A stretch of DNA of 64,000 nucleotides. It comes from Catellatospora coxensis. Lineage in GTDB: Bacteria > Actinomycetota > Actinomycetes > Mycobacteriales > Micromonosporaceae. The position numbers and the translations under genes were made by a program. Each line of letters starts with the position of its first letter. The stretch's first letter is position 1. The stretch spans positions 1-64,000 of the forward strand of contig NZ_BONI01000016.1 of assembly GCF_016862635.1 (NCBI RefSeq), given 5' to 3'. The notes below the pieces were generated by a model. The model did not search any database. It was not told the DNA's origin and was given only the letters and a program-made list of their open reading frames with translations. Below are positions 1 through 64,000 of this stretch, piece after piece.

Positions 1-783
1 CGTCAGCTGGTGCAGGTGATCACGCCGCCGGTCGGCGATGCGGGCATGGATCCGGGCGACCCTGGTCCGGGCCTTGGCGCGGTTGGCCGAGCCTTTCTGC
101 TTGCGGGCCAGGTCACGCTGGGCGCGGGCCAGCCGCCGCCGGTCGGCGCGTTCATGCCGCGGGTTGGTGGTCTTCTCGCCGGTGGACAGGGTCAGCAGGC
201 TGTCGAGGCCGACGTCGACACCCACCGCGCCAGATGCCGCGGTCGGCGTGATCACGTCGTCGCAGAGCAGGGACACGTACCAGCGTCCGGCCGCATCCTG
301 CGACACGGTCACCGTCGAGGGCGTACAGCCTGCCGGCAGCGGCCGCGACCACACGACGTCGAGGGGTTCGGTCATCTTCGCCAAGGTGAGACGACCGTCG
401 CGCCACCGGAACGCGCTGGCGGTGTACTCCGCCGACCGGCGCGAACGCCTCTTCGACTTGAAGCTCGGATGCTTCGCGCGTCTGGCCCAGAAGTTGCCGA
501 ATGCGGTCTGCAGGTGCCGCAGCGCCTGCTGCAACGGCACGGACGAGACCTCGTTGAGAAACGCCAGCTCGTCGGTCTTCTTCCAGCCGGTCAGCAGCGC
601 CGAGGTCGCGTTGTAGCCGATCCGCTCCCGGCGCAGGGTCCACGCCTCGGACCGGGCGGCCAAGGCGATGTTGTAGACCAGCCGGACGCACCCGAACGTG
701 CGCGACAGCTGCGTGGCCTGTACGTCGGTCGGGTAGAAGCGGTATTTGAACGCCCGCTTCACCGTCCTGGCCACGGCTCGCAT
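1..783 (-). CDS. tnpB: TnpB RNA-guided endonuclease (3' end outside window)
   Basis: TnpB is the transposon-encoded, omega-RNA-guided DNA nuclease ancestral to Cas12. About 261 residues are present, starting at ATG 783 with a weak AGG before it. The N-terminal helix-turn-helix region carries the family signature (KRAFKYRFYPT, then TFGCVRLVYNIAL and GWKKTDELAFLNEV). The first RuvC motif, with its catalytic Asp, is seen as GVDVGLDSLLTLSTGEK, followed by the basic RRLARAQRDLARKQKGS helix. The RuvC Glu and zinc finger would lie beyond the window edge, so activity cannot be judged. The reading frame upstream of the ATG stays open into the cupin remnant for 140 codons. Confidence 0.9.
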   Translation of the reverse strand, partial: MRAVARTVKRAFKYRFYPTDVQATQLSRTFGCVRLVYNIALAARSEAWTLRRERIGYNATSALLTGWKKTDELAFLNEVSSVPLQQALRHLQTAFGNFWARRAKHPSFKSKRRSRRSAEYTASAFRWRDGRLTLAKMTEPLDVVWSRPLPAGCTPSTVTVSQDAAGRWYVSLLCDDVITPTAASGAVGVDVGLDSLLTLSTGEKTTNPRHERADRRRLARAQRDLARKQKGSANRAKARTRVARIHARIADRRRDHLHQLT

Positions 784-889
784 CCTATCTGGGCGCTCGG
801 TAAGCCTGCGGCGGGGTGCGGGTGGACGCCGGTCCGCCTTGGCTGCGGATCGGCTGTGCCTGTCCTGCTGCGCAGGGGTTTCGTTTCCT

Positions 890-909
890 CTCCGGCCTGA
901 AGGCCGGAG
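890..909. repeat. IS605 end hairpin
   Basis: Perfect inverted repeat CTCCGGCC-TGAA-GGCCGGAG (8-bp stem, 4-nt loop), about 107 bp upstream of the TnpB start. Sub-terminal imperfect or perfect hairpins at this position are what TnpA recognises as single-stranded ends in IS200/IS605 elements. The assignment as left end follows from its position relative to tnpB. Confidence 0.7.
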
Positions 910-912
910 TAT

Positions 913-1203
913 CCACGAAGCAATTCGATGACGGCTGTCCAGCACGATCAGCGGATCACCGGTGACGCCCTCAGCTGAGGCAACCCGGGTGGCAAGGCGC
1001 ACTCGCCCCTGCATCACGTACAGGGTGACGTCGCCTGGGCTTTCGTGTTCGGCCAGGGATTCGCCGGCACGCAGGGCCAATATGCTCTGACGCAGTATGC
1101 GAGCGTGTCCGCCGTAGACCGTCTGCACGCTGCGCCCGCTGGATGAGCCGCGGGCGGCGTCCATGAGCTGGGTCGCCAATGCCGTCAACGACGATTTGTC
1201 CAT
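913..1203 (-). pseudogene. Small cupin protein, 3' truncated by the tnpB insertion
   Basis: Starts at ATG 1203 and encodes about 97 residues before foreign sequence. The product begins MDKSSLTALATQL and continues with a conserved cupin strand pattern (VQTVYGGHARILRQSILALRAGESLAEHESPGDVTLYVMQGRVRLA). The last strands, normally ending in a 'PxxRHxL' motif, break off at DSRHRIASW exactly where the IS hairpin begins. Such small actinobacterial cupins are probably sensors or detoxifying proteins; the precise role is unknown. Without its final beta-strands the barrel is unlikely to fold. Confidence 0.75.
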
Positions 1204-1326
1204 GGACGGTCCCTTCGTTGGGCGGACGGTAGATTGTCAGGCCACCCCTACCGGCAGCGGCGTAGACCACGGTGGGCGGCGACATCCTCAAAGGACCGCC
1301 GATGAACCACCGCGATCCGACCGGCG

Positions 1327-2187
1327 CTACCCGGGCGGCGGGGCAATGGCCTCGTCCTGATCGACATCCGTCGGCACGATGAGCACCGGACACGCACTGT
1401 GGTGCAGCAACTGCTGGCTCACCGAGCCCAGCAGCAGTCCGGTGAGGCCGCCGCGGCCGCGCCTGCCCACCACCATCAGCAGTGCCGTCTCGCTCAGGTG
1501 CACCAGCGAGCGTGCGGTGCGCCCCCTGACCACCACTTCCCGCACGGTGACATCCGGGAACCGCTCCCGCATGCCTGACAGCGCCTCGGCCAGCAGGCGG
1601 CGTTCCTGGTCCTCGATCTCGTCGTCCTCATAGGCCAGGGGCAGCAGGTCGCCGGGGCCGGCCGGTGGCGGGCCGGTCCACGCGTGTGCCGCATACAGGT
1701 CCGAACTGCGCAGCGCCGCTTCGGTGAACGCGGCCTCCACCGCGCGCGCCGATCCGGGACTTCCGTCGACGCCGAGCACGACCTGGCCACGCGGGTGCTC
1801 TTCGCCGCGAGCGACCAGCACGGGCTGCGGGCAGCGTGTGGCCACGTGCAGCGCCACCGAGCCCATCAGCAGGCCGGTGAACCCGCCCAGCCCGCGGTCG
1901 CCGACCACCACCAGCTCTGCGTCGCGGCCCTCCTGGATGAGGACAGCCGCCGGTTCCGCGGCGACGGTCGCCGTGCTCACGTCGATCCCGGGCGCGGTCT
2001 CGCCCGCGAGACGCGCGGCATCCTCGAGCCTGAGGTCCTCAGCGCGCAGCGCCAGGTCGCCATCGGCACCTGCGGCGTGCACGATCCGCAGCGGGCGTCG
2101 GCGTCGTCGTGCCTGCGCCGCGGCCAGCCGCACGGCGTAGTTCGAGTGCGCGGACCAGTCGACTCCGACCACGACAGGACCGTCCAC
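1327..2187 (-). CDS. Tandem-domain universal stress protein (UspA family)
   Basis: A 286-residue cytoplasmic protein with two Usp domains (about 6-140 and 150-278). Both keep the ATP-binding signature G-x2-G-x9-G-S: GDRGLGGFTGLLMGS in the first, GRRGRGGLTGLLLGS in the second. Start GTG 2187 is chosen because a strong GGGGAGGTGA site lies 7 nt upstream; the longer frame to 2226 has none. Two-domain ATP-binding Usps in actinobacteria are typically induced by hypoxia, nitric oxide or stasis. The acyl carrier protein gene lies 163 bp upstream on the same strand. Confidence 0.93.
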   Translation of the reverse strand: MDGPVVVGVDWSAHSNYAVRLAAAQARRRRRPLRIVHAAGADGDLALRAEDLRLEDAARLAGETAPGIDVSTATVAAEPAAVLIQEGRDAELVVVGDRGLGGFTGLLMGSVALHVATRCPQPVLVARGEEHPRGQVVLGVDGSPGSARAVEAAFTEAALRSSDLYAAHAWTGPPPAGPGDLLPLAYEDDEIEDQERRLLAEALSGMRERFPDVTVREVVVRGRTARSLVHLSETALLMVVGRRGRGGLTGLLLGSVSQQLLHHSACPVLIVPTDVDQDEAIAPPPG

Positions 2188-2350
2188 CGGTTCACCTCCC
2201 CTGCCATGATCTCGCCCAAGCCACACCGGCGGTGGACGTTCGCACGGGTTGGCTCCGACACGGACTGCGACGTCCGCTGACGGTGCCGGCTTCGACCAGC
2301 GATGAACAACCGGCGATGACGACCCGCAGCCGGTTGGTGAGTCAGCTGCG

Positions 2351-2596
2351 TTATCGACGCGGGGGCCAGGTCAGGAACGACACCGCGCCGGCCAGCGTCG
2401 TCAGACACGGATAGTCCTCCTCGTCGATGCGGTGGCCGGTGCGGGTGGACAGTAGTTCGACCAGGCGCAGGAAGTCCACCGAGTCCAGCCCGAGGGTCTC
2501 GCGCAGGTCCGCGTCCGGGTGAAGCGCGGACAGGTCGGCGTCGGGAGCGACCTCATGCAGCGCGGTGCGGACGATCGTCTCGATGTCGTCGGGCAT
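2351..2596 (-). CDS. Acyl carrier protein
   Basis: An 81-residue ACP with the phosphopantetheine attachment Ser in GLDSVDFLRLVE (about residue 38). A GGAG site precedes ATG 2596. It is a stand-alone ACP: no fatty-acid or polyketide synthase genes are near. It sits divergently from the phosphoribosyltransferase-hydrolase gene and upstream of the Usp gene. Isolated ACPs in actinobacterial stress islands are common, but their acyl substrate is unknown. Confidence 0.88.
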   Translation of the reverse strand: MPDDIETIVRTALHEVAPDADLSALHPDADLRETLGLDSVDFLRLVELLSTRTGHRIDEEDYPCLTTLAGAVSFLTWPPRR

Positions 2597-2924
2597 CTCC
2601 ACTCCTCTGGTGTCAGTGGCGGCACTCCGTCGCGGCCTGTCGGCTGGCTCATCGTCCACCCCTGGCCGTTTCCCACATGGTCTCGCCCGACGCGTCGTCC
2701 CGGGTCAGATCACCGGGTTCCCACCGCGTCGGGAGGCGACCGCGGAGGACCGCGCCACCGCCCGGCCAGCCCGTGCGGCAACACTCGCCTCCCAGCCAGG
2801 TCGTACGGCTCGGCGGGTATGGACCACGGCGATTTCGTTGATGCTCATCTATTCCCGGGCCGCTACCGCGGTGCGAGCAGGACACTGGACGGTGACGAAT
2901 CCAGGTGGCGGTGAGGTGGGACCG
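2597..2924. other. Divergent intergenic region between ACP and phosphoribosyltransferase genes
   Basis: About 330 bp must carry the promoters of both flanking genes. I see no convincing -35/-10 pair, no clear DosR-like palindrome and no conserved small ORF. Frames crossing it lack ribosome-binding sites and family similarity. Confidence 0.5.
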
Positions 2925-4268
2925 ATGTCGTTTCGCCATCGCGTCGACGCCGGCCGGCGGCTGGCCCGGCGGCTGGAGCACCTGCGCGGGACGGATCTGG
3001 TCGTGCTCGGCCTGCCCCGCGGGGGCGTGCCCGTGGCCGCCGAGGTCGCCCGCGTGCTGGGCGCGCCGCTGGACGTCATCGTGGTGCGCAAGCTCGGTGT
3101 CCCGTTCCAGCCCGAGGTCGCCATGGGCGCCGTCGGGGAAGACGGCGCGCTCGTGCTCAACACCGACGTCCTTCGCGCGGCCCGCGTCGGCGAGCGCGAG
3201 CTGGCCGCCGTCGAACGGCACGAACGAGCCGAGGTCGACGACCGGGTCCGCCGCTTCCGCGGGCTGCGCTCCCGCGTCCCGCTGGACGGGCGGACCGCGG
3301 TGATCGTCGACGACGGCATCGCCACCGGGGCGACCGCCCGCGCAGCCTGCGAGGTGGCCCGCGCCCACGGCGCCGCACGGGTGGTGCTCGCCGTGCCGGT
3401 CGCCTCGCCGTCGGCCGTGGAGCAGCTGTCCCACGTCGCCGACGACGTGGTCTGCGTGGAAATTCCCGCCTACTTCGCTGCGGTCGGCCAGTTCTACGAC
3501 GACTTCCGCGCCACCACCGACGACCAGGTCGCGGCATTGCTCCAGCAGGCCGCAGACCAGCCCGCCGGGTCACCGGCCACGCCCGACGATCCGCCCGGGG
3601 ATGTCTGCGACCCGCCGGCCCTGGACACCGACGTCACCGTCATGGCAGGCGACACACGCCTGGCAGGCCGGCTCACGTTACCCGCCGATGCCGGCGGGCT
3701 GGTGGTGTTCGTCCACGGCAGTGGCAGCAGCCGCCACAGCCCCCGCAACCGCTACGTCGCCGCCTTCCTCAACGGCGCCGGCCTGGGCACCCTGCTGTTC
3801 GACCTGCTCACGCCACAGGAGGAGGCCGACCGTGGCAACGTGTTCGACATCGAGCTGCTCGCCGCCCGGCTCGGCGGCACCCTGGCCTGGCTCCGCGACC
3901 GGCCCGCCACCGCGCAACTGCCGGTGGGCCTGTTCGGCGCCAGCACCGGCGCCGCGGCCGCACTGTGGGCCGCCGCCGAGCCCGACGCCGGCATCGCCGC
4001 TGTGGTGTCCCGCGGCGGCCGCCCAGACCTCGCCGCGCCCCGGCTGAGCCACGTGCAGGCGCCGACCCTGCTCGTCGTGGGTGGTCTGGACACCGTGGTG
4101 CTGCAGCTCAACCAGGCCGCCGCCGCGATGCTGCGATGCGAGCACCGCCTGTCGGTGGTGCCCGGAGCGACCCACCTGTTCGAGGAGCCCGGCACCCTGC
4201 AGGCCGCCGCCGCGCTGGCCCGCGCCTGGTTCGCCAACCACCTTCCGGCACTCGGGCGGGCGGCCTGA
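2925..4268 (+). CDS. Phosphoribosyltransferase fused to alpha/beta hydrolase
   Basis: A 447-residue two-domain protein. Residues about 1-210 are a PRTase fold with the PRPP loop VIVDDGIATGATARAA and the N-terminal DLVVLGLPRGGVPVAAEVA strand-loop. Residues about 225-440 are a dienelactone-hydrolase-like alpha/beta hydrolase with the nucleophile elbow GASTG, candidate acid Asp in GGLDTVV and catalytic His in GATHLFEEP. Start ATG 2925 has GAGGTGG upstream; the frame is open further 5' but without homology. Related fusions occur beside Usp and Hsp20 genes in dormancy regulons; the substrate is unknown. Confidence 0.9.
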   Translation: MSFRHRVDAGRRLARRLEHLRGTDLVVLGLPRGGVPVAAEVARVLGAPLDVIVVRKLGVPFQPEVAMGAVGEDGALVLNTDVLRAARVGERELAAVERHERAEVDDRVRRFRGLRSRVPLDGRTAVIVDDGIATGATARAACEVARAHGAARVVLAVPVASPSAVEQLSHVADDVVCVEIPAYFAAVGQFYDDFRATTDDQVAALLQQAADQPAGSPATPDDPPGDVCDPPALDTDVTVMAGDTRLAGRLTLPADAGGLVVFVHGSGSSRHSPRNRYVAAFLNGAGLGTLLFDLLTPQEEADRGNVFDIELLAARLGGTLAWLRDRPATAQLPVGLFGASTGAAAALWAAAEPDAGIAAVVSRGGRPDLAAPRLSHVQAPTLLVVGGLDTVVLQLNQAAAAMLRCEHRLSVVPGATHLFEEPGTLQAAAALARAWFANHLPALGRAA

Positions 4269-4593
4269 GCGCCGCTCAGGCGTGCCGCACCCGGGCTGTG
4301 GCCGACGTTCCTGCGGGCAGGTATTCACGTACCAGCTGCCAGCTCGTGGTCAGCAGCCCGGTGACGCTGTGCATCACGATCGCCCGTGCATCACGATCGC
4401 CCCGGTGCGATGAGCCCGGTGCGACGCCGGACGACCCGAGCACCGTACGACGCTGGCCAGCCAGGCCAGCCACATCGGCAACACACCGGTGCGTGGTTGA
4501 CGCCCTCGGCCCGGACCGGCACATAGCGCTTCTACCGAAGGTCTTCGCGGCACTATGGTGCACGCTTGTCGATGCGTGGGTTCTTCGAGCAGG
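4269..4593. other. Non-coding stretch with a 17-bp tandem duplication
   Basis: No supportable gene. It contains two adjacent copies of GTGCATCACGATCGCCC (4369-4385 and 4386-4402). A short palindrome overlapping the upstream stop codon (CCTGAGCG-C-CGCTCAGG, 4264-4280) may act as a weak terminator. The duplication looks like replication slippage rather than a functional repeat. Confidence 0.5.
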
Positions 4594-5589
4594 TCACACG
4601 CGCTCGATGATCTCCGCGGCCGGCAGGCGGGGTGTGCGCGGCGCGGCGCCTTGTGCACGGTCGGGCATGGCGAGCCGCACGGCGATCTGCGCGTATCCGA
4701 TGTGCTCGAGCAGTCGGTTGACCAGTTGTCGGGTGCCGGGAGTCTCGACCGCGGCCGACAGCGGCAGCAGCGCGATGTCCATGGCGGTGGTGGCGAGCCA
4801 GATGTCGGACAGGGCTTGTCCGGCGCGTAGCCACGCACGCGGGTCATCGGCGAATCCGTACAGGATGGCGTAAGTGGCGGCGTCGTCGTGCTGCTCGTTG
4901 ACGGGCAGCGTGCCGATGTGGCCGAAGTCGCGGGTGGGGACCGCTGTCGAGGTCGGCCCGGTGGGGATGTCCGCGTCGGGTACTCCCGTCCCGCTGCGCC
5001 GGTCGGTGCCGGTCCACGTGTCCCGCTCGTGACGGATCGCGGGGTCGCTCGTCTCGTCGGCCTGAGCTTGGGAGACCGCCGCGGCGAGGTCAAGTACCTT
5101 GCTGCGGTCGAGTGGTTGCAGTCCGCTGAGGTGGTTCGCAGCGGTCGTTTGCAGCAGCGGGATGACCGTGGCAGGCAGGGGCTGCTGCTGGGGAGGGCGC
5201 CTGTCGGTGTGCCGGATGTCGATCGCCTCGCGGAGCCGCTGGGCGTTCGGCATCGGTTCTGCGTGATCGGTGACGGTGATCTTGGCTAGGTGGAGTGAGT
5301 CGTCCGGCTGGGGAAGGAGTTGCACTTCGGCTGCGGTCCCCGCTGCCGCGAGCGCGACCTGGACGTGGTGCAGGGCGGTGCCGCAGCTGAGCGTCGCCAG
5401 CCTGCGGTCGGGGTCGGTTGCGGGTAGCAGGCGACTCGGTTCGAGGTACAGGTCTGCGGTGCGGCTGCCGATGCGCCATCGCCACGGTTGGGTGTTGTGA
5501 ATCGACGGCGCCTGCGCTGCGGCCGCGGCTGCTGCGGCCAGGCGGTCGGCGGCGGCGACGTCGTTGAGAGGCGGCTGACCACCGCTCAT
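4594..5589 (-). CDS. Acg-type nitroreductase-like flavoprotein
   Basis: A 331-residue protein of the Acg family, a tandem half-domain nitroreductase fold that binds FMN. The family hallmark APSIHNTQPWRWRI is at about residue 25, and the second half keeps PTRDFGHIG and the LRAGQALSDIWLATT helix. Two ATGs lie in tandem; 5589 is favoured because the GGAGG site is only 1-2 nt from the first. In mycobacteria Acg is in the DosR dormancy regulon and probably sequesters flavin rather than reducing nitro compounds. Same strand as, and about 280 bp downstream of, the nuclease gene. Confidence 0.85.
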   Translation of the reverse strand: MSGGQPPLNDVAAADRLAAAAAAAAQAPSIHNTQPWRWRIGSRTADLYLEPSRLLPATDPDRRLATLSCGTALHHVQVALAAAGTAAEVQLLPQPDDSLHLAKITVTDHAEPMPNAQRLREAIDIRHTDRRPPQQQPLPATVIPLLQTTAANHLSGLQPLDRSKVLDLAAAVSQAQADETSDPAIRHERDTWTGTDRRSGTGVPDADIPTGPTSTAVPTRDFGHIGTLPVNEQHDDAATYAILYGFADDPRAWLRAGQALSDIWLATTAMDIALLPLSAAVETPGTRQLVNRLLEHIGYAQIAVRLAMPDRAQGAAPRTPRLPAAEIIERV

Positions 5590-5868
5590 CATTCCTCCAA
5601 CCGATGGGCTGTCGTCCCCAGGGCCTACTTGCCCAGTATGGCCGGGTCCGACGGCCGCGTCAGGCGAGCCGCATTCATGCAATCCGCCCTACGCAGCCAG
5701 GACGAAGATCAGGCGCATGCAGGTACAGCAGTTGCGCCCGGCGCAGCCAGGACCGTCAAGTGCAGTGGTGCGGCACGACGAGCACCGGCATCGGTGGTGG
5801 TTTCGGAGCCCGGCCAGTGCCCGGTAGCGGGCCGCGTAGTCCCTCGTGTGGCAGCTGGCCGAGTCCGG

Positions 5869-7248
5869 TCAGACCACCACCTGTTCGTCGGGTCGGGCCA
5901 CTACGGTGCACCAGCCGAGTTCGGCGTCGGCCTTTTCGGCGAGGGTGGCTGCGGCGTGCGGTTCGCCGTGTACGACGTAGCAGGTGGCTGGTGGTCGTGG
6001 TGCGCTGCTCAGCCAGGTCAGTAGATCGCGGGCGTCAGCGTGAGCGGAGAACTCGGGCAGGCCGACGACCTCAGCCCGGACGGGGACGTAGCCGCCGTAC
6101 ATCTTCAGTGATCGGGCGCCGTCCAGCAGCGCCCGGCCGCGGGTGCCGGCGACCTGGAATCCGGGCAGCAGAATCAGGTTGCGGGGGTTCGGTGCCAGTT
6201 GCTGCAGGTGGTGCACGACTCTGCCGCCGGTGGCCATCCCCGAAGCGGAGATGATCACGCACGGGTACGCCGGCTGGTTGATCTTCTTCGACTCCTCCGG
6301 CGTGTGGATCATTCTCAGTTCGCCTGGGTCGAACGGGTCACCGGCCTGCGCCCGGACCTCGTCGCGGATCTCAGGTCCGCCTTCGGTGACGGCCTTGCGG
6401 TAGACGTCGAGTGCGGCCAGCGCCATGGGGCTGTCGACGAAAACCGGCACGGGCGGAAGGTACCCGTCACGGACCAGCTGACGCAGGGCCATCAGCAGCA
6501 CCGGGGTCCGATCGACGGCGAACGCCGGGATGAGCGCGACGCCGCCGCGGCTCAGGGCACGTCTGATCGGGTCGGCGAGGTCTTCCAGGCGGCGCGGCGG
6601 GTGCGTCTGGTCGCCGTAGGTCGACTCGACGACGACCGCGTCCGACCCAGGTGCTGCTTCCGGCGGGTTGAGCAGCGGATGGTCGCTGCGCCCGAGGTCG
6701 CCGGAGAACAGCGCCGAGCGGCCGTCGGCGGCCGCGTGCACGGTCGACGAGCCGAGGATGTGCCCGGCGCGGTGCAGTGTGACGTCGACTCCGGCGGGTG
6801 TGTGCCGGCGGTGCCCGAACGGCACCGGCCGCAGCAGCTTGATCGCTTGGTCGGCGTCCGCGGTGTCGAACAGCGGCAGCGGCGTGCGGTGGCGGCTGTA
6901 GCCGTGCCGGGCGGCGAAAGCGGCGTCCTCTTCCTGCAGGTGTGCGGCGTCGCGCAGGACGATCGGGGCGAGCTCGGCCGTCCATGGCGAGCAGTAGACC
7001 GGCCCGGTGAACCCTTGGCGGACCAGGCGTGGCAGCCAGCCGCAGTGGTCGAGGTGGGCGTGGCTGAGCACGACCGCATCCGGCGGCTGGTCCAGCCCGG
7101 CAGGGCTCTGCCAGTTGCGGCGGCGCAGTTCGCGTTCGCCCTGAAACATGCCGCAGTCGACCAGCAGCCTGCCGCCCGCGGTAGTGGTGAGCAGGAATTT
7201 GCTGCCGGTCACCGTCTCGGCGGCGCCCAGGAACCGGAGCGTCACCAT
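5869..7248 (-). CDS. Beta-CASP metallo-beta-lactamase-fold RNase-like protein
   Basis: A 459-residue protein with all MBL motifs: SHAHLDHCG (motif 2), GHILGSS (motif 3 His) and FSGDLG (motif 4 Asp). The beta-CASP insert follows (DSPMA, PGFQVAGTRGRALLDG) and then the terminal FSAHADARDLL His. This is the YsgA/CPSF-73-like class of predicted Zn-dependent RNA nucleases. The ATG at 7248 directly precedes the conserved VTLRFLGAAETVTGS start; no good ribosome-binding site is visible. Homologues recur in anaerobic-stress clusters with Usp and nitroreductase genes. Confidence 0.9.
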   Translation of the reverse strand: MVTLRFLGAAETVTGSKFLLTTTAGGRLLVDCGMFQGERELRRRNWQSPAGLDQPPDAVVLSHAHLDHCGWLPRLVRQGFTGPVYCSPWTAELAPIVLRDAAHLQEEDAAFAARHGYSRHRTPLPLFDTADADQAIKLLRPVPFGHRRHTPAGVDVTLHRAGHILGSSTVHAAADGRSALFSGDLGRSDHPLLNPPEAAPGSDAVVVESTYGDQTHPPRRLEDLADPIRRALSRGGVALIPAFAVDRTPVLLMALRQLVRDGYLPPVPVFVDSPMALAALDVYRKAVTEGGPEIRDEVRAQAGDPFDPGELRMIHTPEESKKINQPAYPCVIISASGMATGGRVVHHLQQLAPNPRNLILLPGFQVAGTRGRALLDGARSLKMYGGYVPVRAEVVGLPEFSAHADARDLLTWLSSAPRPPATCYVVHGEPHAAATLAEKADAELGWCTVVARPDEQVVV

Positions 7249-7402
7249 GGCGCTGATGTGGCACCCGGAGCAGGTGCCAGCCGGATTGGCGTACAGCCTC
7301 GTGCACGTGCGGTGGTCATGATGAGATCCTGCGCCGGCCCGGCTGCGCTTGTGGCTGCCTTGGGCGAATACGGCCCGGCTGGCGCGCAAGGGTCTGCTGC
7401 CG

Positions 7403-7801
7403 TCATGTGGGCCGGTCGCGGATTCGTTGACGGTTCAGGAACTGCCGCAGTTCACGGTCGCTCACCCGCCCTGCGATCATGTGACGGGTGAGCGCCAGCA
7501 GCCACAGCGCGACGACGCAGGCGGCCGCTACCACCAGCGCGGCCACTTCGCCGGTGACCGATGCCGTCACTGCGGCAACCAGGCCGGCCGTGGCGAGGAC
7601 GAAACCTGCGACCAGCGTCGGTTTGCGCGGGCGTTCCAGCAGCAGCCTGCTGTGTTCGATCGCCGCCGTCACCGCGCCGAGGACAAGTACGCCCGCGGCT
7701 ACCGGCTTCACCTGCAGGATGCTCGGGCCGTAAAAGCCGTAGGTCGCCGCTGCCGCGCCCAGCAGGGTCGTGGACAGCGCATCGCGCCAGGTCAGAATCA
7801 T
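7403..7801 (-). CDS. Small four-helix membrane protein
   Basis: About 132 residues with four predicted membrane helices (TLLGAAAATYGFYG, VAAGVLVLGAVTAAI, LVAGFVLATAGLVAAV, VAALVVAAACVVALWLLAL) and a basic C-terminus (SDRELRQFLNRQRIRD). Start ATG 7801 has GAGG 11 nt upstream; GTG 7813, only 4 nt after a GGAGG, is an alternative. It lies 154 bp upstream of the beta-CASP gene on the same strand. I do not recognise the family. Confidence 0.7.
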   Translation of the reverse strand: MILTWRDALSTTLLGAAAATYGFYGPSILQVKPVAAGVLVLGAVTAAIEHSRLLLERPRKPTLVAGFVLATAGLVAAVTASVTGEVAALVVAAACVVALWLLALTRHMIAGRVSDRELRQFLNRQRIRDRPT

Positions 7802-7826
7802 GAGATATCCCACCTCGCCTCCCACG

Positions 7827-7866
7827 CTGCCACGGTCGCGCCGTGGCAGGCAGGGACCATGGTCCG
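7827..7866. promoter_or_regulatory. Stem-loop and DosR-like palindrome upstream of the membrane-protein gene
   Basis: Two elements lie side by side. A perfect 9-bp hairpin CTGCCACGG-TCGCG-CCGTGGCAG spans 7827-7849. A near-palindrome GGGACCATGGTCCG spans 7853-7866. The latter matches the DosR half-site pattern GGGAC-N4-GTCCC at 9 of 10 half-site positions and lies about 50 bp upstream of the gene at 7801. The regulator itself is not in the window, so binding is inference. Confidence 0.45.
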
Positions 7867-7979
7867 TGGTCAGCCAGGCCGGTTGACCCGCCGCATCCGC
7901 CGTGGCGCGGTGACCTACAGCAGGTGGGCTAGCGCGTCACCGCCGGTGCCGTTGCCAGTGACGGCGCGACGTTGTGGCT

Positions 7980-8594
<615 letters not shown>

Positions 8595-8601
8595 TCAAGT
8601 A

Positions 8602-8635
8602 GCCGCCACCTGCCCCACCGGGTGGCGGCGTTTTT
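8602..8635 (+). terminator. Rho-independent terminator after cstR
   Basis: Stem GCCGCCACC / GGTGGCGGC (9 bp, 10-nt loop) followed by GTTTTT, starting a few bases after the cstR stop codon. It separates repressor expression from the operon driven by the promoter at 8646-8704. Confidence 0.85.
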
Positions 8636-8645
8636 CGGCTCGCCG

Positions 8646-8704
8646 TATACCCCCGGGGGTATATGAAACACCGTTTTGTAATCATGTAATACCCCCGGGG
8701 GTAT
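8646..8704 (+). promoter_or_regulatory. Paired CstR operators 2 and 3 at the cst operon promoter
   Basis: Two palindromes, TATACCCCCGGGGGTATA (8646-8663) and ATACCCCCGGGGGTAT (8689-8704), have centres 42 bp apart, which is four helical turns. That spacing would let repressor tetramers bind the same DNA face. The AT-rich stretch between them (TTTTGTAATCATGTAAT) probably holds the promoter. The second operator ends 24 nt before the first structural gene. Confidence 0.88.
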
Positions 8705-8728
8705 CATTTGAGAGAGGTGAAACCTGTC

Positions 8729-10057
8729 ATGGAGATCGTCTCGTTCCGCACGCCCGGCCTGGGCGACCAGACCTACCTGCTCGTCCACGAGGGGCAGGGA
8801 GTGCTCGTCGACCCGCAGCGCGACATCGACCGCTTCCTCGACACCGCCGCCGAACGCGACGTGGACCTGCGGTTCGTGCTGGAGACGCACCTGCACAACG
8901 ACTACGTGTCCGGCGCCGAACAGGCCGCGCTGCGCACCGGGGCGCAACTCGTGCTGCCCGCCGCGGCGGCTCCGGCGTACCCGCACACCCCGGCGTTCCA
9001 CCTGGAGGACATCAAGGGCGGGCACGGTCTGAGCCTGCGCCCGATCCACACACCCGGCCACACGCCCGAGCACACCAGCTACCTGGTGCTGATCGACGGC
9101 GAACCGGTGGCGGTCTTCTCCGGCGGCAGCCTGCTGGTCGCCTCGGCCGGGCGCCCCGACCTGCTCGGCCCCGCCCGGGCACGTTCGCTGGCCCGGCTGC
9201 AGTACGGCTCGCTGCACCGGCTGGCCGGGCTGCCGCGCGGGGTCGAACTGCTGCCCACCCACGGCGAGGGCTCGTTCTGCACCGCCACGGGAGCGGGCCG
9301 GTTCACCTCCACCGTCGGCGACGAGATCGACACCAACCCGCTGCTGGCCGTGGGCGGGCCGGAGGAGTTCGCCGACCGGCTGCTGGCCGCGCCGATGCCG
9401 ATCCCCGCGTTCTACCGGCACATGGGGCCGGCCAACACGCTCGGCGTGCCGCCCATGCCCGCACTGGCGGTGCCGGAGCTGGACCTCGACCGGCTGCCCG
9501 AAGCGGCGCACGTGGTCGACATCCGTCCGCGCGCCACGATGGCGGCCGGGCACCTGCCCGGTTCGCTCGGCATCGAGCTCAGCGCCGACTTCGGCTCGTG
9601 GACCGGCTGGCTGCTGCCCCACGGCGAGCCGATCGCCCTGGTCGCCGAGCGTGGCCAGGACGTCGCCGAGGCCGTCACCCAGCTGGCGCGGATCGGCGCC
9701 GACGCAGTCACCGGCGTCGTATACGACCTCACCGACCGGGCCACCGCGCACTTTCCCGCCCTGAACCTGGCCGAGTTCACCCGCCGCGCGGCAGCCGACC
9801 GCGAGCAGGTGCTCGACGTGCGGATGCCCGGCGAGCACGCCGCCGCCGCGCTGGCCGGCGCGGTGCACCGCTTCCTGCCCGACCTGCTAACCGGCGGCAT
9901 CCCCGCCGAACTTGATCGCGATCGGCCCGTGTTCGTGGCCTGCGGTTCCGGCCGTCGCGCCGCCATCGCCGCGACCGTGCTGCTGCGCGAGGGCTACCGG
10001 CCGGTCGTGCTCGACGGCGCGGGCGTGCCCGACCTGATATCCGCCCTCGACGCCTGA
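8729..10057 (+). CDS. cstB: MBL-fold persulfide dioxygenase fused to two rhodanese domains (CstB-like)
   Basis: A 442-residue cytoplasmic enzyme. Residues about 1-210 are an ETHE1/glyoxalase-II MBL domain with the non-heme iron motif THLHNDYVSG, the second His in HTPGHTPEH and Asp in GRPDLL. Two rhodanese domains follow: the first (about 260-340) has no Cys, the second (about 345-440) has the active-site loop CGSGRRA. CstB oxidises persulfides to thiosulfate or sulfite. Start ATG 8729 has GAGGTGA 9 nt upstream. It is the first gene of the operon. Confidence 0.92.
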   Translation: MEIVSFRTPGLGDQTYLLVHEGQGVLVDPQRDIDRFLDTAAERDVDLRFVLETHLHNDYVSGAEQAALRTGAQLVLPAAAAPAYPHTPAFHLEDIKGGHGLSLRPIHTPGHTPEHTSYLVLIDGEPVAVFSGGSLLVASAGRPDLLGPARARSLARLQYGSLHRLAGLPRGVELLPTHGEGSFCTATGAGRFTSTVGDEIDTNPLLAVGGPEEFADRLLAAPMPIPAFYRHMGPANTLGVPPMPALAVPELDLDRLPEAAHVVDIRPRATMAAGHLPGSLGIELSADFGSWTGWLLPHGEPIALVAERGQDVAEAVTQLARIGADAVTGVVYDLTDRATAHFPALNLAEFTRRAAADREQVLDVRMPGEHAAAALAGAVHRFLPDLLTGGIPAELDRDRPVFVACGSGRRAAIAATVLLREGYRPVVLDGAGVPDLISALDA

Positions 10058-10143
10058 CCCGGGCCGCGTCACGCGCCAGCCTGCGTCGGGCCGGATTCCG
10101 CTCCGTATACCTCGACCATCCCGTGAACAGAGGAAGTCCAGTC

Positions 10144-10722
10144 ATGTCCCACACCGCATCCGCCATCGACGTCATCTCAGCCCGTGCTCTTCTCGGGAGC
10201 AGCCCTGACGTCCTGCTCCTCGACGTGCGCACACCCGGCGAGTACGAGACGGCCCACATCGAGGGCTCCGTCAACCTGCCCCTCGACCAGTTCGACGCGC
10301 AGCTGCCTCACGTCACGGTCGCCGCCGGCACCACGGTGGTCATCGCCTGCCAGTCCGGCAACCGGGCCCGGCAGTGTCAAACGAAACTGGACGCCGCCGG
10401 GCTGCGCGGCAGCCGGGTGCTCACCGGCGGGCTCAACGCGTGGCTCGCCGCCGGAGGGCCGGTCGTGCGCGGTCGGCAGCGCTGGAGCCTTGAGCGCCAG
10501 GTTCGACTTGTCGCCGGTGGCATCGTTCTCGTCTCGATCATCGCCAGCGTCTGGCTTCCCGCTGCCCGCTACGTCGCCGGTTTCATCGGCGCGGGGCTGG
10601 TGTTCGCGGCGCTCACCGACACCTGCGCCATGGGCATGGCACTGTCCCGGATTCCCTACAACCGGCGCGGCGGCGCGGCCGCGTCGGCGCCCGGCCGTAT
10701 GAGCGCCGGAGCACACCGGTGA
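10144..10722 (+). CDS. Rhodanese with C-terminal DUF2892 membrane domain
   Basis: A 192-residue protein. Residues about 8-110 are a rhodanese with catalytic loop CQSGNRA. Residues about 118-175 form a DUF2892-type inner-membrane hairpin (VRLVAGGIVLVSIIASVWL, VAGFIGAGLVFAALTDTCAMGM). Such proteins pass sulfane sulfur near the membrane in cst-type operons. Start ATG 10144 has AGAGGAAG upstream. The stop overlaps the GTG start of the exporter by four bases, so the two are translationally coupled. Confidence 0.92.
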   Translation: MSHTASAIDVISARALLGSSPDVLLLDVRTPGEYETAHIEGSVNLPLDQFDAQLPHVTVAAGTTVVIACQSGNRARQCQTKLDAAGLRGSRVLTGGLNAWLAAGGPVVRGRQRWSLERQVRLVAGGIVLVSIIASVWLPAARYVAGFIGAGLVFAALTDTCAMGMALSRIPYNRRGGAAASAPGRMSAGAHR

Positions 10723-11483
10723 CCGCGGTCGCGGGCCTGGTCCTGGCAGCCTCGGTCCTCATCGGTCTCATGCTGGGCCTGCTCGGCGGCGGAGGTTCGA
10801 TCCTGACCGTCCCGGTCCTGGTCTACCTCGCCGAGGTCGACCCCAAGCCGGCGATCGCCATGTCCCTGGTCGTGGTCGGTGCCACCAGCGCGGTCGCCCT
10901 GATCCCGCACGCCCGCGCCGGCCGGGTCCGGTGGCGCACCGGAGTGCTGTTCGGGACGGCCGGCATGGCCGGCGCCTACTTCGGCGGGCGCGCTGCCGGG
11001 CACATCCCCGGCAGCGTCCTGCTCATCGCGTTCGCGGCCATGATGCTGGTCACCGCGGTCGCGATGCTGCGCACCCGCCGCGACAGCGCCGCGGCCGAAC
11101 CGGTGCCCGGCAGCCGCCTTCCCGTCGTGAAGATCCTCGCCGAGGGGGCCGCGGTCGGCCTGGCCACCGGGCTGGTCGGAGCCGGCGGCGGGTTCCTGGT
11201 CGTCCCCGCGCTGGTCCTGCTCGGCGGGTTGCCCATGCCCGTCGCCGTGGGCACCTCGCTGCTGGTCATCGCCATGAAGTCCACCGCCGGACTGGCCGGA
11301 TACCTGCACACCGTGACGATCGACTGGCCGCTGACCGCCGCCGTTACCGCGATCGCCGTGCTCGGCAGCCTCGCCGGGAGCAGGCTGGCCGGCCGAATCG
11401 ACCCGGCACTGCTACGACGCGCCTTCGGCTGGTTCGTCGTCGTCATGGGCCTAGGCGTGCTCGCCCGGCAGATGACTGGCTGA
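10719..11483 (+). CDS. TauE/SafE-family sulfite/organosulfonate exporter
   Basis: A 254-residue polytopic membrane protein with the duplicated TauE repeat (GLMLGLLGGGGSILTVPVLVYL at the N-terminus and GLATGLVGAGGGFLVVPALVLL at about 150). In cst operons TauE removes the sulfite or thiosulfate made by CstB. The GTG start overlaps the preceding stop (GTGA). It is the last gene of the operon; a hairpin at 11578-11608 follows. Confidence 0.92.
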   Translation: MTAVAGLVLAASVLIGLMLGLLGGGGSILTVPVLVYLAEVDPKPAIAMSLVVVGATSAVALIPHARAGRVRWRTGVLFGTAGMAGAYFGGRAAGHIPGSVLLIAFAAMMLVTAVAMLRTRRDSAAAEPVPGSRLPVVKILAEGAAVGLATGLVGAGGGFLVVPALVLLGGLPMPVAVGTSLLVIAMKSTAGLAGYLHTVTIDWPLTAAVTAIAVLGSLAGSRLAGRIDPALLRRAFGWFVVVMGLGVLARQMTG

Positions 11484-11577
11484 CCCGCCCGGCCCGGACC
11501 GGCATTTCAGGGACAGGAGCCGCCTGCCTCCGCCTTCCGAGGCCCGGTCCCGCAGGACGGAGCAGGCCGACCCGGCT

Positions 11578-11608
11578 GCGGCAGGCCGCCGGCATGGCGG
11601 TCTGCCGC
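11578..11608. terminator. Hairpin between convergent genes
   Basis: Stem GCGGCAGGCCGCC / GGCGGTCTGCCGC (13 bp with one G-T pair, 5-nt loop) in the gap between the cst operon and the convergent oxidase remnant. There is no U-tract, as is usual in high-GC actinomycetes. Confidence 0.6.
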
Positions 11609-11679
11609 CTGGCACCCCGCCGGTCGACACCGCGTCGCGCGGCCCCCGCGCCGTACCGGGACCGATCCGCGAAGGTCGG

Positions 11680-12561
11680 TCAAGCCTGGTAACCGAGCAG
11701 GGTCATCATGCCGGCTTCGGCGTGGTAGGCGTTGTGGCAGTGGACCATCCAGCGCCCGGGGCTGTCGGCGTCGAACCACGTCGAGACCGTCCTGCCGGGC
11801 AGCACCAGCGCGGTGTCCTTGCGGGAACCGGACGGGCCGCCCAGTGCGAAGGTGTGCCCGTGCAGGTGCATCGGATGGAACATCCTGGTGTCGTTGACGT
11901 AGTCGAGGCGGACCCGCTGTCCAGCGGCGACGACGTGCGCCACGGACGTGTGGTCGAAGCGCGCTCCGTCGATGCGCCAGTCGTAACCCATCATGCCGCC
12001 GGTCAGGCTCAACCGGACCACACGGTCCTCGCGACGCTCGGGAAGCGCGACGGATGCGGCCGGGACCAAGGTGTCGTATCCGAGGACACGCCGGTCCAGC
12101 TCGGCCGGGCGCACCGACACCGGCGGCGGCCGTCCGCCGCCGGTGCGGAGCACGGCATACGCGGCCGCGTCCTTGCCCTCCGCCAGCGCCACCAGCGGGA
12201 ACACGCCGTCACCGAGGGTCACCGTCGTTACGCAGCGCCACACCATGCCAGTGCACGCTGGTGTCAGCGCGCAGCCGGTTCGACACGTCCACCCGGAGCT
12301 GATCACCGGCGTCCAACCGGATCACCGCACCGGGCACGCGCCCGCCGTAGCACCACGGCGCACCACCGGACCGCCCAGATCGACCTCGGCGTCCACCGCC
12401 TCCAACCGGAACTCGCGCACCGTCCCCGGGTGCCGGGCCAGCTCGGCCTCGCGCACCTGCCGCCCGTCCGGCGCCACCGTCGGACTGGCATGGCCGGTGC
12501 ACCCGGCCAGACCCGCGGCTGACAGCGCCGCGTCTGCCAGCACCGCCCTACGGGTGACCAT
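11680..12561 (-). pseudogene. Multicopper oxidase with frameshift and large internal deletion
   Basis: The start ATG 12561 (GGGAGAAGG site) opens a twin-arginine-like lipoprotein signal (MVTRRAVLADAALSAAGLAGC). Near 12350 the frame must shift to continue as CYGGRVPGAVIRLDAGDQLRVDVSNRL and the type 3 copper motif VHWHG. Immediately after this (about 12225) the sequence jumps to the end of domain 2 (GVFPLVALAEGKDAAAYAVL) and a full domain 3 with HPMHLHGHTF and the type 1/3 motif WMVHCHNAYHAEAGMM. About 200 residues are missing, including the second His motif of domain 1. The final 627 nt are still an open frame. The gene cannot make a working oxidase. Confidence 0.85.
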
Positions 12562-12673
12562 CGCCTTCTCCCCTTTGCCGATGACGGACCGCGATGCGCA
12601 GGTCCGCCGCAGGTCGCCATTTGTGGCGGCAGGGCACGGCACCGGTCACACCGCGCCCTGCCGGGCCGGCAGG

Positions 12674-13069
12674 TCAGCTCCCCGCGATCGGGATCTGCCG
12701 ACCGGCGGCTTCGGCGGACCTCAGCGGCACGACGACTTCGAGGATGCCCTTGTCGTAGGAAGCCTTGATGTTGTCGGCATCGGCGTTGCCCGGAAGCCGC
12801 ACGGCACGCTGCAACATCCCGTACCGGAACTCCGAGCGGCCCTTGACCTGCTCCTCGTACCGGCGCTCGGCGTGGATGCTGAGCACCGCGCCGTCCACGG
12901 AGACCTGGATGTCCTTGTCCGGGTCCATGCCGGGCAGCTCCGCCCGGATCCGGTACTCCTGGTCGGTCAGCGAGTCCTCCAAGCGGATGACATGCCCGGG
13001 CAGCAGGGGACGGTCGCTCTCCAGCCAGTCGGTGAAATCGCCGAACAGCCGCGGCATCAATGCGGTCAT
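12674..13069 (-). CDS. Hsp20/alpha-crystallin small heat-shock protein
   Basis: A 131-residue ATP-independent holdase. The alpha-crystallin domain (about 35-125) starts at DQEYRIRAELPGMDPDKDIQVSVDGAVLSI and ends with the hallmark YDKGILEVVVPL. The start ATG 13069 has a GGGAGAAG site. It resembles the mycobacterial HspX/Hsp16.3 group. A DosR-like box lies 85 bp upstream. Confidence 0.93.
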   Translation of the reverse strand: MTALMPRLFGDFTDWLESDRPLLPGHVIRLEDSLTDQEYRIRAELPGMDPDKDIQVSVDGAVLSIHAERRYEEQVKGRSEFRYGMLQRAVRLPGNADADNIKASYDKGILEVVVPLRSAEAAGRQIPIAGS

Positions 13070-13153
13070 GATCTTCTCCCTCCGGGTGATGCCTGCATGC
13101 TCATTCGACGACCGCGGCACCCGTGCCGGAAGGGTCTCCGGTCCGCCTAGGCC

Positions 13154-13167
13154 AGGACTTTCGCCCG
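13154..13167. promoter_or_regulatory. Candidate DosR-like box upstream of hsp20
   Basis: AGGACTTTCGCCCG matches the mycobacterial DosR consensus GGGACTTTNGTCCC at 10 of 13 defined positions. It sits about 85 bp before the hsp20 start. In mycobacteria hspX is the archetypal DosR target. No DosRS genes are in the window. Confidence 0.4.
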
Positions 13168-13364
13168 TAATAGGACGTCGAGCCGCTGTCTGCGAACGGG
13201 GCATGGAGGTTCAGCACGGCGGACAGCGGGAGGGTGAGAGCACGGACCGCCGCGGGATCGAGACCCAGCGCGTACGCCGATCGGCCAGGTGATGGGCGAC
13301 CCGTAGTACTGCTCCCTCAGGTGCACGTCCAGCTCGATGTACGGGGGACCGCACCCGTGCGGCG

Positions 13365-13961
13365 TCAGCGGCTGCTCGCCGCTGCGATCGCCGCCGCCCC
13401 GATGAGTGGCAGCGAGGTGACAGCCCAGCTGAGGCCGACGTGCAAGACCGCGTTTCGGGAGAACAGCCGCGGCGTGGCCGCCGATGCCACGCTCGGGTTC
13501 GGCGCAGCGTCCGCTGCCGGGGCCGCCGGGCGGAAGAAGGATCCACGGCTGCCGGCCCACGCCACCGACAACACGATCGTCGTGAGCCAGATGAAGTACC
13601 AGTTACCGCCAGGGGCCGAGAATCCACCCTTGATGCCGGGTCCCACGAACCATGCCACCAGACCCACCACGGCGAGGTGAACCAGGACCAGGGCAGTGTT
13701 GCGCCAGCCCTGGGCTAGCGACCGCCCCGCTTTGCGGGCCCAGCCAGCGTGCAGCACAGCGCCGAGCACCACCGCGGCCACGCACAAGACCATCAACCCG
13801 TAGCCGTAGCCCTTCCAGCGCTGCCGGGCCGATCCCAGCAGTTCGACACTGTCGGCGAGACTGGTCAGCCATATCGCCGCCGCGAGGGCGCACGCGATGG
13901 TCAAAAGGCTCATCCAGCCTCGGTATGCCCCGCCGTCCCAGGGCGGTGGTGGTTTGGTCAC
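13365..13961 (-). CDS. Uncharacterised integral membrane protein
   Basis: About 198 residues with five or six predicted membrane helices (LLTIACALAAAIWLTSL, GLMVLCVAAVVLGAVL, LVLVHLAVVGLVAWFVG, YFIWLTTIVLSVAWAG, and AVTSLPLIGAAAIAAAS at the extreme C-terminus). GTG 13961 gives a short cytoplasmic PPPPWDGGAYRGW segment that looks conserved. ATG 13913, preceded by GAGG, is the alternative start. I do not recognise the family. Its neighbours are Hsp20 and a chromate transporter. Confidence 0.65.
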   Translation of the reverse strand: MTKPPPPWDGGAYRGWMSLLTIACALAAAIWLTSLADSVELLGSARQRWKGYGYGLMVLCVAAVVLGAVLHAGWARKAGRSLAQGWRNTALVLVHLAVVGLVAWFVGPGIKGGFSAPGGNWYFIWLTTIVLSVAWAGSRGSFFRPAAPAADAAPNPSVASAATPRLFSRNAVLHVGLSWAVTSLPLIGAAAIAAASSR

Positions 13962-14266
13962 GGCAGGGATGGTAGCGATCTTCGGCAAGGCGGGGTCGGG
14001 TGGTCCGGCTGCCGCGGCACCGACCGCAGGACCGGACCAGGCCCAGGCCCATGGGCGGGATCGTGTTGCCGAGTCGGGCGTGTCGACGAGCACGGGAGAT
14101 GGAATCTCCGCTGCCGCGCCCGCCCGGTCGAGGGTGCTGCGGTCAGCTACGCCGGGCGGTCTGCGCGGCGCGCAGATCGTGCAGTAACCCGACCTGATTG
14201 ACCAGGACCTCGGTTGCCCGCAGGCCTTCGAGCACGCCGATCGCGTCGGGCTCGGGTGTCCTATGG
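13962..14266. other. Intergenic stretch, nothing recognised
   Basis: About 305 bp between a membrane-protein gene and the end of the chromate transporter gene, both on the minus strand. The frame is open on the minus strand but its translation is low-complexity (Ala/Pro/Gly-rich) without start signals. No repeat or strong hairpin was noted. Confidence 0.5.
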
Positions 14267-15379
14267 TCAGGTGAGCAGGGTGTGGCCCAGGCCGATGGCG
14301 GCACCTGCGGCGATATACCAGGCGTTGTTGAGCTTGGTCTTCCACAACAGCAGCAGGGTGAACGCGGCGATGGCGGCGGCGAGCGGGTCGATGATCGAGG
14401 TCCGCGCCAACTGGTAGGACACCCCGGCCATCAGCGCCAGCGCCGTGGCGTTGACGCCGTCGAGCAGGGCCGAGGTCCACGGCGAGGCGCGCAGCCGGTC
14501 GGTGAGCTTGGTGAGCAGACCGACGAACACGAACGAGGGCAGGAAGATCGCTACGGTGGCGACGAGCGCGCCGGCGGGTCCGGCGACGAGGTAGCCGATG
14601 AAGGTAGCGGTGGTGAACACCGGCCCGGGGGTGACCTGGCCTATGGAGACCGCGTCGATGAGCTGCTGCTGGGTGATCCAGTGCAGCCGGGCGACGAAGT
14701 CGCCTTGCAGGAACGCCAGCAGCACGTAGCCGCTGCCGTACAGCACCGATCCGATCTTGAACATGGTCAGGAACAGGGTCCAGAGCTGGTTGCCGGTCGG
14801 GTCGGGAATCAGCGGCTGCCCGCCGAGCATCGGCACGCCGATCCAGGCGCCGATCCGGGGCCGGAGTGGGTGGCGGATCAGGTGTGCGGCGGCGGCGAGC
14901 ACCGCGCCGGTGGCGAGGATGAGCAGTTCGTTGACGCCGAGCAGGTATGCCGCCAGGCCGGCGGCGGCGAGCAGGCCGAGCCACACGCTTTTGACCGCGG
15001 TGCGCAGCAGGGCGAACAGGGCGTGGGCGATGATCGCGATCACTGCTGGGACGATCCCGTAGAGCAGCCCTTCCACGGCCGGGGTGTCGCCGTAGGTGAC
15101 GTACGCCCAGGCCAGGCCGGTGACGATGAGCGCGGCCGGGAGGATGAAGCAGATTCCGGCCGCGATCAGGCCGCGCCGGCGGGCCCGGTCGAAGCCCAGG
15201 TGGATGGCAAGTTCGGTGGAGTTGGGGCCTGGGATCAGGTTGGTGGCGCCCATCAGGTCGACGAACCGCTCGTCGGTCACCCAGCCTCGGCGGCGCACGA
15301 TCTCGTCGCGCATCATCGCGGTGTGCGCGGCGGGACCACCGAACGCGATCACCCCGAGCTTGAGGAACAGCAGCGCCAC
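14267..15379 (-). CDS. chrA: Chromate transporter, ChrA family (two-domain)
   Basis: A 370-residue inner-membrane protein of the CHR family with both homologous halves. The first begins FLKLGVIAFGGPAAHTAMMRDEIV and NLIPGPNSTELAIHLG; the second contains FKIGSVLYGSGYVLLAFLQ and SIGQVTPGPVFTTATFIGYL. It exports chromate by proton symport/antiport. The first available in-frame start is GTG 15379, but the family-like residues GSVREV precede it in frame with no start codon back to a stop. ATG 15465 is in a different frame, so a 1-nt indel near the 5' end is possible. Confidence 0.85.
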   Translation of the reverse strand: MALLFLKLGVIAFGGPAAHTAMMRDEIVRRRGWVTDERFVDLMGATNLIPGPNSTELAIHLGFDRARRRGLIAAGICFILPAALIVTGLAWAYVTYGDTPAVEGLLYGIVPAVIAIIAHALFALLRTAVKSVWLGLLAAAGLAAYLLGVNELLILATGAVLAAAAHLIRHPLRPRIGAWIGVPMLGGQPLIPDPTGNQLWTLFLTMFKIGSVLYGSGYVLLAFLQGDFVARLHWITQQQLIDAVSIGQVTPGPVFTTATFIGYLVAGPAGALVATVAIFLPSFVFVGLLTKLTDRLRASPWTSALLDGVNATALALMAGVSYQLARTSIIDPLAAAIAAFTLLLLWKTKLNNAWYIAAGAAIGLGHTLLT

Positions 15380-15689
15380 CTCGCGTACCGACCCGGCGGG
15401 CGGCCCGGCGATTTCCCCGATCGGGTTGGCGTAGGCCCGTCGCCACTGGTCCGTTCGTTCGTCATGGCCTGCCCGCGCCCCGTTCTGGTGATCTCGGTCG
15501 CCGATCGTACGGACCGCTTATGAACAGCAGCAGAACACTAGCTTCGCTCATTCATGAAGTTTCGGATCTTGGCCTGAGTCAGCTCGCGCGGTGAGATCTG
15601 TCGATTGCGGCTGGTCGCGTGAATGCTCAGCCCGGCATGGGCCGGGTCTCTTTGTAGCCAGTCGCAGGACTGCTGGATGAATAGCTTGA

Positions 15690-16130
15690 TCAGGTCACAG
15701 GTCTGGGTAGTGCCGCCAGGCGGGCGAACGCGGTGGCCAGCTCGAATGCCCATGGCCAGGTCGCGTGGATGCGCAGATGGACCTGTCGCGCGCGGCGCGT
15801 GATGCGGGCGGCGACGTGCAGGACCTGACAGTGCAGCCTGCGGGGTTCGGCGGTGGTCTTGCGCGGGCAGCCGGTGGGCGGCGCTGGGGCGGTCGGCGTG
15901 GCCGGCGCCGCCTTCGGCCCGCCAGCAGGCCAGTCATTTGTAGCCGGTGGCGCGGGAGCGGCCCAGTTCTTTGACGACGTGGGTGGCTGGCCGGCGGTCG
16001 TGGACGACGCGAGTGATGAGCAGGCGGCGTCCGTGCAGGTCAGGCGGGCGTTACGATGGTGCACGAGGACCTCAGGTCGGTGGTGGGCGTCAGCCAACTC
16101 ATACCCCGCCAGCGGTCTTCTTTTGCTCAA
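15690..16130 (-). pseudogene. Fused scar of an IS481-type N-terminus and a second transposase C-terminus
   Basis: Reading from 16085 the sequence gives VHHRNARLT, a frameshift, then GRRLLITRVVHDRRPATHVVKELG and RSRATGYK-stop-LACWRAEG. This matches the helix-turn-helix start of IS481-family integrase-like transposases with one indel and a Trp-to-stop change. The 3' part (about 15690-15840) reads RITRRARQVHLRIHATWPWAFELATAFARL, which resembles the C-terminus of IS1380-type transposases. Both pieces are dead. They mark a recombination hot spot between the chromate and copper genes. Confidence 0.6.
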
Positions 16131-16358
16131 GGCCTGGTGTCAACAACGCTCGTGAGTGCTACATCTAGCGGAAGGGGCATCCTGCTCCGGCCGGGGCCGA
16201 CGGAGGCTGCAGGCGGTTGAAGCGCAGAGTCGCGGCGAGCTGAGGTGCGCTAAGCCGAGCACGTCCCGCTGTCGCCAGACTCATTCAAGCCGGGTCAAGC
16301 AGGACCCGGCCGAGGCTGGCGAGCGAACCACCGTGTCGCCCAGGTGGAGGTGAGCAGT

Positions 16359-16766
16359 ATGACCACCGTAGAAAACCGCAGCACCTCGGTGCTGACTCCG
16401 CTGTTCGGCAAACAGCTGTCTGACGTCGCCCAGCCGGTCGAGGTCATGACTTTGCTGGTGGAGATTCCGCCCGGCGGCAAGGGTCTGCCGCCGCACAAGC
16501 ACTCCGGCCCGATCTTCGGATACATGATCGAGGGTGAGATGCTCTTCGAGCTCGAAGGCGAGCCCGAGCGTGTCGTCAAGGCCGGTGATGCGTTCTTCGA
16601 GCCCGGTGGAGACGTCATCCACTACCAGGACGCCAACAACCTGCCCGACGCGACGAGCCGGTTCGTGGTCGTCATGCACATGGTTCCCGGCCAGCCCATG
16701 CTCACCTATGTCGATGATGATGAGCTGGAACGCCGCCGCGATCGACGCGCCCCGCGCCCGCAGTAG
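16359..16766 (+). CDS. Cupin-domain protein
   Basis: A 135-residue single-domain cupin. Motif 1 reads G-KGLPPHKHSGPIFGYMIEGE with two His and a Glu ligand. Motif 2 region PGDVIHYQDANNLPD contains the third His. It probably binds a divalent metal; whether it is an enzyme or sensor cannot be told. Start ATG 16359 has GGAGGTGA 5 nt upstream. It is monocistronic and ends before a strong bidirectional hairpin. Confidence 0.85.
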   Translation: MTTVENRSTSVLTPLFGKQLSDVAQPVEVMTLLVEIPPGGKGLPPHKHSGPIFGYMIEGEMLFELEGEPERVVKAGDAFFEPGGDVIHYQDANNLPDATSRFVVVMHMVPGQPMLTYVDDDELERRRDRRAPRPQ

Positions 16767-16850
16767 CCCGCACACCCGGTGCCACGACTGTAGGCGCACC
16801 GCCTGCCGCCAGGTCTGTATTCCGTCCGCATCGGATCGCGCCTGAGCAAG

Positions 16851-16902
16851 TCGCCGCCGGTTACCCACCCGCCCGCGCTGGCGGGTGGGTAACCGGCGGC
16901 GA
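16851..16902. terminator. Very strong bidirectional terminator-like hairpin
   Basis: A perfect 23-bp inverted repeat: arms 16851-16873 and 16880-16902 around the 6-nt loop CGCGCT. The left arm starts TCGCCGCCGG and ends CACCCGCC. It lies between the convergent cupin gene and the copper ATPase remnant, where a shared terminator is expected. Confidence 0.85.
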
Positions 16903-16914
16903 CCGGTGCTCGCC

Positions 16915-17553
16915 TCAGGCGGATACGGCGGTCGCCGGAGTCGGCGAGGCAGCCGGACGATGACGGCGCAGCAGCAGAGCGTTGAAGGTGACGATGATCG
17001 TTGAGGCGCTCATCAGCAGCGCCGCCCACTCCGGACGCAGCAGCAGACCCAGGCTCGGGTAGAGCACACCGGCGGCGACCGGGATCGCGAGCAGGTTGTA
17101 GATCGCGGCCCAGAACAGATTCTGCTTGATCTTCTTGCGGACGGCGCGCGCGATGCGCAGGGCGTAGCCGACGTCGGCGGGGTTGTCGCGGATCAGTACG
17201 ACGTCGGCGGTTTCGACGGCGACGTCGGTGCCCGCGCCGATCGCGACGCCGATGTCCGCTTTGGCCAGGGCGGGTGCGTCGTTGACGCCGTCGCCGACCA
17301 TCGCGACCTTCGCCCCCGACTGCTGCAGCCGGTCGATGTGGCTGGCTTTGTCTTCGGGCAGCACCTCGGCGATGACGGTGTCGATGCCCAGTTGCCGGGC
17401 TACTGCTTCGGCGGTGGAACGCTGGTCGCCGGTGAGCATCACCGTGCGGACACCGGCTTCGTGCAGATCGGTGATCGCGGTGCGGGCCTGGTCGCGGATC
17501 GGGTCGGCGACGGCGACGACACCGGCCGGTTGGCCGTCGGCGGCGACGTACAT
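16915..17553 (-). pseudogene. Copper-transporting P1B-type ATPase, 5' truncated
   Basis: Only the last 212 residues of a roughly 650-800-residue ATPase remain. Present are the end of the nucleotide/phosphorylation region with VMLTGDQ, the hinge motif MVGDGVNDAPALAKADIGVAIG and the last two membrane helices. Missing are the metal-binding N-terminus, the six first helices with the CPC motif and the DKTGT phosphorylation site. An in-frame TAA lies just upstream (about 17562). The break is shared with the cupredoxin remnant on the other strand. Confidence 0.88.
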
Positions 17554-17570
17554 GGCGCCTCGTTACTGCG

Positions 17571-17846
17571 GTGCCGGGTAATGTCGCAGACCCTGTTCGT
17601 GGCGCCTACGCCCCCGACGACCTCGAAGTCGCCGCAGGCCTGCCCACCACCCTGATCGTCCGGTCGGACAAGGCGACCGGCTGCGTGCGATCGTTCGTCA
17701 TCCCCAGCCTGGCCATCGACGAGATCCTCCCCATCAACGGCGACACCCGCATCGACTTCGGCGTGCTCGAACCCGGGCGGTTGGCCTACTCGTGCGGCAT
17801 GGGCATGTACACCGGCCGCCTGACCGTCACGGAGCCGTCCTCATGA
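17571..17846 (+). pseudogene. Cupredoxin-like domain, 5' truncated
   Basis: About 91 residues from a GTG. They show a cupredoxin fold (YAPDDLEVAAGLPTTLIVRS, then CVRSFVIPSLAI and GRLAYSCGMGMYTGRLTV). The intact family has a signal or membrane anchor before this domain; here it is cut off at about 17565. The stop overlaps the ATG of the HMA-domain gene (ATGA), so translation might still feed that gene if transcribed. Copper ligands can be assigned tentatively to the two Cys and Met residues. Confidence 0.65.
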
Positions 17847-18067
17847 GCGCCACGCACGTCTTCACCGTCACCGGGATGCACTGCGCCAGCTGCGGGATCC
17901 TCATCGACGAAACCCTCGAAGAGGAGGTCGTCGGCGTGCAGCGCGCCGAGACCAGCGTCCGCAGAGGCCGCACCGTCGTGACCGCCGACGACACCGTCGA
18001 CCCGGCCGTCATCGCCGCGGCGATCACCACGGCGGGATACCAGGCAGCCCTGTCATCGAAGACCTGA
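17843..18067 (+). CDS. Heavy-metal-associated domain protein (CopZ-like)
   Basis: A 74-residue ferredoxin-like HMA domain with the Cu(I)-binding motif GMHCASCG at about residue 11. Such small proteins carry copper to P-type ATPases or repressors. It starts on the ATGA overlap with the cupredoxin remnant. The C-terminal strand is complete (AAAITTAGYQAAL). The partner ATPase next to it is broken and the promoter upstream is probably lost, so expression is doubtful. Confidence 0.88.
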   Translation: MSATHVFTVTGMHCASCGILIDETLEEEVVGVQRAETSVRRGRTVVTADDTVDPAVIAAAITTAGYQAALSSKT

Positions 18068-18207
18068 CTGCCGCACCGTGGCACGGCGCCGGAACACACG
18101 CCGGCACCGTGCCACCACCCCGCGGTTTCGCGACTGGCGCAAACCGGCAACAACGAAGTCTTTCCGGACTTACGGTGGTCGAGGTGGCTCGTCCCAGGGA
18201 GGCCGAC

Positions 18208-18843
18208 ATGGCTCACGCCGTACGCACCGCAGCACTGACTGCAGTACTGATCGCCGCAGGCGCCTCAGCCGGCTGCGCAGGCACGCAGACCGCCCAGCCG
18301 CCACAGGTCCCAGCGGTGGCGCAGCCGAGCCCGACGCAGCAGTTCAACGACACCGACGTGCAGTTCCTCCAGCAGATGATCCCCCACCACCAGCAGGCAC
18401 TCATGATGGCGGCCATGGCCGCCCAGAAAGCAGCCGGCGCCGACGTCAAACAGCTCGCCGCGGCAATCGAGCAGGAGCAGCAGCCTGAGATCGACCAGAT
18501 GAGCACCTGGCTGAAGCAGTGGGGCAAACCGGTGCCGTCGATGGGCCCCGGCATGGCGATGCCGTCGATGTCACCGCCCATGGGCCACGGCATGATGCCG
18601 TCGATGGGCCCGATGCCCGACATGGGCCAGATGCAGAACATGACCGGCGAGCAGTTCGACCAGATGTTCCTGCAGCTGATGATCGCCCATCACGAGGGCG
18701 CGGTCGCCATGGCGAAAGCCGAGATCGCCGGTGGAGCGAACCCGGCGGTCAAGCAGCTGGCGGAGAAGATCCAATCCAGTCAGAACGCGCAGATCGAGCA
18801 GATGCGCCAGATGCTAGCCGCCACACCCACTCCCACTCGATGA
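18208..18843 (+). CDS. DUF305 His/Met-rich lipoprotein
   Basis: A 211-residue exported protein with signal peptide and lipobox-like ASAGC (Cys about 22). DUF305 appears as two ferritin-like helical-hairpin segments, MIPHHQQALMMA (about 59) and MIAHHEGAVAMAKAEI (about 160). Between them lies a Met-rich linker (MGPGMAMPSMSPPMGHGMM). The His pairs and Met clusters suggest copper binding outside the cell. Start ATG 18208 has AGGGAGG upstream. A palindromic AAGTC-TTTCCG-GACTT lies at 18156-18171. Confidence 0.88.
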   Translation: MAHAVRTAALTAVLIAAGASAGCAGTQTAQPPQVPAVAQPSPTQQFNDTDVQFLQQMIPHHQQALMMAAMAAQKAAGADVKQLAAAIEQEQQPEIDQMSTWLKQWGKPVPSMGPGMAMPSMSPPMGHGMMPSMGPMPDMGQMQNMTGEQFDQMFLQLMIAHHEGAVAMAKAEIAGGANPAVKQLAEKIQSSQNAQIEQMRQMLAATPTPTR

Positions 18844-18972
18844 CCCTTCCCACGCCGACCTACTGCGGTGAAGATCGGCTACCGGCGGTGGCCCTGTCAA
18901 GCTCCCCCTGGACCGCATGGAGATCTCTGCGCACGGGTATACCCGCTGGCGTAGCAACCGAGGGAGACCACG

Positions 18973-19572
18973 ATGACCAACGTGACCATGCCCATGCTCG
19001 AAACCTACCCGCTGGAGATCAACCTCGATCGGCGCCAACTCGCCGCTGCGATCGACTCGCTGATCGCGTGCAGTGAGGCGTGCACGGCGTGCGCCGACGC
19101 CTGCCTGAGCGAACCGATGATCGCCGAGCTGGCCAAGTGCATCCGCACGAACCTCGACTGCGCCGACATCTGCTCGGCGACCGCGCGGGTGCTGTCGCGG
19201 CACACCGGCTACGACGCCAACATCAGCCGCACGCTGCTGGAGGCTTGCGTGATGGCGTGCCGGTCGTGCGCCGAAGAGTGCGAGCGCCACGCCGACATGC
19301 ACGAGCACTGCCGTATCTGCGCGCAGGCCTGCCGAGACTGCGAAGCCGCCTGCAAGCAGCTGCTGGCCGCCATGTGCCCCTGCGGCACTCCGGCAGGGCC
19401 GCGGGCTGTTCTCAAGCCCGCCGGCCCTACCGATGCGGGATTTCCTCGCTGCCGGGCAGCCGTCGCGACTACCCGGCAGCGATGTGCGTCGCAGGCTTCT
19501 TCCAGCGGCGCACCAGAAATACGCCGATGCGCCAGGCGTAGAACAAGGCGAACCCGCTGGCGACCGCGGTGA
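18973..19572 (+). CDS. Four-helix Cys-rich copper-storage protein (DUF326/Csp-like) with extended C-terminus
   Basis: The first about 133 residues are a DUF326 four-helix bundle with repeated CxxxC pairs (CSEACTACADAC, CIRTNLDCADIC, CVMACRSCAEEC, CRICAQACRDCEAAC), as in cytosolic copper-storage proteins. The family normally ends near CKQLLAA. Here the frame runs on for about 65 Arg/Pro-rich residues, through a strong hairpin at 19395-19428 and into the 3' end of the convergent gene. Loss of the original stop codon is the simplest explanation. The start ATG 18973 has AGGGAGA. GGGTATACCC lies 28 nt before it. Confidence 0.85.
   Translation: MTNVTMPMLETYPLEINLDRRQLAAAIDSLIACSEACTACADACLSEPMIAELAKCIRTNLDCADICSATARVLSRHTGYDANISRTLLEACVMACRSCAEECERHADMHEHCRICAQACRDCEAACKQLLAAMCPCGTPAGPRAVLKPAGPTDAGFPRCRAAVATTRQRCASQASSSGAPEIRRCARRRTRRTRWRPR
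19395..19428 (+). terminator. Hairpin inside the 3' extension of the copper-storage gene
   Basis: Stem AGGGCCGCGGGCT / AGCCCGCCGGCCCT (13 bp with one bulged C, 7-nt loop) lies about 20 nt after the expected family end of the DUF326 protein. It is probably the original terminator of this gene and the convergent one. Confidence 0.65.
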
Positions 19573-19942
19573 GGACGCCGGTGCCTTCGTAGAACAGCCC
19601 GGTTGCCCGCGTTGACCACAAGGCGAAGGCGGTGGGCACCTGCTGCTGGTCACCGCCGGGCAGGAACGTCAGATTCGACAGACCGACCGCTTTGAGGACA
19701 TGGTCGAGGAACCCGTCGACAACGCCGAACGACCAGATCACGAACGCGTTGTAGATCAGGTACGCGACGAGCGCCCACCGGTTGGCACGCCACCGGTAGG
19801 CCGCGGCAAGCAGAGTCGGCACCAGCGCGAGCGCGATCGCAGCAAGTAGCACCCCCGTGCCCAGACGGAACACGTGATGCGCACCGGTCGCGATCATGGC
19901 GGCGGTGACTGCGGCCTGGGACCTTCCCAGCAGTCGGTTCAT
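19469..19942 (-). CDS. Four-helix membrane protein under a TetR-type operator
   Basis: A 157-residue membrane protein with helices at VTAAMIATGAHHVF, VLLAAIALALVPTLLAAAY, ALVAYLIYNAFVIWSFG and TGLFYEGTGVLTAVASGFALFYAW. Start ATG 19942 follows an AAGGGGG site. It faces a TetR gene of which only the first codons survive, and overlapping palindromes lie between them. The pair is therefore a TetR-controlled unit that has lost its repressor. Function unknown. Confidence 0.78.
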   Translation of the reverse strand: MNRLLGRSQAAVTAAMIATGAHHVFRLGTGVLLAAIALALVPTLLAAAYRWRANRWALVAYLIYNAFVIWSFGVVDGFLDHVLKAVGLSNLTFLPGGDQQQVPTAFALWSTRATGLFYEGTGVLTAVASGFALFYAWRIGVFLVRRWKKPATHIAAG

Positions 19943-19966
19943 GTAGCCCCCTTCTTTCCGAACACT

Positions 19967-19992
19967 GCGTTCGGAAACGAACGCTACGTTCG
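19967..19992. promoter_or_regulatory. Overlapping palindromic operators (TetR type)
   Basis: GCGTTCG-GAAA-CGAACGC (19967-19984) overlaps CGAACG-CTA-CGTTCG (19978-19992). They lie between the membrane-protein start (19942) and the truncated divergent TetR gene (20074), the usual place for a TetR operator. Confidence 0.65.
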
Positions 19993-20073
19993 CTACGATG
20001 ACGCCACCAGGAACAGATCCGCGGCGGATGTCCGCTAACGCACGGGTACGGACCGGCAGTTCGGGAAAGGACC

Positions 20074-20211
20074 GTGACGGTGACCACACCATCTGACCGG
20101 CGGGTGCGACGCTCGCAGCACGCCCTCAAAACCGCACTTCTGACCTTGGTGAGCGGTTGCGCCCCGTCTGTGGCCAAGCCAGGGAACCTGATTCCGACGC
20201 TGAACAGATGA
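20074..20211 (+). pseudogene. TetR-family repressor, truncated after the first helix
   Basis: GTG 20074 with a GGGAAAGG site opens the typical TetR N-terminus (SDRRVRRSQHALKTALLTLVS). At about 20158 the sequence changes to unrelated residues and stops at 20211. The DNA-binding helix-turn-helix and the ligand domain are gone. The break coincides with the edge of the formylglycine-enzyme fragment, so a deletion or insertion joined them. Confidence 0.75.
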
Positions 20212-20234
20212 CAAAAAAGGAAATACAATGATCT

Positions 20235-20700
20235 TTACGGCGTGGTGCTTGCGACGCCTGCGACAGTCCTGAAGCCGGTGTTGCCGGTGGACGAGTCAGG
20301 CGTGTCGGCGGACCGGGCGGAGTTGCGGTAGCGGTTGCAGTACGAGTCGTGGCACAGGTAGGAACCCCCGCGCAGCGCCCGGGTCGTGCCCTGCGACGGG
20401 CCGGTCGGGTTGTCGCGCGGGGCAATCCGGTAATAGGTGGAGTGGTGGTGGTCGGCGCACCACTCCCACACGGCGTGTCGAGCAGGTCTCACATCCCGTC
20501 CGGGCAAAAGCCGTTCCAGCCGATCATCGCGGCGGCGTCGCCCGGTTCGCGCCGGCCGGGTCGACGTCGAGCAGGTCTTCGGGCCACCGGCCGTCCTCGT
20601 AGTGCCCGTAGTTGCCGTGCATGCCATGGGACCGGTCCACAGTGACGGCACCGGACTGGCGCTGCGGGTGCGCGACCCTGATGCGATCGTGGCCTGAAGC
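20235..20700 (-). pseudogene. Formylglycine-generating-enzyme-like fragment
   Basis: The last 78 codons (20235-20471) are an intact C-terminal piece of a SUMF1/FGE fold: VWEWCADHHH, RGGSYLCHDSYCNRYRNSAR with the two catalytic Cys four residues apart, and DSSTGNTGFRTV. Upstream, residues such as IGWNGFCPDG appear in other frames, so at least two frameshifts and a large 5' loss are present. FGE converts a Cys in sulfatases to formylglycine. No intact sulfatase is in the window. Confidence 0.75.
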
Positions 20701-20861
20701 GGATACCCGCGCCCGCTTCGCCGGTATGCACTGTGGAGCCTGCGCAGTGGCGGCCGGTGGGATCGTGAGCGCCGCCGCCAACAGCTCATCCGTCGGCTCG
20801 CGCAACATGGGCATGGCGACGACGGCGCAGGAGCAGCGAAACGGCCGTTACTCGGCAGCGA

Positions 20862-21180
20862 TCATGAGGCTCCGTTGATCTCAAGCTCCGTGATGGTGTC
20901 GAGGTACACCGGGAGTCGGTCGAGCAGGCCGTGGTAGCCGGTGGCTGGCAGCCGCCAGTTCTTGAGGTGTGATGACCTGGATGTGGCTGTCGAACAGTTC
21001 TGCCAGCTGCGCCTGGGCCAGGTTGTGGCGTAGGTAGAGCAGGGCGAGCAGCACCGCGCGGTATGGGCCGACGGCGCGGCGGCGTTCTGGTCCAGGTCGG
21101 GGCGGGCGTAGCCGTCGAGCACGAGCTGGTCGGCATTATCGCTGTTCAGGACCGTTACAGTCTCTACTCGCGACGGCCTG
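20862..21180 (-). pseudogene. IS5-type transposase N-terminal remnant
   Basis: In one frame from about 21105 the sequence reads AVGPYRAVLLALLYLRHNL and AQAQLAELFDSHIQVI, which is the helix-turn-helix start of IS5-family transposases. It is out of frame with the residues before it (ARPDLDQNAAA), and the match is lost again after DSHIQVI. No catalytic DDE residues or ends are visible. Confidence 0.55.
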
Positions 21181-21204
21181 GTGCAGTACTTGAGCGCGTA
21201 GTAG

Positions 21205-21753
21205 TCAAGAGCGCAACCTGACCTTGGGGCGTCGAGCCGGATCACGCTCGGCGACTGCCAGTAGGTGTCTGACACGGGCGGCGGTCAGGCCGTGTCCGTC
21301 CGCCAGTAGGTGTGCTGCCTCGAGGGCGAGGCTGTGCCGCGACCAGGCGAACTCGGCGGTCGGCGCGTGCTCGGTGGTGTCGCGGATGGCGAGTAGGACT
21401 CCGGCGATGGCGGGTGCGACCGAGGGTGCATGGACAGCCAGGATGTGATGCCCGTGGTCGATCTCGCCGCGTACGCTCGCGACTGCCTGCCATGCCGGCA
21501 CGACCGTCACCTCGATGTAGATGACACCGACGGCCGGTTGTTGACCATGCCCGGAGGAAGGTTGGCGACCGCCCGGGGGCGGTTCCAGCCCGATCACGCG
21601 TACGGCTGGCCATTCGCCGACTGAATTGATCATGGATCGAGCGTTGTCGTCGATTGCCAGCCGGGGAAGCCGCCACCGCAGCCGCAATCTTGCCCAGCAC
21701 CACAAGCCCAGCACGACGCCGACTACCACCGTGACGGCGAGGGTGTTCGTCAT
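21205..21753 (-). CDS. Membrane-anchored hypothetical protein
   Basis: A 182-residue protein with one N-terminal membrane helix (LAVTVVVGVVLGLWCWARL) and a soluble domain of unknown fold. The C-terminal part (ALEAAHLLADGHGLTAARVRHLL) may be helical. Codon use has the strong GC3 bias of a real gene. No good ribosome-binding site precedes ATG 21753, so a leaderless message is possible. It is divergent from the TetR/ABC operon. I do not recognise it. Confidence 0.6.
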   Translation of the reverse strand: MTNTLAVTVVVGVVLGLWCWARLRLRWRLPRLAIDDNARSMINSVGEWPAVRVIGLEPPPGGRQPSSGHGQQPAVGVIYIEVTVVPAWQAVASVRGEIDHGHHILAVHAPSVAPAIAGVLLAIRDTTEHAPTAEFAWSRHSLALEAAHLLADGHGLTAARVRHLLAVAERDPARRPKVRLRS

Positions 21754-21951
21754 GTGGCAGCAACTGCGGCGGCTGCGAACCCAGGATATGGGCGATCCGG
21801 TGAACCGATGCGCATGCTCTGGCCTTCGGGTCGGGGGTCGATGCGGACAACGCCGACCAGCCTTCCCGGCACACCGGTGCCAATGGTAGCGGCGAGAAGG
21901 CTGGTTGCTTGGCTCAGGCTGGCCACTCCCGCGACCGCCCTTGCCCTGAAC

Positions 21952-21972
21952 AAATGTTAGTGGCTAACATTT
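21952..21972. promoter_or_regulatory. TetR autoregulatory operator
   Basis: A perfect palindrome with 9-bp half-sites AAATGTTAG and CTAACATTT around TGG. It ends one base before the GTG of the TetR gene. The AT content stands out from the surroundings. Position and symmetry point to repression of the TetR-ABC operon by its own product. Confidence 0.85.
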
Positions 21973-21973
21973 A

Positions 21974-22546
21974 GTGGTGAGCGACAACGACCAACGGCTC
22001 GGACGGCTTGCCCGCACGCGTGCACGGCTGCAGGAGTGCGCCCTGGACCTGTTCGAACGGCAGGGCTACGACCAGACGACCGCGGCGCAGATCGCCGGCG
22101 CCGCCGGGGTCACCGAGATGACGTTCTTCCGCCACTTCGCCACCAAGGACCGGCTCGTCGTCGAGGACCCCTACGACCCGCTGATCGCCGACGCCGTCGC
22201 CGCCCAACCCCGCGGCCTGCCGCCACTGACCCGCGCCGTAGGCGGACTGCGCGCCGCCTGGGCCCGGCTGCCCGAACCCGCAAGCGACGACGTCCGTCGC
22301 CGCGTCCGCATCGCCGCGGCCACCCCATCGCTGCGGGCCGCGATCGCCGCGAACAACGCCGCCACCGAGCAGATCCTGGTCGAGCAGCTCGTCGGCGACG
22401 GAGCCGATCCCGACGCCGCGAGCGTGGCGGCGGCCGCGGTGCTGGCCGGTATCACCGCGGCGCTGCTGCGGTGGTCGCAGCGTGACGGCGCCGCCCTGGC
22501 CGACGCGGTGTCCGCCGCCCTCGACACGCTCGAGGCCCGCCGATGA
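21974..22546 (+). CDS. TetR-family repressor of an ABC exporter operon
   Basis: A 190-residue regulator. The helix-turn-helix is at about 28-60 (TTAAQIAGAAGVTEMTFFRHFATKDRL); the rest is an all-helical ligand-binding domain with a TetR_C-like Ala-rich end. Tandem GTGs (21974, 21977) abut the operator with no Shine-Dalgarno, so the transcript is probably leaderless. The stop overlaps the ATG of the ATPase gene (ATGA). Confidence 0.92.
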   Translation: MVSDNDQRLGRLARTRARLQECALDLFERQGYDQTTAAQIAGAAGVTEMTFFRHFATKDRLVVEDPYDPLIADAVAAQPRGLPPLTRAVGGLRAAWARLPEPASDDVRRRVRIAAATPSLRAAIAANNAATEQILVEQLVGDGADPDAASVAAAAVLAGITAALLRWSQRDGAALADAVSAALDTLEARR

Positions 22547-23265
22547 CCGGCGCGCTTATCGAAGCCCGCGGACTGACCCGCCGGTTCCCGGGCGGCGCCG
22601 GAATCGGCGGCATCGACCTCGACGTCGCCGCCGGCGAGATCCACGCGCTGGTCGGGCTCAACGGTGCGGGCAAGACCACGCTCATGCGGGTGCTGCTGGG
22701 CATGCTGCGCCCGGACGAAGGCGACGTCCGCATCGCCGGCTGCGCCCTGGCCGAGACCGATTGGGCCCAGGTGGGTCACCTGGTCGAAGCACCGCTCGCC
22801 TACGCCGAACTCGACGGACGAGCCAACCTCCTGCTCGCGGCGCGCCTGCACGCCGTGCCGAAGGCCAAAGCCGCGCAACAGGTCGAGGCGGTCCTGACAG
22901 AGCTCAACCTCGGGGCCTACGCCACCGTGCGAGCCCGTCGCATGTCGCTGGGCAACCGCCAGCGCCTCGGCCTGGCCGCCACCCTGCAGCACCACCCGCA
23001 CGTCATCGTCCTCGACGAGCCCACCAACGCCCTCGACCCCGCCGGAGTCATCGCACTGCGCGAAGCACTGCTGCGCCGCGCAGCCGCGGGAGCCGCCATC
23101 CTGGTGTCCAGCCACCACCTCGACGAGGTCGCCCGCGTCGCCCACCGGATCACCGTCATCAACGGCGGCCGCGTCATCGGCGCACTCGACCCGCACGGTG
23201 CCGACCTCGAACGCGCCTTCTTCGCCCTCGTCCACGCCGACGACACCCACCGGAGCACGTCATGA
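22543..23265 (+). CDS. ABC transporter ATPase
   Basis: A 240-residue nucleotide-binding subunit with Walker A GLNGAGKTT (about 42), signature MSLGNRQRL (about 138, a divergent LSxGQ), Walker B VIVLDEPTN and the switch His in SSHHLDEV. It resembles the drug/antibiotic or bacitracin-type exporter class. The start and stop codons overlap both neighbours by four bases. Confidence 0.93.
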   Translation: MTGALIEARGLTRRFPGGAGIGGIDLDVAAGEIHALVGLNGAGKTTLMRVLLGMLRPDEGDVRIAGCALAETDWAQVGHLVEAPLAYAELDGRANLLLAARLHAVPKAKAAQQVEAVLTELNLGAYATVRARRMSLGNRQRLGLAATLQHHPHVIVLDEPTNALDPAGVIALREALLRRAAAGAAILVSSHHLDEVARVAHRITVINGGRVIGALDPHGADLERAFFALVHADDTHRSTS

Positions 23266-24032
23266 GCATGCGCTTGCTGGCGGCAGCCGTCGCCGTCGAA
23301 GCCCGCAAGGCAACCGCGTCACGCGTACTGACCAGCACCGCAGTACTGCTCGTCGCGGGTGTGGCCGCACTCGCCGCCGCCACCACGGCCGCCGCGACCG
23401 GCGGCAACCCGCAGCTGACGGCCAAACTCGGTCCGATCGCCGCCGCGGGCGGCTGGCCCGGCGTGCTCAACGTCGCCACGCAGGTCACCGCCGCTGCCGG
23501 GCTGCTGGCCTGCGGGGTCGCACTGAGCTGGATGTTCGGCCGCGAGTTCGCCGACGGCACCATCACCGGCCTGTTCGCCATCCCCATCAGCCGACCCACC
23601 CTCGCCCTGGCTAAACTCATCGTGTACTTGATCTGGGCCGGCGCCGTCGCGACCGCGGTGACCATCGCCGTCACCGCAGTCGGCCTCGCCACCATCGGAC
23701 ATCTGCCCAGCGCTGACGGGTGGGCCGGCCTCTGTCGGCTGCTCGCCCTGACCGTGATGACCGCCGCGCTCGCCGTCCCCGCGGCGTGGGCGGCCACCGT
23801 CGGGCGCGGACTACTGCCCGCCATCGCCGTGACAGTCGGCCTCATGGCCGTCACCCAGATCGTCGTCGTCGCCGGCGCCACCGGCGGCTGGTTCCCACCC
23901 GCGGCACCGGCGCTTTGGGCACTGGCACCGGACACGGTCGGCCCGGTCCAACTCCTAGTCGCCGCGAGCCTGCCGGTCACCTTCTGCCTGCTGACGCTGC
24001 GCTCCTGGCATCGCCTGCAACTCGACCGCTGA
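23262..24032 (+). CDS. ABC transporter permease (ABC-2 type)
   Basis: A 256-residue membrane protein with six predicted helices, including LTSTAVLLVAGVAALAAATTA near the N-terminus and QLLVAASLPVTFCLLTL at the end. It carries the ABC-2 permease hallmark WMFGREFADGTITGLFAIPISR. ATG 23262 overlaps the ATPase stop. With the TetR protein it forms a three-gene self-regulated efflux operon. Substrate unknown. Confidence 0.9.
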   Translation: MSMRLLAAAVAVEARKATASRVLTSTAVLLVAGVAALAAATTAAATGGNPQLTAKLGPIAAAGGWPGVLNVATQVTAAAGLLACGVALSWMFGREFADGTITGLFAIPISRPTLALAKLIVYLIWAGAVATAVTIAVTAVGLATIGHLPSADGWAGLCRLLALTVMTAALAVPAAWAATVGRGLLPAIAVTVGLMAVTQIVVVAGATGGWFPPAAPALWALAPDTVGPVQLLVAASLPVTFCLLTLRSWHRLQLDR

Positions 24033-24062
24033 CCGGCGACACAGAGTGCCGCCGCGGCCACC

Positions 24063-25430
24063 TCACCAGATCGTCAGGAGAAGGTGGTTGACGACCAGAG
24101 CGGCCGCGGTGCCCGCGGCGAGCCAGCCTCGCCAGGACGGGACCGGGAGAAGTGCCGCTCCAGCGGGTATCCAGACGGCGAAGGGCAGCCAGATGCGTTC
24201 GACTTCGGCCTTGCTGAGCCCGGAGATGTCTGCGACGGCCACCGACAGCAGCGCGGCGGCGGGCAGCAGCACGTACGGGGCTCGGCTCGGCAGGGCGGTG
24301 ATCACACGCCGGGCGACCACGGCGGCCAGTGGCCCGGCCGACAGCAGGAATGCGGCAAGGTTCGCCATCACCCAGTATCCGTAGCTGCGCTCCGATGCGA
24401 TGCCCTGGTAGTAGCGCTGCACCACGAGGTGGTAGCCGTCGAGCCACCAGAACCCGGCCGCGGTGAAGCCCACGACGGTCAGCACGCCCGCTGCCGCAGC
24501 GATGCCGAGCACCGGCCCGGCGGCCGGGGCTCTGCCGCCCCGGCACGCGCAGACGATGACCGCGACGGCCAGCGGCGCGATCAGCACCAGGCCGTAGGAC
24601 AGGTAGCAGGAGAATGCCAGCAGCGTGCCCGCCGCCACGGCGCCCCCAGCTGCGGCCGATCTGCGGCGGGTCGTCAGCGCGACCGCGAGCAGGGCGAGCG
24701 CGGTGCTGGTGAGTCCGGCGAACAGTCCGTCGGCCGAGACGCCGACCCAGACTGCGCCGGGTAGCAGCACCAGGAACGGCATGCTCGCGCGGGCGGCGTG
24801 TTCGTCGCCGAGCGCCCGTAGTGTCACGGGCACCGCGACGGCGGCCGCTGCACCCGCCAGCACGCAGACGACTGCGGCGGGACCGCCGCCGCCGAGGCCG
24901 ATGCGGTCGAGCCAGACGAACATCAGCAGGGCGCCCGGCGGGTGGCCGGAGACGTGGGTGGTCCACGAGTCGGGCTGGAAGTCGAGGATGCGGTCGGTGA
25001 ATCCGTGCAGCATGGCGGGGATGTCGGTGACGCCTGGCACCTCGGTGAGGTATTCGGCCTGGGCGGTCAGGCGTCCGGCCAGCCCGACCCGCCACCCGTC
25101 GATCAAGGCGAGGCTGAGTGTCCAGACCGCCGCGGCGGTGTAGCAGGCGATCAGCAGACGCCGCCAGGGCATGGAGGCCGCGAGGCGGGCGCCGTGCAGC
25201 AGCACCGCTGCGGCCACGGTCAGTGCCGCGGGCGTGCCGGGGCCCAGGTGCGGGTGCCACAGCGCGTACAGGGGCGCGGTCTGCGCCTGCACCGGTGAGC
25301 CGGTGAGGTTGAGTGCCGCGCCGGCGACGACGGCGGTGATGAGCAGGACGGCGGCAGCCGCGGCGGCGATGCGGTCGGCGCGGGGGAAGGCCTGCTCGGT
25401 GCGGGTGGTGGGCGGGTGGGCGGTGAGCAT
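24063..25430 (-). CDS. GT-C-like polytopic membrane protein, MtxT (Rv0541c)-like
   Basis: A 455-residue protein with about 11-12 membrane helices and a large first periplasmic loop (LTEVPGVTDIPAMLHGFTDRIL and DSWTTHVSGHPPGALLMFVWLDRIGL). Topology and neighbours match Rv0541c of M. tuberculosis, reported as the transferase that adds the methylthio-xylose cap to lipoarabinomannan from a polyprenyl-phosphate donor. It starts one base after the stop of the epimerase gene and is co-transcribed with it. The acceptor in this organism is unknown. Family assignment rests on synteny and topology. Confidence 0.7.
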   Translation of the reverse strand: MLTAHPPTTRTEQAFPRADRIAAAAAAVLLITAVVAGAALNLTGSPVQAQTAPLYALWHPHLGPGTPAALTVAAAVLLHGARLAASMPWRRLLIACYTAAAVWTLSLALIDGWRVGLAGRLTAQAEYLTEVPGVTDIPAMLHGFTDRILDFQPDSWTTHVSGHPPGALLMFVWLDRIGLGGGGPAAVVCVLAGAAAAVAVPVTLRALGDEHAARASMPFLVLLPGAVWVGVSADGLFAGLTSTALALLAVALTTRRRSAAAGGAVAAGTLLAFSCYLSYGLVLIAPLAVAVIVCACRGGRAPAAGPVLGIAAAAGVLTVVGFTAAGFWWLDGYHLVVQRYYQGIASERSYGYWVMANLAAFLLSAGPLAAVVARRVITALPSRAPYVLLPAAALLSVAVADISGLSKAEVERIWLPFAVWIPAGAALLPVPSWRGWLAAGTAAALVVNHLLLTIW

Positions 25431-25431
25431 G

Positions 25432-26487
25432 TCAGGCCCGCAGTGGTGCGGTGGCGAACTCGGCTAGCCCGGTAGCCGGTGGCACGGTCGCGGTGAAGCC
25501 GAGTTCGTCGTGGGCGCGGCGTGGGGAGGCGACGATGTGGCGCACGTCGCCGGCCCGGAACGCCCCGGTGACGCGCGGTGCGGGTCCGGCCATCGCGCAG
25601 GCGAGGGTCGTGGCCATGTCCGCGACGGTCTGCGGCCGGCCGGAGGCGATGTTGTAGGCGCGGATGCCCGGCGTGTCGCGGTCGTCGAGGGCGTGCAGGG
25701 CGGCGAGGTTGGCGGCGGCGACGTCGTGGACGTGGACGAAGTCACGCCGCTGCCCGCCGTCCTCGTAGACCTGCGGGGCCGCGCCTCGCTCCAGAGCGGA
25801 CCGGAAGATCGCGGCGACGCCGGAGTAGGGGGTGTCGCGTGGCATGCCGGGACCGTAGACGTTGTGGTAGCGCAGCGCGGTGGCGTTCGCGCCTGACTCC
25901 CTGGCCCAGGCGTCGGCGAGGTGTTCCTGGGCGAGTTTGGTCGCGGCGTACACGCTGCGGGGTTCGAGGCGGTCGTCCTCGTCGACGACGCCGGGGCGCA
26001 GCGGTGAGTCGCAGCGCGGGCAGCGTGGTTCGAACCGTCCGGCGCTCAGGTCGTCGCGCCGCCGGGCTGTGGGCCGGACCGGACCGTGCTCGTCGCAGGC
26101 GTAGGCGCCTTCGCCGTAGACGACCATGGAGCTGGCCAGCACGAGACGGCGGATGCTGTGGCGGGCCATGCCGGCCAGCAGCACGGCGGTGCCCAGGTCG
26201 TTGCATCCTACGTATTCGGGCAGGTCGGCGAGGTCGACGCCCATGCCTACCATCGCGGCCTGGTGCACGACGGCGTCGACGCCGTCCAGCGCGGCGTCGA
26301 CGGTGTCGCGGTCGCGGACGTCGCCCAACCGGACGGTGACACCGTCGAGATCGGCGGCGGGCCGCTCGCCGCGGTGGGCGGCCGGGTGGAGGCTGTCCAG
26401 CACGGACACGTCATGTCCGGCGGCGGCCAGCGCGGCGACGACGTGGGACCCGATGAAGCCGGCTCCGCCGGTGACGAGTACTCGCAT
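25432..26487 (-). CDS. NAD-dependent sugar epimerase (GalE3-like) with a CxxC insert
   Basis: A 351-residue extended SDR. Rossmann motif TGGAGFIGSH lies at residue 7 and the catalytic pair Y-x3-K in SVYAATKLAQEH. The substrate domain has RYHNVYGPGMPRDTPYSGVAAIF. A short insert PRCPRCDSPLRP could bind zinc. The M. tuberculosis methylthio-xylose locus has a counterpart (Rv0536, galE3). It is divergent from the GT2 operon. It may act on a methylthio-sugar nucleotide, which is inference. Confidence 0.88.
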   Translation of the reverse strand: MRVLVTGGAGFIGSHVVAALAAAGHDVSVLDSLHPAAHRGERPAADLDGVTVRLGDVRDRDTVDAALDGVDAVVHQAAMVGMGVDLADLPEYVGCNDLGTAVLLAGMARHSIRRLVLASSMVVYGEGAYACDEHGPVRPTARRRDDLSAGRFEPRCPRCDSPLRPGVVDEDDRLEPRSVYAATKLAQEHLADAWARESGANATALRYHNVYGPGMPRDTPYSGVAAIFRSALERGAAPQVYEDGGQRRDFVHVHDVAAANLAALHALDDRDTPGIRAYNIASGRPQTVADMATTLACAMAGPAPRVTGAFRAGDVRHIVASPRRAHDELGFTATVPPATGLAEFATAPLRA

Positions 26488-26601
26488 GACCAGACAACCT
26501 AGGCGGGCATCGGGCCGTCACGGTGCGGCGTTCGTAATTCGTAAGGACTTGTCAGCGTTTGATAATAATTTGGACCCGCGCCCGGCCTTAGGGTCGAGAT
26601 C
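26488..26601. promoter_or_regulatory. Divergent promoter region of the methylthio-sugar cluster
   Basis: 114 bp between the epimerase and GT2 starts. It includes an unusually AT-rich block (about 26530-26572, around TTTGATAATAATTTGG) likely to hold both promoters. No clear operator palindrome was seen. Confidence 0.5.
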
Positions 26602-27255
26602 ATGATTGATGTGGTGTTGCCGTGCCTCAACGAGGCAGCGGCGCTGCCCGCGGTCCTGTCCGGGCTGCCGCCAGGCTACCGCGCCATCGTCGCCGACAAC
26701 GGCTCCACCGACGGCTCCGCGCAGGTCGCGCTCGGCTACGGCGCGCAGGTGGTGACCGTGCCGCAGCGCGGCTTCGGCGCCGCCGCGCACGCGGGACTGC
26801 TGGCCGCCACCGCCGATGTGGTCTGCTTCGCCGACGCTGACGGCTCCTTCGACCTGCGCCAGCTGCCGCTGGTCGCCGACCCGGTGGCCGCCGGCGAAGC
26901 CGACCTCGTGCTCGGACGGCGACGCCCGAGCAGTCCCGGCGCCTGGCCCGCTCACGCCCGGATGGCCAACGCGCTGCTGGCCTGGCGGCTGCGCACCAGC
27001 CTGCGGCTGCCCATCCACGACCTCGGCCCCATGCGTGCCGCCCGCAGGCAGGCGCTGCTGTCGCTCGGACTGCGCGACCGGCGCTTCGGATACCCGCTGG
27101 AGATGATCGTCAACGCGGCCCGTGCGGGCTGGCGGGTGACCGAGACCGACGTGCGCTACGCCCCCCGCGCGGCCGGAACCCGGTCCAAGGTGACCGGCAC
27201 CGTCGTCGGGACCGCCCGTGCCGTACGCGACATGTCCAAGGTGCTCGCCCGGTGA
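26602..27255 (+). CDS. Family 2 glycosyltransferase (polyprenyl-phosphate sugar synthase-like)
   Basis: A 217-residue GT2 with the nucleotide-sugar site VVLPCLNEAAALPAVL, ADNGSTDGSA and the metal motif FADADGSFD. There is no C-terminal membrane helix, so it is soluble or peripheral. By position it corresponds to Rv0539, a dolichol/polyprenol-phosphate sugar synthase-like enzyme of the methylthio-xylose locus. It would charge the lipid donor used by the membrane transferase at 24063-25430. The stop overlaps the next start (GTGA). Confidence 0.88.
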   Translation: MIDVVLPCLNEAAALPAVLSGLPPGYRAIVADNGSTDGSAQVALGYGAQVVTVPQRGFGAAAHAGLLAATADVVCFADADGSFDLRQLPLVADPVAAGEADLVLGRRRPSSPGAWPAHARMANALLAWRLRTSLRLPIHDLGPMRAARRQALLSLGLRDRRFGYPLEMIVNAARAGWRVTETDVRYAPRAAGTRSKVTGTVVGTARAVRDMSKVLAR

Positions 27256-27896
27256 GCGCCCAGCTGCTCGTCATCGCCAAAGCGCCGGTGCCCGGCCGGG
27301 TGAAGACCCGCCTGTGCCCGCCTTGTACCCCGCGGCAGGCCGCCGACCTGGCCGCAGCCGCCCTCGCCGACACCCTCGACGCCGTCACTGACGCCCCCGC
27401 CCGCAGGCGGGTCCTCGTCCTCGACGGCGACCATCCCGCCCCCGACGGGTGGACGACCCTGCCGCAGCGCGGCGTGGGGCTCGGGCAGCGCCTGACCAAC
27501 GCATTCGCCGACAGCGCCCTGCCAGGCGTCGGCTCGGTGCTGGTCGGGATGGACACCCCGCAGCTGACCCCGCCCCTGCTCGCCGCCGCGGCGCGAGCGC
27601 TCGACGCCGTTGACGCGACCATCGGGCCGGCCGACGACGGCGGCTGGTGGCTGCTGGCGCTGCGCGATCCCCGCCATGCCGCAATCCTGTCCGAGGTGCC
27701 CATGTCGACCCCCGACACGTGTGCCGCCACGCTCGATGCGCTGCACCGGCTCGGCCTGCGGGTGACCCGCCTGCAATCGCTGCGCGACGTCGACACGGCC
27801 ACCGACGCGCTGGCCGTTGCCGCGGCACACCCGCACGGCCGGTTCGCCGCCACCGTGCGGGCGCATCTGCCCGTCCTGACCGGAGCAACCCGTTGA
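27252..27896 (+). CDS. DUF2064 glycosyltransferase-like protein (TIGR04282 type)
   Basis: A 214-residue protein with a nucleotidyl/glycosyltransferase-A fold. It begins LLVIAKAPVPGRVKTRLCPP and has VGMDTPQLTPPLL and GPADDGGWWLLAL. The family resembles CofC/MobA-like nucleotidyltransferases, so sugar-1-phosphate nucleotide formation is plausible. It corresponds to Rv0540. It overlaps the next gene on TTGA. Confidence 0.85.
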   Translation: MSAQLLVIAKAPVPGRVKTRLCPPCTPRQAADLAAAALADTLDAVTDAPARRRVLVLDGDHPAPDGWTTLPQRGVGLGQRLTNAFADSALPGVGSVLVGMDTPQLTPPLLAAAARALDAVDATIGPADDGGWWLLALRDPRHAAILSEVPMSTPDTCAATLDALHRLGLRVTRLQSLRDVDTATDALAVAAAHPHGRFAATVRAHLPVLTGATR

Positions 27897-28537
27897 CCAG
27901 CGCGCTGGCCGTGTACGCCGGAGCGCTGCGGCGCGCCGAGCGCGGCGGTGACGGCGCGCTGCGGCTGGTCGACCCGTCCGGGCGCCTGCTACGCCGCCTC
28001 GACACCGCCGCCTGGCACGGCGACACCGTTCCCGGCGACCACGGCATGCTCGACCGCTGCACGGGGCCGACCCTCGACGTGGGCTGCGGTCCGGGACGGC
28101 TGGCCGCCGCACTCGCCCGCCGCGGCGTGCCCGCCCTCGGCATCGACGTCAGCGCCACTGCGGTGCGGCTGGCCCGCTCGCGTGGCGCCCGAGCCGTCGT
28201 CCACGATGTCTTCACACCGCTGTCCGCACCTGCCCGCTGGAGCGGCGCGCTGCTGGCCGACGGCAACATCGGCATCGGCGGCGACCCGGCCCGCCTGCTG
28301 CGCCGCTGCCGCGACCTGCTCGAACCCGGCGGCACCATCGTCGCCGAGGTCGAACCGCCCGGCGTACGCGGCTGGCGCGGCGCGGTGTCGCTCACCGACA
28401 CCCGCCACAGCAGCGACACGTTCCCCTGGGCGGTCGTCGGGGCTGACGAGCTCCCGCCGCTGGCGGAGCAGGCCGGGTTGCGGCCGGCCGAGACCTGGAG
28501 CGAGGAGGGCCGATGGTTCGCCTGCCTGAGCCGCTGA
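27893..28537 (+). CDS. Class I SAM-dependent methyltransferase
   Basis: A 214-residue protein with SAM motif I LDVGCGPGRLAAAL (about 62) and the acidic end of beta-2, GIDVS. It starts at TTG 27893, which overlaps the preceding stop, so it is translationally coupled. The last 25 nt overlap the oxidoreductase gene. The methyl acceptor is unknown. The methylthio group itself would come from methylthioadenosine, so this enzyme may methylate something else or act as a sugar-modifying step. Confidence 0.83.
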   Translation: MTSALAVYAGALRRAERGGDGALRLVDPSGRLLRRLDTAAWHGDTVPGDHGMLDRCTGPTLDVGCGPGRLAAALARRGVPALGIDVSATAVRLARSRGARAVVHDVFTPLSAPARWSGALLADGNIGIGGDPARLLRRCRDLLEPGGTIVAEVEPPGVRGWRGAVSLTDTRHSSDTFPWAVVGADELPPLAEQAGLRPAETWSEEGRWFACLSR

Positions 28538-29673
28538 CCCGCCTGCACCCGACCCGCCTGTCGCGGCTGTTCACGTCACGGCTGCGCTCTCCGCAGCTGA
28601 CCAGCCGGCTCGGCATGCTGCTGGGTGCGGCCGTCGCGGTATGCTTCGCGACCGGCTACCTCAGCCACGCCATCCAGCACCCGCCCGCCTGGTTCTACTG
28701 GCCGTCCAGGCCGGTGAACCTTTACCGGATCACCCAGGGCCTGCACGTGGCCACCGGCCTCGCGATCGTGCCGCTGCTGGCCGTCAAGCTGTGGTCGGTC
28801 TACCCCAAGCTGTTCCGCTGGCCGCCGTTTCGCGACGCCGCCCACGCCGTCGAGCGGCTCAGCCTGTTCCTGCTCGTCGCCGCGGCACTGTTCCAGGTCA
28901 CCACCGGCATCCTCAACATCGCCCTGTGGTACTCCCCGATGAGCTTCTTCTTCACCACCGCCCACTACTGGACCGCGTGGATCCTGGCCGGCGCATTGCT
29001 GATCCACATCGGCGTCAAGCTGCCGGTCGTGCGCCGCGCGCTCGCCGCCCCCAGCCGGCGCCCGACCGAAGCTGCCGGCTTGAGCAGGCGCGGGCTGCTG
29101 ACCGCGGTCGCCTCCGCCATCGGTGTGATCACCGTCGCCACCGTCGGGCAGACGCTGCGGCCACTGGCCGGGATCTCAGTGCTGGGCCCGCGCGATCCGC
29201 GGGTCGGGCCGCAGGGCCTGCCCGTCAACAAGACCGCGGCCGGCGCGGGTGTCACCACCGCGGCCGCCGGCCCCGGCTACCGGCTCGAGGTCGTCGGCCC
29301 CAGCGGCATCCTGCGTCTGAGCCTGGGCGACCTCGCCGCGCTCCCCCAGCACACGGCACAACTGCCCATCACCTGTGTGGAGGGCTGGAGCGCCACCGCG
29401 ACCTGGACCGGGGTGCGCATCCGGGACCTGGCCGCGGCCGTCGGCGGACAGCCCGGCGCGAGCGTACGCGTCGAATCGCTCGAACGGGGCAGCCCCTACA
29501 GCACGTCGACGCTGCCCCCACCGCACGCCGACGACCCCCTCACCCTGCTCGCCCTGACCGTAAACGGCGAACCGCTGGACCTCGACCACGGCCACCCGTG
29601 CCGTCTGATCGCCCCGAACCGGCCCGGCGTACTGCAGACCAAGTGGGTCTCCCGAGTGCAGGTGCTGACGTGA
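28513..29673 (+). CDS. Membrane cytochrome b561-like / molybdopterin oxidoreductase fusion
   Basis: A 386-residue protein. Residues about 30-175 contain four membrane helices with His residues suited to heme b (LGMLLGAAVAVCFATGYLSHAI, ITQGLHVATGLAIVPLLAVK, LLVAAALFQVTTGILNIAL, HYWTAWILAGALLIHIGV). A twin-Arg-like segment (LSRRGLLTAVASAIGV) leads to a sulfite-oxidase-type Moco domain (about 255-386) with the cofactor Cys in ITCVEGWS. It likely moves electrons between the membrane pool and an external substrate, perhaps a sulfoxide or thio-sugar (inference). Confidence 0.87.
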   Translation: MVRLPEPLTRLHPTRLSRLFTSRLRSPQLTSRLGMLLGAAVAVCFATGYLSHAIQHPPAWFYWPSRPVNLYRITQGLHVATGLAIVPLLAVKLWSVYPKLFRWPPFRDAAHAVERLSLFLLVAAALFQVTTGILNIALWYSPMSFFFTTAHYWTAWILAGALLIHIGVKLPVVRRALAAPSRRPTEAAGLSRRGLLTAVASAIGVITVATVGQTLRPLAGISVLGPRDPRVGPQGLPVNKTAAGAGVTTAAAGPGYRLEVVGPSGILRLSLGDLAALPQHTAQLPITCVEGWSATATWTGVRIRDLAAAVGGQPGASVRVESLERGSPYSTSTLPPPHADDPLTLLALTVNGEPLDLDHGHPCRLIAPNRPGVLQTKWVSRVQVLT

Positions 29674-30137
29674 CCGGCCACGGCACCACCTCTCGGACCA
29701 CGACCTGGCTGCAGCGCCTGCTCGTCGCCGGTGGCGTGCTGGCCGCCGGCTACGGCGTCGCCGGCCTGGTCACCGACCCCAGCGTCGCCAAACAGCCATA
29801 CCTGCGCTACACCCTGACCGTCCTGCTCGGGCACGACCTGCTCGTCATGCCGCTGGCAATCCTGATCGGCCTGCTCGCCACCCGGTGGCTGCCGCAGTGG
29901 GCGCGGCCCGCCGTGCAGGGCGCGCTGCTGGTCACCGCGACGCTCACCGCCGTCGCGCTGCCGCTCGTACTCGGGTACGGCCGCCGCCCCGACGACCCCT
30001 CGGCCCTGCCCCGCGACTACCACCGCGGCTACCTCATCGCCGTCGCCGCCATCTGGCTCACCACCGCCACGCTGCTCGCCCTGCGTGCCGCCCGCAGCCG
30101 CCGCACATCCGCAACCCAGCATCAGGAGGAGACATGA
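29670..30137 (+). CDS. Four-helix membrane protein of the methylthio-sugar operon
   Basis: A 155-residue protein with helices LLVAGGVLAAGYGVAGLV, LLVMPLAILIGLLATRWL, GALLVTATLTAVALPLVLGY and LIAVAAIWLTTATLLALRAA. GTG 29670 overlaps the stop of the oxidoreductase; its own stop overlaps the MTAP ATG. It may serve as a membrane partner of the oxidoreductase. Family not recognised. Confidence 0.75.
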   Translation: MTGHGTTSRTTTWLQRLLVAGGVLAAGYGVAGLVTDPSVAKQPYLRYTLTVLLGHDLLVMPLAILIGLLATRWLPQWARPAVQGALLVTATLTAVALPLVLGYGRRPDDPSALPRDYHRGYLIAVAAIWLTTATLLALRAARSRRTSATQHQEET

Positions 30138-30937
30138 ACAGCACCGCAGACGTCGCCGTCATCGGCGGCTCCGGCCTCTACAGCCTGCTCGACGACGCGC
30201 ACGAGGCACAGCTCGACACCCCCTACGGCCCGCCCTCCGACCCGATCACGGTCGGCGAGGTCGCCGGACGCCGAGTCGCGTTCCTGCCCCGCCACGGCCG
30301 CGACCACCGCCACCCACCCCACCTGATCCCCTACCGCGCCAACCTGTGGGCACTGCGGGCGCTCGGAGCCCGGCAGATCCTCGCACCCTGCGCCGTCGGC
30401 GGCCTGCGTCCCGACCTCGGCGCCGGCACTTTCGTCCTGCCCGACCAGCTCATCGACCGCACCAGCGGACGCGAGCGCACCTATGTCGACTCCGGCGCGG
30501 TGCACGTCAACTTCGCCGACCCCTACTGCCCCGCCGGACGCGACACCGTGCGCGCCACCGCCGGGGCTACCGGGCTGGCGCTCATCCCGACCGGGACCAT
30601 GGTCGTCGTCGACGGGCCCCGCTTCTCCACCCGCGCCGAGTCCCGCTGGTACGCCGCCGCCGGCGGCACCGTCATCAACATGACCGGCGCCCCCGAAGCA
30701 GCGCTGGCCCGCGAACTGGCGCTGTGCTACACCACCGTCGCCCTGGTCACCGACCTCGACGCCGGCGTCGAAGGCGAGCACGGCGTCACCCAGGAGGAGG
30801 TCTTCCGCGTCTTCAAGGACAACACCGAGCTAATGCGCACCCTGCTGCTCGCCGCGATCGCGAACCTACCCACAGAGCGCACCTGCCCGTGCCCGAACAC
30901 GCTGGACGGCTTGCACCCCGGGTACGCACTCCCCTGA
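30134..30937 (+). CDS. S-methyl-5'-thioadenosine phosphorylase family (MTAP)
   Basis: A 267-residue purine-nucleoside phosphorylase of the MTAP type. The phosphate loop is VIGGSGLYSL; RHGRDHRHPPHLIPYRANLWAL and NMTGAPEAALARELALCYTTVALVTDLDAG form the purine and ribose sites. It splits methylthioadenosine to adenine and methylthioribose-1-phosphate, the expected source of the methylthio-sugar. It corresponds to Rv0535. It is the last gene of the operon and converges on the antiporter gene. Confidence 0.93.
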   Translation: MNSTADVAVIGGSGLYSLLDDAHEAQLDTPYGPPSDPITVGEVAGRRVAFLPRHGRDHRHPPHLIPYRANLWALRALGARQILAPCAVGGLRPDLGAGTFVLPDQLIDRTSGRERTYVDSGAVHVNFADPYCPAGRDTVRATAGATGLALIPTGTMVVVDGPRFSTRAESRWYAAAGGTVINMTGAPEAALARELALCYTTVALVTDLDAGVEGEHGVTQEEVFRVFKDNTELMRTLLLAAIANLPTERTCPCPNTLDGLHPGYALP

Positions 30938-31010
30938 CCTACACGACCCGGCCGAGTCGGCGGCTCGTCGCATCGCCGAATCGTTCGGATACGCGGCCGA
31001 CGGTGGTGGC

Positions 31011-32201
31011 TCAACCACTCGCCCGCCCACCGGACTCGGCCCGGGTCGCCGCGGCCGGCCTCGGCGCCGGGACGCGGTCGGCCAGGCGCGTCGCCAGCGG
31101 TCCGACGACAGCCAGCACGATGACATAGGCCGCGGCGAAAGCGCTGAGCTGGCCCGGCTGCGCTGTGGCGAGGAGGCTGGCTATGACCAGTGAGAACTCC
31201 CCGCGGGCGATCAGCACGGTGCCGGCGCGAAGCCGTCCGCGGCGCGCGGCTCCGTCGCGGGCGGCGGCGTACCAACCTGTGACGACCTTCGTTGCGGCGG
31301 TCACGGCGGCCAGCGCGAGTACGGCGGGCAGGACCGGGACTATGTCACGTGGATTGATGGCCAGGCCGATGGCCAGGAAGAACACGGCGGCGAACAGGTC
31401 GCGCAGCGGTGCGACGACACGACGGGTGCGGTCGGCGACCTGGCCGGTGAGCGCCAGGCCAACCAGGAACGCACCCACCGCGGCGGAGGCCTGCATCAGT
31501 TCGGTGATCCCGGCGACGAGCAGGGTGAGGCTGAGCACCCGCAGCAGAAGAAGTTCGGGATCGTCGGTGTCGACGATCCTGGCCAGGGGCCCGCCGAGGC
31601 GGTGGGTGGCGGCGAAGGCGAGGCTGAGCGCGCCGACGGCCGCCGCGACGCTGAGTGCGGCCTGCCACCAGGCGCCACCGGCGGCCAGCACTGCCAGCAG
31701 CGGCAGGAAGGCCGCCATCGCGACGTCCTCGAGAACCAGCACCGACAACACCGCGGGTGTCTCCCTGTTGGCAAGCCGCCGCAGGTCCTCGAGCAGCCGT
31801 GCGACGATCCCCGACGAGGAGACCCAGGTGATGCCGCCCATGGCCAGGGCACCGATCCAGCCGAGCCCGAGCAGCCAACCGGCGACCGCACCCGGTGCGG
31901 CGTTGAGCGCGAAGTCGACGCAGGCCGACGGGACGTGGCGGCGGGCGCTGGCGGTGAACTCACCGACGGTGAACTCCAGGCCGAGGGTCAGCAGCAGCAG
32001 GATGACGCCGATGGACGCGCCTGTGGTCACGAACGCGCCCGCGGCAGGCACCGGGGCGATGCCGCCCGGGCCGAGCGCGAGTCCGGCGAGCAGGTACAGC
32101 GGGACCGGGGAGTAGCCGAAGCGGCGGGCCAGCGCGCCCAGTGTGGCGAGCGCTGCCAGGACGATGCCCAGTTCGATCAGCAGGGCCGAGGATCCGTGCA
32201 T
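31011..32201 (-). CDS. CPA2 K+(Na+)/H+ antiporter, KhtU-like
   Basis: A 396-residue membrane protein with about 12-13 helices and CPA2 signatures (LGLEFTVGEF, GGITWVSSSGIVARLLEDL, LVLEDVAMAAFLPLLAVLAAGG, RGEFSLVIASL). It lacks a cytoplasmic RCK domain. The small gene directly upstream supplies a separate TrkA-C-type subunit, as in B. subtilis KhtTU. It exports K+ in exchange for protons. ATG 32201 lies 3 bp after the KhtT stop. Confidence 0.9.
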   Translation of the reverse strand: MHGSSALLIELGIVLAALATLGALARRFGYSPVPLYLLAGLALGPGGIAPVPAAGAFVTTGASIGVILLLLTLGLEFTVGEFTASARRHVPSACVDFALNAAPGAVAGWLLGLGWIGALAMGGITWVSSSGIVARLLEDLRRLANRETPAVLSVLVLEDVAMAAFLPLLAVLAAGGAWWQAALSVAAAVGALSLAFAATHRLGGPLARIVDTDDPELLLLRVLSLTLLVAGITELMQASAAVGAFLVGLALTGQVADRTRRVVAPLRDLFAAVFFLAIGLAINPRDIVPVLPAVLALAAVTAATKVVTGWYAAARDGAARRGRLRAGTVLIARGEFSLVIASLLATAQPGQLSAFAAAYVIVLAVVGPLATRLADRVPAPRPAAATRAESGGRASG

Positions 32202-32204
32202 CGG

Positions 32205-32693
32205 TCAGCCGCTGATGATGGACTGGACCCCGGCGATGCCTTCGTGGGTGCCGATGACCACCAGGATGTCGCCGGGCTGCAGGACCTCGTCCGGGCGCGG
32301 CGAAGCCACGACGGTGTCGTCGCGGACGACGGCGACGATCGACGCGCCGGTCAGGGTGCGGGCACGGGTGTCGCCCAGGGCCCGTCCGGCGTACGGCGAG
32401 GCTGCGGTGACGGGCACCTGCCCTGCGCCGAGGCCGGGAATCTCCTTGGTCAGGTCGGCGAAGCGTTCGGCGATGCGTGGTGCGCCGAGCACCTCGGCGA
32501 CGACCTCGGCCTCCTCCGCGTCCAGGCGCCACAGCGGTCTCGGCGCGTCGGGGTCGTCGCCGTAGTCCATGAACTCGACGTCGCCGCTGCGGCGGGTGAC
32601 GACGGCGAACCGCTCGCCGCGGGCGGTGGTGAAGTCGTAACGCACCCCGACCCCGGGAAGAAGCACTTCGGTGACCTCCACCTGCGTCATCAT
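32205..32693 (-). CDS. Antiporter regulatory subunit, KhtT-like (RCK_C/TrkA-C domain)
   Basis: About 162 residues: an N-terminal domain (VEVTEVLLPGVGVRYDFTTARGERFAVV) and a C-terminal RCK_C domain (TGASIVAVVRDDTVVASPRPDEVLQPGDILVVIG). In Bacillus KhtT the RCK_C domain binds c-di-AMP and gates the antiporter. Tandem ATGs (32693, 32690) without a ribosome-binding site suggest a leaderless start. It is co-transcribed with the antiporter gene. Confidence 0.88.
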   Translation of the reverse strand: MMTQVEVTEVLLPGVGVRYDFTTARGERFAVVTRRSGDVEFMDYGDDPDAPRPLWRLDAEEAEVVAEVLGAPRIAERFADLTKEIPGLGAGQVPVTAASPYAGRALGDTRARTLTGASIVAVVRDDTVVASPRPDEVLQPGDILVVIGTHEGIAGVQSIISG

Positions 32694-32807
32694 CACCGAG
32701 CAGCGGGCTGGAGGTGGCCAGAACCGCAGTTGTTCGGCCATCGACCGACGCCGTGGGGCGGACCGGCACTTGGCCTTGGTGACGGTGTGGCGCGGCGGCA
32801 GGGCCTG

Positions 32808-32867
32808 TTGCCGTCGAGTTCACCTTGGTCTTATCGTGGCCTCGGCGTGCCGGGAAGTCTGGTCGGC
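32808..32867 (+). promoter_or_regulatory. Promoter plus shared 19-nt leader element, copy 1
   Basis: A -35 TTGCCG (32808-32813), 18-bp spacer and -10 TATCGT (32832-32837) are followed after 11 nt by the conserved element GCCGGGAAGTCTGGTCGGC (32849-32867). The element is 68 nt before the STAS gene at 32936. Three more copies (35197, 41572, 43930) sit the same way before ion-transport genes. Confidence 0.75.
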
Positions 32868-32935
32868 GGGATGGGAACTTGCGATCGTCAGGAGACGATG
32901 GTGCTTGTACGCCGCCGCTGGCTGAGAGTCGACAG

Positions 32936-33364
32936 ATGAGTGATGATCTTCATATCCGGCTGAGCGTTGACGGCGGGTCGTGGCGTTTGATCCTGCACGG
33001 CGATGTCGATCACCTTGCCGGTGACACGCTGCGGCGTGTCGCGCAGGCCGTCCTGCTGACGCGGCGCATTGCGCAACTGGTCGTCGATCTCAAAGGTGTG
33101 ACATCCGTCGATGACGAAGGTGTTGCGGCCATCGCGGATTGCGGACGCCGGGCCGGCGATCAGGGTATCGACTTCCAGCTGGTCAATCTATCCAGGGTGA
33201 TGCTTGCGGACCTGTTCGAGCGTGCTGGCACTTCGCCGGCTTCTCCGGGTTCACAGCGGCGAAGACGAGGTCCTCGCGCAAGGACGTCCTTCAGCTTCGG
33301 TGGCCTGCGGCCGCCAAGCCGCCCTCTTGCCAGACAACAGCGGGGGCAGCGAACGCGCCCTTGA
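32936..33364 (+). CDS. STAS-domain protein with basic tail
   Basis: A 142-residue protein whose first about 95 residues form a STAS domain. The usual phosphorylation loop D-S-S-G reads D-D-E-G (SVDDEGVAAI), so the acceptor Ser is an acidic residue. The last about 45 residues are Arg/Ser/Pro-rich (SQRRRRGPRARTSFSFGG) and unstructured. It lies between ion-transport genes and carries the shared leader element, so it may link cation stress to an anti-sigma or STAS-partner network. Confidence 0.75.
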   Translation: MSDDLHIRLSVDGGSWRLILHGDVDHLAGDTLRRVAQAVLLTRRIAQLVVDLKGVTSVDDEGVAAIADCGRRAGDQGIDFQLVNLSRVMLADLFERAGTSPASPGSQRRRRGPRARTSFSFGGLRPPSRPLARQQRGQRTRP

Positions 33365-33479
33365 CCGGCCGGCCTATCCGCCTCCGGATCGGCCACCACG
33401 GCAAATTACTCATCTCTGGACATGTTCTAACGCTGGTGGCCGATAATCGAGCTGATCTCGAACGGCCGGAGGCGGCGCC

Positions 33480-34907
33480 GTGGACTTCATCCAGCAGTCA
33501 CTGATCGACCCGCTCAGCCGGTTCCTGTGGAACTACGTGCTCATCTACGTGCTCATCGGGGCCGGGCTCTATTTCACAGTCCGCACCCGGTTCGTGCAGT
33601 TCCGGATGTTCGGCCAGATGATCACGGCGGTGCGCGGTTCGCGCGACGAGCGGTCCGGCGTGTCGCCGTTCCAGGCGTTCTGCGTCGGGCTGGCCTCACG
33701 CGTCGGCACGGGAAACATCGCCGGCGTCGCGATCGCCCTGACCCTGGGCGGGCCGGGCGCGATCTTCTGGATGTGGGTCGTCGGGCTGGTGGGGATGGCG
33801 ACCGCGTTCGTGGAGTCGTCGCTGGCGCAGCTGTACAAGGTGCGCGGGCCCGACGGTGCGTTCCGGGGCGGACCGGCAACCTACATCCAGCGCGGCCTGG
33901 GCTCTCGCGGCTGGGGCGCGGTGTTCGCCGTCCTGCTGATCTTCACGTTCGGGATCGCGTTCAACATGGTCCAGGCCAACACGATCGTCGACGTGGTCGC
34001 CAGCCTGCGCTCCGGCGGCGGGCCGGAGCTCGTCGCGCTGGTCCTGGTTGTGCTCACCGCCCCGGTGATCTTCGGCGGCATCCGCCGCATCGCCCGCGTC
34101 GCCGAATACGTCGTGCCGGTGATGGCCGCGGTCTACATCCTGCTCGCCCTTGCCGTCGTGCTGCTCAACCTCGGCGAGGTGCCAGGCATGCTGGCCACGA
34201 TCGTCAGGTCGGCGTCCGGCCTGGACCCGGCTGCCGCCGGATTGGCCGGCGGGCTCAGCGCCGCGCTGCTCAACGGCGCGAAACGGGGACTGTTCTCCAA
34301 CGAGGCCGGCATGGGCAGCGCACCCAACGCCGCCGCCACCGCGACCACCAGCCACCCAGCCCGGCAGGGTCTGATCCAGTCGCTGGGCGTCTTCGTCGAC
34401 ACCATCGTCATCTGCACCGCCACCGCGTTCATGATCATGCTGGGTGGCGACGACGTCTACCGGCCCGGCCAGCCCTCAGCCGACACCGGCGCGTCGCTGA
34501 CCCAGGCCGCCGTGTCGGCACAGTTCGGCGGCTGGAGCACCTGGCTGATGGCCGGGCTGGTGACCGTGTTCGCGTTCTCGTCGATCCTCGGCAACACCTC
34601 CTACGCCCTGGTCAACCTCGACTTCCTACGAGCGGGCCGCGGATTGGAGATCGCGTTCCGGGTCGTAGTGCTGGCGGCGGTGGCCTTGGGTTCGGTGCTG
34701 GCGCTGCAGGCGGTGTGGGACTTCGCCGACGTCGCCATGGCACTCATGGCGCTGGTCAACCTCACCGCAATCGTGCTGCTCGGCCGGTGGGCGTTCGGCC
34801 TGTTGCACGACTTCGAAGACAGCCTGCGCGCAGGCACCGAACCCGCCTTCGTCGCCTCGGACAATCCCCACCTTCCCGGGCGGCTGCACACCGACGTATG
34901 GCCATGA
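33480..34907 (+). CDS. Sodium:alanine/glycine symporter (AGCS family)
   Basis: A 475-residue symporter with about 11 helices and family signatures: VRTRFVQFRMFGQM, GTGNIAGVAIAL, FRGGPATYIQRGLG and FSNEAGMGSAPNAAATA. It imports a small amino acid with Na+ or H+. GTG 33480 follows GGAGG. It is preceded by the STAS gene and followed by a long gap. No shared leader element is in front of it. Confidence 0.93.
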   Translation: MDFIQQSLIDPLSRFLWNYVLIYVLIGAGLYFTVRTRFVQFRMFGQMITAVRGSRDERSGVSPFQAFCVGLASRVGTGNIAGVAIALTLGGPGAIFWMWVVGLVGMATAFVESSLAQLYKVRGPDGAFRGGPATYIQRGLGSRGWGAVFAVLLIFTFGIAFNMVQANTIVDVVASLRSGGGPELVALVLVVLTAPVIFGGIRRIARVAEYVVPVMAAVYILLALAVVLLNLGEVPGMLATIVRSASGLDPAAAGLAGGLSAALLNGAKRGLFSNEAGMGSAPNAAATATTSHPARQGLIQSLGVFVDTIVICTATAFMIMLGGDDVYRPGQPSADTGASLTQAAVSAQFGGWSTWLMAGLVTVFAFSSILGNTSYALVNLDFLRAGRGLEIAFRVVVLAAVALGSVLALQAVWDFADVAMALMALVNLTAIVLLGRWAFGLLHDFEDSLRAGTEPAFVASDNPHLPGRLHTDVWP

Positions 34908-35257
34908 GCCGCACCTGGCACGTCCCGTATGCGACGGCGGCGAAAACTTGTCCCGCCATCTCACGGCCGGTGCTCGGCCGGCGCGTTCCGGCCGGCAAGC
35001 GCGGACCCGTCGGCGCCGACAGCCGTGACCTGCGCCCCTCCGACCGACACGCCGGGTTCCCAGAAGACGAACAGGTCGCCACCGCGCAGGCCTGCTCGAC
35101 GCCCGAGCCTCGACAGCCGGGCCCTCCCCGCCACAGGATCTGCCGGTGACGCCTGTTCGCCGGGCGGCGGGCGTGCGCTACGGTGTGGGCCGGTGTGCCG
35201 GGAAGTCTGGTCGGCGAGCAGGTCCCACGTCGTCTACCAGGCCGAGGAGCCCACCCC
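34908..35257. other. 350-bp gap with leader element copy 2
   Basis: No gene is supportable. The 5' half (about 34960-35010) has GC-rich inverted CGGCCGG repeats that may terminate the symporter transcript. The 3' half holds the promoter and leader element (35156-35215) of the exchanger gene. Confidence 0.6.
35156..35215 (+). promoter_or_regulatory. Promoter plus shared leader element, copy 2
   Basis: -35 TTCGCC (35156-35161), 17-bp spacer, -10 TACGGT (35179-35184), then 12 nt later the identical 19-nt element (35197-35215). It ends 42 nt before the CaCA exchanger ATG. Confidence 0.8.
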
Positions 35258-36232
35258 ATGCCCATGCAGATCCTGCTTGCCGTCGCCGGCCTGGTGCTGC
35301 TGACCTTCGCTGCCGACCATCTCGTGCTCGGCTCGTCGCGGCTGGCCACCCGGCTGCGCATCAGCCCGGTCGTCGTCGGCGTCGTGGTCATCGGCCTGGG
35401 CACCAGCGCACCGGAGTTCCTGGTTTCGGCGCTGGCCGCCGCACGTGGCGACACCGGCATCGCGGTCGGCAACATCGTCGGGTCGAACATCCTGAACCTG
35501 ACGCTGATCCTCGGCATCGCGGCGCTGATCACACCGTTCGCGGTCGACTCGAAGGTCATTCGGCGCGAGGTGCCGCTCGCGGTCGGATCAGTGCTCGTTT
35601 TCGCCGTTCTGGCCTACGCAGGACTGTCGCCGCAGACCGCGATCCTGCTGGCCGTCTGCGCCGCAGCTGCGCTGTTCGTCCTCGTCCGCTGGGCCAGGGG
35701 CAGCGGCAATCAGGAACTGACCGCCGAGGTCGCCGAGTTCGAGGCCGAAGGCGGCGCCGTGGTAGTCGCGCCTGCCAAGCAGGCCCCGGCCTGGTTCGAG
35801 CCGGTGCGCACCGTACTGGGCCTGGCCGGCGTCCTGGGCGGCGCGCAACTGCTGGTCGCCAACGCCTCCGCGATCGCCGAGCAGCTCGGCGTCCCCCAGA
35901 TCATCATCGGGTTCACCCTCGTCGCGCTCGGCACGTCACTGCCGGAGCTGGTCACCACCATCCAGGCGCAACGGCGGGGCGAGACCGACCTGGTCGTCGG
36001 CAACCTGTTCGGCAGCAACCTGTTCAACAGCCTCGCCGGCGGCGCGTTCATCGGCTTCGCCGCCGGCTCCGACAACGTCGCACACGCGTCGGTGGTGCTG
36101 CTGACCGCGATGGTGTTCACCGCCCTGCTGGCCTGGGCGCTGCTACGCCGAGGACTGCGCCTGACCCGGCCCGACGGCACCGTCCTGCTCGCCGTCTACG
36201 CCCTGACCCTGCCGCTGCTGCTCACCTCCTGA
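35258..36232 (+). CDS. Calcium/sodium:cation antiporter (CaCA family)
   Basis: A 324-residue YrbG-like exchanger with the two inverted alpha repeats: GLGTSAPEFLVS / GNIVGSNILN and ALGTSLPELVTT / GNLFGSNLFN. A cytoplasmic linker (about 145-190) separates them. It exports Ca2+ against Na+ or H+. ATG 35258 follows GAGGAG by 8 nt. Its leader carries the shared element. Confidence 0.93.
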   Translation: MPMQILLAVAGLVLLTFAADHLVLGSSRLATRLRISPVVVGVVVIGLGTSAPEFLVSALAAARGDTGIAVGNIVGSNILNLTLILGIAALITPFAVDSKVIRREVPLAVGSVLVFAVLAYAGLSPQTAILLAVCAAAALFVLVRWARGSGNQELTAEVAEFEAEGGAVVVAPAKQAPAWFEPVRTVLGLAGVLGGAQLLVANASAIAEQLGVPQIIIGFTLVALGTSLPELVTTIQAQRRGETDLVVGNLFGSNLFNSLAGGAFIGFAAGSDNVAHASVVLLTAMVFTALLAWALLRRGLRLTRPDGTVLLAVYALTLPLLLTS

Positions 36233-36327
36233 GCAGCAGCGCAACGGCCACGTTGCCGACATCCGGCAGTGTGGCCCCGCCGAAGTCGGCCGAGTCTCGA
36301 CCTGGAACCCACACCGGGAGCAAGCAG

Positions 36328-37263
36328 ATGCTGTGGAGCATGACAGACGACATCGCCGTACGAGCCGAGGACTTGACCAAGTTCTACGGCACCCGACGCG
36401 GCATCGAAGGCCTCGACCTCGAGGTCCGCACCGGGGAGGTGATGGGCTTCCTGGGCCCCAACGGGGCCGGCAAGACCACCACCATCCGGCTGCTGCTGGA
36501 CTTCCTGCGCCCCACCCGCGGCCACGCCACCGTGCTCGGCATGGACCCCCGCCGTGACAAAGCGACCCTGCACGCCCAAATCGGCTACTTGCCCGGCGAG
36601 CTGGCGTTCCCCGGTCGGGAGAAGGCCGCCGACCTGCTGAAGTTCTTCGCCGACTCCCGAGGCGGGGTCGCCTGGCAGACCGTCACCGGCCTGGCGGAGC
36701 GCCTGGAGCTGGACCTGTCGCGGCCGATCCACACCCTGTCCAAGGGCAACAAGCAGAAGGTCGGCCTGGTCCAGGCGTTCATGCACTCCCCCGCGCTGCT
36801 GATCCTCGACGAGCCCACCAGCGGCCTGGACCCCCTCATGCAGCAGGAGTTCCTGGCACTGGTCCGCGAGGCCCGCGCCGCCGGCCAGACGGTGTTCATG
36901 TCCTCGCACGTGCTCGCCGAGGTACAGCAGACCGCCGACAGGGTGGCGATCGTCCGCGACGGGCACCTCGCGGCCGTCGAGCGGGTCGAGTCGCTGGGTC
37001 GGCGCGCCGTGCGCACCGTCGAGATCCACTTCGACGGGCCGGTCGACGCCGCCGAGTTCGCGGCGCTGCCCGGCGTCAGCGACGTGACCGCGTCCGGGCC
37101 GGTGCTGCGCTGCACCGTCGACGGCCGCCTCGACCCGCTGATCAAGGCAGCCGCCCGGCACGACGTCGTAGACCTGCTCTCGGCCGAACCCGACCTCGAA
37201 GAGACGTTCCTCAGCTTCTACTACCACTCCGAAGGAGCAGGCGATGTCGCCGCTGGTGCGTAA
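36328..37263 (+). CDS. ABC transporter ATPase with C-terminal extension
   Basis: A 311-residue subunit. Walker A GPNGAGKTTTIRLLLDFLRPT, signature LSKGNKQKVG, Walker B LLILDEPTSGLDPLMQQEF and switch SSHVLAEV. The last about 90 residues form the accessory domain of drug-type ABC-2 systems (VRTVEIHFDGPVDAAEFAALPGVSDV). ATG 36328 (GGGAG) is preferred over 36340. It overlaps the permease gene by 20 nt. Confidence 0.92.
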   Translation: MLWSMTDDIAVRAEDLTKFYGTRRGIEGLDLEVRTGEVMGFLGPNGAGKTTTIRLLLDFLRPTRGHATVLGMDPRRDKATLHAQIGYLPGELAFPGREKAADLLKFFADSRGGVAWQTVTGLAERLELDLSRPIHTLSKGNKQKVGLVQAFMHSPALLILDEPTSGLDPLMQQEFLALVREARAAGQTVFMSSHVLAEVQQTADRVAIVRDGHLAAVERVESLGRRAVRTVEIHFDGPVDAAEFAALPGVSDVTASGPVLRCTVDGRLDPLIKAAARHDVVDLLSAEPDLEETFLSFYYHSEGAGDVAAGA

Positions 37264-38029
37264 GACCTGGCGCGACGACCGCCGCGCCATCATCGGCTGG
37301 GCGCTGGGCATCGCCGCGTTCACGACCATCTACACCTCGTTCTACGCCAGCTTCGCCGGCGCCGCGCAGCTCAAGGACGACGCGCTGCCCGAGGGCATGA
37401 AGAACTTCCTGTCCGTGCAGGACATGACCTCCCCTGCCGGATACCTGCAGGCGACCGTCTACAGCCTCGTCGGGCCGCTGCTGGTCGTGATGGCCGCGCT
37501 GGTCCTCACGGTGCGCACCATTCCCCGGCCCGAAGAGGACGGTGGCATCGAACTGCTGATGGTCAACCCGCTGTCCCGGCGGGCGTTCGCCGCTCAGCGG
37601 CTGCTGGCCACGTTCATCGGTGTCACTGCGCTGGCCGCCATCCCCGGTGTGCTGGTGCTGGCGATCGCGCCCGGCGTCGGCATCGACGTGCCCGCCGGCA
37701 ACATCGCTTCGGCATCGGTCGGGCTGGTCGGGCTGGCCTGGTGCTACCTGGGCATCACCTTCGCCGTCGGCGCGGCCACCGGCCGGCGCGGCCTGGCTCT
37801 CGCCGTCGGCGGCGGCCTCGCGGTGACCGGATACATCCTGCGTGGCATCTCCGGGATCATCGACGGCGGCGACTGGCTGAAGTGGCTGTCGCCGTTCCAC
37901 TACTTCATCGGCACCGACCCCCTGCACACCGGCTGGCACCCGGCCCACCTGCTCGCGCTGGTGGCGGTCGGCGTCGTCGGAGCGGCAGCCGGAATCGTCA
38001 TGTTCGACCGCCGCGACGTAGGCGTCTGA
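37244..38029 (+). CDS. ABC-2 type permease
   Basis: A 261-residue membrane protein with six helices. It is the partner of the preceding ATPase. Characteristic elements are the N-terminal WRDDRRAIIGWALGIAAFT, the cytoplasmic coupling region GGIELLMVNPLSRRAFAAQRLL and a C-terminal extracytoplasmic LSPFHYFIGTDPLHTGW. It likely exports a lipid or drug-like molecule. A strong hairpin follows. Confidence 0.9.
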   Translation: MSPLVRKTWRDDRRAIIGWALGIAAFTTIYTSFYASFAGAAQLKDDALPEGMKNFLSVQDMTSPAGYLQATVYSLVGPLLVVMAALVLTVRTIPRPEEDGGIELLMVNPLSRRAFAAQRLLATFIGVTALAAIPGVLVLAIAPGVGIDVPAGNIASASVGLVGLAWCYLGITFAVGAATGRRGLALAVGGGLAVTGYILRGISGIIDGGDWLKWLSPFHYFIGTDPLHTGWHPAHLLALVAVGVVGAAAGIVMFDRRDVGV

Positions 38030-38033
38030 AGCG

Positions 38034-38065
38034 GACCGGTAGGGGCGGCCCTGCCCCTACCGGTC
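38034..38065 (+). terminator. Hairpin after the ABC operon
   Basis: Perfect 13-bp stem GACCGGTAGGGGC / GCCCCTACCGGTC with loop GGCCCT, starting 4 nt after the permease stop. No U-tract. Confidence 0.8.
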
Positions 38066-38094
38066 GGCTCGACCTCCAGCCGACAGGACACGCG

Positions 38095-39156
38095 ATGCCA
38101 CCCACACCTCCCACCTGGCTGACCGAAGCCTGCGAACGCGTGGTCAGCTCCGGCGCCCGCTCCGACGAGGTTCACGCCGACGCCTCGGCGCTGGGCACGG
38201 CAGCGGCTGCGGGTTCGCTGACGGTCGCCGACACCGTGGACGCGCTCCTGCAGGCCGCGGCCGCCCACTGGCTCGCCACGGCTGCGCCGGAAACCTCAGC
38301 GGCAGGGCTCGACCTGCTCACCCGGCTTCGGAAGGTCACCGCAGCCGTCCTCGACGGCTACCACCGCAGCGCCCACGACGAAGCCAACCAGCGCGACTCC
38401 GACCGCGCCGCGTTCGTCGACGACCTGCTCGCGCCGCACACCGACCCTGGACGGCTCGCCGCCGGCGCCCAGCGCTACGGCATCCGCCTGTCCGGCCGGC
38501 ACACCGTCATCGTCGCCCGCGTGCCGGCCTCTGTCGGAAACCTCGTACACATCCTCGATGAGACCTTGGCGGCACGATTCGGCGGCGCCAACATCCTCAC
38601 CACCGCCCGCGACGGCGAGCTGATCTGCGTCTGCGCCGGCGGGCTGCGCGGTGTGCCCGCCGAACTGGCCCGGCACCTGCAGTCCCATTTCAGCACCGGG
38701 TGGCAGGTCGCGGTCGGCCGCACCCACCACGGCCTGTCCGGCCTGGCCACGTCACTGGACGAAGCACGCAACGCCCTGCACCTGGCAGACCGTCTGGGGT
38801 TTTCCGCGCCGGTGCTGCACGCCTCGGACCTGCTGGTGTTTCCCGTGCTGCTGCGTGACCGCGACGCGATCACCGACCTGGTCACCACGGTGCTGGGGCC
38901 GTTGACCGGCGCCCGCGGCGGCGCCGAGCACTACCTGGACACGCTGGCTGCCCTGTTCGACAACGAGGGCAACCACACCGCCACCGCTCGGCAGCTGCAC
39001 ATCAGCGTCCGCGCGGTCACCTACCGCCTCGACCGCATCCACGCGCTCACTGGATACCACCCCGGGGAGCCCACCCAGCGGTTCACGCTGCACACCGCTG
39101 TACTCGGCGCGCGGCTGCTCGGCTGGCCCGCCGATCCGGAGTATCCCAGCGCCTGA
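38095..39156 (+). CDS. PucR/CdaR-type transcriptional regulator
   Basis: A 353-residue protein. The N-terminal about 100 residues are helical; the middle is a GGDEF-like CdaR domain (HTVIVARVPASVGNLVHILDETL and WQVAVGRTHHGLSGLATSLDEARNAL). The C-terminus is the PucR helix-turn-helix (LAALFDNEGNHTATARQLHISVRAVTYRLDRIHALTGYHP). The target is unknown; the ABC operon upstream or the neighbouring ion genes are candidates. Confidence 0.88.
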   Translation: MPPTPPTWLTEACERVVSSGARSDEVHADASALGTAAAAGSLTVADTVDALLQAAAAHWLATAAPETSAAGLDLLTRLRKVTAAVLDGYHRSAHDEANQRDSDRAAFVDDLLAPHTDPGRLAAGAQRYGIRLSGRHTVIVARVPASVGNLVHILDETLAARFGGANILTTARDGELICVCAGGLRGVPAELARHLQSHFSTGWQVAVGRTHHGLSGLATSLDEARNALHLADRLGFSAPVLHASDLLVFPVLLRDRDAITDLVTTVLGPLTGARGGAEHYLDTLAALFDNEGNHTATARQLHISVRAVTYRLDRIHALTGYHPGEPTQRFTLHTAVLGARLLGWPADPEYPSA

Positions 39157-39187
39157 CCCGGCTGCGCGACCTGCGGAGATCCCAGCA

Positions 39188-39766
39188 ATGATCAGGTACG
39201 GTGCACGGATGCCTACGACCTCTGCGGTCCTGCGCCGGCTTGAGCCCGTCCACGTCGCGCTGGCCGTGCTGTGGGTCGTCGGCATGACCGTGGCGGCTTC
39301 TGCGAGGCGCTCCGATGGCACCGCTCACGTCGTGGCCCTGCTGGTTTGGGCCGCAGCTGGCCTCTCGCTGCTGTATCTGGCGACCCTGTCCGCGTCGGTC
39401 CGGGTGACGCCTACCCACCTGCAGATCATTAATCCTTTCCAGCAGCACCTCATCCCCCGACAGCTCGCCGCAGGCGTCGAAGTCGGGGCCAGCCCAATTC
39501 CGCGCTTGCTCGTCGAGGGCGGCCAGGCGATCCGTCTCGTAGTGCTCGACCGCAACGTCCCGCCCAGCCGCAACGTACAGGCACCGAGCCGCCGCCAGGC
39601 ACAGCTCATCATGCGCATGATCGCCGACGTGCCGCTCAAGGAGTACACTGCCCGCTCGACGCCGAGCGCGCCCATCCCGCCACGAACATCGACACCTACC
39701 CCGACGCGCTGTGGTGGGCGGTGGTCACCATCACCACCGTCGGCTACGGAGATCACTACCCGGTGA
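39188..39766 (+). CDS. Two-helix membrane protein with PH-like domain, 3' end fused to foreign sequence
   Basis: About 150 authentic residues: two membrane helices ([37 protein letters not shown]) and a PH-like beta domain ([25 protein letters not shown]-like strands). From about 39650 the protein is read out of frame over a K+-channel pore sequence ([14 protein letters not shown]...), so the last about 40 residues are artificial. ATG 39188 has GGAG upstream. The natural C-terminus was probably lost in the fusion event. Confidence 0.65.
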
Positions 39767-40071
39767 CTCCGACCGGCCAGCTCGTGGCACTGATCCTCAT
39801 GATCAGCGGTATTGGCCTCATCGGTTTCGTCACCGGCTCACTGGCCAGCTGGATCGTCGAACGGATCGCGGTCGCCGAGAACACCGCCCGCGACGCGACC
39901 AAGGACGACATCGCCCAGGTGCTCGCTGAAATAGGCAACCTCAGGCATGAGGTCGCACAACTTCGCGAGCAGCTCGAAGCCCGGCCAGGGTCACCGGCCG
40001 GGTCGTTCGCGGCCGAGGAGCCCGCGTCCCGGCACGGTCCAGTGCAAGACGGATGTACGCCCGTCACCTGA
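39652..40071 (+). pseudogene. Potassium-channel fragment (pore and last helix only)
   Basis: In another frame than the preceding gene the sequence reads [21 protein letters not shown], which is a K+ selectivity filter. Then come the last membrane helix ([26 protein letters not shown]) and a coiled coil ([24 protein letters not shown]). The voltage-sensor or first membrane helices and any start codon are missing. A protein from GTG 39721 would lack the pore helix start. It is best read as a 5'-deleted channel gene. Confidence 0.8.
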
Positions 40072-40248
40072 TGCCCGAGCACACGTGCCAGCCCAGCCAC
40101 ATAGGCGTAGATCGCCCCGTAGCAGGCCCGAAAGCGCCTGAACGCCCTCCACCCACCCGGCGGCAAGCCCCAGTCCGGCAGCAGCGGCAGCATCGCAGCG
40201 GCCCGCTCGCAGCCTCGCCGGCACCAGCCCGATTGTCAGGAGTTCCAC

Positions 40249-41469
40249 ATGTTGCTGCTGTGCTTCGCCGCCGTGTTGCTGGCAGCGGTGCTGCTGTCCA
40301 GCCTGGCCCACCGCACCATCCTGTCCACAGCGGTGCTGTTCCTGGTCGCGGGGTTCGTGCTCGGCCCCGGCGCCCTCGGCGTGCTCGACCTGACCGCCGA
40401 GTCGCCGATCGTGGCGACTTTGGCGGAGCTGGCGCTGTTCGCGGTGCTGTTCTCCGACGGCATGCGCGTCGGCTGGGCCGACCTGCGCAGCGCGTGGAAG
40501 CTGCCCGGCCGTGCGCTGGGCTGGGGTCTGCCCTTGACCCTGCTGATCACCGCGCTGCTGGCCCACTACGTCGCCGGGCTGGCGTGGCCGCAAGCGCTGC
40601 TGTTAGGCGCGATCCTTGCCCCGACCGACCCGGTGTTCGCCGCCGCCCTGGTCGGCAACGACAAGGTCCCTGCCCGGCTACGCCACCTGCTCAACGTCGA
40701 GTCCGGTGTCAACGACGGCCTGGCGCTACCCTTCGTGATCCTGTTCCTGGCCGTCGCCGCGGGATCCGACGACCTGCATCTGGGCGAGCTCGGCACCGAA
40801 CTCGCTCTGGGCGTGGCGATCGGCGTGGCCGTGCCGTGGCTGGCGCTGTGGCTGGAACGGCGCCGCTTCTTCTCCGCCTCCACCCAGTACGAGCCGCTCA
40901 ACGCGATCGCTATCGGCCTGCTCGTCCTGGCGCTGGGCTACGCCACCCACGCCAACCTGTTCCTGGCCGCGTTCGCCGCAGGCATCACCGTGGCCACCTT
41001 CGGACCCCGGCAGCGCGAGGCGTTCGAGCACTTCGGCGAGCTCATCTCCGAGCTGCTGAAACTTGCCGCGCTGCTGGTGTTCGGTGCCTTGATCTCGGTG
41101 CAGTTCCTCGGCGAGATCCCCTGGACGGGGTGGGTCTTCGCGGTGCTGGCGCTGGTCGCCGCCAGGCCGGTCGCGCTGTGGCTGTCGTTCCTGCGCTCGG
41201 GGCTGTCCCTGCGGGAGCAGGCCGCAGCGATGTGGTTCGGCCCGAAGGGATTCGCCTCGGTCGTCTACGGCCTGCTCGTCCTGGAAGCCGCCATCCCCGG
41301 CGCCGACGACGTCTTCCACCTGGTGGCCCTCACCATCGTGCTGTCGGTCCTGGCGCACTCCTCCACCGACATCCTGGTCGCCAGGACTTTCGAACGTGCC
41401 GGAGGCGGCTGGCGCGGTGCACTCAAGGCGATGGCCACTCCCAAACCCGCACCTGAGGAACGGGCATGA
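40249..41469 (+). CDS. CPA1 Na+(K+)/H+ antiporter, NhaP-like
   Basis: A 406-residue antiporter with 12-13 helices and the CPA1 motifs LAPTDPVFAAALV and LLNVESGVNDGLALPFVI (catalytic Asp). No cytoplasmic regulatory domain. ATG 40249 follows CAGGAG. It is not preceded by the shared leader element, unlike the next unit. Confidence 0.93.
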   Translation: MLLLCFAAVLLAAVLLSSLAHRTILSTAVLFLVAGFVLGPGALGVLDLTAESPIVATLAELALFAVLFSDGMRVGWADLRSAWKLPGRALGWGLPLTLLITALLAHYVAGLAWPQALLLGAILAPTDPVFAAALVGNDKVPARLRHLLNVESGVNDGLALPFVILFLAVAAGSDDLHLGELGTELALGVAIGVAVPWLALWLERRRFFSASTQYEPLNAIAIGLLVLALGYATHANLFLAAFAAGITVATFGPRQREAFEHFGELISELLKLAALLVFGALISVQFLGEIPWTGWVFAVLALVAARPVALWLSFLRSGLSLREQAAAMWFGPKGFASVVYGLLVLEAAIPGADDVFHLVALTIVLSVLAHSSTDILVARTFERAGGGWRGALKAMATPKPAPEERA

Positions 41470-41528
41470 GACCGCGGATGGTGCCACGCCTGGCCGTAGC
41501 GGACCGCGATGCGGTACGCGACCGAGGT

Positions 41529-41590
41529 TTGATCTCGCAGTGTCATCTCGGATAGGGTCTGGGCCAGGAGCGCCGGGAAGTCTGGTCGGC
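41529..41590 (+). promoter_or_regulatory. Promoter plus shared leader element, copy 3
   Basis: -35 TTGATC (41529-41534), 18-bp spacer, -10 TAGGGT (41553-41558), then 13 nt later the identical 19-nt element (41572-41590). It ends 34 nt before the GTG of the CBS-transporter operon. Confidence 0.8.
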
Positions 41591-41624
41591 AACAACATCG
41601 TCGACCTCGGAAACGGACCCTCCC

Positions 41625-42068
41625 GTGCGTGCTGCCGATCTTCTCGTGCCCTGGCCCAGTGTCACCCTCGACACCCCTGCCATCGAGGCCGCCAAAACCC
41701 TTGCCGACGCCGATCTGCCTGGCCTGATCGTCGTCAACGGACAGGGGGCTCCGTTCGCGGTGCTGCCCGGCACCCAGGTGCTGCGCCTGGCGGTGCCGTC
41801 CTACTGCCAGGACGACCCGCTGCTGGCGCGGATGGTCGACGAGGCCGCCGCCGACGTGTTCATCCGCGAACTCGGTGACCGCACCGTGCGGGAGCTGCTT
41901 GCGCCGCAGCCGTCGGAGCTGCCCGTGGTGGCGTCCGACGCGACGGCGCTGGAGATCGCGGCGTTGATGGCGCGCACCCGCAGCCCGCTGGTCGCCGTCA
42001 TGGAAGACGGTCGGCTGCTGGGCGCGGTGACCCTGCACGGCCTGCTCGACCGGGTGATGCCCGCATGA
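41625..42068 (+). CDS. CBS-domain-pair protein coupled to a transporter
   Basis: A 147-residue protein with two CBS motifs (VTLDTPAIEAAKTLADADLPGLIVVNGQG and [33 protein letters not shown]). CBS pairs usually bind adenosyl nucleotides. Its stop overlaps the permease ATG (ATGA), so it probably gates or senses for that transporter. A close paralogue lies at 43382-43822 on the opposite strand. Confidence 0.9.
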   Translation: MRAADLLVPWPSVTLDTPAIEAAKTLADADLPGLIVVNGQGAPFAVLPGTQVLRLAVPSYCQDDPLLARMVDEAAADVFIRELGDRTVRELLAPQPSELPVVASDATALEIAALMARTRSPLVAVMEDGRLLGAVTLHGLLDRVMPA

Positions 42069-43351
42069 GCGTGCAGGCGTGGCTGGCGGTGGCGGTGTTC
42101 GCTGTCGCGTACGTGTTCATCGCGACCGAGTGGATCCACCGGGTCGCCGTCGCGCTCGGCGGTGCGGTGGCGATGCTGCTGATCGGCGCGACCGACGCCG
42201 AGCACGCGTTCTTCTCCGAAGAGTCGGGCATCGACTGGAACGTCATCTTCCTGCTGATCGGCATGATGCTGATCGTGGCGGTGCTGCGCCGTACGGGCCT
42301 GTTCGAGTATCTGGCGATCTGGTCGGTCAAGCGGGCCGGCGGGCGGCCGTACCCGGTGATGGTGATCCTGGTGCTGATCACCGCCGTGGCGTCGGCGGGC
42401 CTGGACAACGTGACGACGGTGCTGCTGGTCGCGCCGGTGACGCTGTTCGTGTGCGACAAGCTCGGGCTGCCGGCGGCGCCGTTCCTGATCGCCGAGGTGA
42501 TGGCGTCCAACATCGGCGGCGCGGCCACGCTGATCGGCGACCCGCCGAACATCATCATCGCGAGCAAGTCCGGTTTGACGTTCAACGACTTCCTCAACGT
42601 CATGGGCCCGATCGTGCTGGTCCTGCTGGTGGTGTTCCTCGGGTTGTGCCGGTGGCTGTTCCGTGACGCGTTCCGCCACGACAGTGCCAAGGTCGCCGCG
42701 GTGATGGCGATGCGTGAACGGGAGGCGATCCGCGACCCGCGGCTGCTGATGATCAGTCTGGTGTTCCTCGCGGCGGTGCTGGGTGCGTTCATGCTGCACT
42801 CGGCGCTTCATCTGGAGCCGTCGGTGGTGGCGATGGTCGGCGGCCTGATGCTGCTGGCCGCCTCGCGGCTCGACCCGGACGAGGTCGCCAAGGACGTCGA
42901 GTGGCACACCCTCGTCTTCTTCGCCGGGCTGTTCATCATGGTCGGCGCGCTCGTGCACACGGGGGTCATCGGGCAGCTGTCCCAGGCCGCGACGGAGGCG
43001 GTCGAGGGCAAGCTGTGGGGCGCGACGGTGCTGCTGGTCGGGGCCTCGGCCGTGCTGTCGGCGATCGTCGACAACATCCCGTACGTCGCCACGATGAGCC
43101 CGATCGTCGCCGACCTGGTCAAGGCCGACGGCACGCCGCAGGGCAACGTACTGTGGTGGGCCCTAGCCCTCGGCGCCGATCTGGGCGGCAACGCGACCGC
43201 GATCGGCGCGTCGGCCAACGTCGTCGTGCTCGGCATCGCCGAACGCGCCGGCAAGAAGATCAGCTTCTGGGAGTTCACGAAGTACGGCCTGGTCGTCACC
43301 GTGATCACGGTGGCGATCTGCATTCCGTACCTGTGGCTGCGCTTCTTCTGA
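42065..43351 (+). CDS. Ion transporter (IT) superfamily permease, ArsB/NhaD/SLC13-like
   Basis: A 428-residue permease with about 11 helices in two inverted repeats. Signature loops are SAGLDNVTTVLLVAPVTLF, ASNIGGAATLIGDPPNIIIAS and the matching SAIVDNIPYVATMSP, GGNATAIGASANVVVLG. The acidic and Pro-Pro-Asn loop fits NhaD-like Na+/H+ antiporters or anion symporters. It is co-translated with the CBS protein. Confidence 0.9.
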   Translation: MSVQAWLAVAVFAVAYVFIATEWIHRVAVALGGAVAMLLIGATDAEHAFFSEESGIDWNVIFLLIGMMLIVAVLRRTGLFEYLAIWSVKRAGGRPYPVMVILVLITAVASAGLDNVTTVLLVAPVTLFVCDKLGLPAAPFLIAEVMASNIGGAATLIGDPPNIIIASKSGLTFNDFLNVMGPIVLVLLVVFLGLCRWLFRDAFRHDSAKVAAVMAMREREAIRDPRLLMISLVFLAAVLGAFMLHSALHLEPSVVAMVGGLMLLAASRLDPDEVAKDVEWHTLVFFAGLFIMVGALVHTGVIGQLSQAATEAVEGKLWGATVLLVGASAVLSAIVDNIPYVATMSPIVADLVKADGTPQGNVLWWALALGADLGGNATAIGASANVVVLGIAERAGKKISFWEFTKYGLVVTVITVAICIPYLWLRFF

Positions 43352-43381
43352 GCCGCGGCGTCGCGGGATGCCGGCACGGTG

Positions 43382-43822
43382 TCAGGCGTGCACGAGGTCT
43401 CGCATGACCGCGTGCAGGCTCACCGCACCGTGCAGGACTCCGTCGTCGATGACCGCGACCAGTTCGCTGCCGGTGGACGCCATCAATGACGCGATCTCCA
43501 GCGCGGTGGCGTCGGAGGTGACGGCGACCAGGCGGGGTGCGGTCTCGCCCAGGCACTGCCCGACGTTTCTGCAGGTGAGCACGTCGGCGAGCGCGGCGGG
43601 AGTGTCCGCGGCTATCTGCGCCAGGATCGGGTCTTCCAGGCAGTAGGGCGGCACCGCCAGCTGGAGCACCCGTGCTCCGGGCAGAACCCGTAGGGGGCGT
43701 CCGGCGTCGTCGACGATGACGACGCCCAGCAACCCGCGTTCGGCGACACGTGTGATGACCTCGATCACCGGTGTGGCCAGTGTGACGGTCGGGCAGGCGG
43801 TGGCCAGATCACGTGCGCGCAT
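43382..43822 (-). CDS. CBS-domain-pair protein (paralogue)
   Basis: A 146-residue paralogue of the CBS protein at 41625 with shared features ([24 protein letters not shown] versus VLPGTQVLRLAVPSYCQDDPLLAR). Both keep two CBS repeats. Start ATG 43822 follows GGAGGGGG. It is convergent with the permease and divergent from nhaA, so it may serve either. Confidence 0.88.
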
Positions 43823-43912
43823 GGGGTGCCCCCTCCAAGCCGCGTAGCTTAGCCGCCAGGTTAGCGCAGCTCAGGGTACGGATCTGCGGCCCGGCACCGG
43901 GGATTTCTTGGG

Positions 43913-43948
43913 TACGGTGGTGGTGGAGTGCCGGGAAGCCTGGTCGGC
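43913..43948 (+). promoter_or_regulatory. -10 box plus shared leader element, copy 4
   Basis: -10 TACGGT (43913-43918) is followed after 11 nt by GCCGGGAAGCCTGGTCGGC (43930-43948), one base different from the other three copies. No good -35 is visible. It ends 29 nt before the nhaA ATG. Confidence 0.75.
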
Positions 43949-43977
43949 GGACATCGGTGACGAACGGAAGGAATCGC

Positions 43978-45291
43978 ATGGACCCGTCGACCCGCAAGGT
44001 TGTGATCTTCGGAAGGGGCTCCTGGTCCGAGCGCCGCCGGCTGGCGGACATTCTGCGGCTGGAGACCGTGGGCGGCGCCCTGCTGCTGGCCGCGGCCGTC
44101 GTGGCGCTGATCTGGGCCAACTCTCCCTGGGCCGCGTCATATGAGGCGGTGCGTGCCTACGAGGTCGGCCCGGCCGGCCTGCACCTGCACCTTCCGCTGG
44201 GCGTGTGGGCCGCCGACGGGCTCTTGGCGATCTTCTTCTTCGTCGCCGGGCTCGAACTGAAGCGAGAGTTCGTCGCCGGTGACCTGCGCGAGCCGAGCCG
44301 CGCGGTGGTCCCGATAGCGGCCGCCGCCGGCGGCGTGCTCCTCCCGGCGCTCATCTACACGATGGTCAACCGCGGCGATCCCGCCGCGTTGCGGGGCTGG
44401 GCGATCCCCACCGCAACCGACATCGCCTTCGCGCTGGCGGTGCTGGCCGTCGTCGGCCGCAACCTGCCATCGGCGCTGCGCACGTTCCTGCTCACCCTCG
44501 CCGTCGTCGACGACCTCATCGCCATCGTCATCATCGCCATCGTGTACACCCAGCAGTTGCTGGTGCTGCCGCTGCTGGCCGCGCTGGTGCCGCTGGCGCT
44601 GTTCGGCGTCCTCGTGCAGCGCCGATGCCGCACGCCATGGCTGCTGGTGCCACTGGCCTTCACCACGTGGACGCTCGTGCACTCCTCGGGCGTCCATGCC
44701 ACCGTGGCCGGAGTGCTGCTGGCCTTCACGGTGCCCGTGCGGCCCCGCAACGGCGAACCCGACGCCGACGATCCCGGCCTGGCCGGGCACTTCGAGCACC
44801 GCCTCCGCCCGGTGTCGGCCGGATTCGCCGTTCCGGTCTTCGCCCTGCTCACCGCCGGAGTCACGATCGGCGGGCTCAGCGGCCTGACCACCGCCCTGTC
44901 CTCACCGGTCGCGGTCGGGATCACCGCCGGGCTGGTGCTCGGCAAGACCATCGGCGTACTGCTGGCAACGGTGCTGGTCGCCCGGTTCACCGCCGCCAGG
45001 CTCGACGAAGGGCTCGCCTGGACAGATGTGCTCGGCCTGGCCATGCTCGCGGGCATCGGCTTCACCGTGTCGCTGCTCATCGGTGAGCTGTCGTTCGGCC
45101 CCGGCACCGAGACCGCCACCCAGGCCACCATCGCCGTACTGGCCGGATCGGTCTGCGCCGCGGTGCTCGCCGCGGTCGTGTTGCGGTTCCGCGACCGCGC
45201 CTATCGCCGTATCGCCGAGGCGGAAGCAGCCGACGCCGATCACGATGGCATCCCCGACGTCTACGCCGTGCGTGACGACCACGTCCGATAG
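43978..45291 (+). CDS. nhaA: Na+/H+ antiporter NhaA
   Basis: A 437-residue NhaA with 12 helices. The catalytic and binding Asp residues are all present: [15 protein letters not shown] (Asp133 equivalent) and [17 protein letters not shown] (Asp163/164 equivalents). The fourth-helix region [18 protein letters not shown] is also present. The C-terminal about 40 residues are acidic ([14 protein letters not shown]). ATG 43978 follows GGAAGGA. Its leader contains the shared element. Confidence 0.95.
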
Positions 45292-45310
45292 GCCCCGGTG
45301 GCCGGCTCTT

Positions 45311-45326
45311 CCGTGCCTGAGCACGG
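45311..45326. terminator. Small hairpin between convergent genes
   Basis: CCGTGC-CTGA-GCACGG, 6-bp stem, just after nhaA and before the end of the convergent membrane-protein gene. Confidence 0.45.
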
Positions 45327-45353
45327 CAACGGGCCGGGTTGGCCGGTGTCCGG

Positions 45354-45779
45354 TCACTCGTCGGGAGAGGCGGGTCGTCCGGGGCGGTGGAGCAGGTCCT
45401 CGATCTCGCGGTCCAGTGCCGCGTCGTCGCGTACGTGGCGCAGCCACCGCTGACCCAGCCCCAGGCCGAACGCTGCCAGCAGCACCGAAAGGTGCCAGCC
45501 GGTGGTGGTGCCGTCGAGCATCGGGAAGCCGTGCCGGTCGGCGAGCAGCGCCTCGAACAGCACGAAGCCGATTGTCGTGGTGAACGCGCTCGTGCGGGTG
45601 TCGGCGACGACGGCGGCGAACGCGGCGACGGCCACCGCGATCACGACCAGCTGCGCCGTGGTGTCGTCGGTGACCACGGCAGCCAGGATGGTGACCGCAG
45701 CCATCGCCGCTGCGCCGTGTCTGCAGCCGACGCCGGAGGGCGTCCACCTCACGTGCGCGTATCGCGGCCAGAGTGTCAT
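45354..45779 (-). CDS. Small membrane protein
   Basis: A 141-residue protein with about three helices (AAMAAVTILAAVVTDDTTAQLVVIAVAVAAFAAVVADT region and GWHLSVLLAAFGLGLGQRWL) and an acidic cytoplasmic tail. ATG 45779 is preceded by GGAG at 12 nt. It resembles the membrane region of sensor proteins but has no signalling domain. Family not recognised. Confidence 0.6.
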   Translation of the reverse strand: MTLWPRYAHVRWTPSGVGCRHGAAAMAAVTILAAVVTDDTTAQLVVIAVAVAAFAAVVADTRTSAFTTTIGFVLFEALLADRHGFPMLDGTTTGWHLSVLLAAFGLGLGQRWLRHVRDDAALDREIEDLLHRPGRPASPDE

Positions 45780-45906
45780 CAGTCTGGGCTCCTGCCCTGG
45801 GCACGGGCGCGAGGGATTCGGTTCACCAGGGTCAGCCCGATGCTAGCGCGTGAAGCGGCAGAACTCACGTCTCGGCGCTCGGTCACGTGCGCAGCGCTGC
45901 CGCGGC

Positions 45907-45934
45907 GGGGCCCTACCCCCGTGTGCAGGGCCCC
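45907..45934 (-). terminator. Hairpin downstream of the secreted peptidase gene
   Basis: GGGGCCCT / AGGGCCCC, 8-bp stem with a 12-nt loop, 9 nt beyond the stop codon of the gene at 45943-48555. Confidence 0.6.
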
Positions 45935-45942
45935 GGCGCGGG

Positions 45943-48555
45943 TCACTCCGCGACGACGATCATGTGGCCTTGGCCGGGGATGCCGTCCATGTTCGTCATG
46001 CTGTACATCTCGCTCGCGGTGGCCAGGTAGTGGTCGTCACGGGCGGGGTCCCACAGCACGAACTTGTCGATGCTGTAGACGCCGTTGCCGTTGTCGATGC
46101 CGGCGTAGCCCTGCACTACCAGGTAGTGCATGGTGTACGTGTCGTCGTTGTCCCACCACGGGATGTCCTTGGCCTGCACGACGATCGCGGCGGGCTGGCC
46201 CCGGTCGACCGACCCGGCGAGCTTGTTCATGACCAGCTTCCACTTGTCGCTGCCCGCGCCTTCGGCCGCATAGTCGTGGTAGACGTAGTCCAAGACCCCG
46301 GACTTCCCGGCCAGTTCGGCGTTGAGCACGTCACGCACGTCCCACGGGTTGGTGCCCAGCGAGTCGGTGCCGAGCTTCGCGGCGTAGTCGGCCTGGCTGC
46401 CCAGCGGGCTCTTGCCCAGCGACTTGAGGATGGCCTGGGTCGCGGTCGGGCCGCACCAGGTGCCGGTCTGCTGCTCCTCACCGTCGACGTTCATGGTGGC
46501 CAGCCGCAGGGTGTGCCTCCAGCCGCCGTTGATCTCGATGTCGGTGCGCAGCGTAGCGACCCGGCCGCTGGTCGAGACGAATCCCGGCCCGTCGCAGGAT
46601 CTGTCGCCGGCGTAGTACGCGGCCTGGCATGTCTGCAGCGTCAGCGTGCCGGTCGCGTCGATCATCGTGAGTTTGCCCCGGATGACGGCGGAGGTGCTCA
46701 GCGGCTGCGTGTACAGGTGCGGCTTGACGGTGCTGCCGGAGTACTCCAGGCAGCCGGTGTAGACCACGCCCGGGTACGACGACACGGCGCAGATCTCCTC
46801 GTCGGTGTCCAGGCCGTCGTTCTCGGCGTCCTGGTCGGAGACGAGGTTGGTGCCCCATTTCTTGTCCGTGGTCGGGTCGGCGACCGGCGCGACGACGGCG
46901 TAGATGTTGTCGTAGGTGTGCACGCCGGCGGGGCTGGACGGGTTGAACGGGCCGACCTTCTTGACGGTGTTGCCGTAGTTGCCCTCGATGGTGGTGATCC
47001 GGCCGTCGGGCAGCACGTCGACGACGACGCCGATGTGCTTGCTGGAGTAGTAGTCGTAGCCGTACAGCACGACGTCACCGGGACGGATGTTGGTCTTGGA
47101 GCGCAGCAGGCCCTTGTTGCGGCCCCAGGTTTCGAAGCTGCCCGAGTACGGGAAGTACACGTCGATGCCCGCCTGCTGCCAGGTCCACGACGCGAACATC
47201 GAGCACCACGGGTCGCCGCACTTGACGGCGCCGTGGTAGCCGTACGGGTTGCAGTTGTCGCCCCACTCGTCGGTGCCGAGCTGGCTGTAGGCGGCGTTGA
47301 CGATCGCCGAGCGGATGTTCGCCGAGGCGACGCTGCCCGGGTTCGGCGTGGACGGCACGGTCGGGTTGCCCGGCCCGCCGGTCGGCTTGGGGTCGCTGTC
47401 GCAGCGCGGCAGGATGATGTCCACCGAGCCGGTCGAGACGTAGAAGTCCGCGACCCACAGCCCGTCGCTGGTCTTGTCCCAGACCGCCGAGCCGCCGTAG
47501 TTGAACTCGCCGTAGGCCTGGCAGGTGATGGTGATGTAGCTGCCACCGGCGTACTTGTCGGCGACGCTGCCGGAGGACAGGCTCTTGCCGTAGTAGCCGT
47601 TGAGGGTCGTCTTGGCCAGGAAGCGGTTGCCGCCGCCGCCGGAGGGCCCGTCGCTGTCGCACTGGCGCATCACCAGGCCGGACGATCCGGTGATGACGTA
47701 GAAGTCGGCGATCCACAGCCCGTCGCTGGTCAGGTCCCAGACCGCCGAGCCGCCGTAGTTGACCTGCCCGTAAGCCTGGCACATGACGGTGACGTAAGAG
47801 CCCTCGCGGTACTTGTCGGTGACGCTGCCCGAGGTCAGGCTCTTCTCGAAGTAGCCGTTGAGGGTCGTGCGGACCTTGAACTGGGTGCCGCCGCTGTGGT
47901 TGGTGCCGCTGCCGCCGCTGATGCCCAGCGACGAACACAGCGGCACCCCGCTGATGCGGCCGCTGGTGCCGGTGGTGACGTAGGCGTCGGGCACCCAGTA
48001 CCCGTCGGTGGTGTAGATCCACAGCGTGGAGCCGCCGGTGCTGACACCGTAGTCCTGGCAGCGCACGTACAGGGAGCTGCCGTCGGGGTAGGCGTCGACG
48101 CGGATGCGGTCGGCCGGGTCGGCGCTGCCGCGGCCGTCGATGGCGAACTTCACCGGGTACGGCCCGGAGTTGGAGCCGCCGGTCGTCGGGGTGCCGTTGA
48201 TGCCGATGGACAGGCAGCGTGGCACGCCGGCGACGAAGCCGCTGGTGCCGGTGCGGATGTAGGCGTCGGGGATCCAGTAGCCCTCGCGGGTGTAGTCCCA
48301 GATGGTGCTGCCGCCGGCGGACAGGCCGGTGTCCTGGCAGCGTACATAGACCTGCTCACCCGTGGTGTACAGATCGGTCGCGGTGCGGTTGTTCGGGTCC
48401 ATGCTGCCGCGGCCGTCGATCGCCGTGGTGGCCGGGTACGGGCCGTACAGCGGGAAGGTCGGATCGGCCTGTGCGGGGGACGCGATCGCCACGGCGGCGG
48501 CCAGTGCCAGGCAGGCACTGACCGTGGTGGCGAGCACGCGTTGCAGTGCGCGCAA
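45943..48555 (-). CDS. Secreted four-repeat protein with CHAP and C39-like cysteine-peptidase domains
   Basis: 870 residues with a classic signal peptide (cleavage near ASPAQA-D). Four beta-rich SH3-like repeats of about 90 residues follow as two pairs (SLYVRCQDYGVSTGGSTLWIY type and YVTVMCQAYGQVNYGGSAVWD type). Then comes a CHAP-like amidase domain (about 425-570: DPWCSMFASWTW Cys, SKHIGVVVD His, IEGNYGNTVKKVG). The C-terminal domain (about 690-870) is C39-like: TWCGPTATQAILKSLG Cys, YTMHYLVVQGY His, FVLWDPARD Asp. TTG 48555 is the start, with GGAG 8 nt upstream. Cell-wall hydrolysis is likely. Confidence 0.85.
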   Translation of the reverse strand: MRALQRVLATTVSACLALAAAVAIASPAQADPTFPLYGPYPATTAIDGRGSMDPNNRTATDLYTTGEQVYVRCQDTGLSAGGSTIWDYTREGYWIPDAYIRTGTSGFVAGVPRCLSIGINGTPTTGGSNSGPYPVKFAIDGRGSADPADRIRVDAYPDGSSLYVRCQDYGVSTGGSTLWIYTTDGYWVPDAYVTTGTSGRISGVPLCSSLGISGGSGTNHSGGTQFKVRTTLNGYFEKSLTSGSVTDKYREGSYVTVMCQAYGQVNYGGSAVWDLTSDGLWIADFYVITGSSGLVMRQCDSDGPSGGGGNRFLAKTTLNGYYGKSLSSGSVADKYAGGSYITITCQAYGEFNYGGSAVWDKTSDGLWVADFYVSTGSVDIILPRCDSDPKPTGGPGNPTVPSTPNPGSVASANIRSAIVNAAYSQLGTDEWGDNCNPYGYHGAVKCGDPWCSMFASWTWQQAGIDVYFPYSGSFETWGRNKGLLRSKTNIRPGDVVLYGYDYYSSKHIGVVVDVLPDGRITTIEGNYGNTVKKVGPFNPSSPAGVHTYDNIYAVVAPVADPTTDKKWGTNLVSDQDAENDGLDTDEEICAVSSYPGVVYTGCLEYSGSTVKPHLYTQPLSTSAVIRGKLTMIDATGTLTLQTCQAAYYAGDRSCDGPGFVSTSGRVATLRTDIEINGGWRHTLRLATMNVDGEEQQTGTWCGPTATQAILKSLGKSPLGSQADYAAKLGTDSLGTNPWDVRDVLNAELAGKSGVLDYVYHDYAAEGAGSDKWKLVMNKLAGSVDRGQPAAIVVQAKDIPWWDNDDTYTMHYLVVQGYAGIDNGNGVYSIDKFVLWDPARDDHYLATASEMYSMTNMDGIPGQGHMIVVAE

Positions 48556-48760
48556 CGGTGTTGCTCCGTTTCGGGGGGTGGTGCGATCAGGGCGCCGTCG
48601 CCCATTTGATCATCAGACCGCAGCACCGTATCCTGATGAGACCGATCATGGAAACCTTGTGCGTATTTTTCATGACCTCGACATAAATGATGGACATTAA
48701 TCGCACCGGGGTTCGCACTGGCCGTTCTCACCGCTCCGGCGTAACGCGGGGCGTTGGGCT

Positions 48761-48776
48761 GTCACGGAACTGTCAT
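48761..48776 (+). promoter_or_regulatory. Direct-repeat box (GTCAC-N6-GTCAT), copy 1
   Basis: GTCACGGAACTGTCAT, 64 nt before the STAS gene at 48841, same strand. One of seven such boxes in 48.7-63.7 kb; the GTnAC-N6-GTnAC layout is that of OmpR-family regulators such as AfsQ1/MtrA. Confidence 0.7.
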
Positions 48777-48840
48777 GGTTCTGCTGCGTGTTCGCCGGGT
48801 CAGCCCGACATCCTCGCCGTAGCGGTCGGAGTCGACGGGA

Positions 48841-49287
48841 GTGCTTCATAGTGGAGCCGAGTTGCTGAGGGTCTGGTCTCGACACGGACCGGCGGGCACG
48901 GTCCTGACCGTGACGGGACGGCTGGACGCCACCACGGCTGGGACGTTGGCCCGACTGCTCGGCGAACGGCTTCGCCACGACTGCCGCACGGCGATCATCG
49001 TCGACGTCGGCGGCTTGGACTCCATCAGCGTGGCCGGGGTGGGCGTTCTCACGCTCTTTCACGCCGCGGCGAGCCGATTGGGCGTGCCGCTGCGCGTGCT
49101 CCGGCCCAGCAGCGCGGTCCGCGCCATGATCGATGCCAGCGGCAGCGGCATGCTGGCGGCAGCCGTGCGATCGGCTGGCCCGCTGCGGTGGCGACAGGCA
49201 CGGTGCCGCGCACGCCGGAGTCTGGATCAGCCGGTGCGGACTTCTCGGCGCCGGCACTCTGGTGGCTGCCACATGCCGGCGCGCTAA
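48841..49287 (+). CDS. STAS-domain protein with basic tail
   Basis: About 148 residues from GTG 48841. STAS domain at about 15-108 (GTVLTVTGRLDATTAGTLARLL, IIVDVGGLDSISVAGVGVLTLF). The phosphorylation loop has become S-V-A-G with no acceptor Ser at the usual place. The last about 35 residues are Arg-rich with Cys (RWRQARCRARRSLDQPVRTSRRRH). It is a single gene behind a direct-repeat box. Confidence 0.75.
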   Translation: MLHSGAELLRVWSRHGPAGTVLTVTGRLDATTAGTLARLLGERLRHDCRTAIIVDVGGLDSISVAGVGVLTLFHAAASRLGVPLRVLRPSSAVRAMIDASGSGMLAAAVRSAGPLRWRQARCRARRSLDQPVRTSRRRHSGGCHMPAR

Positions 49288-49485
49288 CAGTGCGGCACCT
49301 CCGATCGCTCGCCGAAGCCAGACGTGATGCGGGTGCTCAGGCGGGACCGGAGCTGTCGGAAATCCGCTCTGCCATATGGGCGGATGTTGCCATCGCCACT
49401 GCGGGTGATCTGCTGTGTACCGCACCGATCTCGGATGCGCAGATCGCATCCGAAATGGACATCGGACACTAACCTAGGAGGGCTG

Positions 49486-51381
49486 GTGACCCGTCACCGT
49501 GCCGTCGCTGCGACCCTGGTCGTGGCTCTCGTCACCGCAATTGCGGCCGCATGTTCCGACGACGGCGACTTCGCGGAGTCGGGTACCGCTACCGGAGTCG
49601 TCGTCTCAGGGCCTAACCGGGCCCGCGGGGGCGACCTCAAGATCTCGGAGGCGGCGGACCCGCCGTCGATGCCGCCAGGCTTCCGGCAGGTGGGCAAGGT
49701 GACCCACATCGCGGGCAGGCTCAAGGATTACGTCACCATCACCTTACCGATCCCCCCGGAGGTCGGCGCGGCGCAACTGCCCGAGCTGCGGGTGATGCGC
49801 CACGACGGCAAGGCCTGGGGCGCGATCGTGCCGCAGCAGATCGACATAGACCGGCGCCAGGTGAAGGTCACCACAAATGCGTTCTCCCTCTGGAGCCTGA
49901 GCACCTGGGACGTCGAGCAGGCCGCTGCCGACTTCCTGGCCGGCTCCCGGAACCTGCTCAGCAGCGGCGGGTGGTGGATTCTGGGCTCCGTGGGCAAGTT
50001 CGCGGTCAACCCTCCGATCACCGAATGCCGCTACCCGGCGCTGACGCTGCAGATTGATCTGTCGTCGTTCGTCGACGACGCGATCGCCTGCCCGAAGTTC
50101 CTGCCCGACGACAGGGAGCGGCACACCTACCGGCTGCATCTGAGCAACCTTCGCGGGTTCCCGGTGATGATGCGGCTGCCCCGCGGCGTCACTGCGCACG
50201 CGGTGACGCCGCAGGCGGCCAACCCGATCTCGCAGCTGCTGGCCTATGTAGGGGCCCGCCACGGCATGGCGGTCCTCCCCGGCGGAGGCGAACTGGTGCT
50301 GACGGTCAACGCGCTCGACCTGCCCAAGGATGCCCGGATCTCCGGTGCGCTGGACCTGACCGGCGTCGTGCTGGACACCGGCGTAGCGATCATCCGCTTG
50401 GTCACCGGATACGAGTGGAACGACGAGGTCATCAAGGCGATGGGCGAGGCCCAGGAATTCGCCGACGCGGTCGCGTGTGTGATGGACCAGAGCGAGGGCA
50501 TCGCCAAGCGGATCAGCGGTATGAGCGCCGGTCAGCTGGCACGGGAGCTGTCGTACTCAGCCGCGGCGTGCATGTCGACCGAGCTCATCGTGCGGGCGGT
50601 GTCGGTCTACGCCAAGTTCCAGCACCAGGTGTACAACGAGGACCAGGCACTGCAGGAGGCCCTGCGGACCGCCGTGCGCCGGGTGGTCGCGATCATCGAG
50701 AACGCCCCGGCGCTGACCCAGATAGTGGCGACGATGCTGGCGGCGCGCAGCGGCCGGACGACGTTCACACTGGCGATGACTCTGCAGGACCCGGCGGTGG
50801 ACGCCCTGTACCGGGCGCTGCCCACGCCGGGGTCCGGCGGATTCCGGCGTGGATACGGCCCCTCGGCCGGGCCGGCGAACGGCGGACAGCTCACGTTCGC
50901 CGGCACGCCGTGCATCGCCGACGAACGGCCCCAGTCGTGGGCGGCCTGGACCCACGCCGCCGCCTACGGCCGCTACGACCGCGACGGTGTCTACGCCGTG
51001 TCGGTGCAGGTGGCCTACATCAAGCCCGAACACAAGGCGGCCGTACGGGACCTGTTCACCTACCTGGCGGGCAGCACGGCACGATGCGAGCACCGCGCCG
51101 ACGGAGACATCGTCGAGCTGGACAACTACGACAGCAGGCAGTACGGCAGCGTCACCGACTACCGGGTCGGGATCGCCGGCTGGGAGAACAGTGAGTCCTT
51201 CCGCTACGGGGTCGCCGCCGCCTTCGACCCGACCAAGAGTCTGGTAGTGCATGTCAGCGTCAGCGCCGACACCTACGCCGACGTCGATGCCGATGACATC
51301 AAGGAAGCGCTGGCCGAGGCCCTCGACTATGTCGTCAACAAGCTCGATGTGTCCCTGGGAACGACGTACCTGCCGCGGTAG
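49486..51381 (+). CDS. Large uncharacterised lipoprotein
   Basis: 631 residues. GTG 49486 follows a strong TAGGAGG site and gives a lipoprotein signal (ATLVVALVTAIAAAC, Cys about 25). The mature part starts with a beta-sandwich-like segment (VTITLPIPPEVGAAQLPELRVMRHDGKAWGAIVP). A helical middle follows, and the C-terminal domain (about 455-630) is rich in alternating strands (AYGRYDRDGVYAVSVQVAYI, VTDYRVGIAGWENSESFRYGVAAAF). No catalytic motif was recognised. It is probably anchored on the outer face of the membrane. Confidence 0.75.
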   Translation: MTRHRAVAATLVVALVTAIAAACSDDGDFAESGTATGVVVSGPNRARGGDLKISEAADPPSMPPGFRQVGKVTHIAGRLKDYVTITLPIPPEVGAAQLPELRVMRHDGKAWGAIVPQQIDIDRRQVKVTTNAFSLWSLSTWDVEQAAADFLAGSRNLLSSGGWWILGSVGKFAVNPPITECRYPALTLQIDLSSFVDDAIACPKFLPDDRERHTYRLHLSNLRGFPVMMRLPRGVTAHAVTPQAANPISQLLAYVGARHGMAVLPGGGELVLTVNALDLPKDARISGALDLTGVVLDTGVAIIRLVTGYEWNDEVIKAMGEAQEFADAVACVMDQSEGIAKRISGMSAGQLARELSYSAAACMSTELIVRAVSVYAKFQHQVYNEDQALQEALRTAVRRVVAIIENAPALTQIVATMLAARSGRTTFTLAMTLQDPAVDALYRALPTPGSGGFRRGYGPSAGPANGGQLTFAGTPCIADERPQSWAAWTHAAAYGRYDRDGVYAVSVQVAYIKPEHKAAVRDLFTYLAGSTARCEHRADGDIVELDNYDSRQYGSVTDYRVGIAGWENSESFRYGVAAAFDPTKSLVVHVSVSADTYADVDADDIKEALAEALDYVVNKLDVSLGTTYLPR

Positions 51382-51489
51382 CGGGTGGCGGGCTTCGGCG
51401 TGCGACGTTCTCTCGTCTGCCGGAGCCCGCCACCAGCCGTGACGTCGCAGCGGTGTCGCGTTCTTCTCGTAGCTGTTTGTCGGGTGGGT

Positions 51490-52062
51490 TCACTGCGTGA
51501 CGAGGTTGGCGTAGTCGGCGCAGGTCAGCGGGTCTTCGGTGAGAGCGCCGTTGCCGCGCGGCACGCCTACCCGTTGCCCTTGGCGGGTGAAGACGACCTG
51601 GTTGATGTCGGGGCGGCTGGACAGGGTGCACACCAGCTGCCCGAAGGCCAGGACGTCGTCGCTGCGGCCGGTGCCTTCCAGCGCGGTGGACAGCTCGACG
51701 GTGGCCGATCCGGCGGCGTCGGTGGCGGAGTTGATCGCGGTGGTGCCGGTCAGGGCGCTGGTGAGCCCGGCTTCCTGCTCGGCGGGGATCGGCCCGGCGA
51801 GCAGGTCGGCGAGTAGTTGCTGGGCGTCGGGTGGGGTGGGTGCCTTGCGTTCGACGGCGACGAGGTGGCCGTCGTTGAGCAGGTACAGCGTCTCGGTGAT
51901 CGGCCCGGATGCCGCGACCGCGGGTGTCGGGGCGGCCGTGGGGGCGTTGTTACCGGTCTGTTCGACTTCGCGGGCGGTGTCCTCGACGGGCACACCGCAT
52001 CCGGCGACAAGCGCGAGCAGGGTCAGGCCTGCGACGGCTGCTGCGATGCGGTGGCGTCTCAC
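51490..52062 (-). CDS. GerMN-domain lipoprotein of a two-component operon
   Basis: 190 residues with lipobox LLALVAGC (Cys about 19) and a GerMN domain (TETLYLLNDGHLVAVERKAP, LLADLLAGPIPAEQEAGLTSAL, VELSTALEGTG, LVCTLSSRPDINQVVFTRQGQRV). The GTG start overlaps the kinase stop (GTGA). The regulator-kinase-GerM lipoprotein order is like MtrA-MtrB-LpqB and AfsQ1-Q2-Q3, in which the lipoprotein modulates the sensor. Confidence 0.9.
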   Translation of the reverse strand: MRRHRIAAAVAGLTLLALVAGCGVPVEDTAREVEQTGNNAPTAAPTPAVAASGPITETLYLLNDGHLVAVERKAPTPPDAQQLLADLLAGPIPAEQEAGLTSALTGTTAINSATDAAGSATVELSTALEGTGRSDDVLAFGQLVCTLSSRPDINQVVFTRQGQRVGVPRGNGALTEDPLTCADYANLVTQ

Positions 52063-53417
52063 GTGCGCTCCGGGGGTAGTTCGATGCGGAAGCGGGCGCC
52101 GCCGCCGGGCCGGTCGAGGACCTGGACGGTGCCGGCGTGGGCGGTGACGTGCTGGGCGACCAGGGCCAGGCCGAGTCCGGTGCCGTCGTTGTCGCCGCGG
52201 GCTCCGGCGGAGCGGCCGCGGACGAACCGGTCGAAGATCGCGTCGCGGTCGTCGGGGCTGACGCCGGGGCCTTCGTCGTCGACTTCGAGGACCTGCAGGC
52301 TGTGGTGGCGGGTCAGCCGGACGGCGACGGCGCCGCCGCCATGGGCTTGGGCGTTGTCGATGAGGTTGGCCAGGACCTGTTCGATGCGGCGCCGGTCGAC
52401 GTGCCACACCGGGCTGGTGTCGGCTTCGACGGTGACCAGCGACGTGGGTAGTCCGCGCTGGCGGCACAGCTGCCGGGCGATGGCGGCGACGTCGACGGGG
52501 GAGCTGTCGGCAGGCTGGTCGCTGCGGGCGAGTTCGAGCAGGTCGGTGACGAGTTCCTGGAAACGCTGCACCTCTTCGACGACCAGGCCGGTGGCTTGGG
52601 CGGTGCGCGGGTCGAACTGGTCACGGCGGCGTTCCAGGACGCTGGCGGCGGCGGACAGGGTCTGCAGCGGGGAGCGCAGTTCGTGGCTGACGTCGGCGGC
52701 GAATCTGCGGTCGCGTTCCATCCGGGCCGACAGCTGGTCGACCATGTGGTTGAACGAGGTCGCCAGCCGGGCCAGGTCGGGTTCGGTCGCGGGGTCCAGG
52801 CGTGCGGCGAGGTTGCCGGCGGCGATGTCGCGGGCGGCGTCGGCGACAGTGGCCAACGGGCGCATCACGCGGCGGCTGGCGTACATACCCATCAGCGCTC
52901 CGGCAACCGCGGTGCCTGCGGCGACGAGGGTCAAAACCAGGCCGAGGACTTTGAGGTTGCCGTCGAGTTCGCCCATGTAGTCGATCTCGTACAGGGCCGT
53001 GTCGGGGCCGAGCGGGACGCCGAACACCATCGCGGGACGGTCGCCGATACGCACTCGCTGCACACCGGCCTTGCCTTGGCTGACCATGGTCATGACGCTG
53101 TCGGGCAGGCTGTCGGTGAGGGTGTTGTCGACCACGGTGCGGGAGTAGAAGTCGCCGTCGTGCCACAGCAGCGCGCGGCGGTTCGCCCCGGTGTCCAGTG
53201 AGCGCAGCACGGGCAGCACTTCGGGATCGTCGACGTCGAGGCCGGCGCGTACGATCCGGGCGTCGGACATCACGGCCCGCTTGGCGGTGCGTTCGCGTTC
53301 GTCGAGCAGGAACCGTTCGGTCAGCTGGTAGGACAGCAGCGCCATCGCCGCCGACACCAGCAGGGCGCCGACGGCGAACCCGGCGGTGACCCGGGCGCGC
53401 AGACCGGGGCGCTTCAT
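52059..53417 (-). CDS. Sensor histidine kinase
   Basis: A 452-residue membrane kinase. Two helices (about 13-35 and 160-182) flank an extracytoplasmic sensor. HAMP is at about 185-237 and the DHp box is SHELRSPLQTLS (phospho-His). CA motifs: N-box LIDNAQAHGGGAV, G1 DDEGPGVS, F-box IFDRFVRG and G2 GTGLGLALV. ATG 53417 overlaps the regulator stop (ATGA). The sensor loop has no recognised ligand motif. Confidence 0.93.
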   Translation of the reverse strand: MKRPGLRARVTAGFAVGALLVSAAMALLSYQLTERFLLDERERTAKRAVMSDARIVRAGLDVDDPEVLPVLRSLDTGANRRALLWHDGDFYSRTVVDNTLTDSLPDSVMTMVSQGKAGVQRVRIGDRPAMVFGVPLGPDTALYEIDYMGELDGNLKVLGLVLTLVAAGTAVAGALMGMYASRRVMRPLATVADAARDIAAGNLAARLDPATEPDLARLATSFNHMVDQLSARMERDRRFAADVSHELRSPLQTLSAAASVLERRRDQFDPRTAQATGLVVEEVQRFQELVTDLLELARSDQPADSSPVDVAAIARQLCRQRGLPTSLVTVEADTSPVWHVDRRRIEQVLANLIDNAQAHGGGAVAVRLTRHHSLQVLEVDDEGPGVSPDDRDAIFDRFVRGRSAGARGDNDGTGLGLALVAQHVTAHAGTVQVLDRPGGGARFRIELPPERT

Positions 53418-54094
53418 CGCGGCATCTTGTAGCCGAGGCCGCGTACGGTCACCAGCCGCCGCGGGGAGCCCGGGTCGTCTTCGATCTTCTGGCGCAGGCG
53501 GCCGACGTGCACGTCGACGAGGCGTTCGTCGCCGAAGTCGTACTCCCAGACCCGTGCCAGCAGCTGCTGGCGCGACAGGACCTGGCCTGCGTGTTCGGCC
53601 AGCTCGCACAGCAGCCGGAACTCGGTGCGGGTCAGCGCGAGCGGCTGCCCGTGCAGCAGCACCTCGCCGGCCTGGGCGCGCACCTGCAGGTCGCCGAGGT
53701 CCAGCTGCGCCTGCGGCGCTGCGGACGGTCCGCTGCGGCCGCGTCGGCGCAGCGCCCGCAGCCGCGCCGACAGCTCCTTGACCGCGACGGGCTTGACCAC
53801 GTAGTCGTCGGCCCCGGCCTCGAGCGCTGCGACGATGTCGTGGGTGTCGTCACGGGCGCTGACGACCACGATCGGCACGTCATCGTCGCGGCGCAGCTCA
53901 CGGATGGCCTGAAACCCGTCGATACCGGGCAGCATCAGGTCGACCAGCACCGTATCGGCGGGTTCACGCCGCTGACGCAGCAGCCCCTCCTCCGCCGTCG
54001 CGGCGGTGTGCACCGTGTAGCCCTCGTCCTCCAGCGCCAGGCTCAGCGACAGGCGGATCCGGTCATCGTCTTCGATCAGCAGTACCGCAACCAC
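53414..54094 (-). CDS. OmpR-family response regulator
   Basis: A 226-residue regulator. Receiver domain with acidic pocket LLIEDDD, phospho-Asp in VLVDLMLPG and Lys in YVVKPVAV. The winged-helix domain ends DERLVDVHVGRLRQKIEDDPGSPRRLVTVRGLGYKM. GTG 54094 is chosen by family length; no Shine-Dalgarno is visible. A GTCAC-N6-GTCAC box lies 61 nt upstream, so autoregulation is likely. It is the best candidate to bind the seven boxes in this region. Confidence 0.93.
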   Translation of the reverse strand: MVAVLLIEDDDRIRLSLSLALEDEGYTVHTAATAEEGLLRQRREPADTVLVDLMLPGIDGFQAIRELRRDDDVPIVVVSARDDTHDIVAALEAGADDYVVKPVAVKELSARLRALRRRGRSGPSAAPQAQLDLGDLQVRAQAGEVLLHGQPLALTRTEFRLLCELAEHAGQVLSRQQLLARVWEYDFGDERLVDVHVGRLRQKIEDDPGSPRRLVTVRGLGYKMPR

Positions 54095-54155
54095 CGCGGA
54101 ATCATGCCCCGACGTCCGTGTCCACGACAGGGCTGAGCTGCCGATCTGGCGATTT

Positions 54156-54171
54156 GTCACACAACTGTCAC
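54156..54171 (+). promoter_or_regulatory. Direct-repeat box, copy 2 (divergent promoter of regulator and STAS genes)
   Basis: GTCACACAACTGTCAC, the most perfect direct repeat of the set. It lies between the response regulator (start 54094, minus) and the STAS gene (start 54268, plus). Confidence 0.78.
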
Positions 54172-54267
54172 GGGTTCGCGGAACTTCCGCCACACCCGGC
54201 GCAGATCGTCTGACCCACCCGAGGCGAGGAGGCCAGCAGTGATCAAGTTCGAGGCGAGCGCGGGCCG

Positions 54268-54711
54268 GTGTCGCCGGTGAGTGGGCAGTTGCGGCTGCGG
54301 CTGTACTCCAGCCCGCTCGGCCTGTACCTGACCGCCGAGGGCAGGATCGACGCCAGCACCGTCGGTCAGGTCACCACCGCCGTCGACCTCGCCCTGACCC
54401 GGCTCAGCCCGGTACGGATCACCGTCGACCTCAGCGCCGTCACCTACCTCGACATCGCCGGTGTCGCGACCCTCATCGCATGCCGGCGCGACGCCCGGAC
54501 CAGGGGCGCGCACCTCACTGTCGCACAGCCCAGCAGCCAGGTGCGCAGCACGGTCCTGGCCTGCGGAGCCGGCGAGCTGCTGGCGGGCGCCGCCACCGAG
54601 CCGCTGCTGCCGGCCGCTGACACGTGGCGGCGGTGCCGCCGCCCGAGCCTGCGTTGCCTGCGCCCGCCGGGCCGGGCACGCAGCATCCCACGCAACGAAC
54701 CCACCCGCTGA
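54268..54711 (+). CDS. STAS-domain protein with basic tail
   Basis: 147 residues from GTG 54268 (GTG 54277 is possible). STAS domain at 8-105 with the loop D-I-A-G (TYLDIAGVATLI), so Ala replaces the phosphoacceptor. The tail is Arg/Pro-rich (WRRCRRPSLRCLRPPGRAR). First gene of a short run of two STAS genes; the next begins 46 bp later. Confidence 0.8.
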   Translation: MSPVSGQLRLRLYSSPLGLYLTAEGRIDASTVGQVTTAVDLALTRLSPVRITVDLSAVTYLDIAGVATLIACRRDARTRGAHLTVAQPSSQVRSTVLACGAGELLAGAATEPLLPAADTWRRCRRPSLRCLRPPGRARSIPRNEPTR

Positions 54712-54757
54712 CCGTCACGTCGCGGGTCTGCCGGGGTCACGCCGTCGAGGAGGGCCG

Positions 54758-55201
54758 ATGTCCGAGCGTCTGCACCTGCGCCTGCATGCGGCTGCGGGCG
54801 GGCTGTGCCTGGACGCTCGCGGCCGCTTGGACGGCGTGTCCCGTGGGCATCTGGCACGAGCGCTGAAAGCCATCTTCGATCACCTTCCGGCGCGGCGGCT
54901 GGTGCTCGGCCTCTACCGACTCGACGCCATAGACCGGGCCGGCGTCGCCGCGCTGATCGCGGCACGGGAGCAGGCCCGACGTCGCGGGATCGACTTCGTG
55001 GTGTGCGGAGCGCAGGACCATGTGCGCGCCGCACTGGCCGCTGTCGGGGCCGGCGATCTGCTCCTCGATGGCGCTGACGCGTCGTTGCTGCATCTGCCGG
55101 CGCGGTTGCGCAGGCGTCGTGTCCGCACGGCCGGATGCGGCTGCCCGCGTCCGACCCGTCCGCAGGGCAGGCCGCTGCGGTGCGTGCGGCCAGCGCGTTG
55201 A
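54758..55201 (+). CDS. STAS-domain protein with basic Cys-containing tail
   Basis: 147 residues; ATG 54758 with GAGGAGGG. STAS loop D-R-A-G (DAIDRAGVAALI). The tail RRRRVRTAGCGCPRPTRPQG is basic with three Cys. It is close in sequence to the STAS proteins at 54268 and 59074 (all begin LHLRL or LRLRL). Confidence 0.82.
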   Translation: MSERLHLRLHAAAGGLCLDARGRLDGVSRGHLARALKAIFDHLPARRLVLGLYRLDAIDRAGVAALIAAREQARRRGIDFVVCGAQDHVRAALAAVGAGDLLLDGADASLLHLPARLRRRRVRTAGCGCPRPTRPQGRPLRCVRPAR

Positions 55202-55228
55202 CCGCGGCCGCGCGGCTGTCGCGGTCGT

Positions 55229-55591
55229 TCAGCGGCCGCCTGCGGCGTGCCTCGGTTGCCGCTGCCCGGCAGGCACGACTTGCACCACGCCGTGGGGATC
55301 GGCGGCCCGCAGTGTCATCGCGATCTGCGGCAGCGTCGAGCGGACGCTCAGCGTCCCGCCTGCGTACCGCATCCGCTGGTGTGTCTGCATGATCAGCATC
55401 GCCCCGGCGACGTCCAGGGAACAGCATTTGGCCATGTCGAGTACCAGGACCTCCGGCCGCAGCCGCATCGCGTCGTCCAGCACCCGGCTGGCCTGGTCGG
55501 CTGACCAGGCGTCCAAGTCACCGGCGATGGAGACCTCGACCTCGGCTACCCGCCAGGCGGCTACCAGGCCGCGACTGTGGCCGTCGATCAT
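55229..55591 (-). CDS. STAS-domain protein
   Basis: 120 residues; ATG 55591 with GGAGGG upstream. STAS loop D-V-A-G (CSLDVAGAMLIM). It lacks a long basic tail. It faces its own direct-repeat box at 55655-55670, 63 nt upstream. Confidence 0.82.
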   Translation of the reverse strand: MIDGHSRGLVAAWRVAEVEVSIAGDLDAWSADQASRVLDDAMRLRPEVLVLDMAKCCSLDVAGAMLIMQTHQRMRYAGGTLSVRSTLPQIAMTLRAADPHGVVQVVPAGQRQPRHAAGGR

Positions 55592-55654
55592 GACACCCTC
55601 CTTCCTGCCGGTGCTGAGCATCGAAGCCGTTCATGGCGGCTGGCACGCGATCAC

Positions 55655-55670
55655 ATGACAGTCCTGTGAC
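55655..55670 (-). promoter_or_regulatory. Direct-repeat box, copy 3
   Basis: Minus-strand GTCACAGGACTGTCAT, 63 nt before the STAS gene start at 55591. Confidence 0.75.
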
Positions 55671-55812
55671 AGCGCATACGCGCCCTCGGGCCGGCGAGTT
55701 CCGCCGCGGCTCTCACCTTCGCGTTACCGGTTCAGCGTCCGTACGTCGCGGCGGCCGGCGGCTACGGCACGGCCTGCGACCTGCGGTGACGTGTACGCGT
55801 CGGGGTGCCTTT

Positions 55813-55828
55813 GTCACACAACTGTCAT
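55813..55828 (+). promoter_or_regulatory. Direct-repeat box, copy 4
   Basis: GTCACACAACTGTCAT, 63 nt before the start at 55892 of the STAS / OtsA-like / DraG-like operon. Confidence 0.78.
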
Positions 55829-55891
55829 GGGTTTGCGTGGTGATCGCCGTACCGCCTGGGAAGGGTGAGGTCTACCAGCAGGGAGGTAAGG

Positions 55892-56278
55892 GTGGACGAA
55901 CTCAGCCGCGCGTCGCAGACGACCCAGACGGTGCCGCTGGTCGAGGTCCAGGTTTGCGGGGACCTCGACGCCAGCTCCGCACCAGGTGTCAACGACGTGC
56001 TGTCCGAGGCATTGGCGCTGCACCCCCGGCAGCTGGTGATCGATCTGGCCGGGTGCGACGTCATCGACGCCGCCGGGATCCTGCTGCTGCTGGACGCGCA
56101 CCGGCGCGCCATCCGCGACGGCGGCATGGTCGCGCTGCGCTCCCCGTCGGCCAGAGCCCGCCGCAACCTGAAGCTGGCGAAAGTCGACCGCGTGCTGCAG
56201 GTCATCTCCCCCGACGGCGATCTGACCCTCGGCATCTCCCCCGACAGCGACGCACGCCCCGGCGAGGTGAACCGATGA
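55892..56278 (+). CDS. STAS-domain protein, first gene of the pseudo-OtsA operon
   Basis: 128 residues from GTG 55892 (GGGAGGTAAGG site). STAS domain with loop D-A-A-G (DVIDAAGILLLL) and a conserved last helix (SARARRNLKLAKVDRVLQVI). It lacks a basic tail. The stop overlaps the ATG of the OtsA-like gene, so the products are made in step. Confidence 0.82.
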   Translation: MDELSRASQTTQTVPLVEVQVCGDLDASSAPGVNDVLSEALALHPRQLVIDLAGCDVIDAAGILLLLDAHRRAIRDGGMVALRSPSARARRNLKLAKVDRVLQVISPDGDLTLGISPDSDARPGEVNR

Positions 56279-57663
56279 ACCCCACCGACCGATACCAGCT
56301 GATCATGGCCGCTGACCGGGTGCCACCGACCGACCCGGACGACTGCATCGATCACGTCGACGCTGGGCTTTCCGCCTTGCGGCCCTACACCGACCTGCAT
56401 ACCGGGACCTGGCTGTCCGCCGACACCACCGATGCGGGCACGGAGGACGTCGCGCAAGCCGCGGCGCAGCTGCGTTCGCTGTGCCACCACCAGCCGGCCG
56501 TCTTCGCCGAGGACTGGTTCGACGACTACCTGGCCGTCAACCGCAGGCTCGCTGCGACCGCCACGTGCCTTGCCGACGAGCAGGCGGTCATGTGGGTGCA
56601 CGGGCACCGGCTGCAGCTGCTGCCGGGCATCATGCGGCGGCTGCGGCCGGACCTGGGCACCGTGATGCAGCTGCACAGCACGTTCCCGCCGGCGGAATTG
56701 TTCGTGCGGCTGCCCGAGCACCGGGAGCTGCTGTCGGGGCTGCTGGGCGCCGACGTCGTCGTGTTGCCGCACCGACGTGCGGCGACCAACCTGCTCGACC
56801 TCGCCGGGCGGGTACATGGCCTGCCGGTGCGCGACGGGCAGATCGCCGTCGGCAACCGGCGGGTGCGGGTGCTGGCCTACCCGATGCCCGCCGACACGGC
56901 CGGTATTCGGCGGCTGGCCCGGTCGGCCCCGGTGCGCGTCCGCGCGCAGGAGATCCGCGGCGCGCTGCGGGTCGCCGGGCCGGTGCTGCTGTCGGTGGCC
57001 GGCTGGGACCTGGCCGAAGCGGTGGAGCAGCGGCTGGCCGCATTCGACCGGTTCCTGGCCGAGCACCGCCCCGCCCCGGCGACCGTCGCGCTGCTGCACG
57101 TCGGCTGCGGCGAGCCGCAGACACCTGCCGAGCACGGGCAGCGCGAACGCGTCGACCGGCTCATCGCTAAGATCAACGGAACGTACGCCGAGATCGGGCA
57201 GCCCGTCGTGCACTACCTGCGGGCAACCCCCGACCGGCGGGAACTGGCGTCGCTGTATCTGGCGAGCGACACGATCCTGGCCACGCCGGACCATCACGGC
57301 ACCGCGGCGCACGCGCACGAGTTCGTCGCCGCGCACGGCGGGGCACCGGTCGTGGTCAGCGAGCTGACCTGCGACGGCGCGGACCTGCCGGGTGCGGTCG
57401 TGGTCAACCCGCACGACACCGCGGCGTTCGCCGCCGCGATCGCCCGGGTGGCCGGGATCAGCGCACCCGTGCCCATGGCCGGATCGGCTGGGACGGAGCC
57501 CGCGCCTGAGGCGTGGGCCCGGCGGCTGATGGCCGTCGTCCGTGCCCGTGCCGCCGCACCGTCGCAGGCCGCCCGTCGCCGCCAGTCCACGAGCGCGGGC
57601 ACCACACGTCCGGCCGGGTATCCGGCCGTGCATGACAATCCGAGGAAGATCGACGCAAGGTGA
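56275..57663 (+). CDS. Degenerate trehalose-6-phosphate-synthase-like protein (GT20 pseudoenzyme)
   Basis: 462 residues that align over their length with the OtsA at 59515, but key residues are changed. WVHDYHLQL is WVHGHRLQL; DRLDYTKG, which supplies the Arg and Lys that hold UDP and glucose-6-phosphate, is [18 protein letters not shown] is DHHGTAAHAHE and the N-terminal NRLPV is absent. Fold-keeping segments remain (LLPGIMRRLRPDLG, GLLGADVV, RRELASLYLASD). Catalysis looks impossible. A regulatory or scaffold role, as for yeast Tps3/Tsl1, is inference. It is coupled to the STAS gene before and the DraG-like gene after it. Confidence 0.85.
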   Translation: MNPTDRYQLIMAADRVPPTDPDDCIDHVDAGLSALRPYTDLHTGTWLSADTTDAGTEDVAQAAAQLRSLCHHQPAVFAEDWFDDYLAVNRRLAATATCLADEQAVMWVHGHRLQLLPGIMRRLRPDLGTVMQLHSTFPPAELFVRLPEHRELLSGLLGADVVVLPHRRAATNLLDLAGRVHGLPVRDGQIAVGNRRVRVLAYPMPADTAGIRRLARSAPVRVRAQEIRGALRVAGPVLLSVAGWDLAEAVEQRLAAFDRFLAEHRPAPATVALLHVGCGEPQTPAEHGQRERVDRLIAKINGTYAEIGQPVVHYLRATPDRRELASLYLASDTILATPDHHGTAAHAHEFVAAHGGAPVVVSELTCDGADLPGAVVVNPHDTAAFAAAIARVAGISAPVPMAGSAGTEPAPEAWARRLMAVVRARAAAPSQAARRRQSTSAGTTRPAGYPAVHDNPRKIDAR

Positions 57664-58655
57664 CATTCCCGCTCGACCAGCAGCAGCTGCTGCGGCGCGC
57701 GCACGGCTGCCTGCTGGTGGCCGCGTGCGCCGACCTGATCGCCGCCCCGCTCAACGGCCGTACCGTTCCCGACCCCGCGCAGGTGGAGGTGATCCTGCGC
57801 GCCTCACCGCGCCTGCTGCAACCCAGCCCGGCCGCGTTGCAGATGACCGTGCTCGCCGAGCATCTGGCGGCCCACGACGGCCGGGTCAACGACGACGGTC
57901 TGGCCTCGGAGCTGGCCAAGCAGTGGCCGGACGACCGGCCGGATCTTGCCGGTTCCGGCACTGCCCGGGTGCTCGGCGCGGTGTCGGCAGGCACCCGCTG
58001 GTGGCAGGTGGCCCCTAAAATCCACCACGGCGCCGGCAGTTTCGGCAGCGTGGCCGCTGTTCGGGCCTGCGCTGCCGGTCTGGTGCCCGGCACGGGTATC
58101 GCGGCAGCCGCGGCACTGGGTCGGCGGTCGGCGGGGATCACGCACACTCATCTGCTGGCCCGTGACGGTGCGGCGGCGACCGCGACTGCGGTGGCGCTGG
58201 CCGTGCGCAGCCAGCCCGGCGCACCGGCCGACAAGTACCGGTTCCTGTCGGCGGTGGCGGCGCAGATGCGCACGGCCGAGTTCCGCTCGGCGCTGCGCAC
58301 GGTCCAGACCCTGGTCCGGCACCGCAGCGCCCCTGCCGAGACCGCCGCGACGCTGGGTGCCGACCGCACCGCCCTGCGCAGCGTGCCCGCCGCCCTGACG
58401 GCGTTCCTGCGCCATCCGGACGAGCCGACCGCCGCGATCCGCTATGCGCTGATGATGGGCGGTCAGACCCAGACCACCGCCGCGATCGTCGGAGCGATCA
58501 GCGGTGCCCGCCACCCCGAGCACACGGTGGCCATGCCGTGGCGGCCCGACGTCGTACGGCTGCTGCGCCTGCGTGCGACCGCGGCCGGGCTGTCGGCGAT
58601 CCCCGGCCGGGGCGGCAGCCGAACCGCCGGACGCCACCACGAGGGGCAGTCATGA
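57660..58655 (+). CDS. ADP-ribosylglycohydrolase-like pseudoenzyme (DraG fold)
   Basis: 331 residues with the DraG/ARH fold recognisable throughout. The binuclear Mg2+ ligands are lost: the usual TDDTQMT reads PAALQMT, and GGDTDT reads GGQTQT (MMGGQTQTTAAIVGAISGARHP). The segments GSFGSVAAVRACAAGL and THTHLLARDGAAATATAVALAV fit the family. It might still bind ADP-ribose or ADP-ribosylated protein. GTG 57660 overlaps the preceding stop; its stop overlaps the next STAS gene. Confidence 0.78.
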   Translation: MTFPLDQQQLLRRAHGCLLVAACADLIAAPLNGRTVPDPAQVEVILRASPRLLQPSPAALQMTVLAEHLAAHDGRVNDDGLASELAKQWPDDRPDLAGSGTARVLGAVSAGTRWWQVAPKIHHGAGSFGSVAAVRACAAGLVPGTGIAAAAALGRRSAGITHTHLLARDGAAATATAVALAVRSQPGAPADKYRFLSAVAAQMRTAEFRSALRTVQTLVRHRSAPAETAATLGADRTALRSVPAALTAFLRHPDEPTAAIRYALMMGGQTQTTAAIVGAISGARHPEHTVAMPWRPDVVRLLRLRATAAGLSAIPGRGGSRTAGRHHEGQS

Positions 58656-59077
58656 GCGACGAACTCGCGTTGCGCATGGCGGGCCGGCAGCGGCAGCTGC
58701 GGGTCACCGCCGTCGGCGGGCTGCATGCCGACAACGCCCACCGGCTGCCCAAGGTCGTTCTCGGCCTGCTGCGCCAGTACGCACCCGAGGCGGTCCTACT
58801 CGACCTGGGCGCGGTCACCCGCATCGACACGGTCGGCGTCGCGGCGGTCGTGCTGTGCCAGAAGACCACCGCCCGACACGGTGCGACCTTCACCCTGGAC
58901 GGCTGCTCCCCCGCCGTCCGGTCGGCACTGCGCGCCCACCACGCCGACCACCTGTTGCCGCCCGAGCCGCCACGCCATCACGCGATGCCCCTGCGGCGCC
59001 GCCACACCGGCACCGTCTGCCCAGGCCGATCCCACCCGCAGTGGTCCACCGGCCACGGTATCGGCGGGCGGAGGTGA
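58652..59077 (+). CDS. STAS-domain protein with basic tail
   Basis: 141 residues, ATG on an ATGA overlap. STAS loop D-T-V-G (TRIDTVGVAAVV), Val at the acceptor site. The tail after about 100 is His/Arg-rich (RHHAMPLRRRHTGTVCPGR). Third gene type of the same operon. Confidence 0.8.
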   Translation: MSDELALRMAGRQRQLRVTAVGGLHADNAHRLPKVVLGLLRQYAPEAVLLDLGAVTRIDTVGVAAVVLCQKTTARHGATFTLDGCSPAVRSALRAHHADHLLPPEPPRHHAMPLRRRHTGTVCPGRSHPQWSTGHGIGGRR

Positions 59078-59487
59078 CAGGATCACGTCTGCACCTGCGG
59101 CTGCAGGCCACGGCGACAGGTCTGCGGCTGGTCGCCTGCGGACGGCTGGACGCCGCGACCGGGCGGCAGCTCGGCCAGGCCATCAGCCTGGCCCTGCACC
59201 GGCTGCGCGCCCAGCGCCTCACCCTGGACCTGACTGCCGTGAATGCCATAGACGCAGCCGGTGTCGCGGCACTGATCCGGGGCCGGGTGGAAGCCGACCG
59301 CTGTGATGTCGTGCTGACCATCGCCGACCCGTCCCCCGCTCTGCTGCACGCGATGCGGCTTCATGCCGCCGGCGCCCCGTCCGGTGGTGAGACCGGGCTG
59401 GTCTGCATACACGTTCCGAGACCCGTCCGGCGGTGCGTGCTGCGCCCGCGTCCGCTGCGACATCGCCGTCTGCATCCGATGCGGTGA
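59074..59487 (+). CDS. STAS-domain protein with basic tail
   Basis: 137 residues from GTG 59074, overlapping the preceding stop. STAS loop D-A-A-G (NAIDAAGVAALI). The C-terminus HVPRPVRRCVLRPRPLRHRRLH is strongly basic. It lies 27 bp before the intact otsA, so all these genes are one transcription unit. Confidence 0.8.
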   Translation: MTGSRLHLRLQATATGLRLVACGRLDAATGRQLGQAISLALHRLRAQRLTLDLTAVNAIDAAGVAALIRGRVEADRCDVVLTIADPSPALLHAMRLHAAGAPSGGETGLVCIHVPRPVRRCVLRPRPLRHRRLHPMR

Positions 59488-59514
59488 ACAGACCTGACTG
59501 GAGGCCCTACACCG

Positions 59515-60963
<1,449 letters not shown>

Positions 60964-61122
60964 AGGCGCCGGCACAGGCTAATGGCAGCCGCGGCTGGCG
61001 GCGAGGCGTACGCAGCGACCACCGTTGCTTCGCGGTCGTCTGCGCGTGCTGCGCTCGGCCGGTCGTTGCCGCCCGACAGCGCGAGCGTCGAGTCCTGACG
61101 GCCGGTGGCTGCAGTCGTGGCC

Positions 61123-62037
61123 TCAGTGTGGCCGGTTCTGCCCGGTGAGCGGGTAGCCGTAGCGCTGCATCAAAGGCAGGGCCAGCGCTGTGGTGGCTAG
61201 CCGGGTCGCGACCGGCAGCTGGTCGCGCCAGGCGTCGTCGGCGCGCAGCTCCACCGTGCCGGTGCGGAAGCGGCCGGGATTGCCCGACACGGTGTGGTTG
61301 GCTGCCAGCTCGACCGTCCGGTCGCCGACGAACGGGCTCGACACCGGCGCCACGTCGACGAACCTCAGCAGCTCGTCGACCGCGCCGCGGGGGTCGGCGG
61401 CGAAGTCCTCGTAGCGCTGCAGGCGGTAGCGTCCCGGAAACGCCAGCGAAGTCCACTCCGTCAGGCCGTTCCACGACAGCCACTTCATGGCGCTGTCGTA
61501 CGGGTCGTGTTCGAGCATCACGTCGGGGGCCGAGCTGTCCAGCTGCTTCTTGCGGCGCTGCCACGAGTGCGCGACCGCCCTGGGGTCGCGCACCACCTGC
61601 AGCAGGTACGGCGTGATACCGGCGGGCTGGCGCGCGGCCACCGCAGCGCCCGAGGGCAGCTTTGACGAGTCGATGATGAGCTCGGCACCGGTCACCTCGG
61701 CGATCGCCCGGTACAGCCGCGTGAAGATGCCCACCAGCTGGTGGCCTTGCCGCAGCAGGCGCGGCGCGTGCCTGGCCCGGGCAGTGTCACGCTGCCACTT
61801 CTTGACGCGGCGGGGATCGGGAACGTCGTCGCCGAAGGCGCAGCGCAGCACGTCGCGCCACAGCGCGCAGGCGCGCACCGGTTGCCCGCATCCGCAGCTG
61901 CGCCCGCCGAGCAGGCCCCGTTCGAACAGGAACCACAGCTCGCCCGCGGTGAACACGCCGGGATGGGAACCGAGCACATTGTCGATGATCGTGGTGCCGC
62001 TACGTCCCCATCCGGCCAGGTAGAGCACTTTCACCAT
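61123..62037 (-). CDS. Sulfotransferase
   Basis: 304 residues. 5'-PSB loop for [22 protein letters not shown]; 3'-PB loop: [18 protein letters not shown] Cys-rich piece ([15 protein letters not shown]) lies at about 55-70. ATG 62037 starts directly before the conserved strand VKVLYLAG. It probably sulfates a carbohydrate or lipid. A direct-repeat box (62084-62099) lies 46 nt upstream, placing it with the STAS genes. Confidence 0.9.
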
Positions 62038-62083
62038 CCGACGAGGATGCCTCGCGAACGTCAGGACAGGGTCAAGATCCCGT

Positions 62084-62099
62084 TTGACAATCCTGTGAC
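62084..62099 (-). promoter_or_regulatory. Direct-repeat box, copy 5
   Basis: Minus-strand GTCACAGGATTGTCAA, 46 nt before the sulfotransferase start; the weakest second half-site of the set. Confidence 0.65.
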
Positions 62100-62181
62100 A
62101 ATCTCGGCACCGCAACCTCTCGCACACGATTCGCTACTCACGGTCAAATGACTGCGCGCCTGCTCCGGTACGGCAGCCTGT

Positions 62182-62499
62182 TCACCACGACTCAGTGTGG
62201 TCTTCGACTGCTGCTCTCAGCCGGTCCGGACCTCCGGACAGCGAGAACACCAGCCCGCGCCGCTCGGCTTCAGCCCGGCACGCCTGCACGGCGGCCGCGC
62301 CGGCATCGTCGACGTCGGTGACGTCATCCGCCACCACTTCGCAGACCGCGGCACCGTGACGGCGCATGGCGTCGCACGCGACCCTGGTCAGCAGTTGCGC
62401 GCTGGCGGCATCCAGCCGCCCGGCCACCGTCAGCCGCAGCCGATGGGCTCCCACGCCGATGCCGACCCGCAGGTACGGAAAAGACCCCACCGCCGTCAC
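62182..62499 (-). CDS. STAS-domain protein
   Basis: 105 residues from GTG 62499 (overlapping the stop of the gene before it). STAS loop D-D-A-G (TDVDDAGAAAVQAC). It is a diverged member, with a C-terminal end after SGGPDRLRAAVEDHTESW. Its coupling to a DraG-like gene repeats the arrangement at 57660-59077. Confidence 0.75.
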   Translation of the reverse strand: MTAVGSFPYLRVGIGVGAHRLRLTVAGRLDAASAQLLTRVACDAMRRHGAAVCEVVADDVTDVDDAGAAAVQACRAEAERRGLVFSLSGGPDRLRAAVEDHTESW

Positions 62500-63458
62500 G
62501 CCGGCTCCGCCACGGCACCCAGCGCGCGGGCAGCGCGGCGAGCCCGGTTGTCGTCGGCAGGGGTGCGCCACGAGCGGGGCGTGAGCAGCTGCGGCGAGCG
62601 GGCGCCGACCAGCGCAGCGGTGATCATGGGGATGGCGCGGTTGCCGCCGGCCGACTGCAGCGCAAACGACAGAGCCGCATCCGGTTCCTGCGGGTGGCGC
62701 AAGTAGGCCGCGAGCGCGGCGGGCACGGTCCGCAGCGCGGTGTCGGTGTTGCCGACGGTCCCGACGACCTCGGCAGGGCCGGCCCGGTGGCGCACCAGCG
62801 CCCGGACGATGTTCAGGCAGCTGCGCAGCTCCGGGCCGCGGACCTGCCCGGCGACGATGTCCAGGAACCGGCTGGCGTCAAGGCGCCGGTCCGGGTAGCC
62901 GTATGCCGCCAGCGCCACGGCGACCGCGGTCGCGGCCGCCCCGTCCTGGGCCAGCGGGTGGGTGTGGGTCACCGCGGCTGCCCGCCTGGCCAGCTGCGCG
63001 ACGGCTCCGATCCCGGTTCGGGGCAGCAGCCCGACCGCGATGGCCCGGACCGCCGCGCCGCTGCCGTAGGAGCCCTGCCCGCCGTGCAGCGCCGACGCGG
63101 TCTCCCACCACGGACGGCCGCCACGCACCTCGGCCAGGACCAGAGCCGCCCCGTCAACGGCGGCACAGGGATCTGCCTGCCACCCTGCGGCAAGCTCGGC
63201 GGCCAGGTCGTCCTCGTCGAGCTGTCCGCCTCGCGCGCCGAGGTGCTCGGCCACCACGAACGGCAGACCCGTGCTCGCGGGCACCGCGATGGATGCGGCC
63301 GGCAGCCGCATGATGCCGTCGACCTTCTCGGGATCGGGCAGCCGGACGGCGCCGAGTTCGACGGCGAAACGCTCGGCGCAGGCTGACAGCAGCAGGCCGC
63401 GGTGGACGACGTCATGCCAGGAGGTGGCGACCGGCGTCGTCGACGGTGTGGTGATCAC
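62496..63458 (-). CDS. Second ADP-ribosylglycohydrolase-like pseudoenzyme
   Basis: 320 residues from GTG 63458, chosen for its GAGAGGAC site; the frame is open to 63521 but that start would touch the regulatory box. It is paralogous to 57660-58655 (GSYGSGAAVRAIAVGLLP, THTHPLAQDGAAATAVAVALA). The metal motifs are gone here too: the DDTQM region is STGLPFV and GGDTDT is SAGGNRA. With the downstream STAS gene it forms a two-gene operon. Confidence 0.75.
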   Translation of the reverse strand: MITTPSTTPVATSWHDVVHRGLLLSACAERFAVELGAVRLPDPEKVDGIMRLPAASIAVPASTGLPFVVAEHLGARGGQLDEDDLAAELAAGWQADPCAAVDGAALVLAEVRGGRPWWETASALHGGQGSYGSGAAVRAIAVGLLPRTGIGAVAQLARRAAAVTHTHPLAQDGAAATAVAVALAAYGYPDRRLDASRFLDIVAGQVRGPELRSCLNIVRALVRHRAGPAEVVGTVGNTDTALRTVPAALAAYLRHPQEPDAALSFALQSAGGNRAIPMITAALVGARSPQLLTPRSWRTPADDNRARRAARALGAVAEPA

Positions 63459-63529
63459 GGGCGGTCCTCTCGGCGTGGGTGCGATCCGGGAAGAATCCGC
63501 GCTGCTCATAGCAGTGGTCACGCGGTTTC

Positions 63530-63545
63530 ATGACAGTTGCGTGAC
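63530..63545 (-). promoter_or_regulatory. Direct-repeat box, copy 6
   Basis: Minus-strand GTCACGCAACTGTCAT, 71 nt before GTG 63458. A TATGAG about 20 nt downstream of it could be the -10. Confidence 0.75.
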
Positions 63546-63567
63546 AAGGCGTCGGGCGCCTTGTCAC
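63541..63567. repeat. Perfect inverted repeat next to box 6
   Basis: GTGACAAGGCG-TCGGG-CGCCTTGTCAC, 11-bp arms, sharing its first GTGAC with box 6. It places an opposite-facing GTCAC at 63563-63567, so it may be a dyad binding site rather than a terminator. Confidence 0.6.
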
Positions 63568-63575
63568 GCACCGGG

Positions 63576-63611
63576 GCCGTGGTGCCCGGCGACGATGCCG
63601 GACACCACGGC
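63576..63611 (-). terminator. Hairpin downstream of the gene at the window edge
   Basis: GCCGTGGTGCCCGGC / GCCGGACACCACGGC with loop GACGAT and one mismatch. It could end transcription of the minus-strand gene whose stop is at 63794. Confidence 0.45.
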
Positions 63612-63681
63612 GACGAGCCCGACTTCCTGAACGGGATCAGTTGTTCAACTCGGCAGGTCGCGGCTCGTCGTGGACCCAGGC

Positions 63682-63697
63682 ATGACGTTCCTGTGAC
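63682..63697 (-). promoter_or_regulatory. Direct-repeat box, copy 7 (distal)
   Basis: Minus-strand GTCACAGGAACGTCAT, about 137 bp upstream of box 6 in the same intergenic region. Its distance from the gene suggests an accessory site. Confidence 0.55.
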
Positions 63698-63793
63698 AAC
63701 TTGGGCCCGGACCGGCTTCTGGGCGCTCGGCATCGCTCGTTCGTTGCGACTACAGCCGTGGGGCCTGCTGCGGCAGCATCACGCGGGTCGCCG

Positions 63794-64000
63794 TCAGCGC
63801 TGCGCGGAGGTGAGGTCCAGGCTCAGCATCCGCAGCCGACGGCCCAATTCGAGGTAGTCGCTGTCGGTGCCGTCGACCTGGTAACCCATGACTCCGGCCA
63901 GCCCGCGGGCGGCGCGCGGGTGACGTCGGGCGTAACGCAGCATGGCCTGGGCCGCCTGCTCTGCCGGCAGCGGCGCTGCGGTTACGGCTGCGGATCGCCC
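63794..64000 (-). CDS. 3' end of an unrecognised gene
   Basis: The last 68 codons of a minus-strand gene whose 5' part is outside the window. The translation (AQAMLRYARRHPRAARGLAGVMGY then QVDGTDSDYLELGRRLRML) is helical and well behaved in codon use. It faintly recalls the C-termini of small F420/FMN-dependent oxidoreductases, but I would not name it on this evidence. Confidence 0.6.
   Translation of the reverse strand, partial: GRSAAVTAAPLPAEQAAQAMLRYARRHPRAARGLAGVMGYQVDGTDSDYLELGRRLRMLSLDLTSAQR

What the first reader, a model, noticed from the sequence alone, without database searches (positions are those of the whole stretch)
48761..63697. Seven GTCAC-N6-GTCAT boxes tie a two-component system to STAS, DraG-like and sulfotransferase genes
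The direct repeat occurs at 48761, 54156, 55655(-), 55813, 62084(-), 63530(-) and 63682(-). Most copies are on the coding strand, 46-71 nt before a start codon. One lies between the response regulator and a divergent STAS gene. The layout equals the known GTnAC-N6-GTnAC sites of AfsQ1/MtrA-type OmpR regulators. I noticed none in the other 48 kb by eye. This points to a local regulon whose members (STAS-only proteins, dead OtsA, dead DraG, sulfotransferase) are not a known set.
Basis: partly seen in the sequence, partly recalled or inferred. Interest (0 to 1): 0.88.

Follow-up and report, generated by a model that had tools for sequence, protein, structure and literature searches.

The report
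Two-component regulon of STAS and pseudoenzyme genes
A soil actinomycete carries a sensor-regulator pair whose likely DNA landing site recurs before a set of STAS signalling genes and look-alike enzymes that have lost catalytic residues; related bacteria keep much of the same arrangement, so it looks like a real control circuit that I did not find described.

Summary
The seven boxes are real: five exact, two one-mismatch, about 20 bits above the next window site. In the 9.35 Mb genome the sharper pattern occurs 8 times: 6 here and two before paralogous STAS operons. The box appears to belong to the adjacent OmpR-type regulator: 77 of 90 fetched regulator loci in Micromonosporaceae carry it in the 400 nt upstream (8 of 1800 shuffles), and it tracks this regulator, not the AfsQ1-like gene. 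Targets are mainly STAS genes, often with pseudo-OtsA and pseudo-DraG; box-STAS-OtsA-like recurs in four other genera. Alignment of 108 boxes shows weaker half-sites continuing an 11-bp period and a fixed -10 (A+51, T+55) in 87, an activator-type promoter aimed at the STAS gene. Binding, phosphorylation and function are not shown.

The parts
53414..54094 (-). Response regulator (RR; Response_reg + Trans_reg_C), probably leaderless
   Evidence: Pfam; matches at E 1e-60 or better in 108 of 200 family genomes (two of them, G040 and G085, only by a 54% match); -10 nATGAT at -12..-7 of the start codon in 45 aligned promoters
52059..53417 (-). Histidine kinase (HAMP, HisKA, HATPase_c); overlaps the RR stop by 4 nt
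   Evidence: Pfam; coordinates
51490..52062 (-). Lipoprotein-like protein with Germane (GerMN) domain; overlaps the kinase gene by 4 nt
   Evidence: Pfam
54156..54171 (+). Box in the RR/STAS intergenic region (GTCACACAACTGTCAC), with A+51/T+55
   Evidence: a box upstream of the RR is held in 77 of 90 RR loci
54268..54711 (+). STAS-only protein, divergent from RR
   Evidence: PF13466
54758..55201 (+). STAS-only protein, second after that box
   Evidence: PF01740
55655..55670 (-). Box with A+51/T+55
55229..55591 (-). STAS-only protein
   Evidence: PF13466
55813..55828 (+). Box with A+51/T+55; heads a six-gene run
55892..56278 (+). STAS-only protein
   Evidence: PF01740
56275..57663 (+). Pseudo-OtsA (GT20 family, RLDYTKG replaced by GWDLAEA)
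   Evidence: PF00982; alignment; dN/dS about 0.18-0.30 in five comparisons
57660..58655 (+). Pseudo-DraG (GGDTDT replaced by GGQTQT)
   Evidence: PF03747; alignment
58652..59077 (+). STAS-only protein
   Evidence: PF13466
59074..59487 (+). STAS-only protein
   Evidence: PF13466
59515..60963 (+). OtsA with RLDYTKG kept
   Evidence: PF00982; TIGR02400 519.3 bits, below the cut-off of 564.85; motif read
48761..48776 (+). Box with A+51/T+55
48841..49287 (+). STAS-only protein
   Evidence: PF01740
63530..63545 (-). Box with A+51/T+55
62496..63458 (-). Pseudo-DraG (GGNRAI); start codon chosen by eye
   Evidence: PF03747; motif read
62182..62493 (-). STAS-like protein, downstream of pseudo-DraG
   Evidence: PF13466 E 2.8e-6, below curated cut-off
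63682..63697 (-). Second, distal box without A+51/T+55 or clear extra half-sites
62084..62099 (-). Weakest box (GTCAA), no A+51/T+55, no clear extra half-sites
61123..62037 (-). Sulfotransferase-like protein, doubtful member
   Evidence: PF13469

Best explanation
The box is the operator of the adjacent OmpR/PhoB-family response regulator. The phosphorylated RR would bind tandem direct repeats with an 11-bp period (GTCAC at +2, GTCAT at +13, weaker GCG-like at +24 and GCCA at +35, the last two over the -35 region) and recruit RNA polymerase to a poor -10 (nAnnnT) at a fixed distance. It would thus switch on STAS-only genes and, with them, pseudo-OtsA and pseudo-DraG genes. RR, kinase and Germane lipoprotein genes overlap like a coupled operon, with a probable leaderless promoter beside the box, so autoregulation is possible. 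Shown by sequence: the box, its conservation, promoter layout, gene content, and which regulator it tracks. Inferred: binding, activation, phosphorylation, and that the STAS proteins, whose usual phospho-acceptor position is Ala or Val in the eight cluster copies (by eye), work with the dead enzymes as binding partners.
For: Seven sites far above background, clustered in the genome. Box of 13 bits or more upstream in 77 of 90 RR loci against 8 of 1800 shuffled regions, all 77 on the strand opposite the RR. Strict box pattern in 15 of 26 RR-bearing and 1 of 35 RR-less genomes, Fisher p=1.4e-6; no association with the AfsQ1-like gene, p=0.75. On C70 RR and kinase genes follow box-STAS-OtsA* on the same strand. 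At 30 of 30 fetched Catellatospora sites (39 listed, 9 not fetched in that call) the nearest seed match downstream is STAS (26), OtsA* (2) or DraG* (2), 49-257 nt away. A+51 and T+55 in 87 of 108 non-redundant boxes, other offsets 0-14.
Against: No binding or expression data. Outside the genus 11 of 19 strict sites have a STAS, OtsA or DraG match within 170 nt (one of them, L182, weak at 1e-5), 3 only at 343-543 nt, 5 none by these seeds. 13 of 90 RR loci lack the box at 13 bits; 7 of these have the RR behind a box-led STAS-OtsA* or OtsA* gene, 6 do not fit so simply. 23 of 90 RR loci show no STAS ORF by the window-based model. The strict pattern misses 11 of 26 RR genomes. The co-occurrence test partly counts the box at the RR's own promoter and treats related genomes as independent; the AfsQ1 threshold was set by me. 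AfsQ1-, MtrA- and GlnR-type sites look alike, so cross-binding is possible. Many of the 108 promoters are orthologous, so their columns are not independent. C19 lacks T+55.
Confidence: 0.82

Rival explanations
1. The boxes are sites of another OmpR-type actinobacterial regulator in the genome (AfsQ1-like, MtrA or GlnR), and the neighbouring two-component system is only a target.
For: Published sites have the same form: GlnR box GTnAC-n6-GTnAC in S. venezuelae (PMC10704036, passages), MtrA CYGTKAYSTGNBCGTGACCY in Actinoplanes deccanensis (PMC10714768, passages). AfsQ1-like loci L140-L142 have CTGTCACAGACCTGTCACA, 23.4 bits by this matrix.
Against: The box pattern does not track the AfsQ1-like gene (5 of 17 against 11 of 44) and is almost absent from genomes without this RR (1 of 35), although MtrA and GlnR are expected to be general there (recalled, not tested).
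Confidence: 0.12
2. The box is the -35 region of an alternative (ECF-type) sigma factor promoter.
For: TGTCAC resembles some ECF -35 elements (recalled); the box has a fixed direction relative to the gene.
Against: The strongest fixed -10-like element lies at +51/+55, over 30 bp beyond the second half-site, too far for a -35/-10 pair with the box; repeats follow an 11-bp period. The elements at +22 to +26 and +33 to +38 could still be read as parts of another promoter.
Confidence: 0.04
3. The repeats are passive copies left by recent duplication of STAS promoters, without a common regulator.
For: OtsA* genes of the window, C19 and C70 are 62-63% identical paralogues, and STAS and DraG* genes are also repeated in the genome.
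Against: The box is kept upstream of the RR in many genera, and half-sites are fixed while spacer bases and flanks vary.
Confidence: 0.03

Closest known systems
AfsQ1/AfsQ2-SigQ of Streptomyces coelicolor
   Same: OmpR-type RR, 50-52% identical to an AfsQ1-like protein of Streptomyces-like genomes (identified from a recalled sequence); similar box; divergent gene of a sigma-factor pathway (by eye); AfsQ1 activates sigQ (PMC3881020, passages)
   Different: Not reciprocal best match, separate clade; divergent gene is STAS-only, not an ECF sigma factor; OtsA-like and DraG-like pseudoenzymes as partners; box mostly ends GTCAT
PhoB and the Pho box of enterobacteria (recalled)
   Same: 11-bp direct repeats of CTGTCAT type ending about 10 bp before the -10, activator-type layout
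   Different: Not PhoB: TIGR02154 183.7 bits against a cut-off of 296.2; no phosphate genes among the targets seen
MtrA-MtrB-LpqB
   Same: Order RR, kinase, lipoprotein with a Germane domain (LpqB likeness recalled); the kinase's best NCBIfam model is MtrB
   Different: MtrA and MtrB cut-offs missed (214.9/300, 215.7/450); an MtrA-like gene of this genome lies elsewhere (L208, C7, groups with the MtrA row)
SpoIIAA/RsbV-type STAS anti-sigma factor antagonists
   Same: STAS-only proteins; TIGR00377 and TIGR02886 match one tested copy below cut-off
   Different: Phospho-acceptor Ser replaced in the eight cluster copies (read by eye against a recalled motif); no HATPase_c_2 (RsbW-type) match on this contig at E 1e-5

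Membership tests
OmpR/PhoB-family response regulator | Receiver plus winged-helix Trans_reg_C domain | tested here: met
   PF00072 and PF00486
OmpR/PhoB-family response regulator | Tandem direct-repeat operator of about one helical turn | tested here: met
   Period 11 in 108 aligned boxes; that this RR binds them is inferred
OmpR/PhoB-family response regulator | Phosphorylated by the adjacent kinase and binds the repeats | not testable with these tools
   needs protein work
AfsQ1 | Reciprocal best match with Streptomyces AfsQ1 | tested here: not met
   AfsQ1-like P0009 prefers C18:7535 (59%) to the window RR (52%); P0009 as AfsQ1 rests on a recalled sequence and the divergent sigma gene seen by eye
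AfsQ1 | Groups with AfsQ1 in a tree | tested here: not met
   Separate clades, 52 rows 100/100 and 18 rows 100/99
MtrA | NCBIfam equivalog cut-off NF040689 | tested here: not met
   214.9 of 300 bits
CseB | NCBIfam equivalog cut-off NF041733 | tested here: not met
   232.2 of 350 bits
Trehalose-6-phosphate synthase OtsA (56275-57663) | GT20 family match | tested here: met
   PF00982, 187.2 bits
Trehalose-6-phosphate synthase OtsA (56275-57663) | RLDYTKG segment (catalytic role recalled) | tested here: not met
   GWDLAEA in the alignment to 5jij
ADP-ribosylglycohydrolase DraG/ARH (57660-58655 and 62496-63458) | GGDTDT aspartates (metal binding recalled) | tested here: not met
   GGQTQT by alignment and GGNRAI by eye; no homologue whose motif is printed keeps both aspartates
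STAS anti-sigma antagonist | STAS domain | tested here: met
   7 of 8 cluster proteins over the PF13466 or PF01740 cut-off
STAS anti-sigma antagonist | Phosphorylatable Ser/Thr (D-x-S-G, recalled) | tested here: not met
   Eight cluster copies read by eye: Ala in seven, Val in one; the automatic count over relatives is noisy and includes some S/T

The most novel reading that the evidence does not exclude
An undescribed signalling module of Micromonosporaceae: a two-component system distinct from AfsQ1 drives sets of non-phosphorylatable STAS proteins together with GT20 and DraG proteins that have lost catalytic residues while the OtsA-like ones stay under purifying selection. The dead enzymes would act as ligand-sensing or scaffold partners of the STAS proteins, linking a surface signal to sugar-nucleotide or ADP-ribose status. 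Related RRs in other actinobacterial families, in part also divergent from STAS genes, would make it an old arrangement.
Probability: 0.35. Interest if true: 0.8.

Novelty: new variant of a known kind. Interest (0 to 1): 0.64.

Why it matters
It gives an uncharacterised, widely kept two-component system a concrete operator, promoter layout and target list from sequence alone, and joins STAS proteins to conserved pseudoenzymes of two unrelated families. That makes two open questions testable: what STAS-only proteins without a phosphorylation site do, and why bacteria keep OtsA and DraG homologues that lack catalytic residues.

Tried and rejected
AfsQ1 orthology was my leading idea, because the best match of the RR in Streptomyces-like genomes has a similar box and a divergent ECF sigma gene (by eye); the reverse search, the tree and the co-occurrence test went against it. 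A sigma-factor promoter reading of TGTCAC was considered and set aside on spacing. An RsbW-type ATPase partner was sought with PF13581: none of the 19 matches at E 1e-5 is on this contig; one on C70 lies 17 kb from the C70 box. The other exact 16-mer hits (C7, C25, C33, C53, C88, C129) score under 12 bits and were dropped as chance. C5:131478 (2 mismatches) and C16:108966 (16.8 bits) were not followed up. Six searches for the regulon, for STAS with OtsA and DraG, and for Catellatospora two-component systems found no description (open-access library only).

The regular-expression count of STAS phosphosites is unreliable and used only as a remark. The STAS count scored 150 of 254 first-look candidates, so it may be low.
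Full report
What was checked. A 19-bp matrix built from them scores them 29.9-35.5 bits, while the next site in 64 kb scores 10.4; each site scores 20.6-34.1 when left out of the matrix. In the 9.35 Mb genome the exact 16-mer occurs 13 times, 6 of them on this contig. GTCACNNNAYTGTCAH occurs 8 times, on this contig (6), C19 (1) and C70 (1), with none for the reversed pattern. The looser TTGTCACNNNACTGTCATG with up to 3 mismatches has 21 hits against 11 for the reversed control, so its weak hits mean little. One more weak site lies just outside the window at 64446 (18.7 bits).

The genome and its paralogous loci. A scan with the aligned OtsA-like proteins, limited by two peptide patterns, returned 11 loci, each in a Catellatospora record, and ten further genomes of the window's genus are held; the window is taken to be Catellatospora. 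The C19 and C70 sites precede copies of the same operon: C19 has box-STAS-OtsA*-DraG*, C70 has box-STAS-OtsA*-RR-kinase-Germane-like lipoprotein (the lipoprotein by likeness to the window's). The second arrangement puts regulator and kinase behind a box. In the window the box at 55813 heads six genes, the first five overlapping by 4 nt each: STAS, OtsA*, DraG*, STAS, STAS, then an OtsA that keeps RLDYTKG. Of 25 STAS_2 matches in the genome (150 of 254 candidates scored), ten lie in box-led runs: eight in the window, one on C19, one on C70; six of them are the first gene after a box. A ninth STAS match in the window (32993-33229) is not near a box.

Which regulator. Matches to the RR at E 1e-60 or better occur in 108 of 200 Micromonosporaceae genomes; two of these (G040, G085) have only a 54% match that groups with AfsQ1. 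I examined 90 RR loci (30, 60; the remaining hits were not fetched). In the 400 nt upstream, 77 of 90 have a box of at least 13 bits, against 8 of 1800 shuffled regions; all 77 are on the strand opposite the RR, 26 to 104 nt from its start, and 59 loci with a box of 15 bits or more have it at 57-61 nt. Of the 13 without, 7 are Catellatospora copies of the C70 type (L027-L030, L032, L055, L056), where the box is about 2 kb away at the head of the run; the others are L068, L099, L100, L108 (12.7 bits), L110 (7.5) and L113, a 53% paralogue. 67 of 90 loci have a STAS ORF by a model built from the window proteins. In 61 family genomes the pattern YTGTCAYRVRACTGTCAY occurs 33 times and its reverse never; in the 11 genomes of the genus, 39 times against 1 for the reverse. 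In the 61, it is present in 15 of 26 with the RR and 1 of 35 without (G025, 80% complete; G040 counted as without), p=1.4e-6, and shows no link with the AfsQ1-like gene (5 of 17 against 11 of 44, p=0.75). The first test is helped by the box at the RR's own promoter, and related genomes are not independent.

Not AfsQ1. The closest match in Streptomyces-like genomes is a protein whose sequence I recognise as AfsQ1 from memory, with a similar box 111-172 nt upstream and a divergent gene that reads like an ECF sigma factor by eye. But that protein's best match in this genome is C18:7535 (59%), and the window RR follows at 52%. In an 89-row tree the window RR falls in a 52-row clade (100/100), with its family members in a 27-row subclade (100/100), apart from an 18-row AfsQ1 clade (100/99). 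CseB, MtrA and PhoB models score below their cut-offs. Among 28 loci of the class-level search (L115-L142), at least ten have a divergent STAS gene by eye (L115, L116, L117, L120, L124, L126, L130, L132, L134, L135); L133-L135 keep an intact box (24.7-25.9 bits), L123 one of 20.8 bits, and six others a box with a changed right half.

Promoter anatomy. 139 distinct boxes of 18 bits or more reduce to 108 that are less than 75% identical over 119 nt. Beyond GTCAC and GTCAT, conserved GCG (+24) and GCCA (+35) continue the 11-bp period, and A+51 and T+55 stand out. 87 of 108 have both; other offsets from 20 to 73 have 0-14. Read as a -10 (nAnnnT, with T avoided at the first place) this puts the start near +62 and the third and fourth repeats over the -35, as in activator-dependent PhoB promoters (recalled). 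In the window 48761, 54156, 55655, 55813 and 63530 have the A and T; 62084 and 63682 have neither, 64446 only the T; C70 has both, C19 only the A. On the RR side 45 non-redundant promoters show nATGAT at -12 to -7 from the start codon, which reads as a leaderless promoter.

Targets. Of 39 strict sites in 9 of 11 genomes of the genus, 30 were fetched; at all 30 the nearest seed match downstream is STAS (26), OtsA* (2) or DraG* (2), at 49-257 nt (the seeds are the window's own proteins, and five of the 30 sites are the window's). Of 19 sites in other genera, 11 have STAS, OtsA or DraG within 170 nt (L182 weakly), 3 have STAS at 343-543 nt, and 5 none by these seeds. L174, L177, L183 and L191, from four other genera, have box-STAS-OtsA-like, and there too RLDYTKG is replaced (GDDPADG, ALDEHEG, GNDPGDG, GTDSGDG, read from the alignments). 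DraG-like proteins carry GGQTQT, GGQART, GGQVRT, GNRAI, GGPNRA or GPDWHA in place of GGDTDT (the last three read by eye from printed tails; one L014 copy was cut before the motif). OtsA* genes show dN/dS of about 0.18-0.30 in five comparisons, so they look kept, not decaying; DraG* was not tested this way.

Literature. PMC3881020, PMC10714768, PMC10704036 and PMC10733313 were seen in passages only; other papers as search listings. The passages of PMC10733313 concern a STAS/RsbW-type sigma system in Actinoplanes missouriensis, not this one. Six searches found no description of this regulon in the open-access library.

Judgement. What is new is a two-component system outside the AfsQ1, MtrA and CseB families that appears to drive STAS and pseudoenzyme operons. 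No binding or expression has been measured, and what the STAS and dead-enzyme products do is open.

Noticed in passing
49474-51381 (+): 635-aa predicted lipoprotein-like protein downstream of the 48841 STAS gene, no Pfam match at E 0.1
   Followed up: no
45943-48555 (-): 870-aa predicted secreted protein with CHAP and peptidase C39-like domains and repeated units seen by eye
   Followed up: no
32993-33229 (+): A further STAS_2 match in the window that is not near any box
   Followed up: no
L180, L182, L184: BON-like small proteins downstream of the box in other genera, seen by eye
   Followed up: no
L173: STAS followed by an RsbW-like ATPase gene downstream of the box in another genus, a possible anti-sigma partner (by eye)
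   Followed up: no
L001:4446-4461 (contig position 64446, -): Weak box (18.7 bits) upstream of an F420H2-dependent quinone reductase-like gene
   Followed up: partly
L115, L117, L118, L120, L127, L132: RR relatives in other actinobacterial families have a box-like site whose right half reads GCAAA, as if the operator evolved with the regulator
   Followed up: no
L012:9967 (C16:108966, +) and C5:131478 (-): Two further box-like sites in the genome, 16.8 bits and 2 mismatches
   Followed up: no
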